NCBI RefSeq assembly: GCF_027923765.1
Contig: NZ_AP026709.1
Location: 186,001 to 250,000 of the forward strand
Direction: 5' to 3'
From: Pseudodesulfovibrio nedwellii
Lineage (GTDB): Bacteria; Desulfobacterota; Desulfovibrionia; Desulfovibrionales; Desulfovibrionaceae
DNA length: 64,000 nt
The first letter of the stretch is position 1, and every line of letters begins with the position of its first letter. Under the pieces are notes generated by a model. The model searched no databases. It was not told the DNA's origin and worked only from the letters and a program-made list of their open reading frames with translations. The position numbers and the translations under genes are program-made. Below are positions 1 to 64,000 of the stretch, one piece after another.

Positions 1-717
1 TTGGTCAACAAGGCGGACTGGAGAGTGGTCTGATGCTACGGGTGGAATTTCTTCACCTACAGTGTCGACCATTTCTGCGGTGGGAACCGCCTGAAGGATG
101 ACGGGGTCATTGGGTACAGGCTGAATCAGACTGGCATAATACGGCGTCATGCGCATCCGATATTTCTCGGTGATGCGGGCAACATCTTGAATACAGTCGT
201 CAGGAAGGTCGAGGCATTTTTGCAAGGTTTCGGTATTGTCGATGCAGTTGCCAAGTTGTCCAGAAAAGGAATTCCAGTCGTCGTTTGTCATGCCCAAAAC
301 TGATTTGATACGGGTCTGGTTTTCGAGAATTTTGTCCCAGAGTTGAATACCGCTTGGGGCTTCAGTGTCCTTGCGTGCCAAGTAGTCTTTCACACGCAGG
401 CCTGCGTCAGTGATGATCTCAAGGGCGCGGCCTACGCGGCCACCGATGGTCACGGAGTGCTCATCGATCTCGACATGCTTGGCACACAGTTCGACAAGGT
501 TTTCACGGGTCAGGCCGTAGGCTTCGTAGCCGGGACCGCCTGCTGTTTTGGCATTTTTGAGAGCGTGGAACAGGGCCACGATAGGCGCTGTGCCATCACT
601 CGCTGTGGCGTCGGCGTAAAGCTGTTGCATGTTGGTGGAATCGACATCGGTTGCAGTACCGTTGCCGGAAATCTGTTCAAGCAAGTCCGTAGTAAAACCA
701 TCCAATTGAAAAGCCAT
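1..717 (-). CDS. KamA-family (lysine 2,3-aminomutase-like) protein, N-terminal part
   Basis: The gene runs off the left edge: 239 codons are visible from the ATG and there is no stop. Residues about 185-215 contain RITEKYRMRMTPYYASLI followed by PNDP and QAVPT, the stretch that precedes the radical-SAM cluster motif in lysine/glutamate 2,3-aminomutases (KamA/AblA/EAM). Those enzymes use [4Fe-4S], SAM and PLP to make beta-amino acids. The CxxxCxxC motif would lie outside the window, so catalysis cannot be checked. About 180 residues precede the conserved part, longer than I expect for classical KamA. The ATG lies one base after the stop of the ATP-grasp gene (TGACATG), so the two are probably translationally coupled. 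The substrate (lysine, glutamate or another) cannot be assigned. Confidence 0.75.
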   Translation of the reverse strand, partial: MAFQLDGFTTDLLEQISGNGTATDVDSTNMQQLYADATASDGTAPIVALFHALKNAKTAGGPGYEAYGLTRENLVELCAKHVEIDEHSVTIGGRVGRALEIITDAGLRVKDYLARKDTEAPSGIQLWDKILENQTRIKSVLGMTNDDWNSFSGQLGNCIDNTETLQKCLDLPDDCIQDVARITEKYRMRMTPYYASLIQPVPNDPVILQAVPTAEMVDTVGEEIPPVASDHSPVRLVDQ

Positions 718-718
718 G

Positions 719-2119
719 TCAGTACCTATTTGTTTCCCGGTTGACGATGGATTCCGCCAACCTGTTTGTTCCTTTTTTCAGCTCTTGAAGCATATCCTTG
801 CGTGTGGCTGCAACAGCGGCCACGCGTCCTAGAAATGTTCCGGCTTTGACCAGAACATTTTCTCCTGTGTGTTCAAGGACGATGTGCCCGTGTAGCCCGT
901 CAACGGCCGTTTGAGCGAAAAGAGTGCGCTCCGGCAGGCTTTGTTTGATTTCGCTGGTGGTAACAACATCCGTTTCTACCTTGTGATTGAAAGTCCCCCA
1001 GTGAAGATTGCCGTTGATAATGGCGTCAAAGTCCGGTTCTTTTTTGTCTGTGGGGAGTTTGTCATGGAGGACAGCGTGTGCTTCCATGTCGAACAGGCTG
1101 GGTGCTCCTTTAGGGAGCAATTGCTCCAAAGCGCTGCAAAACTCCATGGTTGTTCCCTGTTTGCGCGCGTTGACTTCGATGAAAAATATATCTTCGTTTT
1201 GGGTAACGATATAATCGCATCCATAGATGCCCCGGAATCCAAGTTTGCCGAGTTCTCGGCCAATTGCTGCGGTGTAATCGCGCAGGTCTGTTTGTACGCT
1301 TGCAGGTAGTACGGATGGAAACGTGGAGCCACGGAATTTGTTGCCATCCACTATGTTCATGTCCGCGACACCGGCTACGTATACTTCGCTGTCATTGCCG
1401 ACAACGGCCAAGACTGTCGGGTCGTGTGTGTGCGGCGTGTATCCACTTATAAGGTAATGTGTCTCTGGGCAGGTGAAGCGGCCGAGTGCATCGTCAGCAC
1501 ATTGGCAAACCATGCTTTGGGCGCCACCGGCACTGTGGCTGGCCGAAACGAACATACCGTGAGGAGAGCGTTCTCCAAGTTCTTTGAGCCCTTGCTCCAA
1601 TGCCTCGGAGCCGCAGCAGATCATGAAGTCGACCACTGGGGCCACCTTGGAAAAAGTTTCGTACTGCCATGTTTTGTCATTAAGGTGTTCGATCAGATCA
1701 GCTTTTGGGCCGAGTAGGGTGACCATGTCCTTGTGTCCAAGGTTCAACTCTGGACGGCTTTCAAACATCCATACAAAAACGTGATCCTGTTGTTCAAGCA
1801 GGGTTTTTAGCAGGGAGTTGATATATGCCGATTTTGATAGTTTGTCAGAAAAAATAGACATGGGAGTTCGGTAGGCGACTTTTCGCCCGGCAGCTTCTAT
1901 TTCGGCTTTTGCGGTTGGATTGAATACCGCGAGATTGTTGAATGCCGTGGTGTCGATAAGGTCGGGGGCGATTGATATGGCTTTGAAGGGGGTGTTGAAC
2001 TCCCGTTCAAGGGCTTTGGCGACAAATTTATTAAGTCCGTACGCCTTCAATTCACCAATAAAAAGGAAATATGTGACGGTGGGGTCCAGATGAATATTCG
2101 TAAAGTGGAGTTCGTCCAT
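719..2119 (-). CDS. ATP-grasp domain protein, probable carboxylate-amine ligase
   Basis: 466-residue cytosolic protein. The C-terminal half has the ATP-grasp signature: GIYGCDYIV, then FFIEVNARKQGTT, whose Glu and Asn are the usual Mg-ATP ligands, and an earlier SASHSAGGAQS segment that would be the nucleotide-binding glycine-rich loop. ATP-grasp enzymes join a carboxylate to an amine through an acyl phosphate. The N-terminal 120 residues resemble a pre-ATP-grasp domain but I do not recognise a substrate family. It is the first gene of a minus-strand pair with the KamA-like gene, one base apart. That suggests a pathway in which a beta-amino acid is made and ligated; this is inference from context only. 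The first ATG of the frame was used. Confidence 0.7.
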   Translation of the reverse strand: MDELHFTNIHLDPTVTYFLFIGELKAYGLNKFVAKALEREFNTPFKAISIAPDLIDTTAFNNLAVFNPTAKAEIEAAGRKVAYRTPMSIFSDKLSKSAYINSLLKTLLEQQDHVFVWMFESRPELNLGHKDMVTLLGPKADLIEHLNDKTWQYETFSKVAPVVDFMICCGSEALEQGLKELGERSPHGMFVSASHSAGGAQSMVCQCADDALGRFTCPETHYLISGYTPHTHDPTVLAVVGNDSEVYVAGVADMNIVDGNKFRGSTFPSVLPASVQTDLRDYTAAIGRELGKLGFRGIYGCDYIVTQNEDIFFIEVNARKQGTTMEFCSALEQLLPKGAPSLFDMEAHAVLHDKLPTDKKEPDFDAIINGNLHWGTFNHKVETDVVTTSEIKQSLPERTLFAQTAVDGLHGHIVLEHTGENVLVKAGTFLGRVAAVAATRKDMLQELKKGTNRLAESIVNRETNRY

Positions 2120-2423
2120 GTCTGGTCAGTGCTTTTTAAAATGTTCTATAGGTTCATTCTGCCAATTTTAACTACAAAAGCTGATAAGCGATTAGCAGAA
2201 ATCAATCGGCCTGTCTCTAATTTTGGAATAACCCGTTGCGAAAAAAAACGTTTTTTGGTAAATCGTTATGTCAGCTAGTAATCTTATGCGTCTTGTTTGA
2301 CGGAAGTGGTAAACTGGCTGTTATTGTGTTTTTGTTGAATCCTTTGTGGCTTTCATTATGGATCGGGCTTTGAGAGGGGCTTGATCGATTGGGTTAACTG
2401 ATTTTGTTCTGGAGGAACTGAGA
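2120..2423. other. Divergent intergenic region, about 300 bases
   Basis: AT-rich spacer between the minus-strand ATP-grasp gene and the plus-strand TAXI gene; it must hold promoters for both. A possible plus-strand promoter is TTGACG (about 2299) with TTATTG 18 bases downstream, which is weak. The GGAGG ribosome-binding site for the TAXI gene sits at about 2411-2415. No ORF or strong hairpin was seen. Confidence 0.5.
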
Positions 2424-3392
2424 ATGAAAAAACTTCTGTACGTGGCCATGCTGTTTTGCTTGGGTTACATGCTCACCGTTGTCCCCGCGTCGGCTGGTAA
2501 AACTAAATTTGTGACCATCGGTACCGGCGGTATCACCGGTGTTTATTATCCGACTGGTGGCGCTATCGCCAAGATTGTGAACAAAAAAAAAGATGTCTAC
2601 GGTATCCGTGCTACGGTTGAGTCCACCGGCGGTTCTGTGTTCAACGTCAACGCCGTTATGGCTGGCGACCTCGAATTTGGTGTTGTTCAGTCCGATCGTC
2701 AGTACCAGGCCTTTGAAGGTATTGCAGAATGGGATGGCAAGCCTCAGAAGAAGCTGCGTGCAGTTTTCTCCATTCACCCTGAGTCCGTGACCTTGGTTGC
2801 TGGTGCTGACACTGGTATCAAAGGTATCAAGGACCTTAAGGGCAAGAAAGTTAATATCGGTAACCCCGGTTCCGGTCAGCTTCAGAACTCCATTGATGCT
2901 TTGGCTGCTGCTGGTTTGACCCTTGATGACATCGATGCTGAAAAAGTCAAAGCTGCTGAGGCCCCTGGCCTGTTGCAGGATGGCCGTATCGATGCATTCT
3001 TTTACACTGTTGGTCATCCCTCCGGTGCGATCAAGGAAGCATGTGCTGGTGCTCGTAAGGTTAATATCATACCTATCACTGGCGTGGATTCCCTGTACGA
3101 AAAGTTCTCTTACTATGCTCCTTCCGTTATCCCCATGAAGAATTACCCCAGCGCAGCCAATGCCGGTGCCGATGTGCCTAGCTTTGGTGTGAAGGCTACT
3201 TTTGTGACCTCCTCTGATGTTCCTGATGATATCGTTTACGCCATCACTAAGGAAGTCTTTGAGAATTTTGAAGAATTCAAGAAACTGCATCCCGCATATG
3301 CTGTCCTGACCAAGGAAGGCATGTTGCAGGGGCTGTCTGCTCCGATTCACCCCGGCGCAATGAAGTACTACAAGGAAGCCGGCCTCAAATAA
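2424..3392 (+). CDS. TAXI-family TRAP transporter solute-binding protein
   Basis: 322-residue periplasmic binding protein. Residues 1-24 form a Sec signal peptide ending PASAG. The mature start, VTIGTGGITGVYYPTGGAIAK, is the hallmark of the TAXI (TRAP-associated extracytoplasmic immunogenic) family, followed by STGGS and a C-terminal HPGAMKYYKE segment. Such proteins deliver organic acids or amino acids (glutamate and dicarboxylates are known cases) to a sodium- or proton-driven TRAP permease; the substrate here is unknown. The fused permease follows 148 bases downstream with a strong hairpin between, which would favour excess binding protein over permease. A GGAGG site is 8 bases before the ATG. 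Confidence 0.93.
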   Translation: MKKLLYVAMLFCLGYMLTVVPASAGKTKFVTIGTGGITGVYYPTGGAIAKIVNKKKDVYGIRATVESTGGSVFNVNAVMAGDLEFGVVQSDRQYQAFEGIAEWDGKPQKKLRAVFSIHPESVTLVAGADTGIKGIKDLKGKKVNIGNPGSGQLQNSIDALAAAGLTLDDIDAEKVKAAEAPGLLQDGRIDAFFYTVGHPSGAIKEACAGARKVNIIPITGVDSLYEKFSYYAPSVIPMKNYPSAANAGADVPSFGVKATFVTSSDVPDDIVYAITKEVFENFEEFKKLHPAYAVLTKEGMLQGLSAPIHPGAMKYYKEAGLK

Positions 3393-3417
3393 GGTCGCTC
3401 TTCTTACGCATTATCGT

Positions 3418-3441
3418 GACCGGACGGCTTGCCGTCCGGTC
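3418..3441 (+). promoter_or_regulatory. Intercistronic hairpin after binding-protein gene
   Basis: Perfect 10-bp stem GACCGGACGG / CCGTCCGGTC closing a CTTG tetraloop, 26 bases after the TAXI stop. No T-run follows, so it is more likely an mRNA 3'-end stabiliser or partial attenuator than a full terminator. The same arrangement recurs after three other binding-protein genes in this window. Confidence 0.8.
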
Positions 3442-3540
3442 GCATCTTGCGCAGGCCGAACCCGGCCGTGCTGCCGCCGTTTGCAGGGGAGCTTGCAAGC
3501 GGCTCTTTGATTTTTCGCCACAATAGCGACCGAGGGAGAA

Positions 3541-5622
3541 ATGGTAGATAAGACTTTAGACGACAACAATGTAAAAGGGGTGGAATACGCCCGCGAACTG
3601 GCCGAAGCCGAGCACGGCTTGCAAGGCGATAGCGTTGGTGTCACCAGAACATTGACCATTGCCATTGCTATCATGTGGTCGTTGTTCCAGCTTTCCATAG
3701 CCAGTTGGTTGATTATGGATACCCTCTACATCAGGGCATTCCATTTGGCGTTTGCTATTCTGCTTGTCTTTTTGAATGTGCCCATGATGAAGGGGAATCC
3801 CAAGTGGCGGCCTGACCTCAGGTTCCTCATGATCATGAATCGCGTGACTATTCTAGATTACATTTTGGGTATACTGGCGGCCTTTGCTGCCTTGTATATA
3901 TTTATTGATTACGATGGAATCTCCATGCGCTACGGAGCTCCTACCACCAGAGATATCCTCTTCGGACTCATGCTGGTCGGTCTATTGCTTGAAGCTACTC
4001 GGCGTGTCATTGGGCCTGCATTGCCTGTGATTGCCATTTTGTTTTGTATGTATGCGTTTCTTGGACCGTATATGCCTGATGTCATCGCCTTCAAGGGTGT
4101 CTCCTTGAACCGTTTTATTGGACAGATGTCCATGAGTTCAGAAGGTATTTACGGGATTCCGTTGGATGTGTCTGCGACAATAGTTTTTCTGTTTGTGTTG
4201 TTCGGGACCATGCTTGAGAAGGCAGGGGCAGGGCATTTCTTCATTCAGTTGGCTTTGTGTATTCTTGGAGGATTCAAGGGCGGACCAGCCAAGGCTGCAA
4301 TTCTTGGTTCCGGTTTGACTGGTATGGTTTCCGGTTCTTCCATTGCCAACATCGTGACTACTGGTACTTTTACCATCCCATTGATGAAGAAGGTCGGTTA
4401 TCCGGCGACCAAAGCTGGCGCCATCGAAGTCGCCGCATCCACAGATGGTCAACTTGCACCGCCTATTATGGGGGCTGCGGCCTTTATCATAGCCGAGTAT
4501 GTCAACGTGCCATATATTGAAGTCGTCAAGGCGGCTGCGGTTCCGGCTTTTGCTTCGTACGCGGCCCTTCTTTATATCTCGCACATTGAGGCATCCAAGC
4601 TCGGTTTGTCCGGCATACCGCGTGCGGAACTGCCGAAATTCATCCCGACGCTTATGTCCGGTTTACATTTTCTCTTACCGCTCGGCATGCTGCTGTACGA
4701 ATTGATCGCCTTGCGTCATTCTCCGGAATTGGCTGCTTTCCGGGCTATTCTCGTGCTTATGGGTATCATGCTGCTGCAAAAGCCGATCAGGGCGAAGCTT
4801 GCGGGGCAGCCTCTTTTGCCGGCTATCCTGCAAAGTGTGAAGGATATCTTCCTTTCCATGGCTGAAGGTGCGCGGAATATGGCCGGTGTTGCCATGGCAA
4901 CTGCTGCTGCCGGTATTATTGTGGGCGTTGTGGCTCTTGGGCTAGGCGGATTGATCACACAGATCATCGACGTCCTATCCGGTGGCAACATCTTCCTGAT
5001 GCTTGTCATTACGGCCATGGCGAGTCTGCTTATCGGAATGGGATTGCCTACTACGGCTACTTATATTGTCATGGCTTCGCTTACTGCGCCTGCCATTGTC
5101 AGTATTGGTGGTTTGCAGGGCTTTCTTGTACCGCTCATGGCAGCACATTTGTTCTGTTTTTACTTTGGTATTTTGGCGGACGATACTCCGCCAGTCGGCT
5201 TGGCTGCGTATGCGGCTGCGGCGATTGCCGAAGCTCCACCCATACAAACGGGCCTGCAGGGTTTTATGTATGATATTCGTACGGCTATTTTACCGTTCAT
5301 GTTCATATTCAACCATGACTTGATTCTGCATAACGTCGATAGCTGGCCTCAAGGCTTGCTGATTTTTGGTATGGCGTGCGTTGGTAACTTTGCGTTTGCT
5401 TCGGCCACACAGGGGTGGTTTATTGCCAAGAACAGATTCTACGAGATACCGATTCTGCTTACTATTACCATGGTTATGTTCAGGCCGGACCTTATTTCCC
5501 GCCTGGTTGGTCTGCCATATGATATGCGTTATTGGGTCTATCCGGTTGGCTTAATTCTGTGGGGTGTGATGTGGGTGATACAGCGACCGAGACAACAGAA
5601 GGCCGACGCCGCCCTGGCGTAA
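3541..5622 (+). CDS. TRAP transporter fused permease (DctQ-DctM type)
   Basis: 693 residues, almost entirely hydrophobic. This is the 4TM/12TM fused permease normally found with TAXI binding proteins. The N-terminal ~180 residues form the DctQ-like small unit. From about residue 200 the DctM-like domain carries conserved segments such as GSGLTGMVSGSSIANIVTTG and, near 500, GMGLPTTATYIVMA with DDTPPVGLAAYAA. It sits in the inner membrane and would import the TAXI ligand with Na+ or H+. The ATG follows a GAGGGAGAA ribosome-binding site. It is co-transcribed with the binding protein and the zinc-ribbon gene that begins 18 bases after its stop. Confidence 0.92.
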   Translation: MVDKTLDDNNVKGVEYARELAEAEHGLQGDSVGVTRTLTIAIAIMWSLFQLSIASWLIMDTLYIRAFHLAFAILLVFLNVPMMKGNPKWRPDLRFLMIMNRVTILDYILGILAAFAALYIFIDYDGISMRYGAPTTRDILFGLMLVGLLLEATRRVIGPALPVIAILFCMYAFLGPYMPDVIAFKGVSLNRFIGQMSMSSEGIYGIPLDVSATIVFLFVLFGTMLEKAGAGHFFIQLALCILGGFKGGPAKAAILGSGLTGMVSGSSIANIVTTGTFTIPLMKKVGYPATKAGAIEVAASTDGQLAPPIMGAAAFIIAEYVNVPYIEVVKAAAVPAFASYAALLYISHIEASKLGLSGIPRAELPKFIPTLMSGLHFLLPLGMLLYELIALRHSPELAAFRAILVLMGIMLLQKPIRAKLAGQPLLPAILQSVKDIFLSMAEGARNMAGVAMATAAAGIIVGVVALGLGGLITQIIDVLSGGNIFLMLVITAMASLLIGMGLPTTATYIVMASLTAPAIVSIGGLQGFLVPLMAAHLFCFYFGILADDTPPVGLAAYAAAAIAEAPPIQTGLQGFMYDIRTAILPFMFIFNHDLILHNVDSWPQGLLIFGMACVGNFAFASATQGWFIAKNRFYEIPILLTITMVMFRPDLISRLVGLPYDMRYWVYPVGLILWGVMWVIQRPRQQKADAALA

Positions 5623-5640
5623 GCGTGCAAGGAGACTCTT

Positions 5641-6039
5641 ATGCCTGAATTCAATGACTACAGGAAAATGGTTCAATGCGAGCGATGCCGTGAAACCTTC
5701 TCGGATGATTTGGAAAAATGCCCTGTGTGCGGATGTGACGATCTGACAGGATATAAGGTTCCAAATCCGTTTTCCAGATTGCCTATGGAGCGGGTACTTA
5801 CCGCTACCGGACATCTGATGTGGGTTGTGGGGCTGCTTGCCTGTTTCGTTCTGTTGTGGAACACCAATTCGGACGACGCGGCGCGGAACTGGATGTTTGC
5901 TTTGGCCGGGTTTGGCGTACTGCTGCTCAGTATGGTTATTTCGGTCACTCTGTTTGGACTTGGTGAATTGCTCAAACGGGTAATTCGTATTCAACGCAGG
6001 GTTCGTGCATTTATGCAGGATCAAGCAAACCACGAATAA
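5641..6039 (+). CDS. Small zinc-ribbon membrane protein of unknown function
   Basis: 132 residues. The N-terminus has a rubredoxin/zinc-ribbon knuckle pair, CERC near residue 17 and CPVC near 31, followed by two predicted transmembrane segments (about 55-75 and 83-107) and a basic C-terminal tail. I do not recognise a named family. It is the last gene of the TRAP operon, 18 bases after the permease and directly before a terminator. It could be an accessory or sensor of the transporter, but only position supports this. GGAGA precedes the ATG. Confidence 0.8.
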   Translation: MPEFNDYRKMVQCERCRETFSDDLEKCPVCGCDDLTGYKVPNPFSRLPMERVLTATGHLMWVVGLLACFVLLWNTNSDDAARNWMFALAGFGVLLLSMVISVTLFGLGELLKRVIRIQRRVRAFMQDQANHE

Positions 6040-6062
6040 CTCTTAATCAAGCGTTAACGAAA

Positions 6063-6089
6063 GGGAGTCCTTGGGGCTCCCTTTTTTTT
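6063..6089 (+). terminator. Intrinsic terminator of the TRAP operon
   Basis: Stem GGGAGTCC / GGGCTCCC with a 3-base loop (one G-T pair), followed directly by eight T. It lies 24 bases after the zinc-ribbon gene stop. Confidence 0.9.
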
Positions 6090-6165
6090 GTGGATAAGCG
6101 AAATGAGTGAAAGTGACAAAGATGTGAGAGGGTGCTGGAGTAAGTGTCGTGAAAGCAACTGCATC

Positions 6166-6194
6166 TTGACTTTTTTCGTTTTTTGGACAATATT
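6166..6194 (+). promoter_or_regulatory. Sigma-70-type promoter for the ABC transporter operon
   Basis: TTGACT at 6166-6171, 17-base spacer, AATATT at 6189-6194 (4 of 6 to TATAAT). Transcription would start near 6201-6204, giving a leader of about 95 bases. Confidence 0.6.
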
Positions 6195-6210
6195 TCCTTT
6201 CTGTTCAAGA

Positions 6211-6263
6211 AGCTCGCCCGACTGTCGGGAATGTGACATGTCGGTGGGCTTTTTTTGTTTTTT
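6211..6263 (+). promoter_or_regulatory. Leader terminator-like hairpin (possible attenuator)
   Basis: In the 5' leader, bases 6211-6222 pair with 6240-6250 (11 pairs, two G-T, one bulged C), followed by a T-rich run of 13 T with one G. Inside the left arm and loop, CCCGA / TCGGG can form a competing small hairpin that would break the long stem. This is the geometry of an attenuator: promoter, alternative hairpins, terminator, then the ribosome-binding site GAGGAG at 6281. The signal is not recognisable; it matches no riboswitch I know. Confidence 0.65.
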
Positions 6264-6296
6264 CTTCCAAAATTTACTCTGAGGAGCAATCTTCAA

Positions 6297-7025
6297 ATGG
6301 CAATGATAGAAGTGCAGAAACTGCACAAGTGGTATGGTGATTTTCATGTATTACAGGGGATTACCGAATCCGTGAATAAAGGAGAGGTGCTTGTCATCTG
6401 TGGTCCTTCCGGTTCCGGTAAATCCACGTTTATTCGCTGTATCAATCGGTTGGAGGAGTATCAGAAAGGTCAAATCCTTTTTGACGGCAAAGATATCTTG
6501 GATAAGGATGTCAACGTCAACGATTTGCGAGCCGAGATTGGTATCGTGTTTCAGCAGTTCAATCTGTACCCCCATCTGACAGTCCTGAAAAATGTGACCT
6601 TGGCACCCATCAAGGTTAAAAATGTTCCCAAGGAAGAGGCCGAAAAAGTCGCCCTCAGCCTGCTTGAACGCGTTGGTATTCACGATCAGGCGCACAAATA
6701 TCCTGCCGAACTTTCCGGTGGTCAGCAGCAGCGAGTGGCTATCGCCCGCTCTTTGGCAATGAAACCCAAGGTTATGCTTTTTGACGAGCCGACTTCTGCC
6801 TTGGATCCGGAAATGATCAACGAAGTCCTCAACGTCATGAAGGATCTGGCCCGTGAAGGCATGACTATGTTGTGTGTTACTCACGAAATGGGCTTTGCCC
6901 GTGAAGTATGCGACCGAGTTCTGTTCATGGACGGTGGTGTTGTGGTGGAGCAGGCTCCGCCGGATGAATTCTTTAAGAATCCCAAACACGAGCGTACGAA
7001 GAACTTCCTGAAGGAAATTCTTTAA
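6297..7025 (+). CDS. Polar amino-acid ABC transporter ATP-binding protein
   Basis: 242 residues, cytosolic ATPase of the GlnQ/AapP type. Walker [10 protein letters not shown] is at 36-44, the Q-loop is in [12 protein letters not shown], the signature LSGGQQQR is near 138, Walker [14 protein letters not shown] is near 160, and the switch His is in [10 protein letters not shown]. The start chosen is the ATG with GAGGAG 10 bases upstream; an upstream in-frame ATG at 6255 lies inside the leader terminator. It energises uptake through the two permeases encoded at 7943-9448, with the binding protein at 7067. The gene order ATPase, binding protein, permease, permease is an amino-acid importer of the PAAT family. 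Confidence 0.93.
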
Positions 7026-7066
7026 TCGGTATATACATTGAAACTCTAAGAGAGAGGAGAGGGTTA

Positions 7067-7873
7067 ATGAAACGGTTGGTAATTATTTTGGCTTTGGTGC
7101 TGTCGTTCATGTTTGCCGCGAGTATTGCTTCCGCTGGTAAGATCGAAGACGTGAAGGCAAAAGGCGTGCTGACGTGCGGCGTCAAGGATTCCGTTAACCT
7201 GTTCGGCTTCATTGATGCCGATTCCAAGGAACTGGTCGGTTTTGACATCGACATTTGCAAGTATATTGCTTCCAAGCTCGGCGTGAAGACTGAGTTTAAG
7301 GTCGTCACCTCCAAGAACCGTATTCCGATGCTGGTTCAGGGTTCCGTGGACATGGTTGCCGCTACCATGACTCACAAGTTCTCTCGTGATGAGCAGATCG
7401 ACTTCTCCATTACCTATTTTATGGATGGTCAGAAGATTCTCGTGAAGAAAGGCTCCGGCATTGCTTCGGCTGCTGATCTCGCGAATAAGAAGGTTGGTAC
7501 TGTTAAGGGTTCCACTTCTGAAAAGAACATCAAGAATGCACAGCCCAAGGCACACGTCATTTCCTATGACGAATACCCCCAGGCTTTCATGGCCCTGAAG
7601 CAGGGCAAGGTCAAAGCTGTGACCACCGATTCCGGTATTCTTGCTGGCCTCAAGGCCGGCGATGATAATCCTGAGAAGTGGGAAATCGCTGGCGAATTTA
7701 TCGCCTCTGAGCCTTACGGTCTTGGTTTGCCTCAGAACGATTCCGCTTTCCGTGATTTCGTCAACAAGTGTCTCAACGAGATGTGGTTAGACGGCACCTA
7801 CCAGAAGCTGTTCAAGAAGTGGATGGGTTACGATCTTCCTGAAGGTTGGACCATCGAACTTTGGCCTATGTAA
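7067..7873 (+). CDS. Amino-acid ABC transporter substrate-binding protein
   Basis: 268 residues, periplasmic, SBP_bac_3 fold. The signal peptide is about residues 1-23 (ends ASIASAG). Typical family blocks follow: GVLTCGVK, LVGFDIDICKYIA, ATMTHKFSRDEQIDFSITYF and the C-terminal LNEMWLDGTYQKLFKKW. The IDFS.TYF block is typical of glutamate/aspartate or general polar amino-acid binders. It is 42 bases after the ATPase gene, with GAGAGGAGAGG before the ATG. A strong hairpin follows 20 bases after the stop. The protein at 38588 is a clear paralogue. The exact ligand is not predictable from the sequence. Confidence 0.92.
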   Translation: MKRLVIILALVLSFMFAASIASAGKIEDVKAKGVLTCGVKDSVNLFGFIDADSKELVGFDIDICKYIASKLGVKTEFKVVTSKNRIPMLVQGSVDMVAATMTHKFSRDEQIDFSITYFMDGQKILVKKGSGIASAADLANKKVGTVKGSTSEKNIKNAQPKAHVISYDEYPQAFMALKQGKVKAVTTDSGILAGLKAGDDNPEKWEIAGEFIASEPYGLGLPQNDSAFRDFVNKCLNEMWLDGTYQKLFKKWMGYDLPEGWTIELWPM

Positions 7874-7892
7874 GGCTTAGATCGATTGATAT

Positions 7893-7919
7893 GCCGGGGA
7901 CGCCAAGTGCGTCCCCGGC
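7893..7919 (+). promoter_or_regulatory. Intercistronic hairpin after binding-protein gene
   Basis: Perfect 11-bp stem GCCGGGGACGC / GCGTCCCCGGC with a CAAGT loop, followed by a pyrimidine-rich TTTCCCTTCTT stretch. It lies between the binding-protein gene and the first permease, so it probably protects the upstream message or partly terminates. Confidence 0.8.
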
Positions 7920-7942
7920 TTTCCCTTCTTCCAACAGCAACC

Positions 7943-8722
7943 ATGGATGGAATTTTGGATTACAATTTTCAATGGGCCAAAATGTTTTCCGGCGAGCCAG
8001 CCTTGTGGATGTGGGAGGGCTTTACCACGACTTTGCAAATCTCTGCGATAGCTTTAGTCGGGGCGATGTTGCTTGGTATTTTTATATGCATTCTGCGGAT
8101 GACTCCTTTTAAGCCTTTGCGGTGGTTTGCTCTGGCTTACACAGAATTTTTTAGGAACACTCCGCTGCTAGTGCAGATATTCTTCTGGTACAATGCGTCG
8201 CACTTTGTCATTCCCGCTGGTATCAACGAGTGGATGAATGATCTTTATTATTGGTTTCCCGGACCGTTTGCCGTACTCGGTCATGAATTTGTTGGCGAGT
8301 GGGTTCTGTTCAACGTGGAGTTGATCACAGGCGTTATCGCTTTAACCGTCTACACTTCGGCTTTTATTGCGGAAGAGATTCGGGCAGGTATTTTTTCCAT
8401 TCCCAAGAATCAGCTTGAGGCGTCCCGTGCTGTTGGCCTTTCTTTTTTGCAGGGCTATCGTTATGTGATTATGCCCCAGGCTCTGCGTATCGTTATTCCG
8501 CCGCTCATTTCACAAGCACTTAACCTGATCAAAAATTCATCCTTGTGTATGGTTATCGGTGTGACCGAGATGATGTTTCAGGCGACTCAAATCGAGTCGT
8601 ATCATGCCATTCCGTTCGAGGCGTTTTCCGTAGCCCTGATGATCTATCTGGCTATCTCCCTGGTGGTTTCGTTCTGTATCACCATGTATAACAAGCATTT
8701 CATGATTCAGGTCATGTACTAG
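7943..8722 (+). CDS. Amino-acid ABC transporter permease
   Basis: 259 residues, inner-membrane permease of the HisM/GlnP type with about five to six membrane segments. The family EAA-like loop is visible as GIFSIPKNQLEASRAVGLS, with the nearby MPQALRIVIPPL. The N-terminal TEFFRNTPLLVQIFFW block is also typical. The ATG at 7943 was preferred because an upstream in-frame TTG at 7886 lies inside the hairpin; no convincing Shine-Dalgarno sequence is seen, so the start is uncertain. It forms the translocation pore with the next permease and works with the ATPase at 6297. Confidence 0.9.
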   Translation: MDGILDYNFQWAKMFSGEPALWMWEGFTTTLQISAIALVGAMLLGIFICILRMTPFKPLRWFALAYTEFFRNTPLLVQIFFWYNASHFVIPAGINEWMNDLYYWFPGPFAVLGHEFVGEWVLFNVELITGVIALTVYTSAFIAEEIRAGIFSIPKNQLEASRAVGLSFLQGYRYVIMPQALRIVIPPLISQALNLIKNSSLCMVIGVTEMMFQATQIESYHAIPFEAFSVALMIYLAISLVVSFCITMYNKHFMIQVMY

Positions 8723-8731
8723 GGGGCGGGC

Positions 8732-9448
8732 ATGCATTGGGATATCGTCATTGACAACTTTGATTACTTTTTGTGGGGGCAGACCAAGTTTGATTTAGTT
8801 TTTCCTTTTATTCATAATGTGGGCGGTATGTTGTCCGCTATCATCATGGCCGGTTTGGGAATCTTTGGCGCGTTCTGGATTGGCATGGCCGCAGGGCTTA
8901 TGCGTCTTTCCAAACGTTGGTGGCTCAAAATTCCCGCAGTTCTGTATGTTGAAATGGTTCGTGGCATGCCGTTGTTGCTGCTTATTTTTTGGTTCTTTTT
9001 TCTGGCTCCAGTTCTTATTGGTCAGTCTTTGCCCGCATTTTCGACGACCGTATTTTGTTTCATGATTTTTACCGGTGCCTATGTTGGTGAAATTGTGCGC
9101 GCTGGTGTGTTGGCTTTACCGAAAGGGCAGCTTGAGGCTGCACGTGGTTCCGGGTTGTCACAGGTACAGGCAATGTGTTTTGTTATTTTGCCCCAGGCGC
9201 TTAGAAATATGATTCCTTCTTTTGTGAATCAGTTTGTTTCTTTGACCAAGGATACGTCTTTGGCGGCCATTCTGGGCGTTAACGAGTTGACTCGTACCGG
9301 TGTTCAGGTGGATAATCGGGAAATGGTCGCTTCATTTGAAGTCTGGATTACCATTGCCGGTTTGTACTTTTTGTTGTGTTTCCTTTTGACTTCCTACAGT
9401 CGACGCCTGGAAGCTCAACTGTCTCGATATCAGGCAAGGGATCGCTAG
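8732..9448 (+). CDS. Amino-acid ABC transporter permease
   Basis: 238-residue second permease of the same importer, nine bases after the first. It has the VEMVRGMPLLLLIFWFFF block, the coupling loop GVLALPKGQLEAARGSGLS and the following ILPQALRNMIPS. About five membrane segments are evident. The GGGGCGGGC before the ATG is a weak ribosome-binding site, consistent with coupling to the upstream gene. It is the last gene before the terminator at 9490. Confidence 0.9.
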   Translation: MHWDIVIDNFDYFLWGQTKFDLVFPFIHNVGGMLSAIIMAGLGIFGAFWIGMAAGLMRLSKRWWLKIPAVLYVEMVRGMPLLLLIFWFFFLAPVLIGQSLPAFSTTVFCFMIFTGAYVGEIVRAGVLALPKGQLEAARGSGLSQVQAMCFVILPQALRNMIPSFVNQFVSLTKDTSLAAILGVNELTRTGVQVDNREMVASFEVWITIAGLYFLLCFLLTSYSRRLEAQLSRYQARDR

Positions 9449-9489
9449 ACTGTAAGGGTGATCGTCCGAAAATTTGTAATAGTCGTACC

Positions 9490-9538
9490 GAGGCGGTCCG
9501 GGAATTGTGTGAAGTATGTTCCTGACCGTCTCTTTTTT
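9490..9538 (+). terminator. Intrinsic terminator of the ABC operon
   Basis: Outer stem GAGGCGGT (9490-9497) with ACCGTCTC (9525-9532), extended inward by further pairs after one mismatch, then six T. It overlaps the upstream ATG of the next frame and so argues for the later start of cobH. Confidence 0.8.
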
Positions 9539-9590
9539 CGATAAAAATGTTTTAAGAATGAATAAAAAATGTACCTCGAAGGAGGTCCTT

Positions 9591-10229
9591 TTGGCAGAAA
9601 TAACAATTCAGAATTTTAAAAAACCTGAGGATATTGAAGCGGAATCTTTTCGAATTATCGATTCTGAGGTTCCTGAACCACGTCTATTCTCTGGTGCGAA
9701 GTGGGAAATTGTACGTAGAATGATCCATACTACAGCTGATTTTGAGCTTCTTGGATTAGTCAGATTTCAGGAAGGTGCAGTAGAATCAGGTATTGCGGCA
9801 GTGAAAAAAGGTGCCACGATTGTTACTGACACCGAGATGGCCAAACGGGGCATGCCTGTTCGTCGACTGGATCCATTGGGCTGCACCGTCCATTGTCTTA
9901 TTAATGACACACGGGTGGTAGAGCGCGCTCAACGTGAAGGGATTACCCGAGCAAAAGCTGCGGTTGATGTTGCCGTGGTTGAAGTCAAACCGGAAATATA
10001 TGTTGTTGGGAATGCGCCGACTGCGCTCATCCGACTTGTGGAACACGTTGATAATGGGACTGTGTCACCAGCATTAGTGGTTGGGATGCCCGTTGGATTT
10101 GTGAATGCTGCAGAATCAAAGGCCTTGCTAATGAGCCGGAATATTCCTTATATTTCTATCGAAGGACGGAAAGGCGGGAGTGCCTTAGCGGCCTGTGTTA
10201 TTAATGCAATGGCGGTTATGGCGTTGTAG
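9591..10229 (+). CDS. cbiC: Precorrin-8X / cobalt-precorrin-8 methylmutase
   Basis: 212 residues. CbiC/CobH moves the C-11 methyl of (cobalt-)precorrin-8 to C-12, giving (cobalt-)hydrogenobyrinic/cobyrinic acid in B12 synthesis. Visible family features are EIVRRMIHTTADFE with the catalytic His, IVTDTEMAKRG, and the C-terminal VGMPVGFVNAAESK and GRKGGSALAACVINA. The start is a TTG at 9591 with GGAGG six to ten bases upstream; the earlier in-frame ATGs at 9516 and 9558 lie in the terminator or lack a site. Being in an anaerobe, the cobalt-first (CbiC) route is expected. It stands alone between terminators, so it is a single-gene unit here. Confidence 0.93.
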   Translation: MAEITIQNFKKPEDIEAESFRIIDSEVPEPRLFSGAKWEIVRRMIHTTADFELLGLVRFQEGAVESGIAAVKKGATIVTDTEMAKRGMPVRRLDPLGCTVHCLINDTRVVERAQREGITRAKAAVDVAVVEVKPEIYVVGNAPTALIRLVEHVDNGTVSPALVVGMPVGFVNAAESKALLMSRNIPYISIEGRKGGSALAACVINAMAVMAL

Positions 10230-10250
10230 CTTTTTCGATTTTTAGCTGAC

Positions 10251-10291
10251 AAAAAAAGTGTTTTGGATGAATTTCCAAGACGCTTTTTTTT
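10251..10291 (+). terminator. Intrinsic terminator after cbiC
   Basis: Long A/T-tailed hairpin: AAAAAAAGTG TTTTGGA pairs with TCCAAGACGCTTTTTTT (two G-T pairs) around a TGAAT loop, with a T-tract. It may work in both directions. Confidence 0.85.
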
Positions 10292-10438
10292 GTTTTTTCA
10301 TTTTAAGTTTGTAAAGGGTACCCAAAATTTTTTGAAAAACGCTGGACACGCGGGGAAATCCTGTTAGGAGTTCAATTGAGTATCTTGAAAAAGTGACATG
10401 TACGAGAGTGACATTTTTGTAAATTCAGGAATGCGACC

Positions 10439-10453
10439 TGAAAGAATCTTTCA
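10439..10453. promoter_or_regulatory. 15-bp palindrome upstream of korD (possible operator)
   Basis: TGAAAGA-A-TCTTTCA, a perfect 7-1-7 inverted repeat ending 16 bases before the korD ATG. Its symmetry recalls Fur/PerR-type boxes but it differs from the Fur consensus at four central positions. It could also be a small RNA hairpin masking the ribosome-binding site region. Confidence 0.35.
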
Positions 10454-10469
10454 CGAGTTGGAAGGAGCT

Positions 10470-10757
10470 ATGGCTAGAAAAAACAAAGGGAAGAACAAGG
10501 TTACCGTGTACCCGGACTGGTGCAAAGGCTGCGGCATCTGTGTCGAGTTTTGTCCGGGCAAGGTGCTTGAGTTGAATGATCAAGGGAAATCCTCGGTTGT
10601 TCACGAAGAGAACTGTATCCGTTGCGGCTTTTGCGAGTTGCACTGTCCCGATTTTGCTATCGTGGTCAAAGACAAGGATCCCGAGAGCGGCAAAAAGGCT
10701 GCCAAGGAAGCGGAATTCAAGGCTGCCAAAAAGAACATAACCGGGAAGGGGGCGTAA
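10470..10757 (+). CDS. korD: 2-oxoacid:ferredoxin oxidoreductase delta subunit (2[4Fe-4S])
   Basis: 95 residues. Two ferredoxin motifs are visible: CKGCGICVEFCP and CIRCGFCELHCP, each CxxCxxCxxxCP, binding two [4Fe-4S] clusters that pass electrons from the TPP site to ferredoxin. A Lys/Ala-rich tail follows. The ATG at 10470 has GAAGGAG three bases upstream; an upstream in-frame ATG at 10398 has no site. It is the first gene of korDABC, three bases before korA. The complex oxidises 2-oxoglutarate (or a related oxoacid) to the acyl-CoA, or works in reverse in reductive metabolism. Confidence 0.92.
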   Translation: MARKNKGKNKVTVYPDWCKGCGICVEFCPGKVLELNDQGKSSVVHEENCIRCGFCELHCPDFAIVVKDKDPESGKKAAKEAEFKAAKKNITGKGA

Positions 10758-10760
10758 ACG

Positions 10761-11906
10761 ATGCCCAGACGCAAGAAACGTAAGGAAATTTTCGCCCTTG
10801 GCAATGAGGCTGTTGTCGAAGGAGCTTTGTTGGCCGGGTGTTCGTTTTTCGGTGGGTATCCCATCACTCCGTCTTCCGAGATTATGGAAATAATGGCTGC
10901 TCGCCTACCCAAGATCGAAGATGGTGTCTTTATTCAACTTGAAGACGAGATCGCCAGCATGGGGGCCATTATCGGTGGCTCTCTGGCCGGTCGAAAAACC
11001 ATGACTGCCACAAGTGGGCCGGGCTTTTCGCTTATGCAGGAGAATCTCGGGTATGCGATTATGGCTGAAGCCCCTTTGGTTTTGGTGAATGTCATGCGCG
11101 GTGGCCCTTCAACCGGTTTACCGACCTGTCCGGCGCAGGGTGATGTTCAGCAGGCCCGTTGGGGAACACACGGTGATCATCCGATTATCGTGTTGTCGGC
11201 CTCCAATGTGCAAGAGTGTCTTGATATGACAATTACTGCATTCAATATGGCTGAAAAATACCGGACTCCCGTTATTTTGTTGTTGGATGAAGTGACTGCG
11301 CATACTCGTGAAAAAATCGAATTGCCTAATGAGGGCGAGTACGAAGTGTTTTCTCGGACTGTGCCGTCTATGCCGCCGGAATGGTATAAGCCGTATGAAG
11401 AGACCGTACGCGGTGTCCCGCCTATGCCTGCCATTGGGGCCGGCTATCGTTTTCATGTGACTGGTTTGACGCATGATCGTAATGGATTTCCTACGCAGCG
11501 TCCTGAAGAGGTCATTGAGCTTATGGATCGTATCCATCGCAAGATTGACCAGTTCTTCTACGACATTCAGTTGGTGGAAGAAGTTCAGACAGAGGACGCA
11601 GAGGTCGTGGTTATCGCTTACGGCTGTGTGGCTCGTTCCGCTGAACTGGCCGTGCAGCAGGCACGTGAAAACGGGGTGAAAGCCGGACTGCTCAAATTGA
11701 AAACCCTGTTCCCGTATCCCAGACGGCATACCGAAAAGGTGCTTGCCAAAGCCAAGACACTGGTGGTGCCTGAAATGAATATGGGTCAGATGTCTCGCGA
11801 GGTGAAGCGTGTAAATATGGGCCAGGCTGCAGTCAGGACCATCAATCGCGTGGACGGACAGATCGTCACTCCCGCGGAAATCCTCAAGGTCATCATGCAG
11901 GGGTAG
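10761..11906 (+). CDS. korA: 2-oxoacid:ferredoxin oxidoreductase alpha subunit
   Basis: 381 residues. The pyrimidine-binding domain of the TPP enzyme begins FALGNEAVVEGALLAGC, with FFGGYPITPSSEIME, LEDEIASMGAIIGGSLAG and TATSGPGFSLMQENLGYA, all typical of KorA/VorB. The C-terminal transketolase-like domain contains VVVIAYGCVARSAE. It pairs with KorB to make the active site. The length fits KorA (about 375-385), shorter than pyruvate oxidoreductase alpha. 2-oxoglutarate is the likeliest substrate, but branched-chain oxoacids are not excluded from sequence alone. Confidence 0.92.
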   Translation: MPRRKKRKEIFALGNEAVVEGALLAGCSFFGGYPITPSSEIMEIMAARLPKIEDGVFIQLEDEIASMGAIIGGSLAGRKTMTATSGPGFSLMQENLGYAIMAEAPLVLVNVMRGGPSTGLPTCPAQGDVQQARWGTHGDHPIIVLSASNVQECLDMTITAFNMAEKYRTPVILLLDEVTAHTREKIELPNEGEYEVFSRTVPSMPPEWYKPYEETVRGVPPMPAIGAGYRFHVTGLTHDRNGFPTQRPEEVIELMDRIHRKIDQFFYDIQLVEEVQTEDAEVVVIAYGCVARSAELAVQQARENGVKAGLLKLKTLFPYPRRHTEKVLAKAKTLVVPEMNMGQMSREVKRVNMGQAAVRTINRVDGQIVTPAEILKVIMQG

Positions 11907-11910
11907 TGAC

Positions 11911-12762
11911 ATGAGTAATTTTACCGGAAATGAAATAATCCATCAGTATCTGAGGCATAACAAGAAATTCCCGCATGTTCTGTGCGCTGGTTGCGGTCAC
12001 GGTATCGTGCTGGGAACCTTGATTCGTTCAATTCACGCTTTGGAAATACCCAAGGACGACGTGGTTGTTGTGGCTGGTATCGGCTGCTCAGGTCGCCTAG
12101 CCGTATATGTGGACTTTAATACTGTCCATACTACTCACGGTCGCGCTTTGAGTTTTGCCACGGGCATCAAGATGGCTAATCCGAAGCTTAACGTCATCAC
12201 CATTATGGGGGACGGCGATGCGCTGTCTATCGGCGGCAACCATCTTATCCATGCGGCTCGTCGAAATATCGGTGTCACCGCATTGGTTTTGAACAATAAT
12301 ATCTACGGCATGACCGGCGGGCAAAGTTCTCCGGCTACGCCTGTCGGGTCCACGACCATGACCAACCCATATGGGCAGCTCGATAATAGCTTTGATACCG
12401 TGGAATTGGCTAAGGGCGCGGGTGCCAACTATGTGGCACGCGGGACGGTTTTTCATGTGAACAAGCTGGAAAAGATTATGACCGAGGCCATTAAACGTCC
12501 CGGTTTCAGTGTGGTGGAAGCCATCACGCCGTGCCACACCCAGTATGGTCGCAAGAACAAGTACAAGAGCCCTGTGGATATGTATAAGTGGATGAAGAAG
12601 AATGCCATTCCGATTGAACGCTACAACGAACTCTCTGAAGACAAGCGTAAAGATCGGATGCCCATTGGCGTATTTGTCGAACGGGATCGCCCCGGCTTTG
12701 AGGAGAGTTACCAGAAGTTGCAGTCGAACTTTCTGGCGCAGGCCGCCAAGGGAGGCAAATAA
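11911..12762 (+). CDS. korB: 2-oxoacid:ferredoxin oxidoreductase beta subunit (TPP-binding)
   Basis: 283 residues. The TPP motif is seen as GDGDALSIGGNHLIHAARRN, with the diphosphate/Mg region ending LNNNIYGMTGGQSSPATP. The cysteine-containing HVLCAGCGHGIVLG near residue 25 and IGCSGR match the family. It starts four bases after the korA stop, with an overlapping GTGAC ATG context. It provides the diphosphate half of the thiamine site to KorA. Confidence 0.93.
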   Translation: MSNFTGNEIIHQYLRHNKKFPHVLCAGCGHGIVLGTLIRSIHALEIPKDDVVVVAGIGCSGRLAVYVDFNTVHTTHGRALSFATGIKMANPKLNVITIMGDGDALSIGGNHLIHAARRNIGVTALVLNNNIYGMTGGQSSPATPVGSTTMTNPYGQLDNSFDTVELAKGAGANYVARGTVFHVNKLEKIMTEAIKRPGFSVVEAITPCHTQYGRKNKYKSPVDMYKWMKKNAIPIERYNELSEDKRKDRMPIGVFVERDRPGFEESYQKLQSNFLAQAAKGGK

Positions 12763-13349
12763 TGAAACCGCAGCAAGAACTTGAGCGTTTCGAGATTCGG
12801 TTTTCCGGTCTGGGCGGTCAGGGTATCATTACTTTGGGCAAGATCATGGGACAGGGACTGGCTCTCGGCCATGGCTACAACGTCACCCAGACCCAGAGCT
12901 ATGGTCCTGAGGCGCGTGGCGGGTCCAGTAAGTGCGATCTGGTCATAAGCTCAGGGCCCATCAGCTATCCCAAAGCCGAAAATTTGGACTTGCTGGTGGC
13001 ATTGTCTCAGGAAGCCTGCAACACATATTATCCCTATCTGAAACCGGGCGGGGTGTTGGTGCTGGAATCTGATCTGGTTAAGCAGCCGCCTACCAATCAG
13101 TTCCTTGGCTTGCCGTACACCGCGCTTGCCAAGGATAAAGTTGGTATCCTTCAGGCCATGAATACTGTGGTTCTGGGGTCTCTGTCCTTCCTGCTTCCCT
13201 TTGTCAATCAGGGGGCCATGCGCAAGAGTTTGGAGTCCGTACTGCCACCCAAGATCAAGGCCATCAACACCAAGGCTTTCAACCTGGGCCATCGCCTCGC
13301 CAAGAAAGAATGGGGTGATGACGTCGGCGAAGCATGGCGTGATGAATAG
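12762..13349 (+). CDS. korC: 2-oxoacid:ferredoxin oxidoreductase gamma subunit
   Basis: 195 residues, POR_N/gamma family. It begins FEIRFSGLGGQGIITLGKIMGQ, the glycine-rich opening of all gamma subunits, then TQTQSYGPEARGGSSKCDLVIS. It helps bind CoA and assemble the complex. Its ATG overlaps the korB stop by one base (TAATGA), so translation is coupled. It is the last gene of the operon, followed by a strong terminator. Confidence 0.93.
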   Translation: MKPQQELERFEIRFSGLGGQGIITLGKIMGQGLALGHGYNVTQTQSYGPEARGGSSKCDLVISSGPISYPKAENLDLLVALSQEACNTYYPYLKPGGVLVLESDLVKQPPTNQFLGLPYTALAKDKVGILQAMNTVVLGSLSFLLPFVNQGAMRKSLESVLPPKIKAINTKAFNLGHRLAKKEWGDDVGEAWRDE

Positions 13350-13381
13350 CCTGTAAATGTACGTCTTTTATAATAGATAAG

Positions 13382-13412
13382 AAAGGGGTGCCGGTTGTCC
13401 GGCACCCCTTTT
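13382..13412. terminator. Bidirectional intrinsic terminator
   Basis: Stem AAAGGGGTGCCGG / CCGGCACCCCTTT around a TTGT loop, with A and T tracts on both sides. It serves korDABC (+) and the lipoprotein gene (-) that converge here. Confidence 0.9.
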
Positions 13413-13428
13413 CTTTATTGATATTTGT

Positions 13429-14088
13429 TTAGTCGAATTTGTTTTTGACTGTGGGAACCATGCCATCGTCACTCTTGAGTTGAGGCAGCATTTCTCGGAT
13501 GTTGTCGGAGATGGGCAATGTCCAGTTGTGAGCTGAGACGACGGCGGAGTCTACCAGTCGTATGACTTTGGAGGACATATAGACATAATTGTCGCCGATT
13601 ACGTAGTTGCCGGTGAGCATCCCGGATCTGGGTGGAAACTTGCCAGACATGGTGTCGGTGAGACTTTTGTAATCCTCGGCACTGACTCCCTTTCCGTAAA
13701 GATAGTCGGTAGCATTGGGGGTGCCGTCGGTGATAAGTACGCCACGTTGGACTAGTCGGTCCGCTATTTGTTGAGTTATGACTGAACCGAAAATGGCATT
13801 GTCGCCGGGGTCTTTTTGATTGGTGAACCGTTTGACGAACACGGCGGATTTTAGAGTTAATTCCCCTTTGCCCACGTTGGAGTACAGCACATCAGCTGCT
13901 CTGTAGTTCAGTTCGATAAGAGGAATTGACGAAGTCTCATGGTAAGATTTCGCTGTGGGGGCGGTATCAAAGACATAGTTGTATGTTTCGGAGGCAGTAT
14001 CCTTGCCGTCTTTCCACATGCGGTTACCACACCCAGTCATAAGGAGGGTGGTGGAGATCATCAGTAATATCAGTACAGGCTTGGTCAT
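13429..14088 (-). CDS. FlgO-like outer-membrane lipoprotein
   Basis: 219 residues. The N-terminus is a lipoprotein signal peptide with lipobox LMTGC (Cys near residue 19). The body contains LKSAVFVKRFTN followed by GSVITQQIADRLVQRGV, the pattern of the FlgO domain, and a C-terminal WTLPISDNIREML. FlgO proteins affect flagellar outer-membrane stability in Vibrio; in many other bacteria they have no flagellar link. The start at 14088 puts the signal peptide at the N-terminus; an upstream in-frame ATG at 14136 would bury it. It follows purine nucleoside phosphorylase on the same strand (64-base gap). motAB is divergent on the other side. Confidence 0.75.
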   Translation of the reverse strand: MTKPVLILLMISTTLLMTGCGNRMWKDGKDTASETYNYVFDTAPTAKSYHETSSIPLIELNYRAADVLYSNVGKGELTLKSAVFVKRFTNQKDPGDNAIFGSVITQQIADRLVQRGVLITDGTPNATDYLYGKGVSAEDYKSLTDTMSGKFPPRSGMLTGNYVIGDNYVYMSSKVIRLVDSAVVSAHNWTLPISDNIREMLPQLKSDDGMVPTVKNKFD

Positions 14089-14152
14089 CTGTTGCCGTCC
14101 CGGAGTCGCAGTTAAGCCGTCTGACGAACCGTGCATATGGCTCGCCTAGGGT

Positions 14153-14992
14153 CTATTCGGCTGTTTGTGGGATTTCCTTTAGTATTGCGCGGATAAGATT
14201 TGTCATTGTTGCCGAAGATTTTTCTGCCTGAGCAATGACGGTATCCAGCGATGCTTCCTTCATGCAGTCAGGGAGATTCTTATTGGTCAAGCAGGATATG
14301 CCGAGGATACGGATACCCATGTGATGAGCTGCGATGGCCTCCATGCACGTGGACATGCCGATGGCGTCAGCGCCCAGCCGTCGGTACATGCGGGTTTCTG
14401 CCGGTGTTTCCATATTTGGTCCCATGATTTGCATGAATACGCCACGTTCCAATCGGATACCTAGTTCTAAAGCCTTGTTTACGGCTAACTTTCGTAAAGC
14501 AGGATCATACACAACACACATATCCGGGAACCGTTCTCCCCAGGAGTCGACGTTTTCGCCGCGAAGAGGTGTGTGTCCGGTCATATTGATGTGATCTTCT
14601 ATGATCATGGGGGAGCCGGTTTCAAACGAAGGGTTGAGTGCGCCTACAGCATTAGTCAGGATCAGTTTTTTTACGCCGAGTTCGCCCAAGACGCGAATAT
14701 TATGCGTCGCTTCCTGTGCCGTGAATCCTTCATACAGGTGGAATCGACCTTGCAAAGCCAACACGGGCACGCCATCAATCGTGCCGGAAATCAGTTGTCC
14801 GACATGGCTCTTGACTGTTGATACAGGGAACTCGTCAATTTCTTCATAGGGGAGCAAAATTGGGTTTTCAATAGCGTCAGTCAGGCCACCAAGTCCGGTG
14901 CCGGTGACAAATGCGACAGTATCAGCTTGAACTTTGCCTAATTTTTCCTGTATGTATGCGACAGAATGTTGTATCTTTTTACGGTATTCCAT
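14153..14992 (-). CDS. punA: Purine-nucleoside phosphorylase
   Basis: 279 residues, class I trimeric PNP (NP-II family). It splits guanosine/inosine to base and ribose-1-phosphate for purine salvage. Family blocks are FVTGTGLGGL (phosphate site, normally GSGLG), GRFHLYEGF, LILTNAVGALNP, EDHINMTGHTPLRG and QIMGPNMETPAETRMYRRLGAD, with ISCLTN near the C-terminus. The first Gly-x-Gly has TGTGLG in place of GSG. AAGGAG lies seven bases before the ATG. A 92-base divergent region separates it from motA. Confidence 0.93.
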   Translation of the reverse strand: MEYRKKIQHSVAYIQEKLGKVQADTVAFVTGTGLGGLTDAIENPILLPYEEIDEFPVSTVKSHVGQLISGTIDGVPVLALQGRFHLYEGFTAQEATHNIRVLGELGVKKLILTNAVGALNPSFETGSPMIIEDHINMTGHTPLRGENVDSWGERFPDMCVVYDPALRKLAVNKALELGIRLERGVFMQIMGPNMETPAETRMYRRLGADAIGMSTCMEAIAAHHMGIRILGISCLTNKNLPDCMKEASLDTVIAQAEKSSATMTNLIRAILKEIPQTAE

Positions 14993-15084
14993 GTTGACTC
15001 CTTGGTTTCGCAGCCGCGATTGTCTCCGGGGGAGGCTGAATTGTGAACGGAATAAATTGAACTCAGTAAGGACAGGTTCGTTTT

Positions 15085-15840
15085 ATGGATATTGTGACAC
15101 TACTTGGTCTCACTGTTGGTTTTGCGCTCATTATCGGTGCAATTGTCATAGGTGGGGCTGTTGATGTTTTTATCAATGTTCCTGGGATGATGATTGTTGT
15201 TGGCGGCACTCTGGCGTCCATTATGGTCGCCTTTCCTTTTGAAGAGGTTATACAGGCCTTTAAGGCTGCCTTCAAGATTTTCGTATCACGCAAAACCAAA
15301 GTGCGTGATGTTGTGAACATTATGGTTAAAGTGGCGGAAATCAGTCGTCGTGAAGGGCTTATCGCTCTGGAAAACGTCCAGACTGAAAATATGGTCCTCA
15401 AGAAATCCTGCCAGCTTATCGCGGATAATGCGGATCCAGATCTTATCCGTTCCACTCTTGCCATTGAAATTACTTCCATGCGCCGCCGCCATCAGGTCGG
15501 ACAGGACGTGTTCAAGCGATTGGCGGCACTCGCTCCTGCATTTGGTATGATGGGGACGCTCATTGGTCTTGTCCAAATGCTTTCTCGATTGGATAATCCA
15601 AAGTCCATTGGTCCGGCTATGGCCGTTGCTTTGTTGACGACATTTTATGGTTCGGCAATGTCCACGCTGTTTTTCATTCCTATGGCAGCCAAGCTCAAGG
15701 CAAGGACGCTTCAGGAACAGTTGCATCTCGAAGTTATTTTCGAAGGTGCAAAGTCTATTTTGGAAAACAACAACCCGAGGCTTGTTTACGAAAAATTGTC
15801 CTCCTTCTTGGCCCCTGCAGAACGGGATACGCAACGATGA
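15085..15840 (+). CDS. motA: Flagellar motor stator protein MotA
   Basis: 251 residues, MotA/TolQ/ExbB family. Four membrane segments are visible (about 1-25, 33-52, 150-170 and 180-200). The cytoplasmic loop contains EGLIALENV and the conserved LAALAPAFGMMGTLIGLVQML block. It forms the proton or sodium channel of the stator with MotB and drives the flagellar rotor. AAGGACAGG precedes the ATG. Its stop overlaps the motB start (ATGA). A second stator set elsewhere in the genome is possible. Confidence 0.93.
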   Translation: MDIVTLLGLTVGFALIIGAIVIGGAVDVFINVPGMMIVVGGTLASIMVAFPFEEVIQAFKAAFKIFVSRKTKVRDVVNIMVKVAEISRREGLIALENVQTENMVLKKSCQLIADNADPDLIRSTLAIEITSMRRRHQVGQDVFKRLAALAPAFGMMGTLIGLVQMLSRLDNPKSIGPAMAVALLTTFYGSAMSTLFFIPMAAKLKARTLQEQLHLEVIFEGAKSILENNNPRLVYEKLSSFLAPAERDTQR

Positions 15841-16577
15841 AAGACGATGATCGGTTAATTTTTTTGCCCGACGAAGAAGAGGAAGGCGGCAATGAGTGGC
15901 TGACCACGTTTGCCGATCTTTCCATGCTTCTGCTGGTCTTTTTTGTGCTTCTCTATTCCATGTCCACCATTGATACGGAGAAGTTTTCCAAGACATTCTC
16001 TTCGGTGACTAAAGCCTTACAAGGTAAAATGCAGAAGGTTGCTACCAGTCGGATTACTCGTGAAGAGGCTGGTGTGCTTATTGACCAAGCACTTATGCGA
16101 CGTCAGATCATTGAGTCTCAGCGTAAAGTGTATGCCGAGGTCAAGACTTTGCAGACCAAAAAGGGCGTGGAAGGATTGGTCAGTGCGAATTTTGAGGATG
16201 GAGTTATTACCATCCGGGTTCCGGGCGACGTCATGTTTCCTTCAGGCAGAGTTAATCTTACGCCGAAAGGAGTACGGTTGGTTGCCACGCTCAAGGATTT
16301 CTTTATCAAACATAAAGATCAGAACATCAAAATTGTCGGATACACGGATAACGTGCGTCCCAGTCAAAGATCTCGTTTCAAGGATAATTGGGAAATTTCT
16401 GCTCTCCGAGCCGTCAATGTTTTGAGGGAATTGCTCAAAATGGGGCTTGAGTCCACTCGGTTGACCGCCACTGGGCTTGCGTATTTGAACCCCTTATTTC
16501 CGAACTCTTCAGCTGAGTATCGGGCCAAGAATCGTCGCGTTGAATTCATACTTGAAAAACGGGTGTCCGGTCAGTAG
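15837..16577 (+). CDS. motB: Flagellar motor stator protein MotB (OmpA-domain)
   Basis: 246 residues. One membrane segment near 25-47 carries the conserved ion-binding Asp in TFADLSMLLLVFF. The C-terminal peptidoglycan-binding OmpA domain (about 120-245) includes VMFPSGRVNLTPKG, IVGYTDNV and NRRVEFILEK. It anchors the stator to peptidoglycan. It overlaps motA by four bases. Confidence 0.93.
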   Translation: MKDDDRLIFLPDEEEEGGNEWLTTFADLSMLLLVFFVLLYSMSTIDTEKFSKTFSSVTKALQGKMQKVATSRITREEAGVLIDQALMRRQIIESQRKVYAEVKTLQTKKGVEGLVSANFEDGVITIRVPGDVMFPSGRVNLTPKGVRLVATLKDFFIKHKDQNIKIVGYTDNVRPSQRSRFKDNWEISALRAVNVLRELLKMGLESTRLTATGLAYLNPLFPNSSAEYRAKNRRVEFILEKRVSGQ

Positions 16578-16617
16578 TGTCACCCGGCGGTTTTATTGAA
16601 TTCTATTTGGGGGAGTC

Positions 16618-16998
16618 ATGGATTTTGAAATAAGTATACCTGAAGACGAAGAACAGTTGCGCAAGGCTTTTCGCACCAAGGTCCCCGGCCTCAAGGCTCG
16701 GTTCCCGGAACAAAAGCGTGTGTTGGATGTCATGGATTTGAGTGCCACCGGATTTGCCGTGCTTGATGTTGAAAAGAGTTTTTCGGAAAAGCAGGCAGTT
16801 GAGGTGGAGTTGTTAATCAACAAGAAGCTTTTTTTGAGCGGCATCTCCGCGTTGGTCATGCGAGTCCTTGATAATGGTATCGTTGGATTGAATTTCGTCG
16901 ATTTGGAACGGCAGAAACAGATCAAGCTGGATAAGCTTGTGCTTGAAGTCCAGAAGCGACTTATTGCCCTGCGCAAGAAAAAACGGGAGCAAGGCTGA
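16618..16998 (+). CDS. PilZ-domain protein, probable c-di-GMP receptor
   Basis: 126 residues. It shows the two parts of a PilZ c-di-GMP site: an arginine-containing N-terminal stretch (FRTKVPGLKARF; the usual RxxxR is only loosely kept) and DLSATGFAV, matching (D/N)xSxxG, near residue 42. A Lys/Arg-rich helix ends the protein. Placed 40 bases after motB, it is a candidate for c-di-GMP control of the stator, as YcgR does in E. coli. GGGGGAG precedes the ATG. The accC start follows two bases after its stop, so all may share one transcript. Confidence 0.75.
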   Translation: MDFEISIPEDEEQLRKAFRTKVPGLKARFPEQKRVLDVMDLSATGFAVLDVEKSFSEKQAVEVELLINKKLFLSGISALVMRVLDNGIVGLNFVDLERQKQIKLDKLVLEVQKRLIALRKKKREQG

Positions 16999-17000
16999 TA

Positions 17001-18428
17001 GTGTTTTCAACGAACGGTGATCGGCACAAGGTCCTCATAGCCAATCGCGGCGAAATCGCCATGCGGGTGATGAGGGCCTGTCAGCGTCTGGGGTTAGATT
17101 TCGTCTGTGTCTGTACGCCGGAAGATGAGGCGTCCGGGCATGTTGTACTTGCCCGAGAATTGGCTGGCGAGAGTGCTGTTTATACGATTACATCGTATCT
17201 GGATGCAAACGAACTGTTTTCGGTGGCCGATGCCAGCGGAGCGACAGCGGTGCATCCCGGGTATGGTTTTTTTGCCGAAGATTTTCGGTTTGCCCGTCGT
17301 GTGGTGCGCCGAGATCGGCCCATGGAATTTATCGGGCCATCCTGGTGGGTCATTCGAGATCTGGGCGACAAGATCAATACCAAGCGTATTGCTCGGAGTC
17401 TCCATGTTCCAACGGTGCCGGGGTCTGATCGTCCGGTTTACAGTGAGCTTGAAGCAGATGAGATTGCGTCCAGTTTGTTTGATTTTCAGGCGAGTCAGGG
17501 TATCCTTAATGGCGTGATCATGGTCAAGGCTTCGGCTGGCGGCGGTGGCATGGGCATTGAGGAAGTCGGTGACCTTGATGAATTTCGTTCCGTTTTTCGT
17601 CGTATTCGTAATTATGCCAAACGGAATTTTGGCGATGAGGGTGTCCTCATCGAACAGCGTATTTTTGATTTCAACCACTTGGAAGTGCAAGTGGTCAGCG
17701 AACGCAGCGGCAAGCACCATGTGCATTTCGGTACCCGTAATTGTTCTGTGCAGTCCACAGGTAAGCAGAAACGTATTGAAGTCGCACCAGGCTTTGCTCC
17801 GGGTGTTGTGCCATATACTTTTGACGCAGAAAAAGTGCTTGAGGAAATTACTCAGCATTCGTTGTCCATGGCTTGTGAGTCCGGATACGACAATGTTGGA
17901 ACATGGGAATGGATCATTACTCCGAAAGGAGAGCCGTTCCTTATGGAAGTGAACACCCGAATTCAGGTGGAAAACGGTGTCTCCGCAATTATTTCCAAGG
18001 CCGATGGCAATTCGGTGGATATTATCACCGAACAGATTCGTTTGGCACTGGGGCAACCGCTTGGGTACAGTCAGGAAGATATCGAACTCGATGGTGTTGG
18101 GATTGAGTACCGTCTTGTGGCCGAAAATACGGACAATTGGTTTACGCCGTGTGCAGGCCGAATTACTCGGTTTGAATGGGCAGAGCAGGACTGGTTGGAC
18201 GTGTATACCCAAGTCCCTGTTGATACAACATACGAAATCCCCATGGAATTCGATCCGAACCTGGCCCTGGCTATTATTTGGGGCAAGGACCTTGAAGAAG
18301 CCAAAGCCCGAGGTGTTCAGTTCCTTGATTCTTTGGTTTTGGAGGGGGACATCAGTGGTAAATCTGAAGATTTTCACACCAATATTAAGTATTTGAAAGC
18401 CAAGACCGACAGACTTCTGGAGTTTTAG
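17001..18428 (+). CDS. accC: Biotin carboxylase subunit
   Basis: 475 residues, ATP-grasp carboxylase. KVLIANRGEIAMRVMRACQ is the N-terminal signature; MVKASAGGGGMGI is the ATP lid; HLEVQVVSE and FLMEVNTRIQVE carry metal and bicarbonate ligands. It carboxylates biotin with ATP and bicarbonate for acetyl-CoA carboxylase. After RIQVE, the usual HPVTE of AccC is replaced by NGVSA, so it belongs to a divergent branch. The GTG start follows the PilZ stop by two bases. The stop abuts the ATG of the fused carboxyltransferase (zero gap), so the subunits are made together. Confidence 0.88.
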   Translation: MFSTNGDRHKVLIANRGEIAMRVMRACQRLGLDFVCVCTPEDEASGHVVLARELAGESAVYTITSYLDANELFSVADASGATAVHPGYGFFAEDFRFARRVVRRDRPMEFIGPSWWVIRDLGDKINTKRIARSLHVPTVPGSDRPVYSELEADEIASSLFDFQASQGILNGVIMVKASAGGGGMGIEEVGDLDEFRSVFRRIRNYAKRNFGDEGVLIEQRIFDFNHLEVQVVSERSGKHHVHFGTRNCSVQSTGKQKRIEVAPGFAPGVVPYTFDAEKVLEEITQHSLSMACESGYDNVGTWEWIITPKGEPFLMEVNTRIQVENGVSAIISKADGNSVDIITEQIRLALGQPLGYSQEDIELDGVGIEYRLVAENTDNWFTPCAGRITRFEWAEQDWLDVYTQVPVDTTYEIPMEFDPNLALAIIWGKDLEEAKARGVQFLDSLVLEGDISGKSEDFHTNIKYLKAKTDRLLEF

Positions 18429-20696
18429 ATGGATACGACAAAAAAAGTCCAGAATCTTAAAGATCGTTTGAGTTATATTCGGGATATCTTCGCGGGTAAG
18501 GAAGAGGAATCCATTCGTTTACTTTCTGCAAAATTGAGTGAGTTGTTGGAACGGCATCAGTCGCAACCCGGTGGTGTATCCAGCAGTCAACTCGCACGGC
18601 TTGAAGATCTGTTTGATTTTTCCGAGCGAAAACTTGATCTTGCTCTTACGCCCATGGATCGGGTGCGTATTGTTCGACATCCACAACGTATTTGTCTCAA
18701 AGATATACTTGAGAATGTCTACGATAATTACACTGAGATTGGTGGGCGTGGCGAATTCAATATTGATCCGTCCATGTTGATTGCCAGAGCCGTTTTTTCT
18801 CGCAGAGTAGGTGACAAGGTCATCAATCAGATGGTCATGGTTATCGGTCAGGAAAAAGGCCATGGCGAGGCTTTTCGTAATGGCGGGTCGGTTAAGCCTT
18901 CAGGGAATGCCAAGGCCTTGCATTATATGAAGGTCGCTGAAACTGAAAATATTCCGGTGCATACTTTTGTGTTTACGCCCGGAGCGTACCCTGTGGAAGA
19001 CTGGCCGGGGGCTGCCCAGCAGATTGCCAAAAATTTATATGAATTATCTGCACTTAAAGTGCCGGTTGTTTCTATTTTTTCCGAAGGTGGTTCGGGTGGA
19101 GCCGAGGCGGTTGGCTTGGCAGACCGACGTATCATGCTTTCTCACGGGTACTATTCTGTTATTTCACCCGAAGGGGCGGCAGCCATCGAAGGTGGTTTAC
19201 GTGGCGGAACGCGGGCAACGCCTGAACTGATTGAAAAGTGTGCCAGACAACTGTGCATTACAGCCGAGGATAATCTTCAAAATGGGTATATCGACCGCAT
19301 ATTGCAGGAACCTCCTTTGGGTGCCAGACCCAATCATTATGATTTTTTCCGGGAATTGCGGCGCGAATTGATTCAAACCACCAATGAGGTGGTCAGTGGT
19401 GTCAAATCCATGAAGTTGTACCGAGCCATGGCAGTTCGCGGTAGCAAAACCGATGACGCTGAATCCATCTACATGCGGTGGACCCTGTCAAAGTCCGCTT
19501 TGAATCGTTTGGTTGACCAACGGCAACGTAAATTCCGGAATTTGAGTCGCCATGCTCGTTTGGATGGTACGGGGGTCGTTAACCGGGCTGTGACCGCGAC
19601 CAAAGGGGCGGTCTGGGCGATACATTCTTTTTTGCGATATGATGTTTTGGGACGGCAGAAAAAACGTCTTGATGCCATGTTTGAGGATCTTGGTGCCGAA
19701 GCACATCTGGTCCGCCACAAGCTTCTTATGCCGCTGAAAAAAACCGTGGATAAGGTGCTGCCGGGTAACGGCTCAGGTCGTCCCGTTGTGGGCGAAGAGG
19801 TCATGAACAGGTTAACTCGGCTGTCCTGTCCGGAAGACGGAGCATGTCTGGTCGGCAGTGAATGGGCCTGGACAAGTCCTCGCAGTCATGAGGATAGGAC
19901 CATCACTTGTCCCAATGTGCGAACACAGCATTGCCCTGATTTGTGGGTGCCTGATCTTTTTGGTGATTTTGCTGGCGTATGTCCTTCCTGTGGTCACCAT
20001 TTCCCTATGGAATATCGATGGTATCTAGAAAATGTTTTTGATTACAGCGAGTCCAAGGAATTCAATCAGCAATTGGAATCCGTGAATCCGTTGGGGTATG
20101 AGAAGTTTGATTTCAAGCTTGACAAGGCCAAGGAAAAGACCGGGTTGAAATCAGCCTGCATCACCTTTGAGACTTCTATTGAAGAGGTCGATACCGTAGT
20201 CGCGGTTTTGTGTGCTCCTTTCCGGGGGGGTAGTGTTGGCGCGGCCGAAGGTGAGAAGTTTATTCGTGCGGCGGAACGTGCTGGACGCAAACGGCAGCCG
20301 TTTATCGCCTATGTACACGGAACAGCGGGTATTCGCATTCAGGAAGGCGTTAACGGCGTTATTCAGATGCCTCGGTGTACTATCGCCGTTCGCCGGTATA
20401 TCGATGCTGGCGGACTGTATCTTGTATTGTATGACACCAATTCCTATGCTGGCCCCGTGGCCAGTTTCCTTGGGTGTTCTCCATATCAATTTGCCGTACA
20501 GTCCTCGAACATTGGTTTTGCCGGTCCCGGCGTCATTACTGAAACTACGGGCATTACGATTCCGCCGGATTATCACCGCGCTTATCATGCTCTTTCGCGA
20601 GGGCATATCCACGGCATATGGGACAGACGAGAGGTCAAAAAAAACCTCCATCAGTCGCTCTTGACCATGGGTGGTCGCAACCTATACTATCGTTAG
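18429..20696 (+). CDS. Fused acetyl-CoA carboxylase carboxyltransferase (AccA-AccD)
   Basis: 755 residues. The first ~330 residues are AccA-like: FVFTPGAYPVEDWPGAAQQ, SIFSEGGSGGAEAVG and SPEGAAAIEGG. Residues about 490-755 are AccD-like, beginning with a zinc-ribbon variant (C, seven residues, C, fifteen residues, CPSCGHHF) and followed by FETSIEEVDTVVAVL, GAAEGEKFIRAAERA and AYVHGTAGIRIQEG. A basic linker joins them. It moves carboxyl from biotin to acetyl-CoA, making malonyl-CoA for fatty acids. In E. coli the two halves are separate and act as alpha2beta2; here alpha precedes beta in one chain. The TGGAG ribosome-binding site lies at the accC end. Confidence 0.88.
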   Translation: MDTTKKVQNLKDRLSYIRDIFAGKEEESIRLLSAKLSELLERHQSQPGGVSSSQLARLEDLFDFSERKLDLALTPMDRVRIVRHPQRICLKDILENVYDNYTEIGGRGEFNIDPSMLIARAVFSRRVGDKVINQMVMVIGQEKGHGEAFRNGGSVKPSGNAKALHYMKVAETENIPVHTFVFTPGAYPVEDWPGAAQQIAKNLYELSALKVPVVSIFSEGGSGGAEAVGLADRRIMLSHGYYSVISPEGAAAIEGGLRGGTRATPELIEKCARQLCITAEDNLQNGYIDRILQEPPLGARPNHYDFFRELRRELIQTTNEVVSGVKSMKLYRAMAVRGSKTDDAESIYMRWTLSKSALNRLVDQRQRKFRNLSRHARLDGTGVVNRAVTATKGAVWAIHSFLRYDVLGRQKKRLDAMFEDLGAEAHLVRHKLLMPLKKTVDKVLPGNGSGRPVVGEEVMNRLTRLSCPEDGACLVGSEWAWTSPRSHEDRTITCPNVRTQHCPDLWVPDLFGDFAGVCPSCGHHFPMEYRWYLENVFDYSESKEFNQQLESVNPLGYEKFDFKLDKAKEKTGLKSACITFETSIEEVDTVVAVLCAPFRGGSVGAAEGEKFIRAAERAGRKRQPFIAYVHGTAGIRIQEGVNGVIQMPRCTIAVRRYIDAGGLYLVLYDTNSYAGPVASFLGCSPYQFAVQSSNIGFAGPGVITETTGITIPPDYHRAYHALSRGHIHGIWDRREVKKNLHQSLLTMGGRNLYYR

Positions 20697-20781
20697 TCCA
20701 GAGTTCGTTACAGACGGACCATATCTTTTGGACCTCCGGCGTCGGAGGCAGAAAGCAAAAACGAGAATACAAGGAAAGATA

Positions 20782-21432
20782 GTGCTGAATATCAAAGAGT
20801 TACTTGATAAGGTTAAAGCGTCTCCCTACCGTGAAATTGTGATTCGTGCTCCGCATACCGGCGTTGTTGAGTTTGCTGGTTTGAAACAGGGCGACACTGT
20901 TCGTGGTCCTGGAGGCGATTATAAAGAAAAACCTGGTACGCTGTTGGCGAATTTGACCAGAGAAAAGAACAAGAAGCCCATTCCGGCACCGGAGAAGGGC
21001 GTGATTGAGGCTGTCCATCTGGAACATGAAGGCCAGTTTGTGGAAGCCGGTGAGCCTTTGGTGACCATCAAGCATTATTTGACCCGTAAGGAAGTTATTG
21101 AGCTGATTCTTCAGGAGGCATTGTACCTGTTCCGTGCACCTGAGCGTGCTAAGTACTATTTTGTTCCCGAAGTCGATCAAAAACTTAAGGTGTCCGGCAA
21201 GCGCTCCGTCAAAGTGCATGATGGGATGGAAATCCTTATTGTTTCTCGCATGAAGCGTGAGACTCCTTTGGCCTATACCGGTCCTGATGGCATTATCTAT
21301 TCCGTATATTTCGGTCGTGGCGACAATGTGGACGAGGGTGGCCCGTTGATCGGTGTTTGCCCTGAAGATCAATTGACCGTCATTCAGGATGTGGTTGCTC
21401 GTATCCAGAGTGAATGGGAAGAAGAAGAGTAG
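20782..21432 (+). CDS. Biotinyl/lipoyl-domain protein, probable carboxyl carrier of the Acc system
   Basis: 216 residues from a GTG at 20782 with AAGGAAAG upstream; an earlier in-frame GTG at 20671 would overlap the carboxyltransferase. Two biotinyl-like hairpin blocks are seen: APHTGVVEFAGLKQGDTV (residues 23-40) and APEKGVIEAVHLEHEGQFVEAG. The only stretch resembling the biotin site is RMKRETPLAY (Lys158), followed by GPDGIIYSVYFGRGDNV and GGPLIGV, which matches the second half of a biotinyl domain. The usual AMKM is thus RMKR. Position after accC and accAD supports a role as carrier. Whether it is biotinylated is not certain; another BCCP may exist elsewhere. Confidence 0.7.
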   Translation: MLNIKELLDKVKASPYREIVIRAPHTGVVEFAGLKQGDTVRGPGGDYKEKPGTLLANLTREKNKKPIPAPEKGVIEAVHLEHEGQFVEAGEPLVTIKHYLTRKEVIELILQEALYLFRAPERAKYYFVPEVDQKLKVSGKRSVKVHDGMEILIVSRMKRETPLAYTGPDGIIYSVYFGRGDNVDEGGPLIGVCPEDQLTVIQDVVARIQSEWEEEE

Positions 21433-21438
21433 GACACT

Positions 21439-21780
21439 ATGGGTAGACTCCTTCAGGTACGCGTTACAGCTTGGACTTTCAGTGAAGATGATGTCGAAAA
21501 GGCGTATCCTTCACTGTGGAAACTTGTTTGGCAAGATCCTAAAGTTATTCAGAAAAAGGGCGTACTTGAACTGACAGGAGCCATATTCGATGCGGTCCGA
21601 GTCGGATTGATCGACGGCGATAAGGTCGAAGCTCTGAAAGACGGAGCAGAAAAAGCCGAAGAAATGCGGCTTGAGATCGAGAAGTTGCTGGGTGAATGGA
21701 AGCCCGGAGAAGCGGACAAGATTATCTACCAATTGGAAGACCTGCTGGATAAACTTGAAGATATTGCAGACAAATTTTAA
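21439..21780 (+). CDS. Conserved-looking hypothetical protein in the Acc/ssb cluster
   Basis: 113 residues, soluble, acidic. The first 45 residues (LLQVRVTAWTFSEDDVEKAYP) look like a folded alpha/beta part; residues about 65-113 are strongly helical and charged with heptad-like leucines, suggesting a coiled coil. No family recognised. It starts six bases after the carrier gene stop and ends 34 bases before ssb, so it is in the same transcript. Confidence 0.7.
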   Translation: MGRLLQVRVTAWTFSEDDVEKAYPSLWKLVWQDPKVIQKKGVLELTGAIFDAVRVGLIDGDKVEALKDGAEKAEEMRLEIEKLLGEWKPGEADKIIYQLEDLLDKLEDIADKF

Positions 21781-21814
21781 AGATTGAAGAATATAAAGAG
21801 CGTAAGGAGATAAT

Positions 21815-22384
21815 ATGGCTGGCAGCATGAACAAAGTTATTCTTATCGGCAGGTTGGGGCGTGATCCCGAGTTGTCTTATACGCCCGCCGGACAGGCCCG
21901 GGCGAAATTTTCCATTGCCACGGATGAAGGTTACCGTGACAGGCAGACCGGCCAGAAGGTCGAAAAAACAGAGTGGCACAATATTGTTGCTTGGAGACAG
22001 ACCGCTGAATTTTGTGGCAACTACCTTGGCAAGGGCCGTCTGGTCATGGTCGAAGGAAAGTTGCAGACACGGAAATGGCAGGATCAGAATACCGGCCAGG
22101 ATCGTTACATGACCGAGATCGTCGCTGACAGAGTTCAAGGACTTGATCGAGCGGCTGATGGTGCCGGTGCTCAGGCCGGTGGCGGATATCAAAAACAGCA
22201 GGGCGGCTACCAGCAGCAACAGCAGGGTGGTTACCAACAGCAGCAACAGTCTCAGGGTGGTTATCAACAGCAGGCTCCTCAGCAGGGGCAGGCAGCTCAG
22301 CAGGGTCAACCCCAGGAGCAGGAGGAAGACCTCGGTCCCGCCTTTCCGTCTGAAGCCAGTGGTATGGACGACGTACCGTTTTAG
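21815..22384 (+). CDS. ssb: Single-stranded DNA-binding protein
   Basis: 189 residues. The N-terminal OB fold (about 1-112) starts NKVILIGRLGRDPELSYTP and contains TEWHNIVAW. The linker (about 120-165) is low complexity, built of repeated GGYQQQ units. The tip ends MDDVPF, the acidic tail that recruits repair and replication proteins. It coats ssDNA in replication and recombination. AAGGAG is eight bases before the ATG. It ends the acc transcript and is followed by an exceptionally long terminator. Confidence 0.97.
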   Translation: MAGSMNKVILIGRLGRDPELSYTPAGQARAKFSIATDEGYRDRQTGQKVEKTEWHNIVAWRQTAEFCGNYLGKGRLVMVEGKLQTRKWQDQNTGQDRYMTEIVADRVQGLDRAADGAGAQAGGGYQKQQGGYQQQQQGGYQQQQQSQGGYQQQAPQQGQAAQQGQPQEQEEDLGPAFPSEASGMDDVPF

Positions 22385-22386
22385 GC

Positions 22387-22442
22387 AATATTTGAGTAAA
22401 AAAAGGGTGGCTTTTGCCACCCTTTTTTTTTGCTCAAATATT
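22387..22442. terminator. Long terminator palindrome after ssb
   Basis: Core GGGTGGC-TTTT-GCCACCC flanked by A7/T9 tracts, itself flanked by AATATTTGAG and CTCAAATATT, so pairing extends over about 26 bp with a two-base bulge. It can act in both directions. Confidence 0.9.
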
Positions 22443-22466
22443 GTTACCCGGCTCGCGATAGCGGCG

Positions 22467-22555
22467 CATCTGCACATTTTTCGGGCTTCGTTTTATTCTC
22501 AACGTAGCTAGGCTACGCCTCCGGTGAAACTGCGTCCGAGAAAATGCACATCTGC
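22467..22555. repeat. REP-like palindromic element
   Basis: Outer inverted arms GCACATTTTTCGG (22472-22484) and CCGAGAAAATGC (22536-22547, imperfect), embedded in a direct repeat of CATCTGCAC at both ends, with a central GTAGC-TAG-GCTAC hairpin near 22504-22516. The layout is that of an interspersed intergenic repeat; copy number cannot be tested here. Confidence 0.5.
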
Positions 22556-22727
22556 ACCACTCTCTCAAGCTTCAAGGTGGTGGAGAGTGTGTGGGGAGTG
22601 ATGAATGGACGGGGCGTTATGCCGCCATCTCTCAAAGGAACTTGGTGATTAATGAGAAAGAGAAGGTGAGAAGGATTGTCATGGACAAAACATTTCGCCG
22701 AAGGCGACATAAAAAGTTTTGGAGAGT

Positions 22728-22757
22728 CCAGAGAACTTTTTTTAAAAGGTTCTCTGG
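22728..22757. repeat. Inverted repeat with T-rich loop
   Basis: Perfect 9-bp arms CCAGAGAAC and GTTCTCTGG around a 12-base T/A-rich loop. On the minus strand it lies after the aapP-like stop and might act as a weak terminator, but it lacks a clean T-tract. It resembles repeated intergenic hairpins I associate with Desulfovibrio genomes. Confidence 0.5.
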
Positions 22758-22804
22758 TCCCGCTGAAAGCGGCCCCCGGCAGGGTGCCAGAGGCCTTTCG
22801 AGAA

Positions 22805-23551
22805 TTAGTGTTGCAGGATTTGGCTCAGGAAGAGCTTTGTCCTGTCATACTGAGGATTGCTGAAGAACTCTTCCGGTGAATTCTGTTCCACTATTTCGCC
22901 GTAATCCATAAAGATCACACGGTCGGCTACGGTACGGGCAAAACCCATTTCATGGGTGACGCAGACCATGGTCATGTTTTCTTCGGCAAGCTCAATCATG
23001 ACATCCAGCACTTCCTTGATCATTTCTGGGTCAAGGGCGGATGTTGGCTCGTCAAAGAGCAGAATGTTCGGGCTCATGCACAGGGCGCGGGCAATGGCAA
23101 CACGCTGTTGCTGACCACCGGAAAGCTGGCCTGGATATTTTTTGGCCTGTTCGGCGATGCGGACACGGTCGAGATAGTGCATGGCAATTTTTTCTGCTTC
23201 CTTTTTGGGCATTTTACGTACCCAGACTGGAGCAAGAGTCAAGTTTTCAAGAACCGTCATGTGCGGGAACAGATTGAAGTTCTGGAAGACCATACCGACT
23301 TCTTTACGGATCTTTTCGAGACCCTTGAGATTGCCAGTCAGTTCAGTGCCATCTACGATGATGGTTCCTTCCTGATGGTGTTCCAGACGGTTCATACACC
23401 GGATGAGGGTGGATTTTCCTGAACCGGACGGACCGCAGATGACGATGCGTTCGCCTTTGCGTACCTGAAGATCAATATTTTTGAGAACGTGAAAGTCGTC
23501 GTACCACTTGTTCAGTCCTTTGACGTCGATCACAACTTTCTGAGATTCCAT
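22805..23551 (-). CDS. aapP: General amino-acid ABC transporter ATP-binding protein
   Basis: 248 residues. Walker [10 protein letters not shown] near 37-45, signature [15 protein letters not shown], Walker [14 protein letters not shown] and [12 protein letters not shown] show a polar amino-acid importer ATPase. It is the last gene of a minus-strand aapJQMP-type operon, 12 bases after the permease gene. The call as AapP rests on the neighbours: two long permeases and a 338-residue binding protein, which set the Aap/Bzt type apart from ordinary Gln/His systems. Confidence 0.9.
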
Positions 23552-23563
23552 AATTCAGCCTTA

Positions 23564-24667
23564 TCAGTTGTTTTTCTTGGGGCCGCTTTTTTCCAGCGAA
23601 CGGCCATAGCGGCTCATGCCGAAACAGATGCACCAGTATACGATGGCACAGAAGGCATAGCCTTCGGCATCGTGACCGAGCCATACTTGATCCTGTGAGG
23701 CGGCTTTTGTCATGCCGAGGAAATCGAGCAGGCCGACGATAATGACCAGTGACGTATCTTTAAACAGTGCGATGCACCGACCTATCAAAGCCGGTAGAAC
23801 ATGTCTGAGAGCCTGCGGCAGAACGATGAACAGAGTGACCATCCATTTACTGAGTCCTAGAGCTTTGGCTGCATCGGTTTGTCCAGAGGAGACGGCTTGT
23901 AAACCACCACGTACCACTTCCGCGATGTATGCGGAGGAGAATAGGATTATACCGATTTGTACTCGGAGCAGGTTATTGATCTGCATATCCTCGGGGAGGA
24001 ACAGTGGCATCATGACCGAAGCCATGAACAGGATCGTGATGAGCGGTACTCCGCGGATGAGTTCGATGAATCCGATGCACGGGGTGCTGATGCCTATCAT
24101 TTTTGACTGCCTGCCGAGAGCCAGCAGAATGCCGAAGGGTATGGAGAGCAGAATGCCTACCGCAGCCAATCCAAGACTGAGCATGAGTCCGCCCCACATT
24201 GATTGGTCAACTTTGGCCAGCCCGGCACCTCCGCCGATGAGCCAGAGCGCGATGACGAAGAGCAGGGGCCACAGGCCGATGAGATACCGGTTCTTGCAAC
24301 ACCCAGAAACTGTGGCCGCGATGACACCGACAAAGAGAAATGCCGAGGCAACGGGACGCCAGATAAGTTCAGGAGGATAGGTTCCGACGAGCAATATCCT
24401 GTATTTTGCGCCAATAAAGGTCCAACAGGCTCCACCATCGTTGGTGCATATTTCAGGACCACCAGTCCAGACCGCGTCGATAAACGCCCATGAAATGAGG
24501 GGTGGAATTCCCTTTGCAAGGAGTGCCATGCAGAGGATGGTCAGGATTGAGTTGGTCCAGTTGGAAAAGAGATTCTTGCGTAGCCAGTGAATCACACCCG
24601 TGGCCGCAATAGGCGCAGGTGCGGCTGGGGTGGGCGTGAAGACCAGTATTTTTTGTTCTTGGTTCAT
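23564..24667 (-). CDS. aapM: General amino-acid ABC transporter permease (AapM-like)
   Basis: 367 residues, longer than ordinary permeases, as expected for AapM/BztC. A Pro/Ala-rich cytosolic start leads into a membrane segment near 35-60; a periplasmic-looking stretch with two cysteines (EICTNDGGACWTF) follows, then the permease core with FIELIRGVPLITILF and VSSGQTDAAKALGLS. Its ATG overlaps the stop of the upstream permease (ATGA), showing coupling; a longer frame to 24751 would overlap 88 bases. It forms the pore with AapQ. Confidence 0.9.
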   Translation of the reverse strand: MNQEQKILVFTPTPAAPAPIAATGVIHWLRKNLFSNWTNSILTILCMALLAKGIPPLISWAFIDAVWTGGPEICTNDGGACWTFIGAKYRILLVGTYPPELIWRPVASAFLFVGVIAATVSGCCKNRYLIGLWPLLFVIALWLIGGGAGLAKVDQSMWGGLMLSLGLAAVGILLSIPFGILLALGRQSKMIGISTPCIGFIELIRGVPLITILFMASVMMPLFLPEDMQINNLLRVQIGIILFSSAYIAEVVRGGLQAVSSGQTDAAKALGLSKWMVTLFIVLPQALRHVLPALIGRCIALFKDTSLVIIVGLLDFLGMTKAASQDQVWLGHDAEGYAFCAIVYWCICFGMSRYGRSLEKSGPKKNN

Positions 24668-25818
24668 CGTTCCACCATTTGTACCTTGGAGTTGAACCAG
24701 TTCATGCCTAGAGAAATGATCAGGTTGATGGTTAGGTACACCGCCATCCACAGCCCGATGATTTCGATAGCTTGGTCATTCTGGCCGATGATTGTGCCAC
24801 CGACCGAAACCATGTCTGGGTAACCGATGGCGACAGCCAACGAACTGTTTTTTACCAAACTGGCGTAATCGTTGGTGGTGGCCGGGATGCAGACACGCAG
24901 GGTTTGCGGCAGGATCACCTTCCGCATGATCAGACTTGGCTTGAGTCCTAACGCCTTGGCAGCGTCGAGCTGTCCTTTGTCCACGGATTGGATACCACTG
25001 CGTACGTTTTCGCCAATGAAGGCCGCTGTATACATAATCAGACCGAGAAGCAGGGCAGAAAATTCAGGGCGCAGAACCATGCCGCCTTTGAAGTTGAATC
25101 CTTTCAGTATTGGCGTATCAAAGGCGATAGGCTGGCCGGTCAGGAGAAAGACCAAACCTGGTAGGCCTATGCATAGAGCGAGCGAAATCCATCCAGTGTG
25201 TAAGCCTTTACCTGTGGTATCTCGTAAGTGTTTGGACTTGCGGAAAAGGAAGATGGAACCGGCAATAGCAACAGCCAGAGCGATAAAGACCCATGCCATG
25301 CCATCTTGGAATTCCGGGCGGGGTAAGAAAATACCACGATTATTAATGAAGATGTCCTTGAAGGGAACCAGGCTTTTCCGAGGATGTGGAAGTGAAACCA
25401 GAACCACGGAATAGCAGAAGAAAAGTGTGAGCAACAAAGGAATGTTGCGCAGTATTTCCACGTAGACGGCACCGAGTTTGGCCACGAGCCAGTTGCCTGA
25501 TACGCGGGCGCAGCCCACGATTACGCCGAGAATTGTGGACAGAACAATGGCGATAATCGAGACGAAAATCGTGTTCAATGCTCCCATGAGAAATGCGTAA
25601 CCGTATGTGTCGGCAGGCTCATAGGAGAGAAGAGTGTCGTTGATGGGCAGCCCTCCTTCTACTGACAGGAATCTGAAGCCTGAGGCAATATTGCGCGCTT
25701 CAAGGTTGGCCTGCGTGTTGTAGAAGAGCTGCAACGCGACATAAATGACTACCCCGATCACGAGCGTTTGCATCAAGATGACGGGGAGCTGTTTTTTTAG
25801 GTCGGAAGTCAGTGACAT
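24664..25818 (-). CDS. aapQ: General amino-acid ABC transporter permease (AapQ-like)
   Basis: 384 residues. The N-terminal hydrophobic segment (18-35) is followed by the AapQ hallmark FLSVEGGLPINDTLLSYEP, then VEILRNIPLLLTLFF and, near residue 290, SVDKGQLDAAKALGLK before ILPQTLRVCIPA. It is an inner-membrane half-pore for many L-amino acids. It lies 93 bases downstream of the binding-protein gene with a hairpin between. Confidence 0.92.
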   Translation of the reverse strand: MSLTSDLKKQLPVILMQTLVIGVVIYVALQLFYNTQANLEARNIASGFRFLSVEGGLPINDTLLSYEPADTYGYAFLMGALNTIFVSIIAIVLSTILGVIVGCARVSGNWLVAKLGAVYVEILRNIPLLLTLFFCYSVVLVSLPHPRKSLVPFKDIFINNRGIFLPRPEFQDGMAWVFIALAVAIAGSIFLFRKSKHLRDTTGKGLHTGWISLALCIGLPGLVFLLTGQPIAFDTPILKGFNFKGGMVLRPEFSALLLGLIMYTAAFIGENVRSGIQSVDKGQLDAAKALGLKPSLIMRKVILPQTLRVCIPATTNDYASLVKNSSLAVAIGYPDMVSVGGTIIGQNDQAIEIIGLWMAVYLTINLIISLGMNWFNSKVQMVER

Positions 25819-25850
25819 TGCACGCTACTAAAGTTGGATGTGAAAGATGG

Positions 25851-25886
25851 AACCGCACCAGACGGGAATTCCCGGCCGGTGCGGTT
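25851..25886 (-). promoter_or_regulatory. Intercistronic hairpin after aapJ
   Basis: Outer arms AACCGCACC / GGTGCGGTT enclose a second palindrome CGGGAATTCCCG. It lies 26 bases after the aapJ stop and before aapQ, as after the other binding-protein genes here. No proper T-tract follows on the minus strand, so partial attenuation or mRNA protection is likelier than full termination. Confidence 0.8.
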
Positions 25887-25911
25887 GTTTGTTTGTAATT
25901 CTGTATAAGGA

Positions 25912-26928
25912 CTAGCGAATGGGCATTGCGTAGAGCATACCGCCGCGGGTCCACAGGTCGTTATGACCACGGGGGATATTCATGGCGGTGTCGGGACCGA
26001 AATGGCGGTTATAAATTTCGCCGTAGTTGCCGACAGCCTGGATGGCGCGAATGAGCCAGTCATTGTCCAGATTGATGAAGGAACCGATGTCGCCGGATGC
26101 ACCGAGCATACGTTTGACGACAGGGTCGTTGGAATTTTTCTTCATTTCAAGGACGTTAGCCTGAGTGATGCCTTTTTCTTCAGCTTCGATGAGGCCGTAG
26201 AGAACCCAAGTGACCAAGTCCTTCCATTGGTTATCACCGTGGCGGACGTAAGGAGCCAACGGTTCCTTGGAGAAGGTTTCGGACAGGATGACGTGATCGG
26301 CAGGATTCGGGGCGCTTGTGCGCAGGGAAGCGAGCTGGCTGACGTCGGTGGTGAAAGCATCGGTACGACCGGCAATATAGGCGTTGAAGGCCTCTTTTTT
26401 GCTGTCGAAGACAACTGTTTCCAGCTTGATATTGTTCATACGGGCGAAGTCGGCCACGTTCAGTTCACTGGTAGTACCGGAAACAACGGCAACGGATGCG
26501 CCGTCAAGTTCTGCACCCTTGGTGACTCCCAAGTCCTTTTTCACCATGAAACCCTGGCCATCATAGAAAACGACGACTGTGAAGTCGACGCCCTGTTTGC
26601 CGTCGCGTTTCATGGTCCATGTGGTGGTACGGGATACAAGGTCAACTTGACCGGAAGAAACGGCTACGATCTTCTGTTTGGAGGCCAGAGGAACAAACTT
26701 GATGGCATCCTGATCCTTGAGAACCGCAGCGGCTACTGCGCGGCCCATGTCGACATCGAAGCCGGTCCAGCGGCCATTGGAATCAGGGGCGGAAAAACCG
26801 GCAACACCTTCGCTGACACCCAGTGTCAGAATGCCGTTTTCCTGAATGCGCTCCAAGGAGCCGGCCATAGCAGTGGAAGCCATGGTGAGCAGCAGAGCCG
26901 TCAGCAGCAATTTGCCAAAAAGTTTCAT
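25912..26928 (-). CDS. aapJ: General amino-acid ABC transporter substrate-binding protein (AapJ-like)
   Basis: 338 residues, periplasmic, longer than PAAT binders, as expected for AapJ/BztA. The signal peptide is about 1-22 (ends TAMAG). Family blocks: GILTLGVSEGVAGFSAPDSNG, WTGFDVDMGRAVAAA, RTTTWTMKRD, GVDFTVVVFYDGQGFMV and the C-terminal VGNYGEIYNRHFG. It captures a broad set of L-amino acids. AAAGGAGAGAAAGG precedes the ATG. A promoter, and a palindrome in the presumed 5' leader, are listed separately. Confidence 0.93.
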   Translation of the reverse strand: MKLFGKLLLTALLLTMASTAMAGSLERIQENGILTLGVSEGVAGFSAPDSNGRWTGFDVDMGRAVAAAVLKDQDAIKFVPLASKQKIVAVSSGQVDLVSRTTTWTMKRDGKQGVDFTVVVFYDGQGFMVKKDLGVTKGAELDGASVAVVSGTTSELNVADFARMNNIKLETVVFDSKKEAFNAYIAGRTDAFTTDVSQLASLRTSAPNPADHVILSETFSKEPLAPYVRHGDNQWKDLVTWVLYGLIEAEEKGITQANVLEMKKNSNDPVVKRMLGASGDIGSFINLDNDWLIRAIQAVGNYGEIYNRHFGPDTAMNIPRGHNDLWTRGGMLYAMPIR

Positions 26929-26979
26929 CCTTTCTCTCCTTTGAAAAATGATAATGTGATTGATGCACGAATTTTGAGT

Positions 26980-26995
26980 ATTCGCCTAGGCGAAT
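26980..26995. promoter_or_regulatory. 16-bp perfect palindrome at the aapJ transcription start
   Basis: ATTCGCCTAGGCGAAT lies just downstream of the predicted minus-strand -10, about +4 to +19 of the aapJ message. It is either an operator that blocks elongation or initiation, or a stable 5'-end RNA hairpin. No regulator known to me is matched. Confidence 0.5.
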
Positions 26996-27004
26996 GTTAC
27001 GGGT

Positions 27005-27033
27005 GTGTTACAAACAGGCGGTAACAGTGTCAA
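27005..27033 (-). promoter_or_regulatory. Promoter for aapJQMP
   Basis: On the minus strand, TTGACA (27033-27028), 17-base spacer, then TAACAC (27010-27005). The -35 is perfect and the -10 moderate (3 of 6). Confidence 0.6.
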
Positions 27034-27042
27034 CGAAAGGGG

Positions 27043-27086
27043 AAAAAAATAATGCCCGCACATGAAGTGTCATGGTGGGCATTATT
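27043..27086 (-). terminator. Terminator of the SIMPL-protein transcript
   Basis: On the minus strand, AATAATGCCC pairs with GGGCATTATT around an inner loop that can fold itself (CATGA..TCATG), followed by a T-tract. It lies just after the stop at 27090 and just before the aapJ promoter. Confidence 0.85.
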
Positions 27087-27089
27087 GGG

Positions 27090-27800
27090 TTAATCTTCCA
27101 GGAAGTAGTCTACAGTTGTCACGACGCGGATTCGTTTGATTTCAGGCGTGTACCTATCGCGGTCCTGAAGACTAAAATAGCCTTGTGTGGCGCGGCGGAT
27201 GGTTCCTACATGGGAGCCGGAGTCTTCTGCAAACTGTTTGGCCGCTTTTCGGGCGTCCTGTGTGGCTTCAGCAATCATGTCGGGTTTGATGCTATTGAGG
27301 CCTGTGTAGGTAAAAGTTGGGCGGAACTCGTAGTTTTGGACTAGCATGACGCCGCGAGATACGAGTTCTCCGGCAACAGACATACCCTTTTTAACGGTTG
27401 TGATATCTTTTGTACGGACTGTCAGCACAGCTTCTGCCCGATATCTCTGTGCAGGTTGGCGGTCTCCCATCATTGATTGATTGTCCTGAATGCGCGGGGC
27501 GGCAGTCATGACTTCGGCATCGCCAAGTCCTTGTTCTTTGAGAAAGATCATGATGGCTGAACGGGAACGGTCAAGTTCGGCATCAAGTTCGGGCAAGGTA
27601 TTGGCCCCGGCGCTGTAGCTGATAGGCCACATGGCGAGATCGGCAGCGACTTCTCGTTCAGCCAGTCCTTTGACTGTGACATATCGGTCCATGGCTTTGA
27701 AATCGACCAGTGCACTTCCGAGCACCCAGCAACCAGCTATGATGCCAAGGGCAAGGACGACACCCGCGAGAATCGTATGAAATGTATGTTTTTGTTCCAT
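27090..27800 (-). CDS. SIMPL-domain (DUF541) periplasmic/membrane-anchored protein
   Basis: 236 residues. One hydrophobic segment (about 10-32) serves as uncleaved anchor or signal. The rest is a SIMPL/DUF541 domain: YVTVKGLAEREVAADLAMW, ending TRIVTTVDY-like RVVTTVDYFLED. SIMPL proteins such as E. coli YggE are linked to oxidative-stress tolerance, with unclear mechanism. It is 36 bases after a membrane protein gene on the same strand, so the two probably form a small operon. Confidence 0.85.
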   Translation of the reverse strand: MEQKHTFHTILAGVVLALGIIAGCWVLGSALVDFKAMDRYVTVKGLAEREVAADLAMWPISYSAGANTLPELDAELDRSRSAIMIFLKEQGLGDAEVMTAAPRIQDNQSMMGDRQPAQRYRAEAVLTVRTKDITTVKKGMSVAGELVSRGVMLVQNYEFRPTFTYTGLNSIKPDMIAEATQDARKAAKQFAEDSGSHVGTIRRATQGYFSLQDRDRYTPEIKRIRVVTTVDYFLED

Positions 27801-27836
27801 GAAGTACCTCTGCTTTTAGTGGTTGTTCGTCTGAGA

Positions 27837-28718
27837 TCACCTGATGCGGACGTAGCGTGACGAACTGGAGTAAAAGACATTGTAGACGAGGGTTAGCAGG
27901 CAGGCAAAGACTGCCGAACCAATTCCTATCAACACATTGTAATAGGGCGGAGCAGTCAAGGCAAGACGTATGAGTAGCGTGGCCAAGGCAAATCCTGAGT
28001 TACGGAAGACAGCCCGGAATTCAGGGAGGAATCGCTGAGCAATGAGTACCAGCATGATATCGCTGAAAATTAGGACAGTGTAAAAACTTTGGAAAAAGTG
28101 GAATGTTTCGTGTCCGTAGATAAACAGGAGTCCATTTTTGACGCCCATGCCAATGAATATGGCGAGCATGACGAGCGCAACAATTTTTTTGGCAGCAACA
28201 AATTTGAACAGCCGTTCCCCACCTTTGATGGTCTCATCAAGTTGGCGTTGTAGCAGAGTATAGACACCAAGGAGTGCGAAAATGGCGATTGCGCCGCCGC
28301 CATCGGAAAGGAGAATCCACAATTCCTTTTCGTGGCCGGTGATAGTGATCGGTTCAGGGAAATCCGCCAGAGCTTTGAATGCACTTCTGAGCAGAATAAG
28401 TGCAAGAATTTCAAATTGTTTGCCAACCGCCTTCGAGATGGAGCATGGCAACGTAAAAATAAGGCTGATGACTTCCAGAATAAGAACTAGAGTAAAGGCG
28501 AGGTTGATGGCCATGTAATGGCTTGCGGGGATCAGGCCGGCTACGTGTCCGGTAATGATGCCTTGTCGTTTTAATTCGATGGTACCCAGTCCCAAAATAA
28601 AGACGACAACAAGTATACCGGCAACCGTCCGCTGGGTGCTATCCTTTTCCCAGAAATGATGGAGCGGATCAAATACGTATGTCGCCCAGGAATAGATCGT
28701 GTTCATGGGGTTTTTCAT
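27837..28718 (-). CDS. Integral membrane protein of unknown function
   Basis: 293 residues with about seven predicted membrane segments (around 32-50, 68-90, 100-115, 145-160, 177-200, 205-225 and 240-285). The N-terminus has aromatic motifs (YVFDPLHHFWEKDS) and the C-terminus is basic. I do not recognise a family. It precedes the SIMPL gene by 36 bases and follows the SNF2 gene by 86 bases, all on the minus strand. Confidence 0.8.
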   Translation of the reverse strand: MKNPMNTIYSWATYVFDPLHHFWEKDSTQRTVAGILVVVFILGLGTIELKRQGIITGHVAGLIPASHYMAINLAFTLVLILEVISLIFTLPCSISKAVGKQFEILALILLRSAFKALADFPEPITITGHEKELWILLSDGGGAIAIFALLGVYTLLQRQLDETIKGGERLFKFVAAKKIVALVMLAIFIGMGVKNGLLFIYGHETFHFFQSFYTVLIFSDIMLVLIAQRFLPEFRAVFRNSGFALATLLIRLALTAPPYYNVLIGIGSAVFACLLTLVYNVFYSSSSRYVRIR

Positions 28719-28804
28719 GATGCACCCTGTATGCGATTTCAGTAGTTTGTGTCATTACGAATCGGCAACAATGGAAAGCCAGTGAGAGATTCCTTCACGG
28801 CGTG

Positions 28805-31800
28805 TTATATTTCAAACAACATTTCCAGATCGTCACGGGTCAAGCTCTTGAGTGCAGATTGACCGGGGATGATCGCTTCGGCAACGCTCTTCTTTTGTTC
28901 TTGCAACTTGAGAATACGTTCTTCCACTGTGTTCTGGCAGATCATCTTGTAAGCGAATACCTGACGTTTCTGGCCGATACGATGCGTACGGTCGGTGGCC
29001 TGATTCTCCACGGCCGGGTTCCACCACGGGTCATAGTGGATGACGTAGTCTGCACTGGTCAGGTTCAGACCGGTACCGCCAGCCTTGAGGGAAATAAGGA
29101 AGATCGGGATGTCCGGGCTGTCGTTGAATTTGTCCACCTGATCGAAGCGATCTTTGGAGGAACCATCCAGATAGGCGAAGGGAATCTCTCGAATTTGTAA
29201 CCAGTTACGGATGACATGAAGCATCTGCACGAACTGGGAGAATACGAGCACCTTGTGACCGCCTTCGATGATATCCACGACAAGATCCTTGAAGGCGTCG
29301 AATTTGCCTGAAGGCAGGTTAGTGGAGACTCCGGGGATGTCGAGCTTAAGTAAGCGCGGGTGACAACAGATCTGGCGGAGTTTGAGCAGGGCATCGAGAA
29401 TGGACATTTGGCTCTTGGCCATGCCTTTCTCTTCGACGTCTCGAAGGACCTGATCCTTGAGCTTTTTAGCCAGGGCATTGTAGAGATCACGCTGTTCATC
29501 CACCAATTCGCAATAGTGCGTTGTCTCGATTTTGGGCGGCAGATCTTTGGCAACTTCAGCCTTGGTACGCCGCAGAATGAACGGTTTTACGCGGGTGCGT
29601 AGATAATCCAGAGTTTCTTCGTCGCCGTCTTTGATAGGCTTGACGATGCCACGCTGGAAAGAGTGCTGCGATCCGAGGAATCCGGGCATGAGAAATTCAA
29701 AGAGGGACCACAATTCGAACAGGTTGTTTTCGATAGGCGTACCCGACAGACAGACGCGCAGGCCAGCCTCGAGTTTGCGTACGGAACGTGCCGTGATCGT
29801 ATTGGGGTTTTTAATATTTTGTGCTTCGTCAAGAATGACACTGACATATTCGTATTTGAGCAGTTCGTCGAGATCGCGTCGAAGCAGTGCATATGTAGTG
29901 ATGACCAGTTGCGAGCCTTTGATATGCTGGAATAGGCTTTCACGTTTTGCGCCATAAATAGTCAAGCATTTGAGGGTCGGGACGAATTTTTTTGCTTCTC
30001 GTTCCCAGTTGGGCAGAACAGATGTCGGCACGATGATCAGGTTTGGACCGTCAATGCCTCTGTCTTTCAGCGATTGGAGATAAGCCAGAGTCTGGATAGT
30101 TTTTCCAAGACCCATTTCATCTGCCAGAATTCCACCAAAGCCATACTCGCGTAGGAAATTCATATAACTGAGCCCTTGAGCCTGATATGGCCTGAGTGTG
30201 GCCTGCAAAGCTTCGGGCTGCTCAATCATCTTGATTTCATCGAAGTTGTTAATCTTCTCTTTGAGCTTGACGAAAAATTCATCGGTCTGGGCCTGTGGTA
30301 GGTCTTCCAGAATCTTTTCGAGTACCGGGGCTTCAAACTGGTTGAACTGTTGCTTGGGAGCTTTTTCCGGGTCAAACCCGAGAGCCTTGAGTTTGTGGCC
30401 CAGTTTATTGAGCCAGGATTCAGGCAGACTGGTGTATGATCCATCCTTGAGCTGGACGTATCGTTTACCCTTGGTCCATGCTTCCCAAATGACCTCAATG
30501 GGTACACGTTGATCATCGTATTCCACGGACAGTTCGAGGTTGAACCATTTTTCTTCTTCGTCGGTTTCTACTTCGGCTACGACTTGTGGTTGCGTTGTAC
30601 GCACCTTGTAGCGGGTCAGATTTTGCTCACCATATACACGGTAGGCTTCAACCAATTGTGGGTAGAAATCGAGCAGGAAGGTGATCGCTTCTTCTTGCTC
30701 CATGAACCAGATATGGTTGTTTCTGGGTTGGAAACTCATTGCCTGCAGTTCGGCGAAAAGACGGGCTTCTTCGTCTTGAGCACGTCGGATAAGATATGAT
30801 TTGCCCCCATCGTGATAACTGCCGGTCTGAAGGTCCGGGTTGGGACCAGCCATGACGTGTTCGCCGTGTTCGTTTTCGTAGATGTTTTGAATCTTGAGAA
30901 CGAGCAGGCTGCCTTCTTCGTCGAGGTACAGCTTGGGGTTGTAATCCGCATCCTGAAAGATAGGGCCGATACGTTCAAGGAAATCTTCTTGACCATAGAG
31001 GTCGGAGACGGGAATCTGTGTCCAAACCCGGTCAAGGAACTCGGAAACGTCGGCGTGGGGAACGATGGGCTTCTTTTCCACCATGGATTGGACCAGCTTG
31101 GGATCAAGTCCGGTCTGCACTGGGTAGAATGAATTTTTGTAATACACCCAGAGAGGCAGTCTGCCGTAGAAATATATTTCTTCCTCATCAGTAATGGGGA
31201 AGGGCAAAGTGTCCTCGCGTGCCAGCAAGATGTCGAAATCCAGACCGTCTTCGCTCAAAGCCGGGGACAATTTGAGCTGCATGGTCTTAGACTCAATGGT
31301 CACGGGCTTGTCGCTTTCACGCAGGTACAGATAATATTCGCCTTTAACCGCTCGGAAGAACCACGAGTGCAGGCCTGCCGGTATTTCAACCTTATGTCCC
31401 CAGTAATCGAGATAATGTCCGATTTGTTCTGCTACGCCGGGCAGGGCCGGAGTTGTGTCGCACCATTCGGGGTTTTCAACAATTTGGGTCAATGTGATTT
31501 CGTTTTGAACTTGGGAAATGCCGGATTTATTCTGTCGTGCCCGGAAAAAAGCAACCTGCAGGCGGCCAGGTTCGGGGTATATACGATATATAATATAATG
31601 ACGGCCAGCTTCCGGCTCCAGTTCAGTCGCAAAGAATGGACGAAAAGTTTGACGCCAATCCGTTCTGGGAATGGGCATTTTCTCGCTGGAATCCGTATCA
31701 AGAGATTTTTTGAGTTTGATGACCGTTGCTGTGACGTGACGACAGACGCCGGAAAAGGAATCCGGGCAGTTGCAGTAATAATTGATGGTCTTGTCAATGA

Positions 31801-32014
31801 GACTTAGCCCGACTTCCGAGGTGTAATTCTCGAAATCGTCACCCTCAACTTGACCGTCAACATCCCAGTACTGGTCGCGTTTCTTGAGGTCGAGTTTCTT
31901 AACTCCACCGTCGGCAACAATGCCTTGTGCACTTTCCAGGATATAATCCGGAACGCTGTCACCCAGGAATTTCTGCAATATGGATTTTACTATTTGTTCT
32001 TCGCCGGTACTCAT
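28805..32014 (-). CDS. SWIM-zinc-finger SNF2-family helicase
   Basis: 1069 residues. Residues about 70-100 hold a SWIM zinc finger (CNCPDSFSGVCRHV, CxCxnCxH). A long middle region follows. The SNF2 ATPase occupies about 600-1069: ADEMGLGKTIQTLAYL (Walker A), VILDEAQNIKN (DEAQ box), LSGTPIENNLFELWSLFEF, then the helicase C half with VFSQFVQMLHVI, KAGGTGLNLTSADYVIHYDPWWNPAVE and ATDRTHRIGQ. Such bacterial proteins remodel protein-DNA contacts, with RapA-like or repair roles proposed. Single gene; a divergent region of about 190 bases separates it from the peptide-binding gene. Confidence 0.92.
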   Translation of the reverse strand: MSTGEEQIVKSILQKFLGDSVPDYILESAQGIVADGGVKKLDLKKRDQYWDVDGQVEGDDFENYTSEVGLSLIDKTINYYCNCPDSFSGVCRHVTATVIKLKKSLDTDSSEKMPIPRTDWRQTFRPFFATELEPEAGRHYIIYRIYPEPGRLQVAFFRARQNKSGISQVQNEITLTQIVENPEWCDTTPALPGVAEQIGHYLDYWGHKVEIPAGLHSWFFRAVKGEYYLYLRESDKPVTIESKTMQLKLSPALSEDGLDFDILLAREDTLPFPITDEEEIYFYGRLPLWVYYKNSFYPVQTGLDPKLVQSMVEKKPIVPHADVSEFLDRVWTQIPVSDLYGQEDFLERIGPIFQDADYNPKLYLDEEGSLLVLKIQNIYENEHGEHVMAGPNPDLQTGSYHDGGKSYLIRRAQDEEARLFAELQAMSFQPRNNHIWFMEQEEAITFLLDFYPQLVEAYRVYGEQNLTRYKVRTTQPQVVAEVETDEEEKWFNLELSVEYDDQRVPIEVIWEAWTKGKRYVQLKDGSYTSLPESWLNKLGHKLKALGFDPEKAPKQQFNQFEAPVLEKILEDLPQAQTDEFFVKLKEKINNFDEIKMIEQPEALQATLRPYQAQGLSYMNFLREYGFGGILADEMGLGKTIQTLAYLQSLKDRGIDGPNLIIVPTSVLPNWEREAKKFVPTLKCLTIYGAKRESLFQHIKGSQLVITTYALLRRDLDELLKYEYVSVILDEAQNIKNPNTITARSVRKLEAGLRVCLSGTPIENNLFELWSLFEFLMPGFLGSQHSFQRGIVKPIKDGDEETLDYLRTRVKPFILRRTKAEVAKDLPPKIETTHYCELVDEQRDLYNALAKKLKDQVLRDVEEKGMAKSQMSILDALLKLRQICCHPRLLKLDIPGVSTNLPSGKFDAFKDLVVDIIEGGHKVLVFSQFVQMLHVIRNWLQIREIPFAYLDGSSKDRFDQVDKFNDSPDIPIFLISLKAGGTGLNLTSADYVIHYDPWWNPAVENQATDRTHRIGQKRQVFAYKMICQNTVEERILKLQEQKKSVAEAIIPGQSALKSLTRDDLEMLFEI

Positions 32015-32212
32015 TCAAAACTCGTAAAAAAGATGGTTTCTATTAAACAGGACAGGCCTATTTACATATATCTATTACAATGGGCAAGTGTGATATATTT
32101 CACCAGAGGCTCTTTGGCCTCTTGGCTTTTCAAGATCATTGGTCCATACTGATCACACCATGCCACGCTCGTACCATTATATGATCCAACCTTCTTAGTT
32201 TTGCAAGGAAAA

Positions 32213-33850
32213 ATGAGACGCTCTAATCTGTTTGTCTTTATCTTGTGCCTGATTCTTCTGGCGGGATGTTCTGAAGGTGGCGGCCCCGCTACTCCTGTCA
32301 GGCCTGTTGCTCCTCGGGATATTCCTGTTTTGCCGGAAGAGGGCGGGACCATCGTCGAATCTATGATTGGCGAGCCAAGTAATTTGATTTCAGCGTTGTC
32401 ATCGGACAGCGCGTCCCACGCTGTGGCGACTCAAATTTATGTCAGTTTATTTAAATATGATAAAGATATCAATTTGGTACCCTACGCTGCAGAGTCTTAC
32501 GAAGTATTGAATGATGGTATGCTTTTCAAGTTTAAAGTGCGTCAGGATATTTTTTGGTTTGATGGCGTTCAACTGACTGCTGAAGATGTTGAATTTACCT
32601 ATAAAATGATGATTGATCCCAAGACGCCCACGGCTTATGCCGGGAATTTCAAACTGGTCAAGGCCTTTCGTCGGACAGGGAAATTTTCTTTTGAAGTTGA
32701 GTATGATCAACCTTTTGCCAAAGCATTAGTGACGTGGGCCATGGATATCATGCCCAAGCATCTTCTGGAGGGAGAGGACCTTCTCAATACGAAGTATAGT
32801 CGGGAGCCAGTTGGAGCTGGACCATATATGCTCAAGGAGTGGGTGCCGGGGAGTCAGATTGTTCTCAAGGCCAACCCGAACTTTTTCGAAGGGAAGCCTC
32901 GTATTGACGAAGTCGTGTATCGCATCATCCCAGACATGGGCACACAGTTTTTGGAACTCAAGGCCGGGAATCTGGATGCGATGGATCTGACCCCGTTGCA
33001 GTATTTGTATCAGACTTCGGGATCTGGATGGGATGGAAGTTTCAATAAATTCGAGTATCTGGCTTTCGGGTACTCTTTTCTGGGATTCAATTTCAACCAT
33101 CCGTTCTTTAAAGACGTTCGGGTTCGTAAAGCCATTGATTTCGCCATTGATCGTCGCGAAATAGTCAAGGGCGTTCTTTTTGGACTCGGTGAGCCAGCGA
33201 ATGGCCCATATAAGCCTGGTACATGGCAGTACAATGGTGCGATCAAACCCAGAAAGCACGATTTGGCCAAAGCACGACAACTTATGGCCGAAGCTGGATG
33301 GACTGATTCCGACGGCGATGGACTGCTTGACAAGGATGGCGTGCCGTTTTCTTTTTCCATTATTACCAATCAAGGAAATACTCAGCGCATCAAATCCGGG
33401 GTGATTATTCAGCAACGACTCAAGGATATAGGGATCGAAGTTGATCTCCGTACCGTTGAATGGGCTGCTTTTATCAAGGAATTTGTGGACAAAGGACGTT
33501 TTGACGCTATTATTTTGGGATGGAATATTTTACAAGACCCTGATATCTATAACGTCTGGCATTCGAGTATGGCGGTTAATGGTGGTTTGAATTTTACCAG
33601 ATATATTAACCCTGAACTGGATGATTTGTTGGAACGTGGTAGACATCTTGTAAAACAGGAAGATCGTAAGCCCATTTATGATAAGGTCCAGCAAATATTG
33701 TTTGACGAAGTGCCGTATTGTTTCTTGTACGTTCCCAAGTCCCTGCCCATTGTTCAGGCGCGGGTGCAGAATATAAAAGCGGCTCCGGCCGGAATCTCCT
33801 ATAATTTCGAAAAGTGGTGGATACCCCGGTCTTTGCAGCGACAGCCCTAG
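32213..33850 (+). CDS. Peptide/nickel-type ABC substrate-binding lipoprotein
   Basis: 545 residues, SBP_bac_5 (OppA/DppA) family. The lipoprotein signal has lipobox LLAGC (Cys near residue 19). Family marks are AESYEVLNDGMLFKFKVRQDIFWFDG, VGAGPYMLKEWVPGSQIVL, VRKAIDFAIDRREIVKG and the C-terminal VPYCFLYVPKSLP. The ATG at 32213 was chosen because it starts the signal peptide; a TTG lies four codons upstream. No permease or ATPase genes adjoin it, so it must work with a transporter encoded elsewhere or act as a sensor. The rel gene starts 15 bases after its stop, suggesting co-transcription. Confidence 0.9.
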   Translation: MRRSNLFVFILCLILLAGCSEGGGPATPVRPVAPRDIPVLPEEGGTIVESMIGEPSNLISALSSDSASHAVATQIYVSLFKYDKDINLVPYAAESYEVLNDGMLFKFKVRQDIFWFDGVQLTAEDVEFTYKMMIDPKTPTAYAGNFKLVKAFRRTGKFSFEVEYDQPFAKALVTWAMDIMPKHLLEGEDLLNTKYSREPVGAGPYMLKEWVPGSQIVLKANPNFFEGKPRIDEVVYRIIPDMGTQFLELKAGNLDAMDLTPLQYLYQTSGSGWDGSFNKFEYLAFGYSFLGFNFNHPFFKDVRVRKAIDFAIDRREIVKGVLFGLGEPANGPYKPGTWQYNGAIKPRKHDLAKARQLMAEAGWTDSDGDGLLDKDGVPFSFSIITNQGNTQRIKSGVIIQQRLKDIGIEVDLRTVEWAAFIKEFVDKGRFDAIILGWNILQDPDIYNVWHSSMAVNGGLNFTRYINPELDDLLERGRHLVKQEDRKPIYDKVQQILFDEVPYCFLYVPKSLPIVQARVQNIKAAPAGISYNFEKWWIPRSLQRQP

Positions 33851-33865
33851 GAAGTATTGATTGAT

Positions 33866-36034
33866 ATGATTCGCATCAACCAGATCACCGACAAGGTGGC
33901 CTCATACATTGACAATCCCGACCTGGATTTGATTCAGCGGGCGTATGTCTTTTCTGCGCAGGCCCATGACGGTGTGGTGCGCCGTTCCGGTGAACCGTAT
34001 ATATCCCATCCTATGAATGTGGCTAATTTGTTGGCTGACATGCAGCTTGATGAAGCCACTGTGGCCGCGGGGCTTTTGCATGATACCGTGGAGGATACCG
34101 ATACCACTGTCGATGAGATCGAAGATCTGTTCGGTGCGGATGTGGCTGATATTGTGGATGGTGTCACCAAGATCAGTAAGATGGACTTTGAGTCCAAGGC
34201 TGTTCAGCAGGCAGAAAATATTCGTAAGCTCATTCTGGCTATGGCCGAGGATATCCGGGTGCTCATGGTCAAATTGGCTGACAGACTGCATAATATGCGC
34301 ACTCTGGAGTTTATGAAGCCGGTCAAGCAGCGGCTCATAGCTCAGGAAACCCAGGATATTTATGCACCGCTTGCCAACCGTCTTGGTTTGCACCGGGTCA
34401 AGACCGAGCTGGAAGATTTGTGTCTGCGATATCTCAAGCCAGATGTTTTTTCTCAGCTCAGTGAAGCTGTCTCTGAACATCGTGCCGCTGGTGAACCGTA
34501 TATCGAGAAAGTTATTGAGCTGATCAATGAAATGCTCAAAAAAAACAAGATGAAGGGCGTGGTCAACGGTCGGACAAAACATTTGCATTCCATCCACGTA
34601 AAGATGGAACAGCAGGGACTGACATTTGACGAAATTTATGACCTGATTGCATTCCGTATCATTTTGAAGTCCTTGAAGGACTGTTATGCTGTTCTTGGAC
34701 TTATCCATGCGGTGTGGCGACCTGTGGCGGGTCGTTTTAAAGATTATATTTCCATCCCCAAGGCGAATATGTACCAGTCGCTTCATTCCACGGTCATTGG
34801 GCCGGATGGGGAGCGCATTGAGTTTCAGATTCGTACTGATGAGATGAACCAGATTGCCGAATATGGTGTGGCCGCTCATTGGCAGTACAAGGAAGTTGGT
34901 AAAGGCGGCAAGAAGGGCAGGGCAACCGGAACGCGTGATGCGGAGCGGTATACTTGGCTCAAGCAGATTATGGATTGGCAGCGGGAGCTGTCCGATCCCC
35001 GTGAATTCATGTCTTCCCTGCGTTTGGAAATGTTTCAGGAAGAAGTGTACGTTTTTACGCCTAACGGTGACATCAAGGAATTACCGGACGGAGCTACGCC
35101 TGTGGATTTCGCATATGCCATTCACTCCGAGGTGGGTGATAAGTGTGCCGGAGCCAAGATCAATGGCCGGATCGTACCGCTGCATACCGCGCTCAAGAAT
35201 GGTGATTCCGTTGAGGTCATCACTGACAAGAATCGGATGCCGAGCCGAGATTGGCTCAAGTTTGTCAAGACGGCCAAGGCACGGACTCGTATCAAGCAAT
35301 ATATTCGTACCGTGGAGCGAGAACGGTCCATCGCTCTTGCCAAGGAGTTGCTTGAGAAGGAAGGTCGTCGGGTCGGCATTAACGTGCAGAAGGCGATGAA
35401 GGACGGTGAGTTTCTCAAGCTGGCTGAGGAATTCAACTGTGGGAGTGTGGATGATCTTTTAAGTCAGGTCGGCTTTTCCCGTTTTACGCCTCGCAAGGTT
35501 GTGAAGCGTTTGTATGCGCTTATGAACGGCGAGACGCTGGACGAACGTAAGGTCAAGGATAAGGCTGTTGAAGAAGGGGGCAAGAAGAAGCCCAAGACCG
35601 ATGGTCTACAAATTTCTGGCGTGGACAATGTGCTTGTTCGTTTTGCCAGTTGTTGCACTCCTTTGCCGGGTGAACCTATTATTGGCTACATCACCCGGGG
35701 GCGTGGTGTGACCGTGCACCGTATTGATTGCCACAATGTCAAGAATTTTGAAGATGAACGTTTGTTGCAAGTCACTTGGGAAGGCGTTGACGAGAAACCT
35801 TATCCGGCCAAGATTAAGATCAAGTGTCTTAATAAGCCCGGTATGCTTGGCAAGATATGCTCCATGTTGGCTGAGATGGAGGTCAACATTGACTCCGGTA
35901 ATTTCGAATCTAATGTGGATGGAACGTCCAAGTTGCATTTTACGGTGGAGGTCAAAGACCTCAATCAATTGTATTCCGCATTGGCGCAGGTCAAGAAGCT
36001 CAAGGCCGTGCAAGAGGCTTTGCGTGTTTCCTGA
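33866..36034 (+). CDS. rel: Bifunctional (p)ppGpp synthetase/hydrolase Rel
   Basis: 722 residues, full RelA/SpoT architecture. HD hydrolase (about 20-180) has HDTVEDTDTTVDEI and RLHNMRTLE. Synthetase (about 230-340) has YDLIAFRII, GRFKDYISIPK and EFQIRT, so both activities look intact. TGS (about 390-450) contains VYVFTPNGDIKELP; the ACT domain is at the C-terminus (GMLGKICSMLAEMEVNI). It sets the stringent-response alarmone level. The ATG at 33866 has AGGAAG 11 bases upstream. It follows the peptide-binding lipoprotein gene closely and ends with a strong terminator. Confidence 0.96.
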   Translation: MIRINQITDKVASYIDNPDLDLIQRAYVFSAQAHDGVVRRSGEPYISHPMNVANLLADMQLDEATVAAGLLHDTVEDTDTTVDEIEDLFGADVADIVDGVTKISKMDFESKAVQQAENIRKLILAMAEDIRVLMVKLADRLHNMRTLEFMKPVKQRLIAQETQDIYAPLANRLGLHRVKTELEDLCLRYLKPDVFSQLSEAVSEHRAAGEPYIEKVIELINEMLKKNKMKGVVNGRTKHLHSIHVKMEQQGLTFDEIYDLIAFRIILKSLKDCYAVLGLIHAVWRPVAGRFKDYISIPKANMYQSLHSTVIGPDGERIEFQIRTDEMNQIAEYGVAAHWQYKEVGKGGKKGRATGTRDAERYTWLKQIMDWQRELSDPREFMSSLRLEMFQEEVYVFTPNGDIKELPDGATPVDFAYAIHSEVGDKCAGAKINGRIVPLHTALKNGDSVEVITDKNRMPSRDWLKFVKTAKARTRIKQYIRTVERERSIALAKELLEKEGRRVGINVQKAMKDGEFLKLAEEFNCGSVDDLLSQVGFSRFTPRKVVKRLYALMNGETLDERKVKDKAVEEGGKKKPKTDGLQISGVDNVLVRFASCCTPLPGEPIIGYITRGRGVTVHRIDCHNVKNFEDERLLQVTWEGVDEKPYPAKIKIKCLNKPGMLGKICSMLAEMEVNIDSGNFESNVDGTSKLHFTVEVKDLNQLYSALAQVKKLKAVQEALRVS

Positions 36035-36064
36035 TTTTATTTCTTCTTCTTTTGTCTATTTACA

Positions 36065-36094
36065 GAAAAGGCCCGCAAATGAGCGGGCCTTTTC
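36065..36094. terminator. Bidirectional terminator after rel
   Basis: Stem GAAAAGGCCCGC / GCGGGCCTTTTC with AAATGA loop and T/A-rich flanks. It serves rel (+) and the convergent cytochrome gene (-). Confidence 0.9.
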
Positions 36095-36125
36095 ATTTTG
36101 AGGAGGTGAAGGGGGTATGGTTTGT

Positions 36126-36521
36126 TTACTTTGGGTGACAGGACTTGCAACTGACCGGAACAGGCTTGCCGTCGCGCTTCTTCACGATCTTGTGGCAGCC
36201 GAGACAGCTCTTGTCCGACTTCTTGGCGTGGAAAGCTGTGTAAAAGGCGGTTGCGCCCTTCTTGCCGGACTGGTCGTGACAGCCGGGGGTTGCACAGGAC
36301 TGGATATCGCTCGTACCGTCCCATGTGTGGTGACAGCTTGCACAGTCAATCTTGGCCGCGTCGTGTTTGGCGTGAGAAAAAGCGACTATTGTCTTGGTGG
36401 TCTTGATGCCTTCAGGCGGACCAAGCTTTAGGTCGCCCGGGGCCTCGGTTGCGGCAAAGCCTATGGCGGACGTCAAAGCCAGGACACAGAGTGTCGTTGC
36501 GATCATGATAAAACGGTACAT
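36126..36521 (-). CDS. Periplasmic tetraheme cytochrome c3
   Basis: 131 residues with a Sec signal peptide (about 1-23, ends IGFAA). Four heme-binding motifs are present: CASCH followed by H, CATPGCH (the CxxxxCH spacing usual for one c3 heme), CLGCH and CKSCH, with further His residues (FSHAKHD, AFHAKK) as distal ligands. This is a type I cytochrome c3, the periplasmic electron shuttle between hydrogenases or formate dehydrogenases and membrane complexes in sulfate reducers. Single gene with GGAGG before the ATG. It is the clearest taxonomic marker in the window. Confidence 0.95.
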   Translation of the reverse strand: MYRFIMIATTLCVLALTSAIGFAATEAPGDLKLGPPEGIKTTKTIVAFSHAKHDAAKIDCASCHHTWDGTSDIQSCATPGCHDQSGKKGATAFYTAFHAKKSDKSCLGCHKIVKKRDGKPVPVSCKSCHPK

Positions 36522-36690
36522 GCGTTCCTCCAGCGGTTTGTGATCATTGACGCTGTTTTATTTGCAATAGACGTGCCGTTTTATAATTGTCTGCAATGAT
36601 AGTATTTTTAAATTTTGTGTTTTGTCTCCGCGTACGCTTTTTGCGCACGTGCGCATGGTATTTTCTTCGGTTTATGAACCGTTGTTTGTA

Positions 36691-36744
36691 TTCAAGCCAT
36701 AAAAAAAGGGGAAGCAATATGCTTCCCCTTTTTTATGGCTTGAA
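36691..36744. terminator. Very long terminator hairpin
   Basis: TTCAAGCCAT plus A7 plus GGGGAAGC pairs with GCTTCCCC plus T6 plus ATGGCTTGAA around AATAT: about 24 bp with one bulge. It lies nine bases after the stop of the minus-strand permease and serves as the 3' end of that operon. Confidence 0.9.
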
Positions 36745-36752
36745 TGATGGAT

Positions 36753-38516
36753 TTACATTGAAATGCGAACGCTTTCAGGGCTGAGTTTCCTTTCCAGGCG
36801 TTTGGCATAGAGGCTCATGACGTAGCTGAATATGAAGTATAGCACGATAACGGTCGTGTAGATTTCAAAAGGATAAATCATTGTCCGGTTGTTGACGGCA
36901 TAGGCTGCGCGAGTCAGGTCCATGACACCGATGATGTACACCAGCGCCGTATCCTTGAAGGCCGCGATGAACATGCCGACAAGGGCCGGGAGCATCTGTT
37001 TGAGGGCCTGAGGCAGGACAATCTTTCGCATGGTCTGGAAATAGCTGAGACCTGATGCCTTGGCTGCTTCCACCTGACCGGCAGGGATGTTCTCGATACC
37101 GCCACGGACTGTTTCGGCGATATATGCACCGAAGAAGAATGTCAGTGCGATGGTACCAGCCCAGAAGGCATGGATTTCAAGTTTGAACACGAAATCGAGA
37201 ATGACTTGGTAGAACCAGAGGATGACCAGGACAAGAGGGACACCACGGACCAATTCAATGTAAAGTGTGCAAGGAATTTTAATGGCGTTATTTCTAGCCG
37301 TACGGCCCATGCCAATAATTAGTCCGATAAAAAAGCTGCCGGTGATGGAAATAATCGCCATGAGCAGGGAGCCGGACAGGCCGCCCAGTCCCATGAAGAA
37401 CTCGGAGCTGTCCCCATTGGGGAATCGCCAGATGAGCAGGGCGGGCAGGTTGGCCCAAATGATTTCGTAATTGAAGTGTGTAAGGGCTGTGCCTAGCATG
37501 AATAGCAGGTAGGCTAGAGCCGCTAAAAATATAACTTTGGCTCCCAGAATGAGTGCCTTCGTGGAAGATTTTAAAATTCGGGCGATTGGAGATACCGTTT
37601 TTTGATCCGGGGATTTTCGGAGATACCAGAATACGTATTCCAACCCGTTTCCGATGATGTCTACGGGCAGAAATAGGGTATCAGCAATCCTGCGAAGCAC
37701 CGTGATCCTGTCGCGCGGCATGATCTTAAGTCGTTCGTTCACGATGTTCATGATGCAGGCTATGATCAGAGAAAGCATCACGTATATGGCTGTGGCCACG
37801 ATGAATGATTCAAAGGTACGGTATGTCAGTGAAAGCACTTCCTGCATGGACCAGAATAGTTCGGTTACACCGATGGTCATGGCCAGAGAAGTGTTTTTCA
37901 TGTTGTTGAGAAATTCACTACCCAGAGGCGGGATGATTTCACGGAAGGCCAGCGGCAGGATGACTTTACGTAGGGTCTGGGTGAAGCTGAGGCCGGAAGA
38001 GTATGATGCTTCCAGCAAGCCTTTAGGAATGGATTGAATACCCGCGCGGATGATTTCCGCCATGAAAGCGCCAGTAAAAATACCGCAACCGATGGTGGCA
38101 CACCAGAATTCGAAATCCATTTCAAAGAGCTTGAATCGAATTTCTTCGGGAAATGCGTATGGAAGAGCAAAGTTCCAGAAAAAGAGCTGGATGAGCAAGG
38201 GGGTATTGCGGAACAGTTCTACATAGCAGGTGGCAAGCCAATAGACCGGTTTAAAGGAAGAGAGTCTGGCCAGACCGAAAATTGTACCGAATGCCAAGGC
38301 GATGACAGCGGAATAAAGGGTGATAGTAATGGTCGAATTGAGACCGTTGACCATTAAATCGCCCATGTGACCGTACTGTCCTTCTACGAAGAAAACAGCC
38401 CAGTCAAAATCATATTTGAATTCGAATATGAAGGTGAAGTAATAGGTCAACGCGCCGACCATGGCCAGCAGCGCAAGATTCTGGACCCAGACTTTCTCGA
38501 AATACCGTTTTATCAT
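36753..38516 (-). CDS. Amino-acid ABC transporter permease, two permease domains fused
   Basis: 587 residues, about twice the usual length. The first core (about 50-285) has CYVELFRNTPLLIQLFFW and GIQSIPKGLLEASYSSGLS; the second (about 370-580) has YIELVRGVPLVLVILWF and GIENIPAGQVEAAKASGLS. A cytosolic linker (about 265-315) and a spare membrane segment join them. Thus both half-pores are in one chain and no second permease gene is needed, which fits the three-gene operon ATPase, binding protein, permease on the minus strand. Confidence 0.9.
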   Translation of the reverse strand: MIKRYFEKVWVQNLALLAMVGALTYYFTFIFEFKYDFDWAVFFVEGQYGHMGDLMVNGLNSTITITLYSAVIALAFGTIFGLARLSSFKPVYWLATCYVELFRNTPLLIQLFFWNFALPYAFPEEIRFKLFEMDFEFWCATIGCGIFTGAFMAEIIRAGIQSIPKGLLEASYSSGLSFTQTLRKVILPLAFREIIPPLGSEFLNNMKNTSLAMTIGVTELFWSMQEVLSLTYRTFESFIVATAIYVMLSLIIACIMNIVNERLKIMPRDRITVLRRIADTLFLPVDIIGNGLEYVFWYLRKSPDQKTVSPIARILKSSTKALILGAKVIFLAALAYLLFMLGTALTHFNYEIIWANLPALLIWRFPNGDSSEFFMGLGGLSGSLLMAIISITGSFFIGLIIGMGRTARNNAIKIPCTLYIELVRGVPLVLVILWFYQVILDFVFKLEIHAFWAGTIALTFFFGAYIAETVRGGIENIPAGQVEAAKASGLSYFQTMRKIVLPQALKQMLPALVGMFIAAFKDTALVYIIGVMDLTRAAYAVNNRTMIYPFEIYTTVIVLYFIFSYVMSLYAKRLERKLSPESVRISM

Positions 38517-38536
38517 TGTACTCTTTTAAGGAAGAA

Positions 38537-38564
38537 GGTCCCGGAGCTTAGGTGCTCCGGGACC
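38537..38564 (-). promoter_or_regulatory. Intercistronic hairpin after binding-protein gene
   Basis: Perfect 11-bp stem GGTCCCGGAGC / GCTCCGGGACC with a six-base loop, 24 bases after the binding-protein stop and just before the permease. No strong T-tract on the minus strand. Confidence 0.8.
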
Positions 38565-38587
38565 AGTTTTAGGCTTTAGCTCGCAGC

Positions 38588-39412
38588 TTAGGGCCACATT
38601 TCGATCTTGGAAGTCAGCGGGAATGGGTACTTGGAATCCGGGCCGAACCACTTGTCGTAGATCTTCTGGTAGGTACCGTCTCTCCAAATATCCTGAATGG
38701 CGAAGTTGACAGCGTCGCGCCATGCAGAGTCGTCCTGGGGCAGGCCGATGCCGTAAGGTTCGTCAGAAATGAATTCACCAACCAGTTCGAACTGGCCGGG
38801 GACCTTGGCAGCATAGCCGAGCAGCAAGGTGGAGTCTGTGGAGATAGCCTGTACACGACCGGAGCGCAGGGCTTCGAACATGGCGACTTCACCGTCGTAA
38901 CCGACGACCTTAGGGTTGGCGTTGCCCAGAGACTTCAGGTAGGCGGTGGCGTTGACGATGGAGGTGGTTCCCTGCATGGAGCCGACCTTCATATTGGCCA
39001 GATCGTTGACGTCTTTGACAGTGTCTTTCTTGGCCAGGAATTTCTGACCATCGAAGAAGTAAGTGATGGAGAAATCAATCTTCTCGTCGCGTACGCGTTT
39101 GTGAGTCATGTTTGCCAGAACCATGTCGACCTTGGACGGGTTGGTCTGCACAAAGGAAATACGGGTGTTGTTGTTCACAACGGTTTTTTCGAGCTTGCAG
39201 TCGAGACGCTTTGCAATTTCAGCTGCCATATCGACGTCGAAACCGACCCACTCATTTTTGTCATCAATGAAGCCGAAGGGGATACCCTGGTTGGACAAAC
39301 CGGCTTTGACGACCTTTGTGGACATAACGCGATCGTAGGTCGGACCTGCGAAAGCAACGGAAGCTGCCATGACCAGCAATGCTGCCATGACGGCGATTTT
39401 GAGAACTCTCAT
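38588..39412 (-). CDS. Amino-acid ABC transporter substrate-binding protein
   Basis: 274 residues, SBP_bac_3. The signal peptide is about 1-22 (ends SVAFAG). It has VVKAGLSNQGIPFGFIDDKN, WVGFDVDMAAEIAKRL, NMTHKRVRDEKIDFSITYFF and a C-terminal DIWRDGTYQKIYDKWFG. It closely parallels the protein at 7067, so the two operons are likely paralogues with different ligands or expression. AGGAGAGG precedes the ATG. Confidence 0.92.
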   Translation of the reverse strand: MRVLKIAVMAALLVMAASVAFAGPTYDRVMSTKVVKAGLSNQGIPFGFIDDKNEWVGFDVDMAAEIAKRLDCKLEKTVVNNNTRISFVQTNPSKVDMVLANMTHKRVRDEKIDFSITYFFDGQKFLAKKDTVKDVNDLANMKVGSMQGTTSIVNATAYLKSLGNANPKVVGYDGEVAMFEALRSGRVQAISTDSTLLLGYAAKVPGQFELVGEFISDEPYGIGLPQDDSAWRDAVNFAIQDIWRDGTYQKIYDKWFGPDSKYPFPLTSKIEMWP

Positions 39413-39444
39413 TTACCTCTCCTAATGGTTGAGTCCATAAAAAA

Positions 39445-39475
39445 GCCTTTGGCGGACACTGTGTCCGACAAAGGC
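39445..39475 (-). promoter_or_regulatory. Hairpin between ATPase and binding-protein genes
   Basis: Arms GCCTTTG / CAAAGGC enclose an inner GGACA / TGTCC stem with CTG loop. It lies in the 76-base spacer and may protect the 5' end of the binding-protein message or partly terminate. Confidence 0.6.
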
Positions 39476-39488
39476 AGATATTCTATGC

Positions 39489-40217
39489 CTAGTGGCTGAG
39501 AATCTTACTCAGGAAATCTTTGGTCCGATCACTCTGTGGATTATTGAAGAATTCCTCAGGCGTGTTTTCTTCGACGAGATTCCCTTCGTCCATAAAGATG
39601 ACCCGGTCCGCCACTTCTCGGGCAAAGCCCATTTCGTGGGTGACGCAGATCATGGTCATGCCTTCTCGGGCAAGCGATTTCATGACATCCAGAACTTCGT
39701 TGATCATTTCCGGGTCAAGTGCGGATGTCGGTTCGTCAAAAAGCATGATTTTGGGTTGCATCGCCAGACCTCGAGCAATGGCGACGCGCTGCTGCTGGCC
39801 GCCGGAAAGCTGGGATGGATACGCTCCGGCCTTGTCGGGAATGTCTACCTTCTTGAGAAGGTCCATGCCGATGGTTGTGGCTTCGCCACGGCTCATGCCG
39901 CGAACCATGGTAGGCGCCAGCGTGATGTTCTCAATAACCGTCATGTGCGGATAGAGATTGAACTGCTGGAATACAAAACCGACTTCTGCCCGGAGCAGAG
40001 TCATGTTTGTGCACGGGTCGGATACATTCATTCCGTCGACTGTAATGTCGCCTTCTTGAATCGGCTCCAACCGGTTGATACACCGAATCATGGTGGATTT
40101 GCCGGACCCGGATGGGCCGCAAACGACGACGACTTCGCCTTTGGCAATGTTCAGGTTGATATTTTTGAGGACCTGAAAGTCCCCATACCACTTGTTAACG
40201 CCTTTGAAAGAAATCAC
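39489..40217 (-). CDS. Amino-acid ABC transporter ATP-binding protein
   Basis: 242 residues. Walker [11 protein letters not shown]-loop [12 protein letters not shown], signature [15 protein letters not shown] and Walker [14 protein letters not shown] are all intact. The start chosen is a GTG at 40217 preceded by TTGGAG; the frame stays open to 40379 but that extension is not family-like. First gene of the minus-strand importer operon. The serine dehydratase gene ends 146 bases upstream on the same strand. Confidence 0.92.
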
Positions 40218-40362
40218 ATGTATCTCCAAGAATGGATTATGCTTAAAAGCCAAGGCGTTTTGTAGCAAAATATGGGGCGCTAGGCAAACAATTTTCGGTT
40301 TTGGTTCTATGTCGCCGAAAGATTCTTTGTTTGAAACACGCAGATTTACAATAATGTGAGTC

Positions 40363-41724
40363 CTAGCATTCAGTGACACTCTGTGCCAGGCCTGCCAATG
40401 ACGTTTCCTTATATTTGCGGGACATGTCTCGGCCCGTTTGGGCCATGGCCTCGATGGCCTTGTCCAGATCGACTCTCTGGTACGATTCGTCTAAGGTCGT
40501 AGCAATGAGATAGGCGTTGTATGCTTTTATGGCGCCCATGGCATTTCGTTCAATGCAGGGGATCTGCACATAACCACCGACCGGATCACAGGTCAGGCCA
40601 AGATGGTGTTCCATGGCGATTTCTGCGGCGTTTTCTGTAACTTGAAAGCGGTACCCACGTGCATAAGCAAGGAGGGCTGCAGCCATGGCTGAGGCTACGC
40701 CAACTTCGCCCTGACATCCGACTTCGGCACCGGAGATGGATGCGTTGTGTTTGCAGAGAAAGCCGATAGCTATAGCGGCAAGAAGACCTTCGTGGAGTTC
40801 TTTTTGCAAGGCTCCCATGTGTCGCTTAAGCATGAATATAATGGAAGGGATGACCCCCGCCGCGCCACATGTTGGAGCCGTGACTACGCAATGGCCGGAG
40901 GCGTTTTCTTCGGAGGCGGCCATGGCGTATGCGTTGAAAGCTTTAACGAATCCCGGTCCTTGAAAATGTTCAGCTTTGGCCTGTTCATACATGACGGCGG
41001 CTTTTCGTTGTAGCCCTATGGGGCCGGGAAGTGCGCCTTTGCTTTGAATTCCCATTTCAACGGCGCGTTCCATAACTTCGACGATGTGATCCAGGCCAGC
41101 ATATATTTCTTCTTCACTCATACCGGTGATGGCTTTTTCATTGGCCAGAATGAGTTCGTGAAGTCGCATGGAGTTGTTTCTCAGATGCTCTTTGAGTTGA
41201 GCCATGGTTTTATATGGATACATAGGCTCACCACGTTTGGGCTCTTTTCTGCCTTCCCAGTGCAGAAATCCTCCACCAATGGAATAGTAAGTGCGTTCAA
41301 GTAGTGTCTTGTCTCCTGCCTTGAGCGAAAATATCATGGTGTTTGAATGTGGGTAATCATGCTGAACGGCATCAAAAATCATGTCACGGGGACAATAGGC
41401 GAGAGCTTTGCCATCGAGGTCCAATTCAAATTCCTGATCCTTGTTGTCAAATTCTTCCAATACATTAGGATGACATGTATCGGGGAGAAAACCGAGCAGG
41501 CCGGACATGATTGCCCGGCGTGTGCCGTGACCTTCACCCGTGGCTGACAGGGAACCGAATAATCGGATGGTCAGTTTATCCGCGCGTAATCTGTCTTCGT
41601 TTGGAAGATTGCGGACAAGTTTCATAAAGTAATAGCCCGCCTTCATAGGACCAATGGTGTGAGAACTGGATGGGCCGGGGCCGATCTTTAAAAGCTGGAA
41701 TATGGATGTCTTGACTGGTGGCAT
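40363..41724 (-). CDS. sdaA: L-serine ammonia-lyase (iron-sulfur type, single chain)
   Basis: 453 residues, the usual length of SdaA/SdaB/TdcG. The beta domain begins [17 protein letters not shown]; the alpha domain has [26 protein letters not shown] and [22 protein letters not shown], whose cysteines ligate the [4Fe-4S] cluster. It makes pyruvate and ammonia from serine. Pyruvate then feeds ferredoxin-linked metabolism. Its place upstream of an amino-acid importer on the same strand suggests linked uptake and use, by inference. Confidence 0.95.
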
Positions 41725-41882
41725 AATAGTTCCGTTTGTTGTGTTCTGATTTTGACGATGGTTAGAATACGATAAGACGGAAAAGAGGAGAAGTCTTTTT
41801 CGTTGGAATAAATATTGTATTCATGTCAGTTCAACAGACTGTATTTTGACATATGTATTTTTATAGCACGAGAGGGCACGAT

Positions 41883-43511
41883 TTGAAGGATTATCTGCTT
41901 TTTGGGACACGAGGCCATAACCATCTGCTTGCTGCTGCACAGAAAGCCTTTGCCTTGGCCAATGGAGCCGGTGCTGAAGCTCCTTCATTGATAGAACTCG
42001 GGTCTCGACTTTTCTGCATGGCTTGGGCGGAGTTCCCTCTGAACGCGCCGTTAGCAGGTGAAGTCGTAAAGCTTTATGAAGGAATTCCTGCTGTCAGGCA
42101 AATTTTGACGCCTCATTCCGTGGCGGTTGCCAAACGTATTGCTTTGTCAGGTCATGGAGAAGGTAGCCTCGAAGCTCCTGTCCTTTTTGCCCAAGGGCAA
42201 TATACAGCGCTTGATGAGTGTCTGATGAACTCGGCCTTTGAGGGTATGGTGTTGCCTGTTGTCCGACAGGCGATGTTGTATCAGGGGCTTCTTTCAAAGT
42301 GGGGCTGGCTGGAAGGTTTTATTCAGCGAGTTCTCGTATCGGTGGAGCCGGACCTTGCACAGTTGTTGCTGGCAGAATCTCTGTTGGCGCACGGGAAATG
42401 CAAAGGGGCGGTCAGGGCGTATGAACCGTTGTTGGAAAAGTTTGGGCTGACGATTGTCGGGTTTAATCTTGCTACGGCCTATGCCAACATCGGTCAAAAA
42501 GAAAAGGCCATGACTTTGCTTCGGGACTTGTTGGAAGAATTCCCTCAACACACGTCCGCCTTGTTGTTTATGGACAGGTTGGCCTTTCCTGCGAAAAGAG
42601 ATGTTCGTTTGGATGGGAAGTGTGTGGTGTGTATCTATTCATATAATAAAGCGGATGAACTTGGCCGAACGCTTGAAAGCGTACTGGCTTCCGATTTGAG
42701 CAAGAATGTCGGAGATATTTCCGTGCGAGTGCTTGTGAATGGCAGCCAAGACGAGAGTCTGGAAATTGTCAAAGCGGTTCAGTCCCGTTTTGATGGTGAG
42801 TTGGATATCGTTGACCTTCCTGTAAATGTGGGAGCGCCTGCGGCACGCAACTGGCTGATAGATGCTGCCGGGAAAGATGGGGCCGAGTGGGTTGTTTTTC
42901 TCGATGATGATGTCATCGTTCCGCACGATTGGCTGCTTGGTCTCGCGGCTGGAACAAAAGAATTCCCTGATGCCGGTGTTTGGGGATGCAGAGTTCACGA
43001 CGCTGTTTCCCCCTGTATTACACAGCATGCGGACGGTTTTGTCTTGAGTCGTGAAGATGCCGCGAAACAGGACAGGCGGGTCGTGCTTCATGAACCTTCG
43101 ACAGAGTGTTTGATTCCGTCACAGTTGAGTTATCGACGGTATGCGTCTTCAGTGACTGGATGTTGTCATCTCTTTAGGGTTGAGGAATTGCAAAAGAGAA
43201 AGGGGTTCAACCTGCTTTTTTCTCCTAGTCAGTTCGATGATCTGGATATGGATTTGCGAATGCTTTGTGATGGCAAACCGGCTGCATATCTCGGAGATGT
43301 TGATATTACTCATTTACGTGTTTCAAACCATCTTCAGGCGTTGTCCGAAGCGGCAGAGCGGCAGAGCTGCAATCATCGACAGCTGTTGGAAGACAGGCAC
43401 GAAAGTCATCTTGACTTCATACTCACCACGCAGTTTACATACCTTCAGGCGGATATTGCTACCAAAAGGGCACGGCTTCAGAAAGCCGGATTGCTCCCCG
43501 ATGATTCGTGA
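41883..43511 (+). CDS. Family 2 glycosyltransferase with TPR-like N-terminus
   Basis: 542 residues. The first ~240 are helical repeats, with an AYANIGQKEKAMTLLRDLLEEFP unit typical of a TPR. The GT-A domain (about 245-430) starts CVVCIYSYNKADELGRTLESVL, with LPVNVGAPAARNWLI and the DXD-like FLDDDVIVP. A TTG start at 41883 is used because AGAGGG lies six bases upstream; an ATG at 41853 lacks any site and is the alternative. It stands alone with no sugar-biosynthesis genes beside it, so the acceptor (glycan or protein such as flagellin) is unknown. Confidence 0.8.
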   Translation: MKDYLLFGTRGHNHLLAAAQKAFALANGAGAEAPSLIELGSRLFCMAWAEFPLNAPLAGEVVKLYEGIPAVRQILTPHSVAVAKRIALSGHGEGSLEAPVLFAQGQYTALDECLMNSAFEGMVLPVVRQAMLYQGLLSKWGWLEGFIQRVLVSVEPDLAQLLLAESLLAHGKCKGAVRAYEPLLEKFGLTIVGFNLATAYANIGQKEKAMTLLRDLLEEFPQHTSALLFMDRLAFPAKRDVRLDGKCVVCIYSYNKADELGRTLESVLASDLSKNVGDISVRVLVNGSQDESLEIVKAVQSRFDGELDIVDLPVNVGAPAARNWLIDAAGKDGAEWVVFLDDDVIVPHDWLLGLAAGTKEFPDAGVWGCRVHDAVSPCITQHADGFVLSREDAAKQDRRVVLHEPSTECLIPSQLSYRRYASSVTGCCHLFRVEELQKRKGFNLLFSPSQFDDLDMDLRMLCDGKPAAYLGDVDITHLRVSNHLQALSEAAERQSCNHRQLLEDRHESHLDFILTTQFTYLQADIATKRARLQKAGLLPDDS

Positions 43512-43560
43512 TGTTTTTTTTGATTGAGTCGTATGAAAGTAGCGTGATTATTAATGCCAA

Positions 43561-43599
43561 GAAAAAGGGTTTGCGTCTTATTGACGCAAACCCTTTTTC
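43561..43599. terminator. Bidirectional terminator
   Basis: Perfect 17-bp stem GAAAAAGGGTTTGCGTC / GACGCAAACCCTTTTTC around TTATT, with T-rich tail. It lies between the convergent glycosyltransferase (+) and lipoprotein (-) genes. Confidence 0.92.
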
Positions 43600-43615
43600 T
43601 TTTTGAGTTCTGTTT

Positions 43616-44647
43616 CTATTTTAATTTTGTTGTTCCGGCTATTTTCCCACTGATCAACACATGAGCGTATAGTTTGGAGTTGACTTTTTTTAAACTGAAT
43701 GGCGCGACGACAACAGGCCAATCCCGTCCTGTGGCGTACATCGGTTTCATAGTGGCTTTTCTGTCATTGTCTTTTCTGGTGCTGAACTCTGAGAGTCCAA
43801 TCTGGATCGGGGTGTCTTTCGGGAGTTGATCCATAAAGTAAATCAGAGCGAGATATTTTCCACCGCTTTTTGCTCTAGCAGCGAATTGGGCAGCAGGAAT
43901 TGCTTTGATTCTTACTGTTTCCAAGCTGTTGAATCCTTTAAGATATGTGTCCGGTGCACTTTTCGCCACGACTTCATCAATGAAGTATATTTCAAATCGT
44001 GGGGTTGTTGAATATATCGGAGCAGATATCAATCCAGTGAATTCCTGGAATTCCATCCCTTGTGCCATTGCCATGGCTGTTTGCGGGCCGAGGACACCAT
44101 CTGGAGTGAGTCCTGCTGAAGTCTGGAAAGTCTTGATAGATTCCATGGTTTGTTGTTGCATTTCCGGTGTGCAGTTTTCCATGGTGGTCTTATATTCGGC
44201 GACCATATTTTTAGACACTGTTGTTGCTTCCTGTCCCGTGGGGTGGCGAAGGGTGTACGTCACCATATCAAGCATGGAGGCTTTTCGACCCAGCGAGTCT
44301 TGGTATTCGCATAAGACTTCCACGGCAATGTCGCCGTTTTGAAGCTGGCGAATACCAGTGACGCCTTCCTGAGTAACGGAAAATCCAGATGCGGGTTGGG
44401 CGAGTGTCACTGTCGCATCTGGAGCCATGGAGATAACGCCGTTTTGTGGAAGAATTCCTTTTTTTGCCAATGCCAGCGTCGTCACAGCTACTTGTTCATC
44501 TGGATAAAGGGATTTTTCGCCAGTTATTTGCGGTTGATAAGCCGGTGTAGCCGGAGCCTTTGTTGATGAACCGCTAGTAACACATCCTGAGGTGAAGCCT
44601 AGGATTACCAAAAGCGCAATGAAGAGAAAGATGGATTTGATGTTCAT
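43616..44647 (-). CDS. Lipoprotein with peptidoglycan-binding domain
   Basis: 343 residues. Signal with lipobox TSGC (Cys near residue 22). Residues about 160-195 form a PG_binding_1 repeat (SIKTFQTSAGLTPDGVLGPQTAMAM). The N-terminal ~130 and the C-terminal ~150 residues are not recognised. It is probably an outer-membrane or periplasmic protein held near the cell wall. The gene follows a secreted Gly-rich protein gene by 13 bases, so they are likely one operon. Confidence 0.8.
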   Translation of the reverse strand: MNIKSIFLFIALLVILGFTSGCVTSGSSTKAPATPAYQPQITGEKSLYPDEQVAVTTLALAKKGILPQNGVISMAPDATVTLAQPASGFSVTQEGVTGIRQLQNGDIAVEVLCEYQDSLGRKASMLDMVTYTLRHPTGQEATTVSKNMVAEYKTTMENCTPEMQQQTMESIKTFQTSAGLTPDGVLGPQTAMAMAQGMEFQEFTGLISAPIYSTTPRFEIYFIDEVVAKSAPDTYLKGFNSLETVRIKAIPAAQFAARAKSGGKYLALIYFMDQLPKDTPIQIGLSEFSTRKDNDRKATMKPMYATGRDWPVVVAPFSLKKVNSKLYAHVLISGKIAGTTKLK

Positions 44648-44660
44648 TATGATCTCCTCA

Positions 44661-45158
44661 TTAATATCGCCGGTTGGAGCGGCTCGCTTGTTGTCGTTGC
44701 CGCTCCTTTCCTGCTCGGTAAATTGCCATCATTGCGTACGCCTGTCGCGTGTTGATCGCACCATTTGCCATCATGTTTTCAAGGACAAAGGCGAGTTTTC
44801 GTTCATCCGGAGATACATCAAGAGTCTCATCCCAGGCGATAGCGGACACGGCTCGACCTTCACCTTTTTTGTCATGATAGTCTCCATGGTAGCCGCCGCG
44901 GACATCAGCCTGTTCCTCTGCTACATCAGCTTCAAATTGAGCTTGGTATGAAGCGTGGTTTGTAATGCCGTTGGAGTATGGGGCGTATGTGTCTATTGCT
45001 CCAAAAGAGGCTCCACAACCGGAATTTGCGTCTCGTTCAAAGGCTCCTGTTCCCCCTCCGCCCCCTCCGTATGCCCAGACAAAGGACGCAGAGAATACCA
45101 TGGCTGTCACAAGGAGGAAAAGAGGCAGTCCTTGAGTCCGAGGTTTGGATGCACGCAT
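44661..45158 (-). CDS. Secreted hypothetical protein, Gly-rich N-terminus
   Basis: 165 residues. A signal peptide (about 1-29, ends SFVWA) is followed by YGGGGGGTGAFERD. The C-terminal part (about 110-165) is helical and ends in a Arg/Gln-rich tail. No family recognised. It lies just upstream of the peptidoglycan-binding lipoprotein on the same strand; AAGGAGAAG precedes the ATG. Confidence 0.75.
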   Translation of the reverse strand: MRASKPRTQGLPLFLLVTAMVFSASFVWAYGGGGGGTGAFERDANSGCGASFGAIDTYAPYSNGITNHASYQAQFEADVAEEQADVRGGYHGDYHDKKGEGRAVSAIAWDETLDVSPDERKLAFVLENMMANGAINTRQAYAMMAIYRAGKERQRQQASRSNRRY

Positions 45159-45347
45159 AAACTTCTCCTTTTAAAAAGTGAATAATGGATCATGGGTGTG
45201 CGCGGCGAAGAAACGTAAAGGTGAGAAAACCCAAGTTACACTATCATTATTAAGAGATTTTCACCAGTGGGGGTATGGAATTATGCATGAGGCAGCATGA
45301 AAGGGGGGGCGTTTGTTTGAGCGTGAATGAAATTATGACTTTGAAAC

Positions 45348-45376
45348 TGGACGCATTCACGACAAATCCGTATAAA
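45348..45376 (+). promoter_or_regulatory. Promoter for sodN
   Basis: TGGACG (4 of 6 to TTGACA), 17-base spacer, TATAAA (5 of 6). Transcription would start near 45384, only about 35 bases before the ATG at 45419, which excludes the longer in-frame start. Confidence 0.6.
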
Positions 45377-45418
45377 ATAGTGTTTAGGTGTAATAACTTT
45401 GTTCAAGGAGATTCGAGT

Positions 45419-45871
45419 ATGAGAATTGTACAAATGGTGGGGATGTGCGTTGTTGTCTGTCTCTCTGTCATGATTCTCCCTCGACAAGCGCAGACCCATT
45501 GTCAGGTACCATGCGGTATTTATGACGATAATGCGCGTGTCGTTGCCATGATGGAAGATGTGACGACAGTTCGTAAAGCCGTGACCATGCTTAATGAGTT
45601 GGTCGCAAAGACTGACGTTCAATCAAAACAGCAGTTCACTCGTTGGGTCATGAACAAGGAAACTCATTCACAGAGAATAATCAGCGCGATAGCAGATTAT
45701 TTTTTGACCCAGCGCGTCAAACCCGATCAAAAAGATTATGTTGAGCGTTTAAAAAAACATCATGCCGTCATTGTGGCCGCCATGAAAGTCAAACAGAACG
45801 CCACCATGGAACCTGTCGATGTTCTGGAAAAGTGTGTGAAAGCATTGTTGGAGTATTATCCCGAAAAGTAA
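45419..45871 (+). CDS. sodN: Nickel superoxide dismutase, exported form
   Basis: 150 residues. After an N-terminal hydrophobic leader (1-26) comes HCQVPCGIY, the nickel-hook motif HCxxPCGxY. His27, Cys28 and Cys32 would become His1, Cys2 and Cys6 of the mature enzyme, with Tyr35 as Tyr9. The rest is helical, as in Ni-SOD. The leader looks like a Sec signal peptide, so the enzyme is likely periplasmic. Removing it would expose the N-terminal amine that ligates nickel. It disproportionates superoxide during air exposure. No separate SodX-type protease gene is seen nearby. AAGGAG lies eight bases before the ATG. Confidence 0.9.
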   Translation: MRIVQMVGMCVVVCLSVMILPRQAQTHCQVPCGIYDDNARVVAMMEDVTTVRKAVTMLNELVAKTDVQSKQQFTRWVMNKETHSQRIISAIADYFLTQRVKPDQKDYVERLKKHHAVIVAAMKVKQNATMEPVDVLEKCVKALLEYYPEK

Positions 45872-45895
45872 TTTTCAGACGATTTTAAAAATATA

Positions 45896-45934
45896 AAAAG
45901 GGGTTTGTGACGGTTGAGTCGCAAATCCCTTTTT
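45896..45934 (+). terminator. Intrinsic terminator after sodN
   Basis: AAAAAGGGGTTTGTGAC pairs with GTCGCAAATCCCTTTTT (with one G-T pair and one mismatch) around GGTTGA; T-tract at the end. Confidence 0.88.
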
Positions 45935-46203
45935 GAGGTGTGCAGACCTTATGGTCGCGAATGAACATACCAACGATGATAATATACTTCGTGATGTGTG
46001 TGGGACGTTTCGTGTGACAATAATGCTGGATATGAGCGTGATATATTGGGTTATGGAGTGTCGTAGATGGTTGTTTCTGAGTATCATGGGGAGAAAATGG
46101 ATTTATTCATGGGCTTACGGGGCTTTGTTTTTATTAAGACACCCCTTGAAATAGATGAATCTGTAAAGTAGCTCTTTGGCAACAACGAGGAATTGGAGTT
46201 AGA

Positions 46204-46995
46204 ATGAAAATTGCTGTTCCGAGCACGCTTCCCAATTTGGATGGTCTCGTCGAATGCAAGTTGGGTACTGCAGCCTATTTATTAGTGGTAGATACCGAGG
46301 ATATGTCTTTCGAGGTGGTGGAAGGCCCTCCTCGTTCTTCCGGAGCAGGGGCAGGGCTCATGATTTTGACGCAGGTGGTCAACATGGGCGTGCAGGTCGT
46401 TCTTGTGGAATATATTGCTCAAAATATTATCGGGGTTTTAAAAAAACAAGGTATTAAAGTCGTTCCTTCAGTATCCGGCCCTGTTGCTGAGGCGATAGCT
46501 ACGTATATGCAGTCGCGATCGTCCTTGGGTGAGAAGGAAGAGACAACGGATGGCGAAGACGCCGTTTCCAAGCAGGTCGTATGGATTGAAGCTTTGCGTA
46601 AGGGAGGACAGCAGTTCTCTACACTTTTGCCCCGCCTTGTGGGGGTAATTTTGCTTTTAGGGTTGTTTCGTGGGTTTGTCTCGGAACAAACGCTGCTTTC
46701 GTTGTTTTCGAACTCGCCGTTGTATGACGCTGTGTGTGGAGCTTCCATTGGAAGTTTGTTGGCTGGGAATCCCGTGAATAGTTATATCATTGGGAAAAGC
46801 TTGTTGAGTGCGGGCGTGGGAGTCGCCGGGGCAGCGGCTTTGATGTTTGCCTGGGTCAATGTTGGAATCATTCAACTCCCGGCTGAAGTGGCGGCCCTCG
46901 GCATGCGTTTTGCTCTGGTGCGCAATATCGCTGGGTTTATTCTGGCTATTCTCATGTCGTTACTTTTCCTCCTGTTGGAAGGGGGCGTAGTATGA
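46204..46995 (+). CDS. NifX/NafY-like (dinitrogenase FeMo-co biosynthesis) domain fused to a permease half
   Basis: 263 residues. Residues 1-103 match the dinitrogenase iron-molybdenum cofactor biosynthesis domain family: MKIAVPSTLPNLDGLVE, LVVDTEDMSFEVVEG, GAGAGLMILTQVVNMGVQVVLV and VLKKQGIKVVP. After a charged linker (104-135) four or five membrane segments follow, with LLAGNPVNSYIIGKSLLSAGV and MRFALVRNIAGF, as in ArsP/DUF318-type permeases. It overlaps the next permease half by four bases. I infer a metal- or metalloid-linked transporter whose cytosolic domain senses or binds a ligand; substrate unknown. Confidence 0.78.
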   Translation: MKIAVPSTLPNLDGLVECKLGTAAYLLVVDTEDMSFEVVEGPPRSSGAGAGLMILTQVVNMGVQVVLVEYIAQNIIGVLKKQGIKVVPSVSGPVAEAIATYMQSRSSLGEKEETTDGEDAVSKQVVWIEALRKGGQQFSTLLPRLVGVILLLGLFRGFVSEQTLLSLFSNSPLYDAVCGASIGSLLAGNPVNSYIIGKSLLSAGVGVAGAAALMFAWVNVGIIQLPAEVAALGMRFALVRNIAGFILAILMSLLFLLLEGGVV

Positions 46996-47543
46996 GCCAG
47001 AATTCCATTTTCCCTTTTTCTTTGCCCTCAATGGCCGTCATGAGACCGTGGTTATTTCCTTTGGGAGTTAGCTTGCTCTATGGCCTCGGTTTTCTTTTAG
47101 AACCAGAAAACACAGAGCACTCATTACATATCTGTGTAGACATGTTTCAGCAGTTGACGTTGCCCATGCTTTTCGCCGTTGTCATGATGGTGGTCTTTAA
47201 TAGATTCCTGTCCCCAGCTGTGGTCGCTCGTTTTTTAGGGCGCAGTGCTGGTGCCAAGGGGGTCGTGCTGTCTTCTTTGGCTGGAATCTTATCCATGGGA
47301 CCAGTCTATGCGTGGTATCCGCTTTTTAAAACGTTGCGGGATAAAGGCGCATCGGTTTTCCACGTTGCCAATTTTGTCGGCTGCCGTTCCATCAAACCGG
47401 CATTGCTTCCCATTGTGGTAAGCTCTTTTGGCTGGCGATTTACCATACTCTTTCTCTTGATGAGCTTCGTTATAGCTTTGAGTGTAGCCTGCATCGTGAG
47501 TCTGGTTTGCACTGATCATGAGAAAAAGGAATCTGTGAGATGA
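46992..47543 (+). CDS. Permease, second half (ArsP/DUF318-like)
   Basis: 183 residues with about five membrane segments. It has RFLGRSAGAKGVVLSSLAGILSMGPVYAWYPLFK and VANFVGCRSIKPALLPIV, a pattern typical of the small permeases paired with the half above. The ATG overlaps the upstream stop, so the halves are made in step and probably assemble together in the inner membrane. Function unassigned. Confidence 0.78.
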   Translation: MSQNSIFPFSLPSMAVMRPWLFPLGVSLLYGLGFLLEPENTEHSLHICVDMFQQLTLPMLFAVVMMVVFNRFLSPAVVARFLGRSAGAKGVVLSSLAGILSMGPVYAWYPLFKTLRDKGASVFHVANFVGCRSIKPALLPIVVSSFGWRFTILFLLMSFVIALSVACIVSLVCTDHEKKESVR

Positions 47544-47661
47544 AATATCTTTAAAGGCGTATGAATCGAAGGAGAAAGAATTTCCCTTATCTGCATAATT
47601 TTTCAATATACGCCGTAATAGGGCGTCGCATGAGAACAATTAAAAATAAAAAAGAAAAGGG

Positions 47662-47682
47662 ACTTACGAAAAAATCGTAAGT
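47662..47682 (-). terminator. Terminator following the tRNA-Pro remnant
   Basis: ACTTACGA / TCGTAAGT with an A5 (plus strand) loop; on the minus strand the stem is followed by a T-rich tract and lies about 14 bases after the tRNA CCA end. This looks like the original 3' flank of the tRNA gene. Confidence 0.7.
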
Positions 47683-47695
47683 GCCTTGATTTATC

Positions 47696-47740
47696 TGGTT
47701 GGGATGAGAGGATTTGAACCTCCGATCTCTGCGTCCCGAA
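47696..47740 (-). pseudogene. 3' fragment of tRNA-Pro(CGG): attachment-site scar
   Basis: On the minus strand the sequence from the anticodon loop (TTCGGGA, anticodon CGG) to the encoded CCA is tRNA-like: stem half CGCAG, a five-base variable loop, T-arm GGAGG-TTCAAAT-CCTCT, acceptor half CATCCCA, A73, CCA. Upstream of the loop the sequence no longer fits an anticodon stem or D-arm, so the 5' half is missing. An anticodon-loop-to-3'-end duplication is what integration at a tRNA leaves. No integrase is seen nearby. Confidence 0.8.
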
Positions 47741-48020
47741 GACTGAGGGAGGCTCGTTGTACTTTGAAATTGTTGGATTAGTTTTGTAGTAGTCCTCCCC
47801 TTTTGATAATTGTCTTTTAAAAGGAATCGTGAGAGGGGACCGTTTCTTATTAATTTTGGAGTAAAAAAGGTGGGGTTATAGGGAAGGGATTTGACTGTGA
47901 AGTTCTGTCCCAGAGAAAGAGCTAAATCTTCATGCTTACTGTTTTATACCAATTGTGTTGAAAATATATTTAACGGCGTGCCACATCAAAAAAGTGTGTG
48001 TCGCAGAAAAAAGAAAGCGG
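47741..48020. other. AT-rich gene-free interval beside the tRNA scar
   Basis: About 280 bases between the tRNA fragment and the histidine-kinase stop. No frame with a protein-like translation, no clear promoter and no strong hairpin was seen. It may be decayed island DNA. The 120 bases from 47544 to the scar also hold no gene. Confidence 0.5.
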
Positions 48021-49397
48021 TTAACCTGCGGGCAACGTAATTGTCATGTGGAAGCCGGTTTCATTGCTGGCAGCCTGCATGGTTCCTTTGTGTTCTTCGA
48101 CGATTTTTCGAGCAAAGGCCAGGCCGAGACCGGTGCCTTCCACCGTATCATATCCAAGTCTTTTGAATGGGATGAAAATCGTTTCAAGTTCATTTTTCGA
48201 GAGTTGCGGATACGGGTTAGAAATCTTTACGTTAACCGTTTTTTCGTCAGACGTGCAATTGATGGTGATGTCACTATGAGCAGGGCTGTATTTTATAGCG
48301 TTGGCAAGGACATTGCCCACGACCATGGTGATATTTTCCCGGTTGCATAGAAGGGGCGTGATTTCAGTTTCGTTGGAAATGATTGAAAGACTTTTTTCAT
48401 TGATTTGTGGCTGTAGCATTTCCACAATCTGCTTGACCATGTTGGGGATATTAACTGTATCGATACGTGGTGATGCCTTTTGTAAATCAAGTTTGGAAAG
48501 TTTGAGAATCTTGTCGATAAGTCCATCCATGTGGTCGATTTCCTGCTCCATCTTGTGAACGTGTTTTTTGATACCGTCTGTTCGTCCCGAAGCCATGCGT
48601 TCTTCAATGATCTGTTGGGATATACGAATACGGGCCAGTGGGCTACGTAGTTCGTGAGACAGGTTGGCGGTCAGTTCGCGGCTACCTCTGACTATTTTAT
48701 CGAGACTGTTGGCCATATGGTTGAACGCCTTGGCCAGTGTGCCTACTTCATCTTTTCGATTGTCGGCCACACGGGGCGAAAAATCACCTTGGGCGATGAG
48801 TTCGGCGGATGCTGTCAATTTGTTAATGGGTAGGGTGATCATTCGGGAGACCGGAATGAGCAGGAGTGCGGCAATACCAGACATGAGCAGCAGGCCATGC
48901 ATGAGCCATACTTCTTCTTTGCGTTTTTTCCATTCATGGAGAATGTGAATAGACAAAGGCTGCATGGCTGATTCGATTGTGCCTACCATATATAGCAATT
49001 TTTCGTCTTCGTTTCCCATGAGGTAAAGAGAGTTTCCATTGGAAGTGGTTGTTTCAAATTCTGTCTCTTCTGTTGCGATGAGGGTCACTTTTTTAGGGGA
49101 AGGAGCATTGATGACGGTGCCTTGTGCATCCGTCAGCCATGCCTGACCGTTGAAAGAGCCGGCAAAGATATCCAGTACCGAAGCAAGTCGTTGTTGTAAT
49201 TGTGGCGTCATGCTTTTTGTATCACCTATTTCAAGTAGGATGAGCCTTTTGAAGGCCTCAGTGCGTTCGTCGGCATGTCGAGCGAAGGGTGGGCGGATTT
49301 TTCCCAGATGCATCAATATGGCGATGGTCAGGATGGCTGTGCCGAGAACCGCGATAAACGCGAAGAATATTTTGAGATAGAGTCGACTGATCTTCAT
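48021..49397 (-). CDS. Sensor histidine kinase (CpxA-like)
   Basis: 458 residues. Two membrane segments (about 8-28 and 163-183) flank a periplasmic sensor region. HAMP (about 184-236) precedes the dimerisation helix with H-box NLSHELRSPLARIR near 245-260. The ATPase part has NVLANAIKYSP (N-box) and GTGLGLAFARKIVEEH (G-box). It autophosphorylates on the H-box His and passes phosphate to the regulator encoded upstream, whose stop it overlaps by four bases. The signal is probably envelope stress or a toxic compound, given the divergent efflux operon. Confidence 0.92.
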   Translation of the reverse strand: MKISRLYLKIFFAFIAVLGTAILTIAILMHLGKIRPPFARHADERTEAFKRLILLEIGDTKSMTPQLQQRLASVLDIFAGSFNGQAWLTDAQGTVINAPSPKKVTLIATEETEFETTTSNGNSLYLMGNEDEKLLYMVGTIESAMQPLSIHILHEWKKRKEEVWLMHGLLLMSGIAALLLIPVSRMITLPINKLTASAELIAQGDFSPRVADNRKDEVGTLAKAFNHMANSLDKIVRGSRELTANLSHELRSPLARIRISQQIIEERMASGRTDGIKKHVHKMEQEIDHMDGLIDKILKLSKLDLQKASPRIDTVNIPNMVKQIVEMLQPQINEKSLSIISNETEITPLLCNRENITMVVGNVLANAIKYSPAHSDITINCTSDEKTVNVKISNPYPQLSKNELETIFIPFKRLGYDTVEGTGLGLAFARKIVEEHKGTMQAASNETGFHMTITLPAG

Positions 49398-50101
49398 ATT
49401 TCTCCCATGAACATATATCCGGTGCCCCAGACTGTCTTGATCCGTTTGGCGTGGGTCTCATATTGTTTGAGCAGGGCGCGTAGTTTGCTGATGTGAACGT
49501 CTATGCTGCGGTCATACGCCGTGAAGTCTTTGTCCCAAACCATGTCCATGAGTTGGTCGCGGGTCAGGGCTGTGTCCACTTTACTCATAAGGGCCTTGAG
49601 CAGTCGAAACTCTGTAGGGGCCAATTCCAGTTCGTCGGCTTCCACCATGAGTGTTTGGCGAGAGATATTCAGGATAAGCCCTCCTGCGGAAATCGTGGGA
49701 GGGGTGGTCTTGGCATTGGTGATCGCACTTGCGTCGTAGCGGCGGAGTACGGCCTTGATGCGGGCCAATAATTCACGGGGGTTGAATGGCTTTGCAATGT
49801 AGTCGTCAGCGCCTAGCTCCAGGCCAACAATGCGGTCTGTATCTTCTCCCTTGGCGGTGAGCATGATGACGGGCGTGTCGGATGTCATCCGAAGTTCTCG
49901 TAAAACTTCCAGGCCATTTTTCCCAGGCATCATGACATCCAGAATGATCACGCACGGGGAGAGCGTTTTCACAGTCTCTACAGCTTTTACGCCGGAGGGA
50001 AGGGTGTGCACAGTGAAATCGTATTCTTCGAGATATTCCACGACGAGCTCGCGAAGTCTTTCATCGTCATCGATAATCAGAACTGGTCCTTTTGCGTCCA
50101 T
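49394..50101 (-). CDS. OmpR/CpxR-family response regulator
   Basis: 235 residues. The receiver domain has IIDDDERL (acidic pocket Asp11-13), phospho-acceptor Asp55 in IILDVMMPGKNG, and the switch Thr/Lys in MLTAKGED and AKPFNPREL. The C-terminal winged helix (about 135-235) ends KTVWGTGYMF. The ATG at 50101 opens the receiver domain; the frame stays open to 50302 but the extension is not family-like. It likely controls the divergently transcribed RND operon, whose start is 146 bases away. Confidence 0.93.
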   Translation of the reverse strand: MDAKGPVLIIDDDERLRELVVEYLEEYDFTVHTLPSGVKAVETVKTLSPCVIILDVMMPGKNGLEVLRELRMTSDTPVIMLTAKGEDTDRIVGLELGADDYIAKPFNPRELLARIKAVLRRYDASAITNAKTTPPTISAGGLILNISRQTLMVEADELELAPTEFRLLKALMSKVDTALTRDQLMDMVWDKDFTAYDRSIDVHISKLRALLKQYETHAKRIKTVWGTGYMFMGEI

Positions 50102-50247
50102 GCTTTTTTCTAGTCCGTAAGTTGTACGTTTGGAAAGGGGCCGTGAAGAAGTTTTACATCCTTTAACATCTTTTATCATAAGCTTTATACTTTCTCCATT
50201 TTTGTGCCGTAAGCAGTGGGTAACGAAAATACTTTTGGAGAAATGCC

Positions 50248-51708
50248 TTGAAAGAAATTCGATCAATATCAAAAACGGCAATTGCGGTGCTTTTGACTGC
50301 AATTGTGGCCTTTATGGTGGGATGTTCCCCATTTCGACCAGATCCGCGAGTTGAGCCGATGGCTCCATTGCCGGAATCTTTTGCTTTGTATTCCGATTCT
50401 GAACAGTTGAGCGGTAAGTGGTGGGAGTCCTTTGGCTGCGAAGAATTGAATGGCATGGTGGAAGACGCTCTGGTTGCTAATTTTGATGTTTTAATTGCCT
50501 GGGCACGACTCAAGCAGGCAGGGGCCACGGCTATTCAGTCTCGAGCTGACAAGTATCCGACTTTGAATGTGACGGGAGATTATTCTCATTCGAGTTCGTA
50601 TACCAAGAAGGCGACGGACAAGGAAACCACCTCTGATACGCATAGTGTCGGTTTGCAGGCAGGATATGAATTGGACCTTTGGGGTCGGATCGAAGCCGAA
50701 TCCCAGTCTGGCAATCTCGATTATTTGGCGAGTCGTGAAGATTTGAGCACCGCGGCCATGACCGTGGCTGGAGAAGTGGTCTCGCGCTGGGTTGAGATTC
50801 AAACTGAGCGGCAAAAGAAAAGAATACTGACTGAACAAGTTAAGACTAACGAGACATATCTTGAGCTTATCGAATTACGTTTTCGAAATTCTCTTGCCAC
50901 AGCTCTGGACATCTATCAACAACGGCAAACTTTAGCGAAAGTGACTGCCCAGATTCCGCCGGTGGAGTCAAAGGAGCAACTGTTGCTTCACGAATTGGCG
51001 CTGCTCATGGGCAAGCCTGCCGGGGCTGTCACCGTAGCTGATGCCGATTTACCCGAGATGGCCGATTTGCCAGGCCTTGGATTACCTGCCGATCTTTTGG
51101 CCAATCGTCCTGATGTCAGGTCCGCAGGTTTTGCGCTTCAGTCGGCTGACTGGTCGGTGACGGCAGCAAAGGCCAATCGTCTGCCTTCCTTGAGCCTGAC
51201 GGGTACCGCTGAATATACCGGTGCACAGTTGGGAACTCTTTTTGATAATTGGATGCTTTCCTTGGCCACCTCGGTGGTGGGGCCGATCTTTGATGGTGGT
51301 TCCCGGAAAGCTGAAGTGGAAAAACAGCAGGGTATTGTTGACGAGCGTCTGGCCTCGTATCGAGAGACCGTCTACACGGCGTTCAAGGAAGTCGAAGACG
51401 CTCTGGTGAAGGAAAAATGGCAAAAGCAGTATATTACGGCGCGTTTGGCCCAGTTGGAAGCGGCCAAAACGAGTTTGAGTGAAGCCGTTTCCCGGTATGC
51501 ACAAGGGTTGGATGATTATCTGCCGGTCCTGAGCGCTTTGTTGTCCGTGCAGGAACTGGAAGTTTCCATTGCGGACGAACGGACCGATCTTGTTCTCTAC
51601 CGCGTAGCCTTGCATCGGGCTCTTGGCGGTAGCTGGACCGACTCCTTGATCACTCCTGATGCAAATAACCAAAAGACAAATGACATCAACGTTAGCAACG
51701 AGGGATAA
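50248..51708 (+). CDS. RND efflux outer-membrane lipoprotein (NodT/OprM family)
   Basis: 486 residues. Signal with lipobox MVGC (Cys near residue 26). It then shows GKWWESFGCEELN, ARLKQAGATAIQSRADKYPTLNVTGDYS, YELDLWGRIEAES, LANRPDVRSAGFALQSADW and VGPIFDGGSRKAEVEKQQ, all typical NodT-family blocks. It forms the trimeric outer-membrane channel of the pump. The start is a TTG with TGGAG seven bases upstream. First gene of the three-gene efflux operon, two bases before the adaptor gene. Confidence 0.93.
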   Translation: MKEIRSISKTAIAVLLTAIVAFMVGCSPFRPDPRVEPMAPLPESFALYSDSEQLSGKWWESFGCEELNGMVEDALVANFDVLIAWARLKQAGATAIQSRADKYPTLNVTGDYSHSSSYTKKATDKETTSDTHSVGLQAGYELDLWGRIEAESQSGNLDYLASREDLSTAAMTVAGEVVSRWVEIQTERQKKRILTEQVKTNETYLELIELRFRNSLATALDIYQQRQTLAKVTAQIPPVESKEQLLLHELALLMGKPAGAVTVADADLPEMADLPGLGLPADLLANRPDVRSAGFALQSADWSVTAAKANRLPSLSLTGTAEYTGAQLGTLFDNWMLSLATSVVGPIFDGGSRKAEVEKQQGIVDERLASYRETVYTAFKEVEDALVKEKWQKQYITARLAQLEAAKTSLSEAVSRYAQGLDDYLPVLSALLSVQELEVSIADERTDLVLYRVALHRALGGSWTDSLITPDANNQKTNDINVSNEG

Positions 51709-51710
51709 TT

Positions 51711-53003
51711 ATGCGTACTTTACTCATCAAGGCACGGGCTATCTTCGGTCTCAAGGTCATTATTCCGGTTTGTGTTGTTATACTTGCTGCAGCCGGTGCG
51801 TATGCAACAGTGGTGACAGCTCCTAAAGCAAAGAAACGACCTCCTGTCTTTATTGCTCCTGCTGTAGACACCAAGGTTATTTCCTGTGGAACGTATCGGG
51901 TTTGGCTTCCAGTCATGGGGACGGTGACCGCTGCCCGATCCATCACGCTTGAAGCGCGAGTTTCTGGTGAAGTCGAATCAATCAGTTCAATTTTTACACC
52001 CGGCGGTTATTTTGAAAAGGGAGAGCAGATTCTTACCATCAGCCCAGAGGATTATCAGCTTGCGCTTCGTGAAGTGCAGGCTGAAGTTACGACTGCCGAG
52101 TATGATCTGAAGGTTGAGCAAGGGTATCAGACCGTGTCTGCCCGGGAGTGGAAATTACTCAGTGGTTCCACAAAAGGAACTGAAGCCGAATCCGAACTTG
52201 CCTTGAGAAAACCGCATTTGGCTAAAGCTCAGGCTGAATTGCAAGCGGCCCAAGCCAAGCTTCGTCAGGCGATGCTTGATTTGGAACGTACCAAAATTTC
52301 TGCGCCGTTTTCCGCCATGGTTCAAGAAAAGAGTGTTGACATCGGAGCTATGATTTCTCCTCAGGAATCCCTTGCTACACTTGTTGGGACCGATGAATTC
52401 TGGATCGAGGCGTCTGTGCCGGTGGATCGTTTGCATTGGATCAATATTCCGTCCGCCGGAACCGTGGATGGCTCCAAGGCTCGAATCTCCTCGGGCAGCG
52501 GCGTCGGTCTGTCGGTTCGTGAAGGGCAGGTGGTTCGTTTATTGCCTTCTCTGGAGAGCGAAGGGCGAATGGCCCGCCTCTTGATATCGGTTAAGGACCC
52601 GTTGAATATTGCGGGGCGACCAAACGTCAAGCCGCTTCTTTTGGGGAGTTATGTTTCTGTTGAAATCGATGGTGGTGTGTTGGAAAACGTGATGACTATT
52701 CCGCGTTCAGCCTATCATGACAATGATAAGGTTTGGATTATGACCGAAGCCAATACTCTTGAGATCCGGTCGCTGAAATCCGTATGGCGAGATGAGGGAA
52801 CCATTGTTGTTGCCGAAGGGCTCGTACCAGGTGAAGTCGTTGTAACTTCAGCGCTTTCGACTCCGTTGCAGGGGATGAGACTGCGGAGTATCTCGACGGC
52901 AGTGGATACCAATGTCGTTGAAAAGCCAAACCGTGTCGGTGTTGATGCCGGCAAGGGCAAAGGCCCGGGCAAGGGACAAGGCGGAGGAATGAACAATGGT
53001 TAA
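51711..53003 (+). CDS. RND efflux periplasmic adaptor (HlyD/AcrA-like)
   Basis: 430 residues. One N-terminal membrane segment (about 12-35) without a clear cleavage site, then a lipoyl half (VTAARSITLEARVSGEVESIS), a coiled-coil hairpin (about 115-185), the second lipoyl half (TKISAPFSAMVQEKSVDIGAMI) and a beta barrel. The C-terminus is a Gly/Lys-rich tail. It joins the inner-membrane pump to the outer channel. The gene overlaps the pump gene by eight bases. Confidence 0.92.
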   Translation: MRTLLIKARAIFGLKVIIPVCVVILAAAGAYATVVTAPKAKKRPPVFIAPAVDTKVISCGTYRVWLPVMGTVTAARSITLEARVSGEVESISSIFTPGGYFEKGEQILTISPEDYQLALREVQAEVTTAEYDLKVEQGYQTVSAREWKLLSGSTKGTEAESELALRKPHLAKAQAELQAAQAKLRQAMLDLERTKISAPFSAMVQEKSVDIGAMISPQESLATLVGTDEFWIEASVPVDRLHWINIPSAGTVDGSKARISSGSGVGLSVREGQVVRLLPSLESEGRMARLLISVKDPLNIAGRPNVKPLLLGSYVSVEIDGGVLENVMTIPRSAYHDNDKVWIMTEANTLEIRSLKSVWRDEGTIVVAEGLVPGEVVVTSALSTPLQGMRLRSISTAVDTNVVEKPNRVGVDAGKGKGPGKGQGGGMNNG

Positions 53004-56000
53004 CAATGTTCAGAAACATAAGGGTCCTATCGGTTGGATGGCGGGGAATTCGGTTGCCGCCAATCTGCTTATGGTGGTGCTTCTTGTCGGTGGTCTTGTG
53101 TTCGGTTTGCAGATGAAGCAGGAAGTCTTCCCCGAGTTCTCCTTGGATACGGTTTCGGTGAGTGTCTCGTACCCTGGAGCAAGTCCTGAAGAGGTAGAGC
53201 AGGGAGTCATACTGGCTGTGGAAGAAGCCGTGCAGGGGCTGGAAGGCGTGAAGGAAGTGACGTCAACGGCATCTGAAGGTGCTGGCAATGTTGTTGTCGA
53301 GGCACTTGATGGAACAAATTTGCAAACGCTCGCTCAGGATATCAAGACTGAAGTGGATAGAATCTCTTCTTTTCCTGAAGAAGCCGAGGACCCAGTGATT
53401 GCCGAAGCCTCTATGAAACGGCAAGTTCTCACTGTGATGGTTTATGGCGATCAGGACGATACCGTTCTGCGAAGCCTGGCAGAAGAGTTGCGGACGACAT
53501 TAATCACTGACCCCGGAGTGACTCAGGTTGATCTGAATGAGGTTAGCGATCTTCAGATTTCTATCGAAGTGTCGCAGGAAAAATTGCGCGCTCACAACTT
53601 GACGCTCACCGAAGTGGCCAGCCGTCTGCGTGAAGCCTCTGTGGATATGCCGGGAGGAGGCATCAAAGCCGGTTCTGGGGAAATTCTTGTGCGCATGAAA
53701 GAGCGGCGTGATTATGGACAGGATTTTGCTCGGACGCCCATTGTCACAGGGAGCGATGGTACACAGGTTTTATTGGAGGACATTGGTACGGTTGTCGATG
53801 GATTTGCCGATAATGATATTATCACGACATATAATGGTCAGCCTGCCGTTCGCCTAGATGTCTATCGGGTGGGAGATCAAACTCCTATTTCCGTCTCCGA
53901 GGCCGTACACAATGGCGTAGAGGCGTTTTCGACTCGGCTACCCGGTAATGTTTCCTTGAAAATTCTCGATGATAGTTCGGAAGTATTCAGTCAGCGTATG
54001 GATTTGCTTTTGAAGAATGGATACATGGGGCTGGGTTTGGTCTTTGTTTTTCTTGCTTTGTTTCTTGAAAGGCGACTCGCTTTTTGGGTCGCTATGGGTA
54101 TTCCCATTTCCTTTTTCGGATGTTTTTTGATTCTGCCGTTTTTTGACATCAGTATTAATATGATCACCATGTTCGCTTTTCTTATTTCACTTGGAATTGT
54201 GGTCGATGACGCTATCGTGGTCGGTGAGAATGTATTTACCATGCGGCAGCAGGGGATGCCACCGCTTAAAGCCGCCATTGAGGGGGCCCGTCGCATAGCC
54301 ATGCCGGTGACTTTTAGCGTATTGACGAACATTGTAGCTTTCATGCCTTTACTGTTTTTACCCGGGATTATGGGCAAGATATATTGGTCTATCCCCATTG
54401 TAGTCATTAGTGTTTTTGTTGTTTCCTTGGTTGAAAGTCTGTTTGTCTTGCCCGCGCATCTTGGTCATTTGAGAGATGGGCATCGCAGTCGTATCATGCG
54501 GTGGATTGATAGGTATCAGCAGCGAATTGCAGATGGGCTCCTTCGATTTATTAATAGGATATATAGGCCCATTCTCGACGTTTGTGTGCAGTGGCGCTAT
54601 TTGACCATGGCTGTGGGCGTTGGTTTGCTCGTTTTGACGGGTGCATATGTCGCCAGTGGCAGGCTTGGGTTTACACTTATGCCCAAAGTGGAATCCGATT
54701 ATGCTTTCGTGACTGCTGAGTTGCCGTATGGATCTTCGGCAGCCAAGTCAGAGGTTGTTCGAGACCGCCTCATTGCCGCCGCTCGTGTGGTGGCGGACAA
54801 TAACGGTGGTGGTAGCTTGGTCGAGGGCATGGATTCCAAAATTGGTGGTGCCGGGCGTGATATTTCAGGCAGTCATGTTGTTAAGCTGAAAGTCTATTTA
54901 ACCGCTGCGGACGTGCGTCCCATTTCTACGGATGAATTCGTGGAGCAATGGCGCAAGGAAACCGGAGAAATAGTCGGTTTGGAGGCCATTTCTTTTGAAT
55001 CTGATCGTGGTGGGCCTGGGTCGGGGAGCTCGTTGGAATTTGAATTGAGTCATTCGGATGTCACCGTGCTTGAGTCTGCCGCCGCAGAACTCGCGGCGGG
55101 ATTGTCCTATTACCCGCGGGTTAAGGATGTTGATGACGGCTTTTCGCCGGGCAAGGAACAACTCGACTTTACACTCACTCCCACAGGAAAAAGCCTTGGC
55201 TTGACCGCTCAGGGGGTGGCTGATCAGGTGCGCGCTGCCTATTATGGTGTGGAAGTTTTGCGTCAGCAACGTGGTCGCAACGAAATTAAGGTTGTTGTTC
55301 GTCGCCCTGAAAGCGAACGTATTTCCGAGTTTGATTTTGAAGAGCTGATGATTATGGCGTCCTCAGGCAGTGAAATTCTGTTGCGGGAAGCGGTGAATAT
55401 TGAGCGAGGTCGAGCGTATACGGTTATTAAACGCCGTGATGGCCGCCGGGTTTTGTCGGTATCTGCGGACGTGAGTCCTCGTAATCAGTCTACGCAGGTT
55501 ATGAATAGCGTATTTAAAGAAATCATTCCTGACCTCAAGGCTAAATATCCGGGCTTGTCCTGTGTAATGGATGGCAAACAAGCAGATATGACCGAGTCCA
55601 CTGAGAGTTTGATGGTGGGGCTGCTTATGGCCATGCTGTGCATCTATGCTCTGCTGGCGATCCCCTTCAAGAGTTATGTACAGCCATTAATAATAATGAT
55701 TTGTATTCCCTTCGGGGCGGTCGGTGCCGTTTTTGGTCATGTGATCATGGGGTATTCCATCAGTCTGATGAGCCTGCTCGGTATCGTGGCTTTGTCTGGT
55801 GTGGTAGTTAATGATTCGTTGGTTTTTATTGACTATGCCAACCGTATGCGTAGTGACGGACAGTGTGCCCATGATGCTGTGATGTCAGCCGGAACAGCTC
55901 GTTTTAGAGCTATTCTGTTGACTACATTGACCACTTTTGGCGGTTTGGCCCCCATGATTCTTGAAACGTCAAGACAGGCTCGGTTCCTTATTCCCATGGC

Positions 56001-56157
56001 ATTGTCGTTGGGTTTTGGTATTTTGTTTGCCACAGGGATTACTCTGATTCTTGTTCCGTCCATGTATATGATTCTGGAAGACTTCAAGCAGAAGCTTTCC
56101 CGATTTTTTTCCCGGCGGGAGGCAGAACGTCTGGATTCTGTAGAAGATGGTATCTGA
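52996..56157 (+). CDS. RND efflux pump, inner-membrane transporter
   Basis: 1053 residues, AcrB/MexF superfamily with 12 membrane segments. It begins WMAGNSVAANLLMVVLLVGG and has VSVSYPGASPEEVEQGVI, FLISLGIVVDDAIVVGENVF in TM4 with the proton-relay Asp pair, and the TM10-12 block LLGIVALSGVVVNDSLVFIDYANR. Substrates of this type are drugs, detergents or solvents; none can be assigned. Expression is probably driven by the divergent two-component system. A 21-bp terminator stem follows. Confidence 0.94.
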   Translation: MVNNVQKHKGPIGWMAGNSVAANLLMVVLLVGGLVFGLQMKQEVFPEFSLDTVSVSVSYPGASPEEVEQGVILAVEEAVQGLEGVKEVTSTASEGAGNVVVEALDGTNLQTLAQDIKTEVDRISSFPEEAEDPVIAEASMKRQVLTVMVYGDQDDTVLRSLAEELRTTLITDPGVTQVDLNEVSDLQISIEVSQEKLRAHNLTLTEVASRLREASVDMPGGGIKAGSGEILVRMKERRDYGQDFARTPIVTGSDGTQVLLEDIGTVVDGFADNDIITTYNGQPAVRLDVYRVGDQTPISVSEAVHNGVEAFSTRLPGNVSLKILDDSSEVFSQRMDLLLKNGYMGLGLVFVFLALFLERRLAFWVAMGIPISFFGCFLILPFFDISINMITMFAFLISLGIVVDDAIVVGENVFTMRQQGMPPLKAAIEGARRIAMPVTFSVLTNIVAFMPLLFLPGIMGKIYWSIPIVVISVFVVSLVESLFVLPAHLGHLRDGHRSRIMRWIDRYQQRIADGLLRFINRIYRPILDVCVQWRYLTMAVGVGLLVLTGAYVASGRLGFTLMPKVESDYAFVTAELPYGSSAAKSEVVRDRLIAAARVVADNNGGGSLVEGMDSKIGGAGRDISGSHVVKLKVYLTAADVRPISTDEFVEQWRKETGEIVGLEAISFESDRGGPGSGSSLEFELSHSDVTVLESAAAELAAGLSYYPRVKDVDDGFSPGKEQLDFTLTPTGKSLGLTAQGVADQVRAAYYGVEVLRQQRGRNEIKVVVRRPESERISEFDFEELMIMASSGSEILLREAVNIERGRAYTVIKRRDGRRVLSVSADVSPRNQSTQVMNSVFKEIIPDLKAKYPGLSCVMDGKQADMTESTESLMVGLLMAMLCIYALLAIPFKSYVQPLIIMICIPFGAVGAVFGHVIMGYSISLMSLLGIVALSGVVVNDSLVFIDYANRMRSDGQCAHDAVMSAGTARFRAILLTTLTTFGGLAPMILETSRQARFLIPMALSLGFGILFATGITLILVPSMYMILEDFKQKLSRFFSRREAERLDSVEDGI

Positions 56158-56186
56158 TGGCGTTTGATGTGTTGAAAGATTGATTC

Positions 56187-56232
56187 CACAAAAAAAGGAT
56201 TCCAAATGGATATTTGGAATCCTTTTTTTGTG
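56187..56232. terminator. Terminator of the RND operon
   Basis: Perfect 21-bp stem from CACA-A7-GGATTCC to GGAATCC-T7-GTG around a four-base loop, 29 bases after the pump stop. Confidence 0.95.
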
Positions 56233-57095
56233 CCTGGGAAGCGATTTCGAGATGATGTCCGCTATGAGGAGCGTTTTGTGTTTAATAATGTTTTTGTCAT
56301 GGTTGTGTGTGACACCTGCCATGTTCAACACGGCAGGCGGCGCGGCGGGATTCTCACGGATAGAGAAATCGGCCATGGCTAGATATTTTTGCCCTTCGGC
56401 AACCAGCATGGACGATTAGGCAGTGGGCGTGGTTCGCGAGACTGCGTCCACGCTCGCCATGGGCACCTCAAAGTGGCAGCCGTGGAAATGCACGGCGTAA
56501 TGGCCGCGGAAAACACCCGATAGCCAAAGCAAGAGGCAACAGCGACTTGGTCAAGGCAAAGGCATGAGTGTACCTGCCGCCTTGTTGGTGTCAGTTGTCT
56601 GCTGACTGATTTTTTTGAGCGGTGCCGTGATTATGGCGATGGACATAGATGCCATGACGCTGAGAATTTCCATGGAGTCAGAATAGCCCTATGAAAATTT
56701 TAGTTCAGGAATTTGTGGGAAGGGTAACGTCTTTGAGCTGAACTAATTGCGCCTGTATTCGTTTGAAGGCCTGGCTGCATGTCCCCGTGTATGCTTGAAG
56801 CGGAGCAGGGCGCTCTTATTGTTTTTTAGAAGTTTTCGGTAATCCAAAGTGAGCGAGCAATCCATCCCTGACAGGTTGGCGCACAGAGAATCATCAGAAG
56901 TGAAGGTCCCTAGGACCATCCGTGGCGTGTAAAGCTGGAAAGCGAGCTGTTCTTCATATTTGGACGATGTCGTTTGGTCTTTAGGGTGCAAATTCCACCT
57001 TAAAGTGTGGCCAGTTTTTAAACCCACTTCTGCCACCTTTACCTACCCATTCTTATTTCACCGAATGTACCATTAATAAACTATTGATTTTGTGG
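56233..57095. other. 0.86-kb stretch without a convincing gene
   Basis: Two weak frames exist: a plus-strand one of about 50-79 residues near 56180-56419 with a hydrophobic start, and a minus-strand one of 97 residues at 56743-57036 starting GTG. Neither has a good ribosome-binding site or a recognisable family. The part from about 56420 to 56560 is clearly more GC-rich than its surroundings and carries stops in all frames I translated. The stretch looks like decayed sequence between the efflux operon and the Sia-like locus. Confidence 0.5.
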
Positions 57096-57124
57096 TTGAC
57101 AATTGAAGGCCACCTTAATATTCG
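57096..57124 (+). promoter_or_regulatory. Promoter of the Sia-like operon
   Basis: TTGACA at 57096-57101 (perfect), 17-base spacer, TATTCG at 57119-57124. The start site would fall near 57131, inside the palindromic box that follows. Confidence 0.65.
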
Positions 57125-57141
57125 TTGAAAACGATTTTCAA
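57125..57141. promoter_or_regulatory. Fur-like box
   Basis: TTGAAAACGATTTTCAA, a 7-3-7 inverted repeat directly after the -10. It matches the deltaproteobacterial Fur consensus WTGAAAATNATTTTCAW, as I remember it, with one mismatch (C for T). Its position over the start site fits repression by iron-loaded Fur. Confidence 0.65.
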
Positions 57142-57188
57142 TATCATTAATTTGCGATAGCAAGCATGGCTGTATGAGGTGTCAAATA

Positions 57189-57362
57189 ATGATTTCAGAC
57201 GGAAGTATGGAAACCGTACAGAATGATACGCAGTTAAGGATTTTTCAAAGGGTAAAGGCGCGAGTTCGCCTTGAGTCTAAGCAGATGATTAAAGTTGCAT
57301 CGGTAGCAGTTCTTTTTATGGTGATAATACATGGGGCCATAATCATTATGCCGGTGAATTAA
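57189..57362 (+). CDS. 57-residue single-pass membrane protein
   Basis: The first ~35 residues are soluble and charged (METVQNDTQLRIFQRVKARV), then one hydrophobic segment (about 37-53) ends the protein at MPVN. The ATG at 57189 has GAGGTG seven bases upstream; another ATG at 57174 has none. It is the first gene after the Fur-like promoter and lies one base before the GGDEF gene, so it is probably translated and part of the operon. No family recognised. Confidence 0.6.
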   Translation: MISDGSMETVQNDTQLRIFQRVKARVRLESKQMIKVASVAVLFMVIIHGAIIIMPVN

Positions 57363-57363
57363 T

Positions 57364-58551
57364 ATGACCGTGATAAACAAATTATACGATTGTAGTATGG
57401 AAAAAGAAGGTTTTCAGAAAGAAGAGCGAGTACTTCATCTGGCGATGAAGTCGCTTGAACGAAACGAAAGTCAGGGCCAGAGCAGCGATCCCGCATTTAC
57501 CGCATTGGTGAAAGGGTACAACAAGCTTTTGCGACAGAGTAGGCGGTTAATTTCAATGGGTGATCGGATGCAGCAGTCTCTTACTGAGGTCAATCGTAAC
57601 CTTGAGATCAGTGAAGAGAGGTATCGTGGGATATTTGAAAATGTGACTGAAGGTGTATTCAGGTGTGGTTCAGCCGGTGAAATAGTTGAAGCCAACTCGG
57701 CCATGGCGGTGATGTTTGGGTATTCCAGTCCTGTAAATTTCTTGGGAGTCGTTAACAACATCCGCGATTTGTTTTGTCATGAAATTGATTTTTCTCGTTA
57801 CATGAGCCTTTTGGTCTCAGGAGAGGTGCACCGTATGGAGGCCAAAGTGTCAGGCCTGGATGGTGTGGTCTTGTGGGCGGAAATAAGTGCATGCGTAATG
57901 CGTGAAGAGAGTGAAGTCATCTCGTGTGGTGGTGTTGTCGGAATACTGGCCGATGTCACCGAACGTAAGCATATGACGGAAGAGATGTGCCGTTTGGCGA
58001 GGACAGATAGCCTTACAGGGTTGTGGAATCGAGGGTACTTCATGGAGTTGGCATTGCGTGAAGTCGCTCGTAGTAAGCGAAGCAACAAGTTATCCTTATT
58101 GATTGTTGATGCAGACTACTTCAAGGGTGTCAACGACGCGTATGGTCATGATGTAGGAGATAAAGCCCTTGTCGCCATGAGTCGTGCTCTTCTTGATTCT
58201 GTTCGAGAAGTGGATGTGGTGGGGCGATTAGGTGGTGAAGAGTTCGTCGTCCTTTTGCCGGATGCCACAGCGAGCGATGCTTGTTGTGTGGCAGAACGTA
58301 TACTGGAAGGGGTTCGACAAATCGTCGTTGATTCGGTTGATAATCATATATCCATGACTGTGAGTGTCGGGGTGGCTTCAATGGAAGACATTGGAGACAC
58401 TTTAGATGGATTGCTCAAATTTGCTGATATTGCGCTTTACGCAGCCAAAAAAAATGGTCGCGATAGAGCGGAAGTGTATCGCCGATCAAGTTGTTCTTGC
58501 AATGTGGAGCCCCCTGTTTTTGCTGGAGAGAGCAAAGGGGACGTGAAATGA
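57364..58551 (+). CDS. siaD: PAS-GGDEF diguanylate cyclase, SiaD-like
   Basis: 395 residues, no membrane segment. Residues 20-82 form a helical stalk with YNKLLRQSRRLISMGDRMQ, as in cyclases that pair with SiaC. PAS is at about 83-200 (ERYRGIFENVTEGVF). GGDEF spans about 210-375 with DSLTGLWNRGYF, active site GGEEF (290-294) and product-inhibition site RxxD (Arg281-Asp284). It makes c-di-GMP from GTP. In Pseudomonas SiaD is switched on by unphosphorylated SiaC; the Pseudomonas protein has no PAS as far as I recall, so this one may take a second input. The stop overlaps the next start (ATGA). Confidence 0.85.
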   Translation: MTVINKLYDCSMEKEGFQKEERVLHLAMKSLERNESQGQSSDPAFTALVKGYNKLLRQSRRLISMGDRMQQSLTEVNRNLEISEERYRGIFENVTEGVFRCGSAGEIVEANSAMAVMFGYSSPVNFLGVVNNIRDLFCHEIDFSRYMSLLVSGEVHRMEAKVSGLDGVVLWAEISACVMREESEVISCGGVVGILADVTERKHMTEEMCRLARTDSLTGLWNRGYFMELALREVARSKRSNKLSLLIVDADYFKGVNDAYGHDVGDKALVAMSRALLDSVREVDVVGRLGGEEFVVLLPDATASDACCVAERILEGVRQIVVDSVDNHISMTVSVGVASMEDIGDTLDGLLKFADIALYAAKKNGRDRAEVYRRSSCSCNVEPPVFAGESKGDVK

Positions 58552-59756
58552 ACTTAAAACTCAGTAGGATCAAAGTGAGGCTCAATTGGAGCGTGGAGCG
58601 CAAGATGATTGTCCTGCTGTTTTTACCTATCGTTGTTTTTCCACTTGTCATGTTTGTTTTGGTTCACTCTCAAAGTGCTGGGGTTACGACGAATTTTCTT
58701 GTTGGACAGGTTGTTCTTTCCATAATTCTGCTTGTGCCTTTTTCGAAGTGGATGAGCCATGTCATTGCTTTAAGGAATATTAAGGAACTCAATGAGCAAT
58801 GCCAACTCCTTCAGCAAGGGAATTATGATCAGCTTAATTTGCCTGATATAGGTGCCGACGGGCATGACTTTCTTGAACTCAGAAGAAACATGCACAGGAT
58901 GGGGCACGCCATTGCCATTCGAGAGCAGAAATTACAAAGAGCCATAGCAGATCTTGCGGCTGCTCATAGACAGATTGAAGAAAGTTTGGCTTGTGCCAGC
59001 CTGATACAGACTTCTTTTCTCCCTAGTCAGGTAAATTTGTATGATTATATCCCGAATCATTTTCTTGTTTGGGACCAGCGGGATACCGTGGGTGGGGATG
59101 CTTACTGGTTGAAGCGCACGGAGAAAGGTTTTTTTCTTGGGGTCATCGATTGCACCGGACACGGCGTGCCTGGGGCGTTTATGACACTTATCGTTATTTC
59201 TTTGCTGGAAAAAGCCTCGGCGGATCGGACTGTCAGTCCTGCAGCAATTCTTGGCCGAATGAATCTTCTTATTAAGGATGCGCTTGGGCAGAACGATCAG
59301 GATGCGAAATCCGACGATGGTATGGATTGCGCGTTGTGTCACGTTGATATCTCTGGTCGTTCCGTCACTTTCGCTGGTGCGAATTCTCCTCTGTATGTTT
59401 TGGGAGATGAGGGGGCCAAGTGCATCAAAGGAGAGCGTTGTGGCCTTGGATACGTCCGGTCGCCTCGGGAATTTGTTTTTACGGATGTTGTTATCCCGTT
59501 TACCGGCCGCACACGGTTTTATCTCATTTCGGATGGATATGTTGATCAGGTTGGTTTTGAGAAAGGATTTTCTTTTGGGCGGCGGCGGTTCATGTCGTTC
59601 ATAGAGAAAAAGTGGGAAGCTCCGATTGCGGGGCAAGGTCATGAACTCATGCAGACATTGGGGAAGTTTCAGGGGAGCGAACCCCGTCGGGATGATGTGA
59701 CTGTTTTGGGTTTTGAATTCAAAGGGGAAGATCTAAATGAGAACGAATTTATTTAA
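58548..59756 (+). CDS. siaA: Membrane PP2C/SpoIIE-type phosphatase, SiaA-like
   Basis: 402 residues. Two membrane segments (about 20-40 and 50-68) are joined by a loop of only some ten residues, so there is no large periplasmic sensor. A HAMP-like linker and coiled coil (75-150) follow. The SpoIIE phosphatase (about 155-395) has GGDAYW (Asp184), IDCTGHGVPGAF (Asp201), LISDGYVDQVG and RRDDVTVLG, the metal-binding aspartates. By analogy it dephosphorylates SiaC and so activates the cyclase. The ATG overlaps the siaD-like stop; AGGGG precedes it. The start of the siaB-like gene lies inside its 3' end. Confidence 0.85.
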   Translation: MNLKLSRIKVRLNWSVERKMIVLLFLPIVVFPLVMFVLVHSQSAGVTTNFLVGQVVLSIILLVPFSKWMSHVIALRNIKELNEQCQLLQQGNYDQLNLPDIGADGHDFLELRRNMHRMGHAIAIREQKLQRAIADLAAAHRQIEESLACASLIQTSFLPSQVNLYDYIPNHFLVWDQRDTVGGDAYWLKRTEKGFFLGVIDCTGHGVPGAFMTLIVISLLEKASADRTVSPAAILGRMNLLIKDALGQNDQDAKSDDGMDCALCHVDISGRSVTFAGANSPLYVLGDEGAKCIKGERCGLGYVRSPREFVFTDVVIPFTGRTRFYLISDGYVDQVGFEKGFSFGRRRFMSFIEKKWEAPIAGQGHELMQTLGKFQGSEPRRDDVTVLGFEFKGEDLNENEFI

Positions 59757-60291
59757 ATATTACGAAGAAATGAAACAAGAAGGTGTGATTCTATATTTTA
59801 ATGGTCCTGTCTCTCAGTCTATCGTGGAAGGGTTGGCCGAACTTATGCGGTCCAAAATGCGTGCAGAGGATGCGGGGATGGGGTCAGTACAGCGTGTTTT
59901 TGCTGTCTTGGTCGAGCAGATGCAAAATATCGTACGGTATTCATCCGAGCGACAAGAGGACAATATGAATCAACAAGGAGAGATCGCCCATGGTCAGATT
60001 GTCGTTGGCCGTGAGGAGAATGATCGTTTCTTCGTGGCATGTGGGAATAAGGTGAATTCTGCTGATTGTGAAGAGCTTTCAGAGTATATTCAGACGCTTC
60101 GTTCAATGAGCAAGAGTGAGTTGAAAGTTTATTACAGGGAGCGCAGGAAAGGCCCTGATTGTGTCACGAATAAAGGTGCCGGACTGGGGTTTGTCGAGAT
60201 GGCGCGTAAGGCATCTTCTCCTATGGATTTCGATATTGTCCCATTGGATGGCGAGACCTCATTTTTTTCTATGAAAGTCGTGACACAATAG
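59737..60291 (+). CDS. siaB: SiaB-like protein kinase
   Basis: 184 residues, GHKL-type ATPase fold of the SiaB family. The N-box is VLVEQMQNIVRYSSE (Glu60, Asn64) and the G-box is NKGAGLGFVEMARK (about 143-156). By analogy with Pseudomonas SiaB it phosphorylates SiaC, opposing the SiaA phosphatase and so lowering c-di-GMP. It overlaps the phosphatase gene by 20 bases and ends 10 bases before siaC, so the stoichiometry is likely linked. Confidence 0.85.
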   Translation: MRTNLFKYYEEMKQEGVILYFNGPVSQSIVEGLAELMRSKMRAEDAGMGSVQRVFAVLVEQMQNIVRYSSERQEDNMNQQGEIAHGQIVVGREENDRFFVACGNKVNSADCEELSEYIQTLRSMSKSELKVYYRERRKGPDCVTNKGAGLGFVEMARKASSPMDFDIVPLDGETSFFSMKVVTQ

Positions 60292-60301
60292 GAGCTTAGA
60301 T

Positions 60302-60688
60302 ATGACGAAATATTGCGTTGAGGCGACCAATTCGTCGCCACATATTCGTTTTGATCCTGATGAGATGTCCTTTGAGATCAAAGGAGAATCCTATCCGGAA
60401 AATTGCTGGGCTTTTTATAGTCCGATGTTTGAGTGGCTAGAGGGTTTCTTTGATTCCATCAATGGCGATCGTGTCGAGATTGATATGGAGATTATTTATT
60501 TTAACTCTTCCTCTTCTAAAACTTTTATGGATTTTTTTGAGATGCTTGATGGCTATGCCGAAAAGGGTAGAAATATCGTTGTGAACTGGCGATATCATGA
60601 AGAAAATGAGTCAGCCATGGAGTGCGGTGAAGAGTTTATGGGAGACGTTGAACAGATCAAATTTAACCTTGTCGAATTCGCTAATTAG
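60302..60688 (+). CDS. siaC: SiaC-like regulatory phosphoprotein (DUF1987)
   Basis: 128 residues. The start NSSPHIRFDPDEMSFEIKGESYPEN is the DUF1987 pattern, and IIYFNSSSSKTFMDFFEML (residues 64-82) holds the switch site, where Ser69/Ser70 align near the phosphorylated Thr68 of Pseudomonas SiaC. Unphosphorylated SiaC binds and activates the partner cyclase. The fold resembles anti-sigma-antagonist (STAS) proteins, so the module works as a partner switch. GGAG(CTTAGAT) precedes the ATG. Confidence 0.87.
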   Translation: MTKYCVEATNSSPHIRFDPDEMSFEIKGESYPENCWAFYSPMFEWLEGFFDSINGDRVEIDMEIIYFNSSSSKTFMDFFEMLDGYAEKGRNIVVNWRYHEENESAMECGEEFMGDVEQIKFNLVEFAN

Positions 60689-60698
60689 CGGGGAATAT

Positions 60699-61679
60699 AT
60701 GAATCCAAAGCAAATTAAGTCTTCTTTGAAGACCCTTATTTCCTTGAAACAGCCTGTCTTTATCTGGGGAGCTCCTGGTGTCGGTAAAAGTCAGGTGATC
60801 GCACAGGTTGCAGAAGAGATGAAACGTCAATTGACTGATGTCCGTGCCGTACTGTTGGATCCCGTGGATCTTCGTGGATTGCCATCGGTAAAAAACAATG
60901 TGGCCCATTGGAGTCCCCCTTCATTCTTGCCGACAGAAGGTGAAGGCGTCCTCTTCCTTGATGAATTGAACGCTGCACCTCCATTGGTGCAGGCTGCCTG
61001 TTATCAATTGGTTCTTGATCGTAAGGTCGGTGAGTATTCATTGCCAGATGGTTGGACCGTGGTTGCAGCTGGCAACCGGGAGACTGATCGTGCAGTGACT
61101 CACCGTATGCCTTCTGCTTTGGCGAATAGATTCGTGCACCTTGATTTTTCCGTCGACGTGGACATTTGGCTTGAATGGGCCGAAGGGCAGGGGTTCTCTG
61201 AAGAAGTCCTTTCATTCATCAGGTTCAGGCCAAACCTTTTGCATAATTTTGATCCCAAACAGAATGAAAAAGCATTCCCTTCACCAAGATCATGGGAATT
61301 CGCTGCCCGTATACTTGCAGCGGCTCCGGCCCCGGAGGTGGAGTTGAGTTTGTTAAAGGGAACAGTTGGTCCGGGTGCGGCTGCTGAGTTTGAAGGATTT
61401 GTTCGTATGTTCAGGCAACTACCTGATCCAGACGTTGTCATAGACCAACCTCGCATGGCAGATGTCCCGGAAGAACCTGCAACTTTATATGCATTGTGTG
61501 AGGCTTTGGCAAAAAGAGCCGGAGAGGAAACAGCGGAGAGCATCGTTACATATGCTTCCAGATTGCCTTCGGAGTTTGGTGTCCTTTTAGTCAGAGATGC
61601 TGCGAAAAAGCATAGAGGCATCGTGGAAACACCAGCTTTTTCGAATTGGGCTACTGCAAATTCGGATGTTCTTTTTTAG
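60699..61679 (+). CDS. MoxR-family AAA+ ATPase
   Basis: 326 residues. Walker A GAPGVGKS (24-31), Walker B LFLDELNAAPP (about 86-96), sensor 1 in VVAAGNRETDRA and the MoxR marker MPSALANRFVHLDF. These ATPases act with von Willebrand-A proteins as chaperones or to load metals and mature complexes. The ATG at 60699 lies 10 bases after the siaC stop with GGGGA upstream; the frame is open back into siaC, but that part is not family-like. Its VWA partner starts within seven bases of the stop. Confidence 0.9.
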   Translation: MNPKQIKSSLKTLISLKQPVFIWGAPGVGKSQVIAQVAEEMKRQLTDVRAVLLDPVDLRGLPSVKNNVAHWSPPSFLPTEGEGVLFLDELNAAPPLVQAACYQLVLDRKVGEYSLPDGWTVVAAGNRETDRAVTHRMPSALANRFVHLDFSVDVDIWLEWAEGQGFSEEVLSFIRFRPNLLHNFDPKQNEKAFPSPRSWEFAARILAAAPAPEVELSLLKGTVGPGAAAEFEGFVRMFRQLPDPDVVIDQPRMADVPEEPATLYALCEALAKRAGEETAESIVTYASRLPSEFGVLLVRDAAKKHRGIVETPAFSNWATANSDVLF

Positions 61680-61685
61680 GTGATC

Positions 61686-62993
61686 ATGAATACAGCTCGA
61701 AAAAAACTCTTGAAAGCTCGTACAAATTTATTGTTGGAGCAGCCCTTTTTCGGTTCGTTGTGTTTGCGCATGGAACCGAAAGAGGATCGGCATTGTGCAA
61801 CAGCTTGGACCGATGGTCGAACCCTAGGCTACAATCCTGCTTATGTCGCCGGACTGCGTGATGAGCAGGTGCAGGGGCTCATGGCGCATACGGTCATGCA
61901 TCCAGCCTGTCAGCATCACACCCGGCGGAACGGGCGTAGTCACGATCTGTGGAATATGGCTTGTGACCATGCTATAAATTGGATTTTGCTGGATGCCGGT
62001 ATTCAATTGCCACCCAAATATTTGGATGCCCCAGCCTTTCATGGTCTGAGTGCCGATGAAATCTATGCTGAACTTCATTCTCATAAGGCAGAAGAGGATC
62101 GTCCTTTTTTGTCGGACGGAGAAGGAGAGTCGGATGGCGAAGTGGAATGGGATGGGCTTGAAGGGAAGGCTGGAGATGGCGAAGATTTGGGAGAAGGGTC
62201 CGAATCCGGGGCCGGTGAAAGTGACGGCGATGGTTCCATGGAAGAAGGCATGGAAGGTGATGATACCGAAGAGTCAGGGAACGACCAGTCTGGTGATCCC
62301 GGAGGGAGTGGTGAAGTTCGTGACGGCGAGCGGGAACTAGAGGGTGGAGCCTCTGACGAATCCGGTACGGATGAATCGTGGGAGCTGGCTCTTGCACAAG
62401 CGGCTCAGACTGCGCGGGAGATTGGTGATCTGCCAGGGAATCTCGCACGCCTTGTGGATGATGTGTTGAATCCAAAGCTTGATTGGCAGGAATTGCTTTC
62501 GCGGTACATTTGTGACCGTGCTCGGGACGACTATAGTTGGACCCCGCCAAATAAACGTTTTTTATATCTGGATGTGATTCTTCCGTCATTGTCACATCAA
62601 AAGCTGCCCGAGGTTGTTTTGGTTTTTGATACTTCGGGTAGTGTGACCGAACCTGAGATGAATCAGTTCGCTGCGGAAGTCTCCGGCATTCTGGAATCCT
62701 TCGATACTAATATTCATGTTGTGTATTGCGATGCACAAGTCACGGGATCGGATTTTTTCGGGCGGGTTGATTTGCCATTGAATCTCGCTCCTGAAGGTGG
62801 AGGCGGTACGGACTATCGTCCAGCGTTTCAGTGGGTGGAGCAGGAAGGGATCGACCCGGTGTGCTTGGTTTACCTGACAGATTTGGAGTGCATACGTTAC
62901 CCCGAGAATGAACCGGAATATCCCGTTTTATGGGCGCAAATCGGCCAAGGGGGCAAGGTTCCTCCTTTTGGCGATATTATTGACATTATTTGA
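61686..62993 (+). CDS. VWA-domain protein with metallopeptidase-like N-domain (DUF2201 type)
   Basis: 435 residues. N-domain (about 1-130): LMAHTVMHPACQHHTRR and LWNMACDHAINWILLDAG match the putative metallopeptidase domain that goes with MoxR ATPases, but the expected HExxH is HTxxH (His68-His72), so the catalytic Glu is missing. Residues about 135-235 are a long acidic Gly/Glu/Asp/Ser-rich linker. The VWA domain (about 310-430) has MIDAS residues DTSGS (Asp315), GGGGTDY and LTDLE. The ATG at 61686 is used; a GTG at 61680 is possible. It is the likely client or adaptor of the MoxR ATPase. Confidence 0.87.
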   Translation: MNTARKKLLKARTNLLLEQPFFGSLCLRMEPKEDRHCATAWTDGRTLGYNPAYVAGLRDEQVQGLMAHTVMHPACQHHTRRNGRSHDLWNMACDHAINWILLDAGIQLPPKYLDAPAFHGLSADEIYAELHSHKAEEDRPFLSDGEGESDGEVEWDGLEGKAGDGEDLGEGSESGAGESDGDGSMEEGMEGDDTEESGNDQSGDPGGSGEVRDGERELEGGASDESGTDESWELALAQAAQTAREIGDLPGNLARLVDDVLNPKLDWQELLSRYICDRARDDYSWTPPNKRFLYLDVILPSLSHQKLPEVVLVFDTSGSVTEPEMNQFAAEVSGILESFDTNIHVVYCDAQVTGSDFFGRVDLPLNLAPEGGGGTDYRPAFQWVEQEGIDPVCLVYLTDLECIRYPENEPEYPVLWAQIGQGGKVPPFGDIIDII

Positions 62994-63008
62994 TGATAAG
63001 GAGGCAAG

Positions 63009-63470
63009 ATGAAGATTGAATGGACTGTGCAAAAAAAAAGGGGCAACCATCGCCCTGTACTGAAGTATTCTATCGAATTGGAATCGTTTGAAGTGGATTT
63101 GGCCGTTCCTCATGTGGTCGTAGACGCTGCCATTGCCCGGCCACCTTCTTCTTGGCGTTCGTTTTGTTACCCAGGTGAAGATGAACGAGGTAATGGGACA
63201 CTTGAATGGTATCGGCTTATGACCCCATCGCATAAAATGGGAAGAATCTCAGAATCCCTGACGCTGCCTTGGCGTGGGCAATCAAATGATTTTGTTGATG
63301 TAAAGGCCGCTTTTGAACGTCTTCGACATAGTTTTGAAACGATGTTGAAGAATGCTTATGAAAGTGCTCCTTTGCAGATTGTTGAAAATTTGGATTTGTC
63401 CGAAGGAACGCGTAAGCATATTGCCAGTGGTGTCGCATCTGCGAGAATATTGTCAGCAGTAGGATTTTAG
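63009..63470 (+). CDS. Hypothetical protein at the end of the Sia/MoxR operon
   Basis: 153 residues, soluble. A beta-rich N-half (KIEWTVQKKRGNHRPVLKYSIELE) leads to a helical C-half (FERLRHSFETMLKNAYESAP, then LSEGTRKHIASGVASARIL). I do not recognise a family. It begins 15 bases after the VWA stop with AAGGAGG before the ATG, so it is almost certainly in the same operon. Its stop overlaps the convergent ABC gene by four bases. Confidence 0.75.
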   Translation: MKIEWTVQKKRGNHRPVLKYSIELESFEVDLAVPHVVVDAAIARPPSSWRSFCYPGEDERGNGTLEWYRLMTPSHKMGRISESLTLPWRGQSNDFVDVKAAFERLRHSFETMLKNAYESAPLQIVENLDLSEGTRKHIASGVASARILSAVGF

Positions 63471-64000
63471 TTTTGCATTGTGGCTGAAAGGAGTGGGCCT
63501 ACGGATGTGGTGGCCCTATTGAGACAATGGGTGATTGGGGCTGTCGTGATTTGAATAGTACGGCAGTTGAACGTTTCGAGTTGGCGGGTTTGGTGGCTGA
63601 CAAGCAATATGGCACTGCCGTTGGCTCGTTGATTCTCAATGAGGTGTGCGACTTTTTCTTGCCATTCTTCATCCAGAAAGGCGAATGGTTCATCAAGTAA
63701 AAGGATGAGTGGATTGATGGCAAAGGCTCGGGCCAGGCTAAGACGCCGCCGCATGCCTCCACTCATTTTCGGAGGTTTCATGTCTGGTGACAGTTCAAAG
63801 AATTTCAACCATTGTTCGGCAACGTCCCGAGTGTTTGACATGCGAGAATGCAAAACAAGTTCTATATTGCTTTGCGCCGTAAGCCAGGGGATCAATATGT
63901 CATCCTGAAATGCACATCCAATAGTTTTGCTTCCATGGTGAATTGCTCCTGAATCTGGTGTTGTCAATTTGGCACCGATTTCGAGCAGGGTTGTTTTGCC
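63467..64000 (-). CDS. ABC transporter ATPase, nitrate/taurine type, N-terminus cut off
   Basis: 178 codons visible; the 5' end lies beyond the right edge. The frame opens with the end of Walker A (GKTTLLEIG), then a Q-loop (CAFQDDILIPWLTAQSNIELVL), signature MSGGMRRRLSLARAF, Walker B LILLLDEPFAFLDEE and switch LLVSHQTRQLE. The GMRRR signature and DDILIPW loop are typical of SsuB/TauB/NrtD ATPases for sulfonate, nitrate, bicarbonate or pyrimidine-precursor import. Its partners would be further right. The substrate cannot be told. Confidence 0.85.
   Translation of the reverse strand, partial: GKTTLLEIGAKLTTPDSGAIHHGSKTIGCAFQDDILIPWLTAQSNIELVLHSRMSNTRDVAEQWLKFFELSPDMKPPKMSGGMRRRLSLARAFAINPLILLLDEPFAFLDEEWQEKVAHLIENQRANGSAILLVSHQTRQLETFNCRTIQITTAPITHCLNRATTSVGPLLSATMQN

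Follow-up and report, generated by a model that had tools for sequence, protein, structure and literature searches.

The stretch analysed here (the window) is 64,000 nt long and corresponds to G000:C1:186001–250000, part of a 3.76-Mb single-contig genome, G000. At 47.7 kb it holds the 3′ half of a tRNA-Pro(CGG) gene, termed half A, with permease genes to the left and signalling, efflux and uptake genes to the right. The features are given below in window coordinates, with four-fold differences to G051, the closest other species examined; G042 is a second genome of the source species.

40363–41724, minus: chromosomal anchor gene of 453 aa, conserved; matched in all 36 genus genomes
46204–47543, plus: permease pair adjoining half A on its left, retained by G042 and G051; four-fold differences 67/205
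47641–47685, minus: tRNA terminator, apparently of the ancestral type (GGCACTTACG...CGTAAGT), from its sequence
47696–47740, minus: half A, displaced tRNA-Pro(CGG) 3′ half, distal attachment-site copy; 44/45 identical to the query half
47741–47850, minus: decayed right attachment arm of an element, from arm sequences; the homology of G000:233684–243031 to G051 passes through it
48021–50302, minus: imported two-component system (TCS), histidine kinase and response regulator (Pfam); four-fold differences 3/361
50248–56157, plus: imported OEP-HlyD-RND efflux operon (Pfam); four-fold differences 49/1040
56158–57031, no strand: stretch with short ORFs only, end of the block shared with G051 (from block ends and ORFs)
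57033–63657, no strand: imported GGDEF-SpoIIE-DUF6272-MoxR-VWA block, the "Sia-like locus" (Pfam); four-fold differences 65/873
63467–64000, minus: start of an ABC/TonB-receptor/CobW uptake cluster that extends to G000:256.2 kb (Pfam)

Half A and the array to its right

Half A, 45 nt long, begins with the 5′ edge of the anticodon loop (TTCGGGA...) and runs through CCA; an earlier note on this DNA had likewise described a fragment from anticodon loop to CCA. That note placed the tRNA half and its terminator at 47662–47760. Its identification was right, but its right edge lies ~20 nt too far out: homology ends at 47740, and element DNA lies beyond. The terminator, judged by eye, is a hairpin with a T-run at 47641–47685. 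It differs at one stem position from the intact hairpin of G051, and its type also flanks displaced halves in G051 and G011 and the intact tRNA in several relatives. Neither ARAGORN nor Rfam (at gathering scores) calls a tRNA in the window. An intact tRNA-Pro(CGG) gene lies 83.5 kb right of half A, at G000:317152–317228 on the minus strand (E=4.7e-24 to the query). Another displaced 3′ half, half B, lies 31.7 kb to the right, at G000:265374–265418 (E=3e-22). All three have the same orientation. Because G000 contains both an intact gene and half B, co-oriented with half A, we rejected chance similarity; a decayed independent tRNA gene was rejected too. These data confirm half A as a tRNA-Pro(CGG) 3′ half that was displaced and has its own terminator. 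A possible decayed half was also seen by eye at window ~45930, beside a 198-aa gene; we make no claim for it.

From left to right, the array reads: chromosome, half A, 31.7 kb without integrase, half B, a 51.8-kb prophage, the intact tRNA and cheB. The earlier note took half A for the border of a lost or distant genomic island. A border it is, but of an island neither lost nor distant. The tRNA-Pro(CGG) gene and integrase anticipated within about 100 kb to the right both exist (at 83.5 and 31.7 kb), although the integrase belongs to the prophage.

The interval between half B and the tRNA (G000:265418–317196) is a predicted temperate tailed prophage: between its attachment copies lie genes for integrase, repressor, packaging and structure. 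Its integrase (PF00589, 265448–266809) adjoins half B. Of 10 other prophage ORFs that we scanned against PHROGs, one has no match and two have matches solely in families of unknown function; the families found include a Bet/RecT-like annealing protein, repressor, helicase loader, terminase, head-tail adaptor/portal, tail and internal virion proteins. The arm repeat GGCACCC occurs three times beside half B and twice past the tRNA terminator. The idea that this integrase is part of half A's DNA was rejected: it lies on the prophage side, where the arm repeats match those of the tRNA end. Terminase identity to phages is ~47–50% among the matches listed. In having an integrase, a CI-like repressor, a Bet/RecT-like protein, a terminase and a portal-type protein, and in restoring the tRNA 3′ end, the element resembles known temperate prophages targeted to tRNA genes; it differs in being stacked on an older integrase-less interval. 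One prophage ORF of 3068 aa (G000:C1:306970–316176; L011:4971–14177) carries an inorganic-pyrophosphatase-type domain and large polyvalent protein domains.

Further cargo of the 31.7-kb interval consists of an ABC/TonB-receptor/CobW/AraC cluster followed by a DUF3450-ExbB-ExbD-TonB-TPR cluster (Pfam). Within the Sia-like block, the VWA gene is of the DUF2201 type and the MoxR gene of the MoxR-type AAA (Pfam). At E≤1e-20, the solute-binding-protein gene of the uptake cluster finds a match in 6 of the 36 genus genomes, G042 and G051 not among them. No recombinase was found among 29 of the 31 ORFs of at least 90 aa (Pfam) and no integrase by the integrase HMM; the best tblastn match to 14 integrases had an E of 0.57. 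The interval ends in GCTACCC at half B and in a decayed GGTTCCC-like arm at half A, whose counterpart in G051 reads GGTCCCC / GGTTCCC / GGGGAACC in arm-site spacing. We rejected a third half hidden in the interval, as an nhmmer profile finds only A, B and the tRNA in G000 at E<1. With ends of different arm types and no internal half, the 31.7 kb is not one clean element, and we read the differing arms as a fusion of at least two. The interval is a composite, and the integrase beyond it marks a second element, the prophage. Several hallmarks of a tRNA-targeted island are present: a 3′ fragment in direct orientation at the far border, the intact tRNA opposite, a synteny break at the fragment in relatives, and imported content. 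A cognate integrase is found in the adjacent prophage and not in the 31.7 kb, so we file the latter as a remnant or composite rather than a complete island.

Attachment sites and integrase-less intervals in the genus

The tRNA query matched in all 36 genus genomes, with at least one displaced half besides in 17 (E≤1e-10); those of G003 and G009 are on contigs other than the tRNA's. A profile search adds weaker half copies, including one of 33 nt in G005. The tRNA-Pro(CGG) site is an integration hotspot in the genus. Well-preserved halves begin at TTCGGGAC in the anticodon loop, and several copies are altered there. Williams (2002) reportedly described a preference of integrases for fixed sublocations within tRNA genes, of which the anticodon loop is one. 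Moving outward in G050, identity to the query half is 100, 87 and 80%; an outward fall is also seen in G045, G046 and G041, as far as compared, and not in G051. Nearly every half has a terminator downstream, the truncated G005 half being without one. A scan of genome_contigs with the tRNA half gave four stretches, and viral_contigs held no exact match. Among the publications found on Pseudodesulfovibrio genomic islands, none concerns this site, to judge by titles and the openings of abstracts.

Two neighbours of these sites are recorded here. In G005:C108 (L076), a tRNA-Leu(UAA) lies at ~18161–18248, in the ~0.5 kb between the 33-nt half and the intact tRNA-Pro. In G009:C55 (L090):5733–6386, an integrase of another kind (PF00589) sits beside the displaced half.

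In nine elements, repeats that follow the proximal terminator recur in the distal arm, there mostly also inverted. The motifs below were picked by eye from the very sequences in which they were then counted.

GGCACCC: G000 prophage
GGTAATAC: G017 (no inverted copy)
GGTTACA: G010
TTATCC: G023, G046_1
GTCACA: G046_b, G022_a, G002_a, G020_1

GTCACA is present in G022_a and G020_1 as single direct copies. Type-2 elements have GCTAAC repeats at the proximal end only, and in several intervals the ends are unmatched.

Among 21 intervals, a set that excludes prophage-sized intervals with integrases beside the half, the integrase HMM found an integrase in 6 and none in 15. Thirteen of the 15 have two borders, and 11 of these are distinct, G000_E1 and G042_E1 being one unit and G022_a and G046_b another. 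The HMM is not fully sensitive: it missed the half-side integrase of G009, which Pfam recognises, and for this reason Pfam and tblastn were added. No integrase was found in the 15 by tblastn with 14 integrases at E<0.2, and no recombinase by Pfam scans of the larger ORFs, which covered all but the 1117-aa ORF of G020_2, an antisense ORF in G050_1, the ORFs of G003c17_a and certain small ORFs.

Some integrase-less intervals hold a single gene. Four (G022_a, G046_b, G002_a and G020_1) are bounded left and right by GTCACA arms; attachment sites at each end without an integrase are the mark of cis-mobilizable elements. A 0.9-kb cassette with a 172-aa ORF occurs in two species (G022 and G046), with 4/66 four-fold differences between them, versus 700/1426 in the left flank and 79/161 in the right. 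A 2.5-kb GTCACA interval carries an RT-Toprim I-C retron-type gene and a 1.3-kb one a 307-aa ORF; for the 172-aa and 307-aa proteins, Pfam and PADLOC gave nothing. A search of 247 genomes of the order for the GTCACA arm pattern, which is narrow enough to miss the decayed G020 copy, gave hits in three, all of them known cassettes. No integrase-bearing element with GTCACA arms was found. A purT interval shared by G045 and G050 shows 40/207 four-fold differences, versus 942/1634 and 230/358 in flank rows. Its inner boundaries differ between the two genomes, and it therefore gives no evidence of a precise unit. Another integrase-less interval, G050:C1:1330186–1342987, carries an [FeFe]-hydrogenase gene, HydF, two radical-SAM genes and a lyase.

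Novelty in this system lies above all in the tiny cassettes that combine matched arm repeats with the absence of an integrase. Our tentative suggestion is that tRNA-Pro(CGG) acts as an integron-like platform, at which integrase-less cassettes of 0.9–2.5 kb are inserted and spread by integrases acting in trans, one helper per arm-repeat class. The cassettes, often of one gene, might then each bring a complete attachment site of tRNA half, own terminator and matched arm repeats, a proposal we hold just as loosely. The chance is not far short of even that the integrase-less intervals are ordinary islands whose integrase was deleted after integration. Deletion fusions would leave unmatched ends like those of the 31.7-kb interval, G050_1, G050_2 and G045_b, and the lack of an integrase-bearing GTCACA element fits as well; yet the compact 0.9-kb cassette carries matched GTCACA arms in both of its species and shows few four-fold differences (4/66) against 700/1426 in the left-flank rows. 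The arm-repeat classes provide a set for testing whether integrase-less cassettes use borrowed integrases.

Arrays of this kind are not new, tandem tmRNA islands with integrase-less members being known from Dehalococcoides. According to McMurdie et al. (2011, PMC3146451), those ssrA islands are tandem and bounded by ssrA repeats, and of 31, 16 have an integration module and 15 do not. Both systems are tandem at a tRNA-like gene, with 3′-end copies as bounds, variable cargo, and members lacking integration modules. The Dehalococcoides islands use a serine recombinase and a 20-bp tmRNA gene repeat, whereas here we find tyrosine recombinases, a 45-nt half with an element-borne terminator, and arm repeats kept in some integrase-less members. 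Tycheposons, as described in PMC10872708 and PMC11389934, are likewise tyrosine-recombinase elements with cargo at tRNA genes, although we claim no membership. CALIN and integron cassette arrays, as outlined in PMC11389934, also consist of integrase-less gene cassettes that would need an integrase in trans; the site here differs in being a tRNA 3′ half with tyrosine-recombinase arm repeats.

Imported blocks and chromosomal flanks in relatives

The anchor gene is present in the tRNA-Pro flanks of G011, G016, G021, G022 and G024. On the other side, a cheB-like gene adjoins tRNA-Pro in 22 of 23 flanks retrieved from relatives; in the remaining one, from G020, the tRNA is at the end of its contig.

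G042 is 99.7% identical to G000 over 220385–242317. It lacks G000 242318–257935 (15.6 kb), with 2.1 kb there that holds most of a TonB-receptor gene, and is 99.0% identical over 257936–265423, to half B. A different integrase-bearing element of 11.2 kb replaces the prophage, and identity is 99.6% from the tRNA rightward. The shared block thus ends at G000:242317 (window 56317) for G042 and at 243031 for G051. At window 56317 (G042:956932) and G000:257936, the interval is rearranged within one species; near these breakpoints there are, by eye only, short sequences like insertion-sequence ends.

In G051, left homology breaks off at the crossover base, 233740, beyond which lies a type-2 integrase element. 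This break, found at 47.7 kb where the earlier note had proposed comparing synteny with relatives, agrees with its view that chromosome lies to the left and element DNA to the right, although the left neighbourhood is itself variable. The chromosome of G051 has 9.3 kb extra at 231.9 kb, G011 has no permease beside the fragment, and the permease lies apart from tRNA-Pro in the remaining relatives that match it well. Conservation of the fragment here in all relatives, which the note recognised as a point against an island border, is not seen; the fragment is nonetheless common to G042 and G051 and is therefore older than the source species. The extra DNA of G051, left of the permeases (G051:C1:998810–1008094), carries a DUF3450-ExbB-TonB-like cluster ~72% identical to that between A and B in G000.

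The TCS-RND block (G000 233684–243031) lies 51 kb further on in G051, with 97.8% nt identity, and the intact tRNA follows 2.2 kb past it. The shared segment starts at the tRNA half, and in G051 the homology begins in another displaced half with a different terminator. Four-fold differences in this block are 52/1401 (3.7%), versus 451/1570 (28.7%; 10 rows) in the left flank, 585/1926 (30.4%; all 12 rows, two probably antisense) in the right flank and 32.7% in the permeases. At 3.7% versus 29–33% around it, the block is therefore imported. At E≤1e-200, G050, G011 and G020 lack a match to the RND gene; G045 has one of 75% at another locus, and relatives further off have matches of 57–77% elsewhere. 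The Sia-like block lies at a different locus in G051 (G051:2236804–2243427; 96.7% nt identity), and 7.4% of four-fold sites differ. The low four-fold divergence indicates that both blocks were horizontally acquired. The earlier note had raised import for both, and the data bear it out: silent-site divergence of the two-component/RND operon is about one-eighth that of its neighbours, and the VWA gene of the Sia-like locus has no match in G042 at E≤1e-30.

Half A could be a scar and both blocks could still have arrived later, by homologous recombination or other transposition. For the Sia-like block this is plausible, with its copy at another G051 locus and block ends (242317 and 243031) that match no tRNA half. 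For TCS-RND, the G051 homology starts in a tRNA half and arm, outside which the terminators differ, as site-specific integration predicts; exchange by homologous recombination, instead of two integrations, could also have taken place. For the two blocks together, we consider later arrival unlikely. We also considered that the type-2 element of G051 integrated into the displaced half A. The outer half of G051 is perfect and the inner one decayed, which does not favour serial integration, yet serial integration at the tRNA yields the same structure and better fits the low TCS-RND divergence.

Origin of half A

Taking together the anatomy, the synteny breaks and the small number of silent differences in the TCS-RND and Sia-like blocks, half A is very probably the original tRNA 3′ end, displaced by serial element integration and with imported cargo to its right. 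Half A and its terminator would have been the original chromosomal 3′ end of tRNA-Pro(CGG). A tyrosine-recombinase element would have crossed over in the anticodon loop. It would have moved the old half outward and left the tRNA with a replacement 3′ half followed by the element's own terminator. The displacement would later have happened at least once more, with the tailed prophage, producing half B. The cargo right of half A would then comprise the TCS-RND efflux operon, the Sia-like block and the TonB/ABC uptake clusters. As the array presumably grew at the tRNA, half A is the outermost and probably the oldest detectable scar. We infer these recombination events and the order of arrival, and the first element would since have lost its integrase and inner end. 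Some observations run against serial displacement: the 31.7 kb lacks an integrase, its ends are unlike, the order of decay is reversed in G051, and the permease lies away from tRNA-Pro in other relatives with good permease matches. That half A is instead a stray tRNA duplication with no integration history, as the lack of an integrase next to it might suggest, is scarcely credible, because well-preserved copies share a crossover point, own terminators and arm repeats, displaced halves occur in 17 of 36 genus genomes, and it is contradicted by G051, where synteny breaks exactly at the half.

With the corrections given above, the reading in the earlier note is supported. The scar itself is ordinary biology, here well documented through import between species. 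Serial displacement accounts for variation in efflux, signalling, metal-uptake and other genes at one locus in a genus of sulfate reducers, and the displaced halves serve as a rough record of successive arrivals. A GGDEF-SpoIIE-MoxR-VWA block, or its VWA gene, was also observed between the anchor and the tRNA-Pro site or half in G016 (L082), in G003 (L086, C11) and at G004:C1:2099576–2100895.
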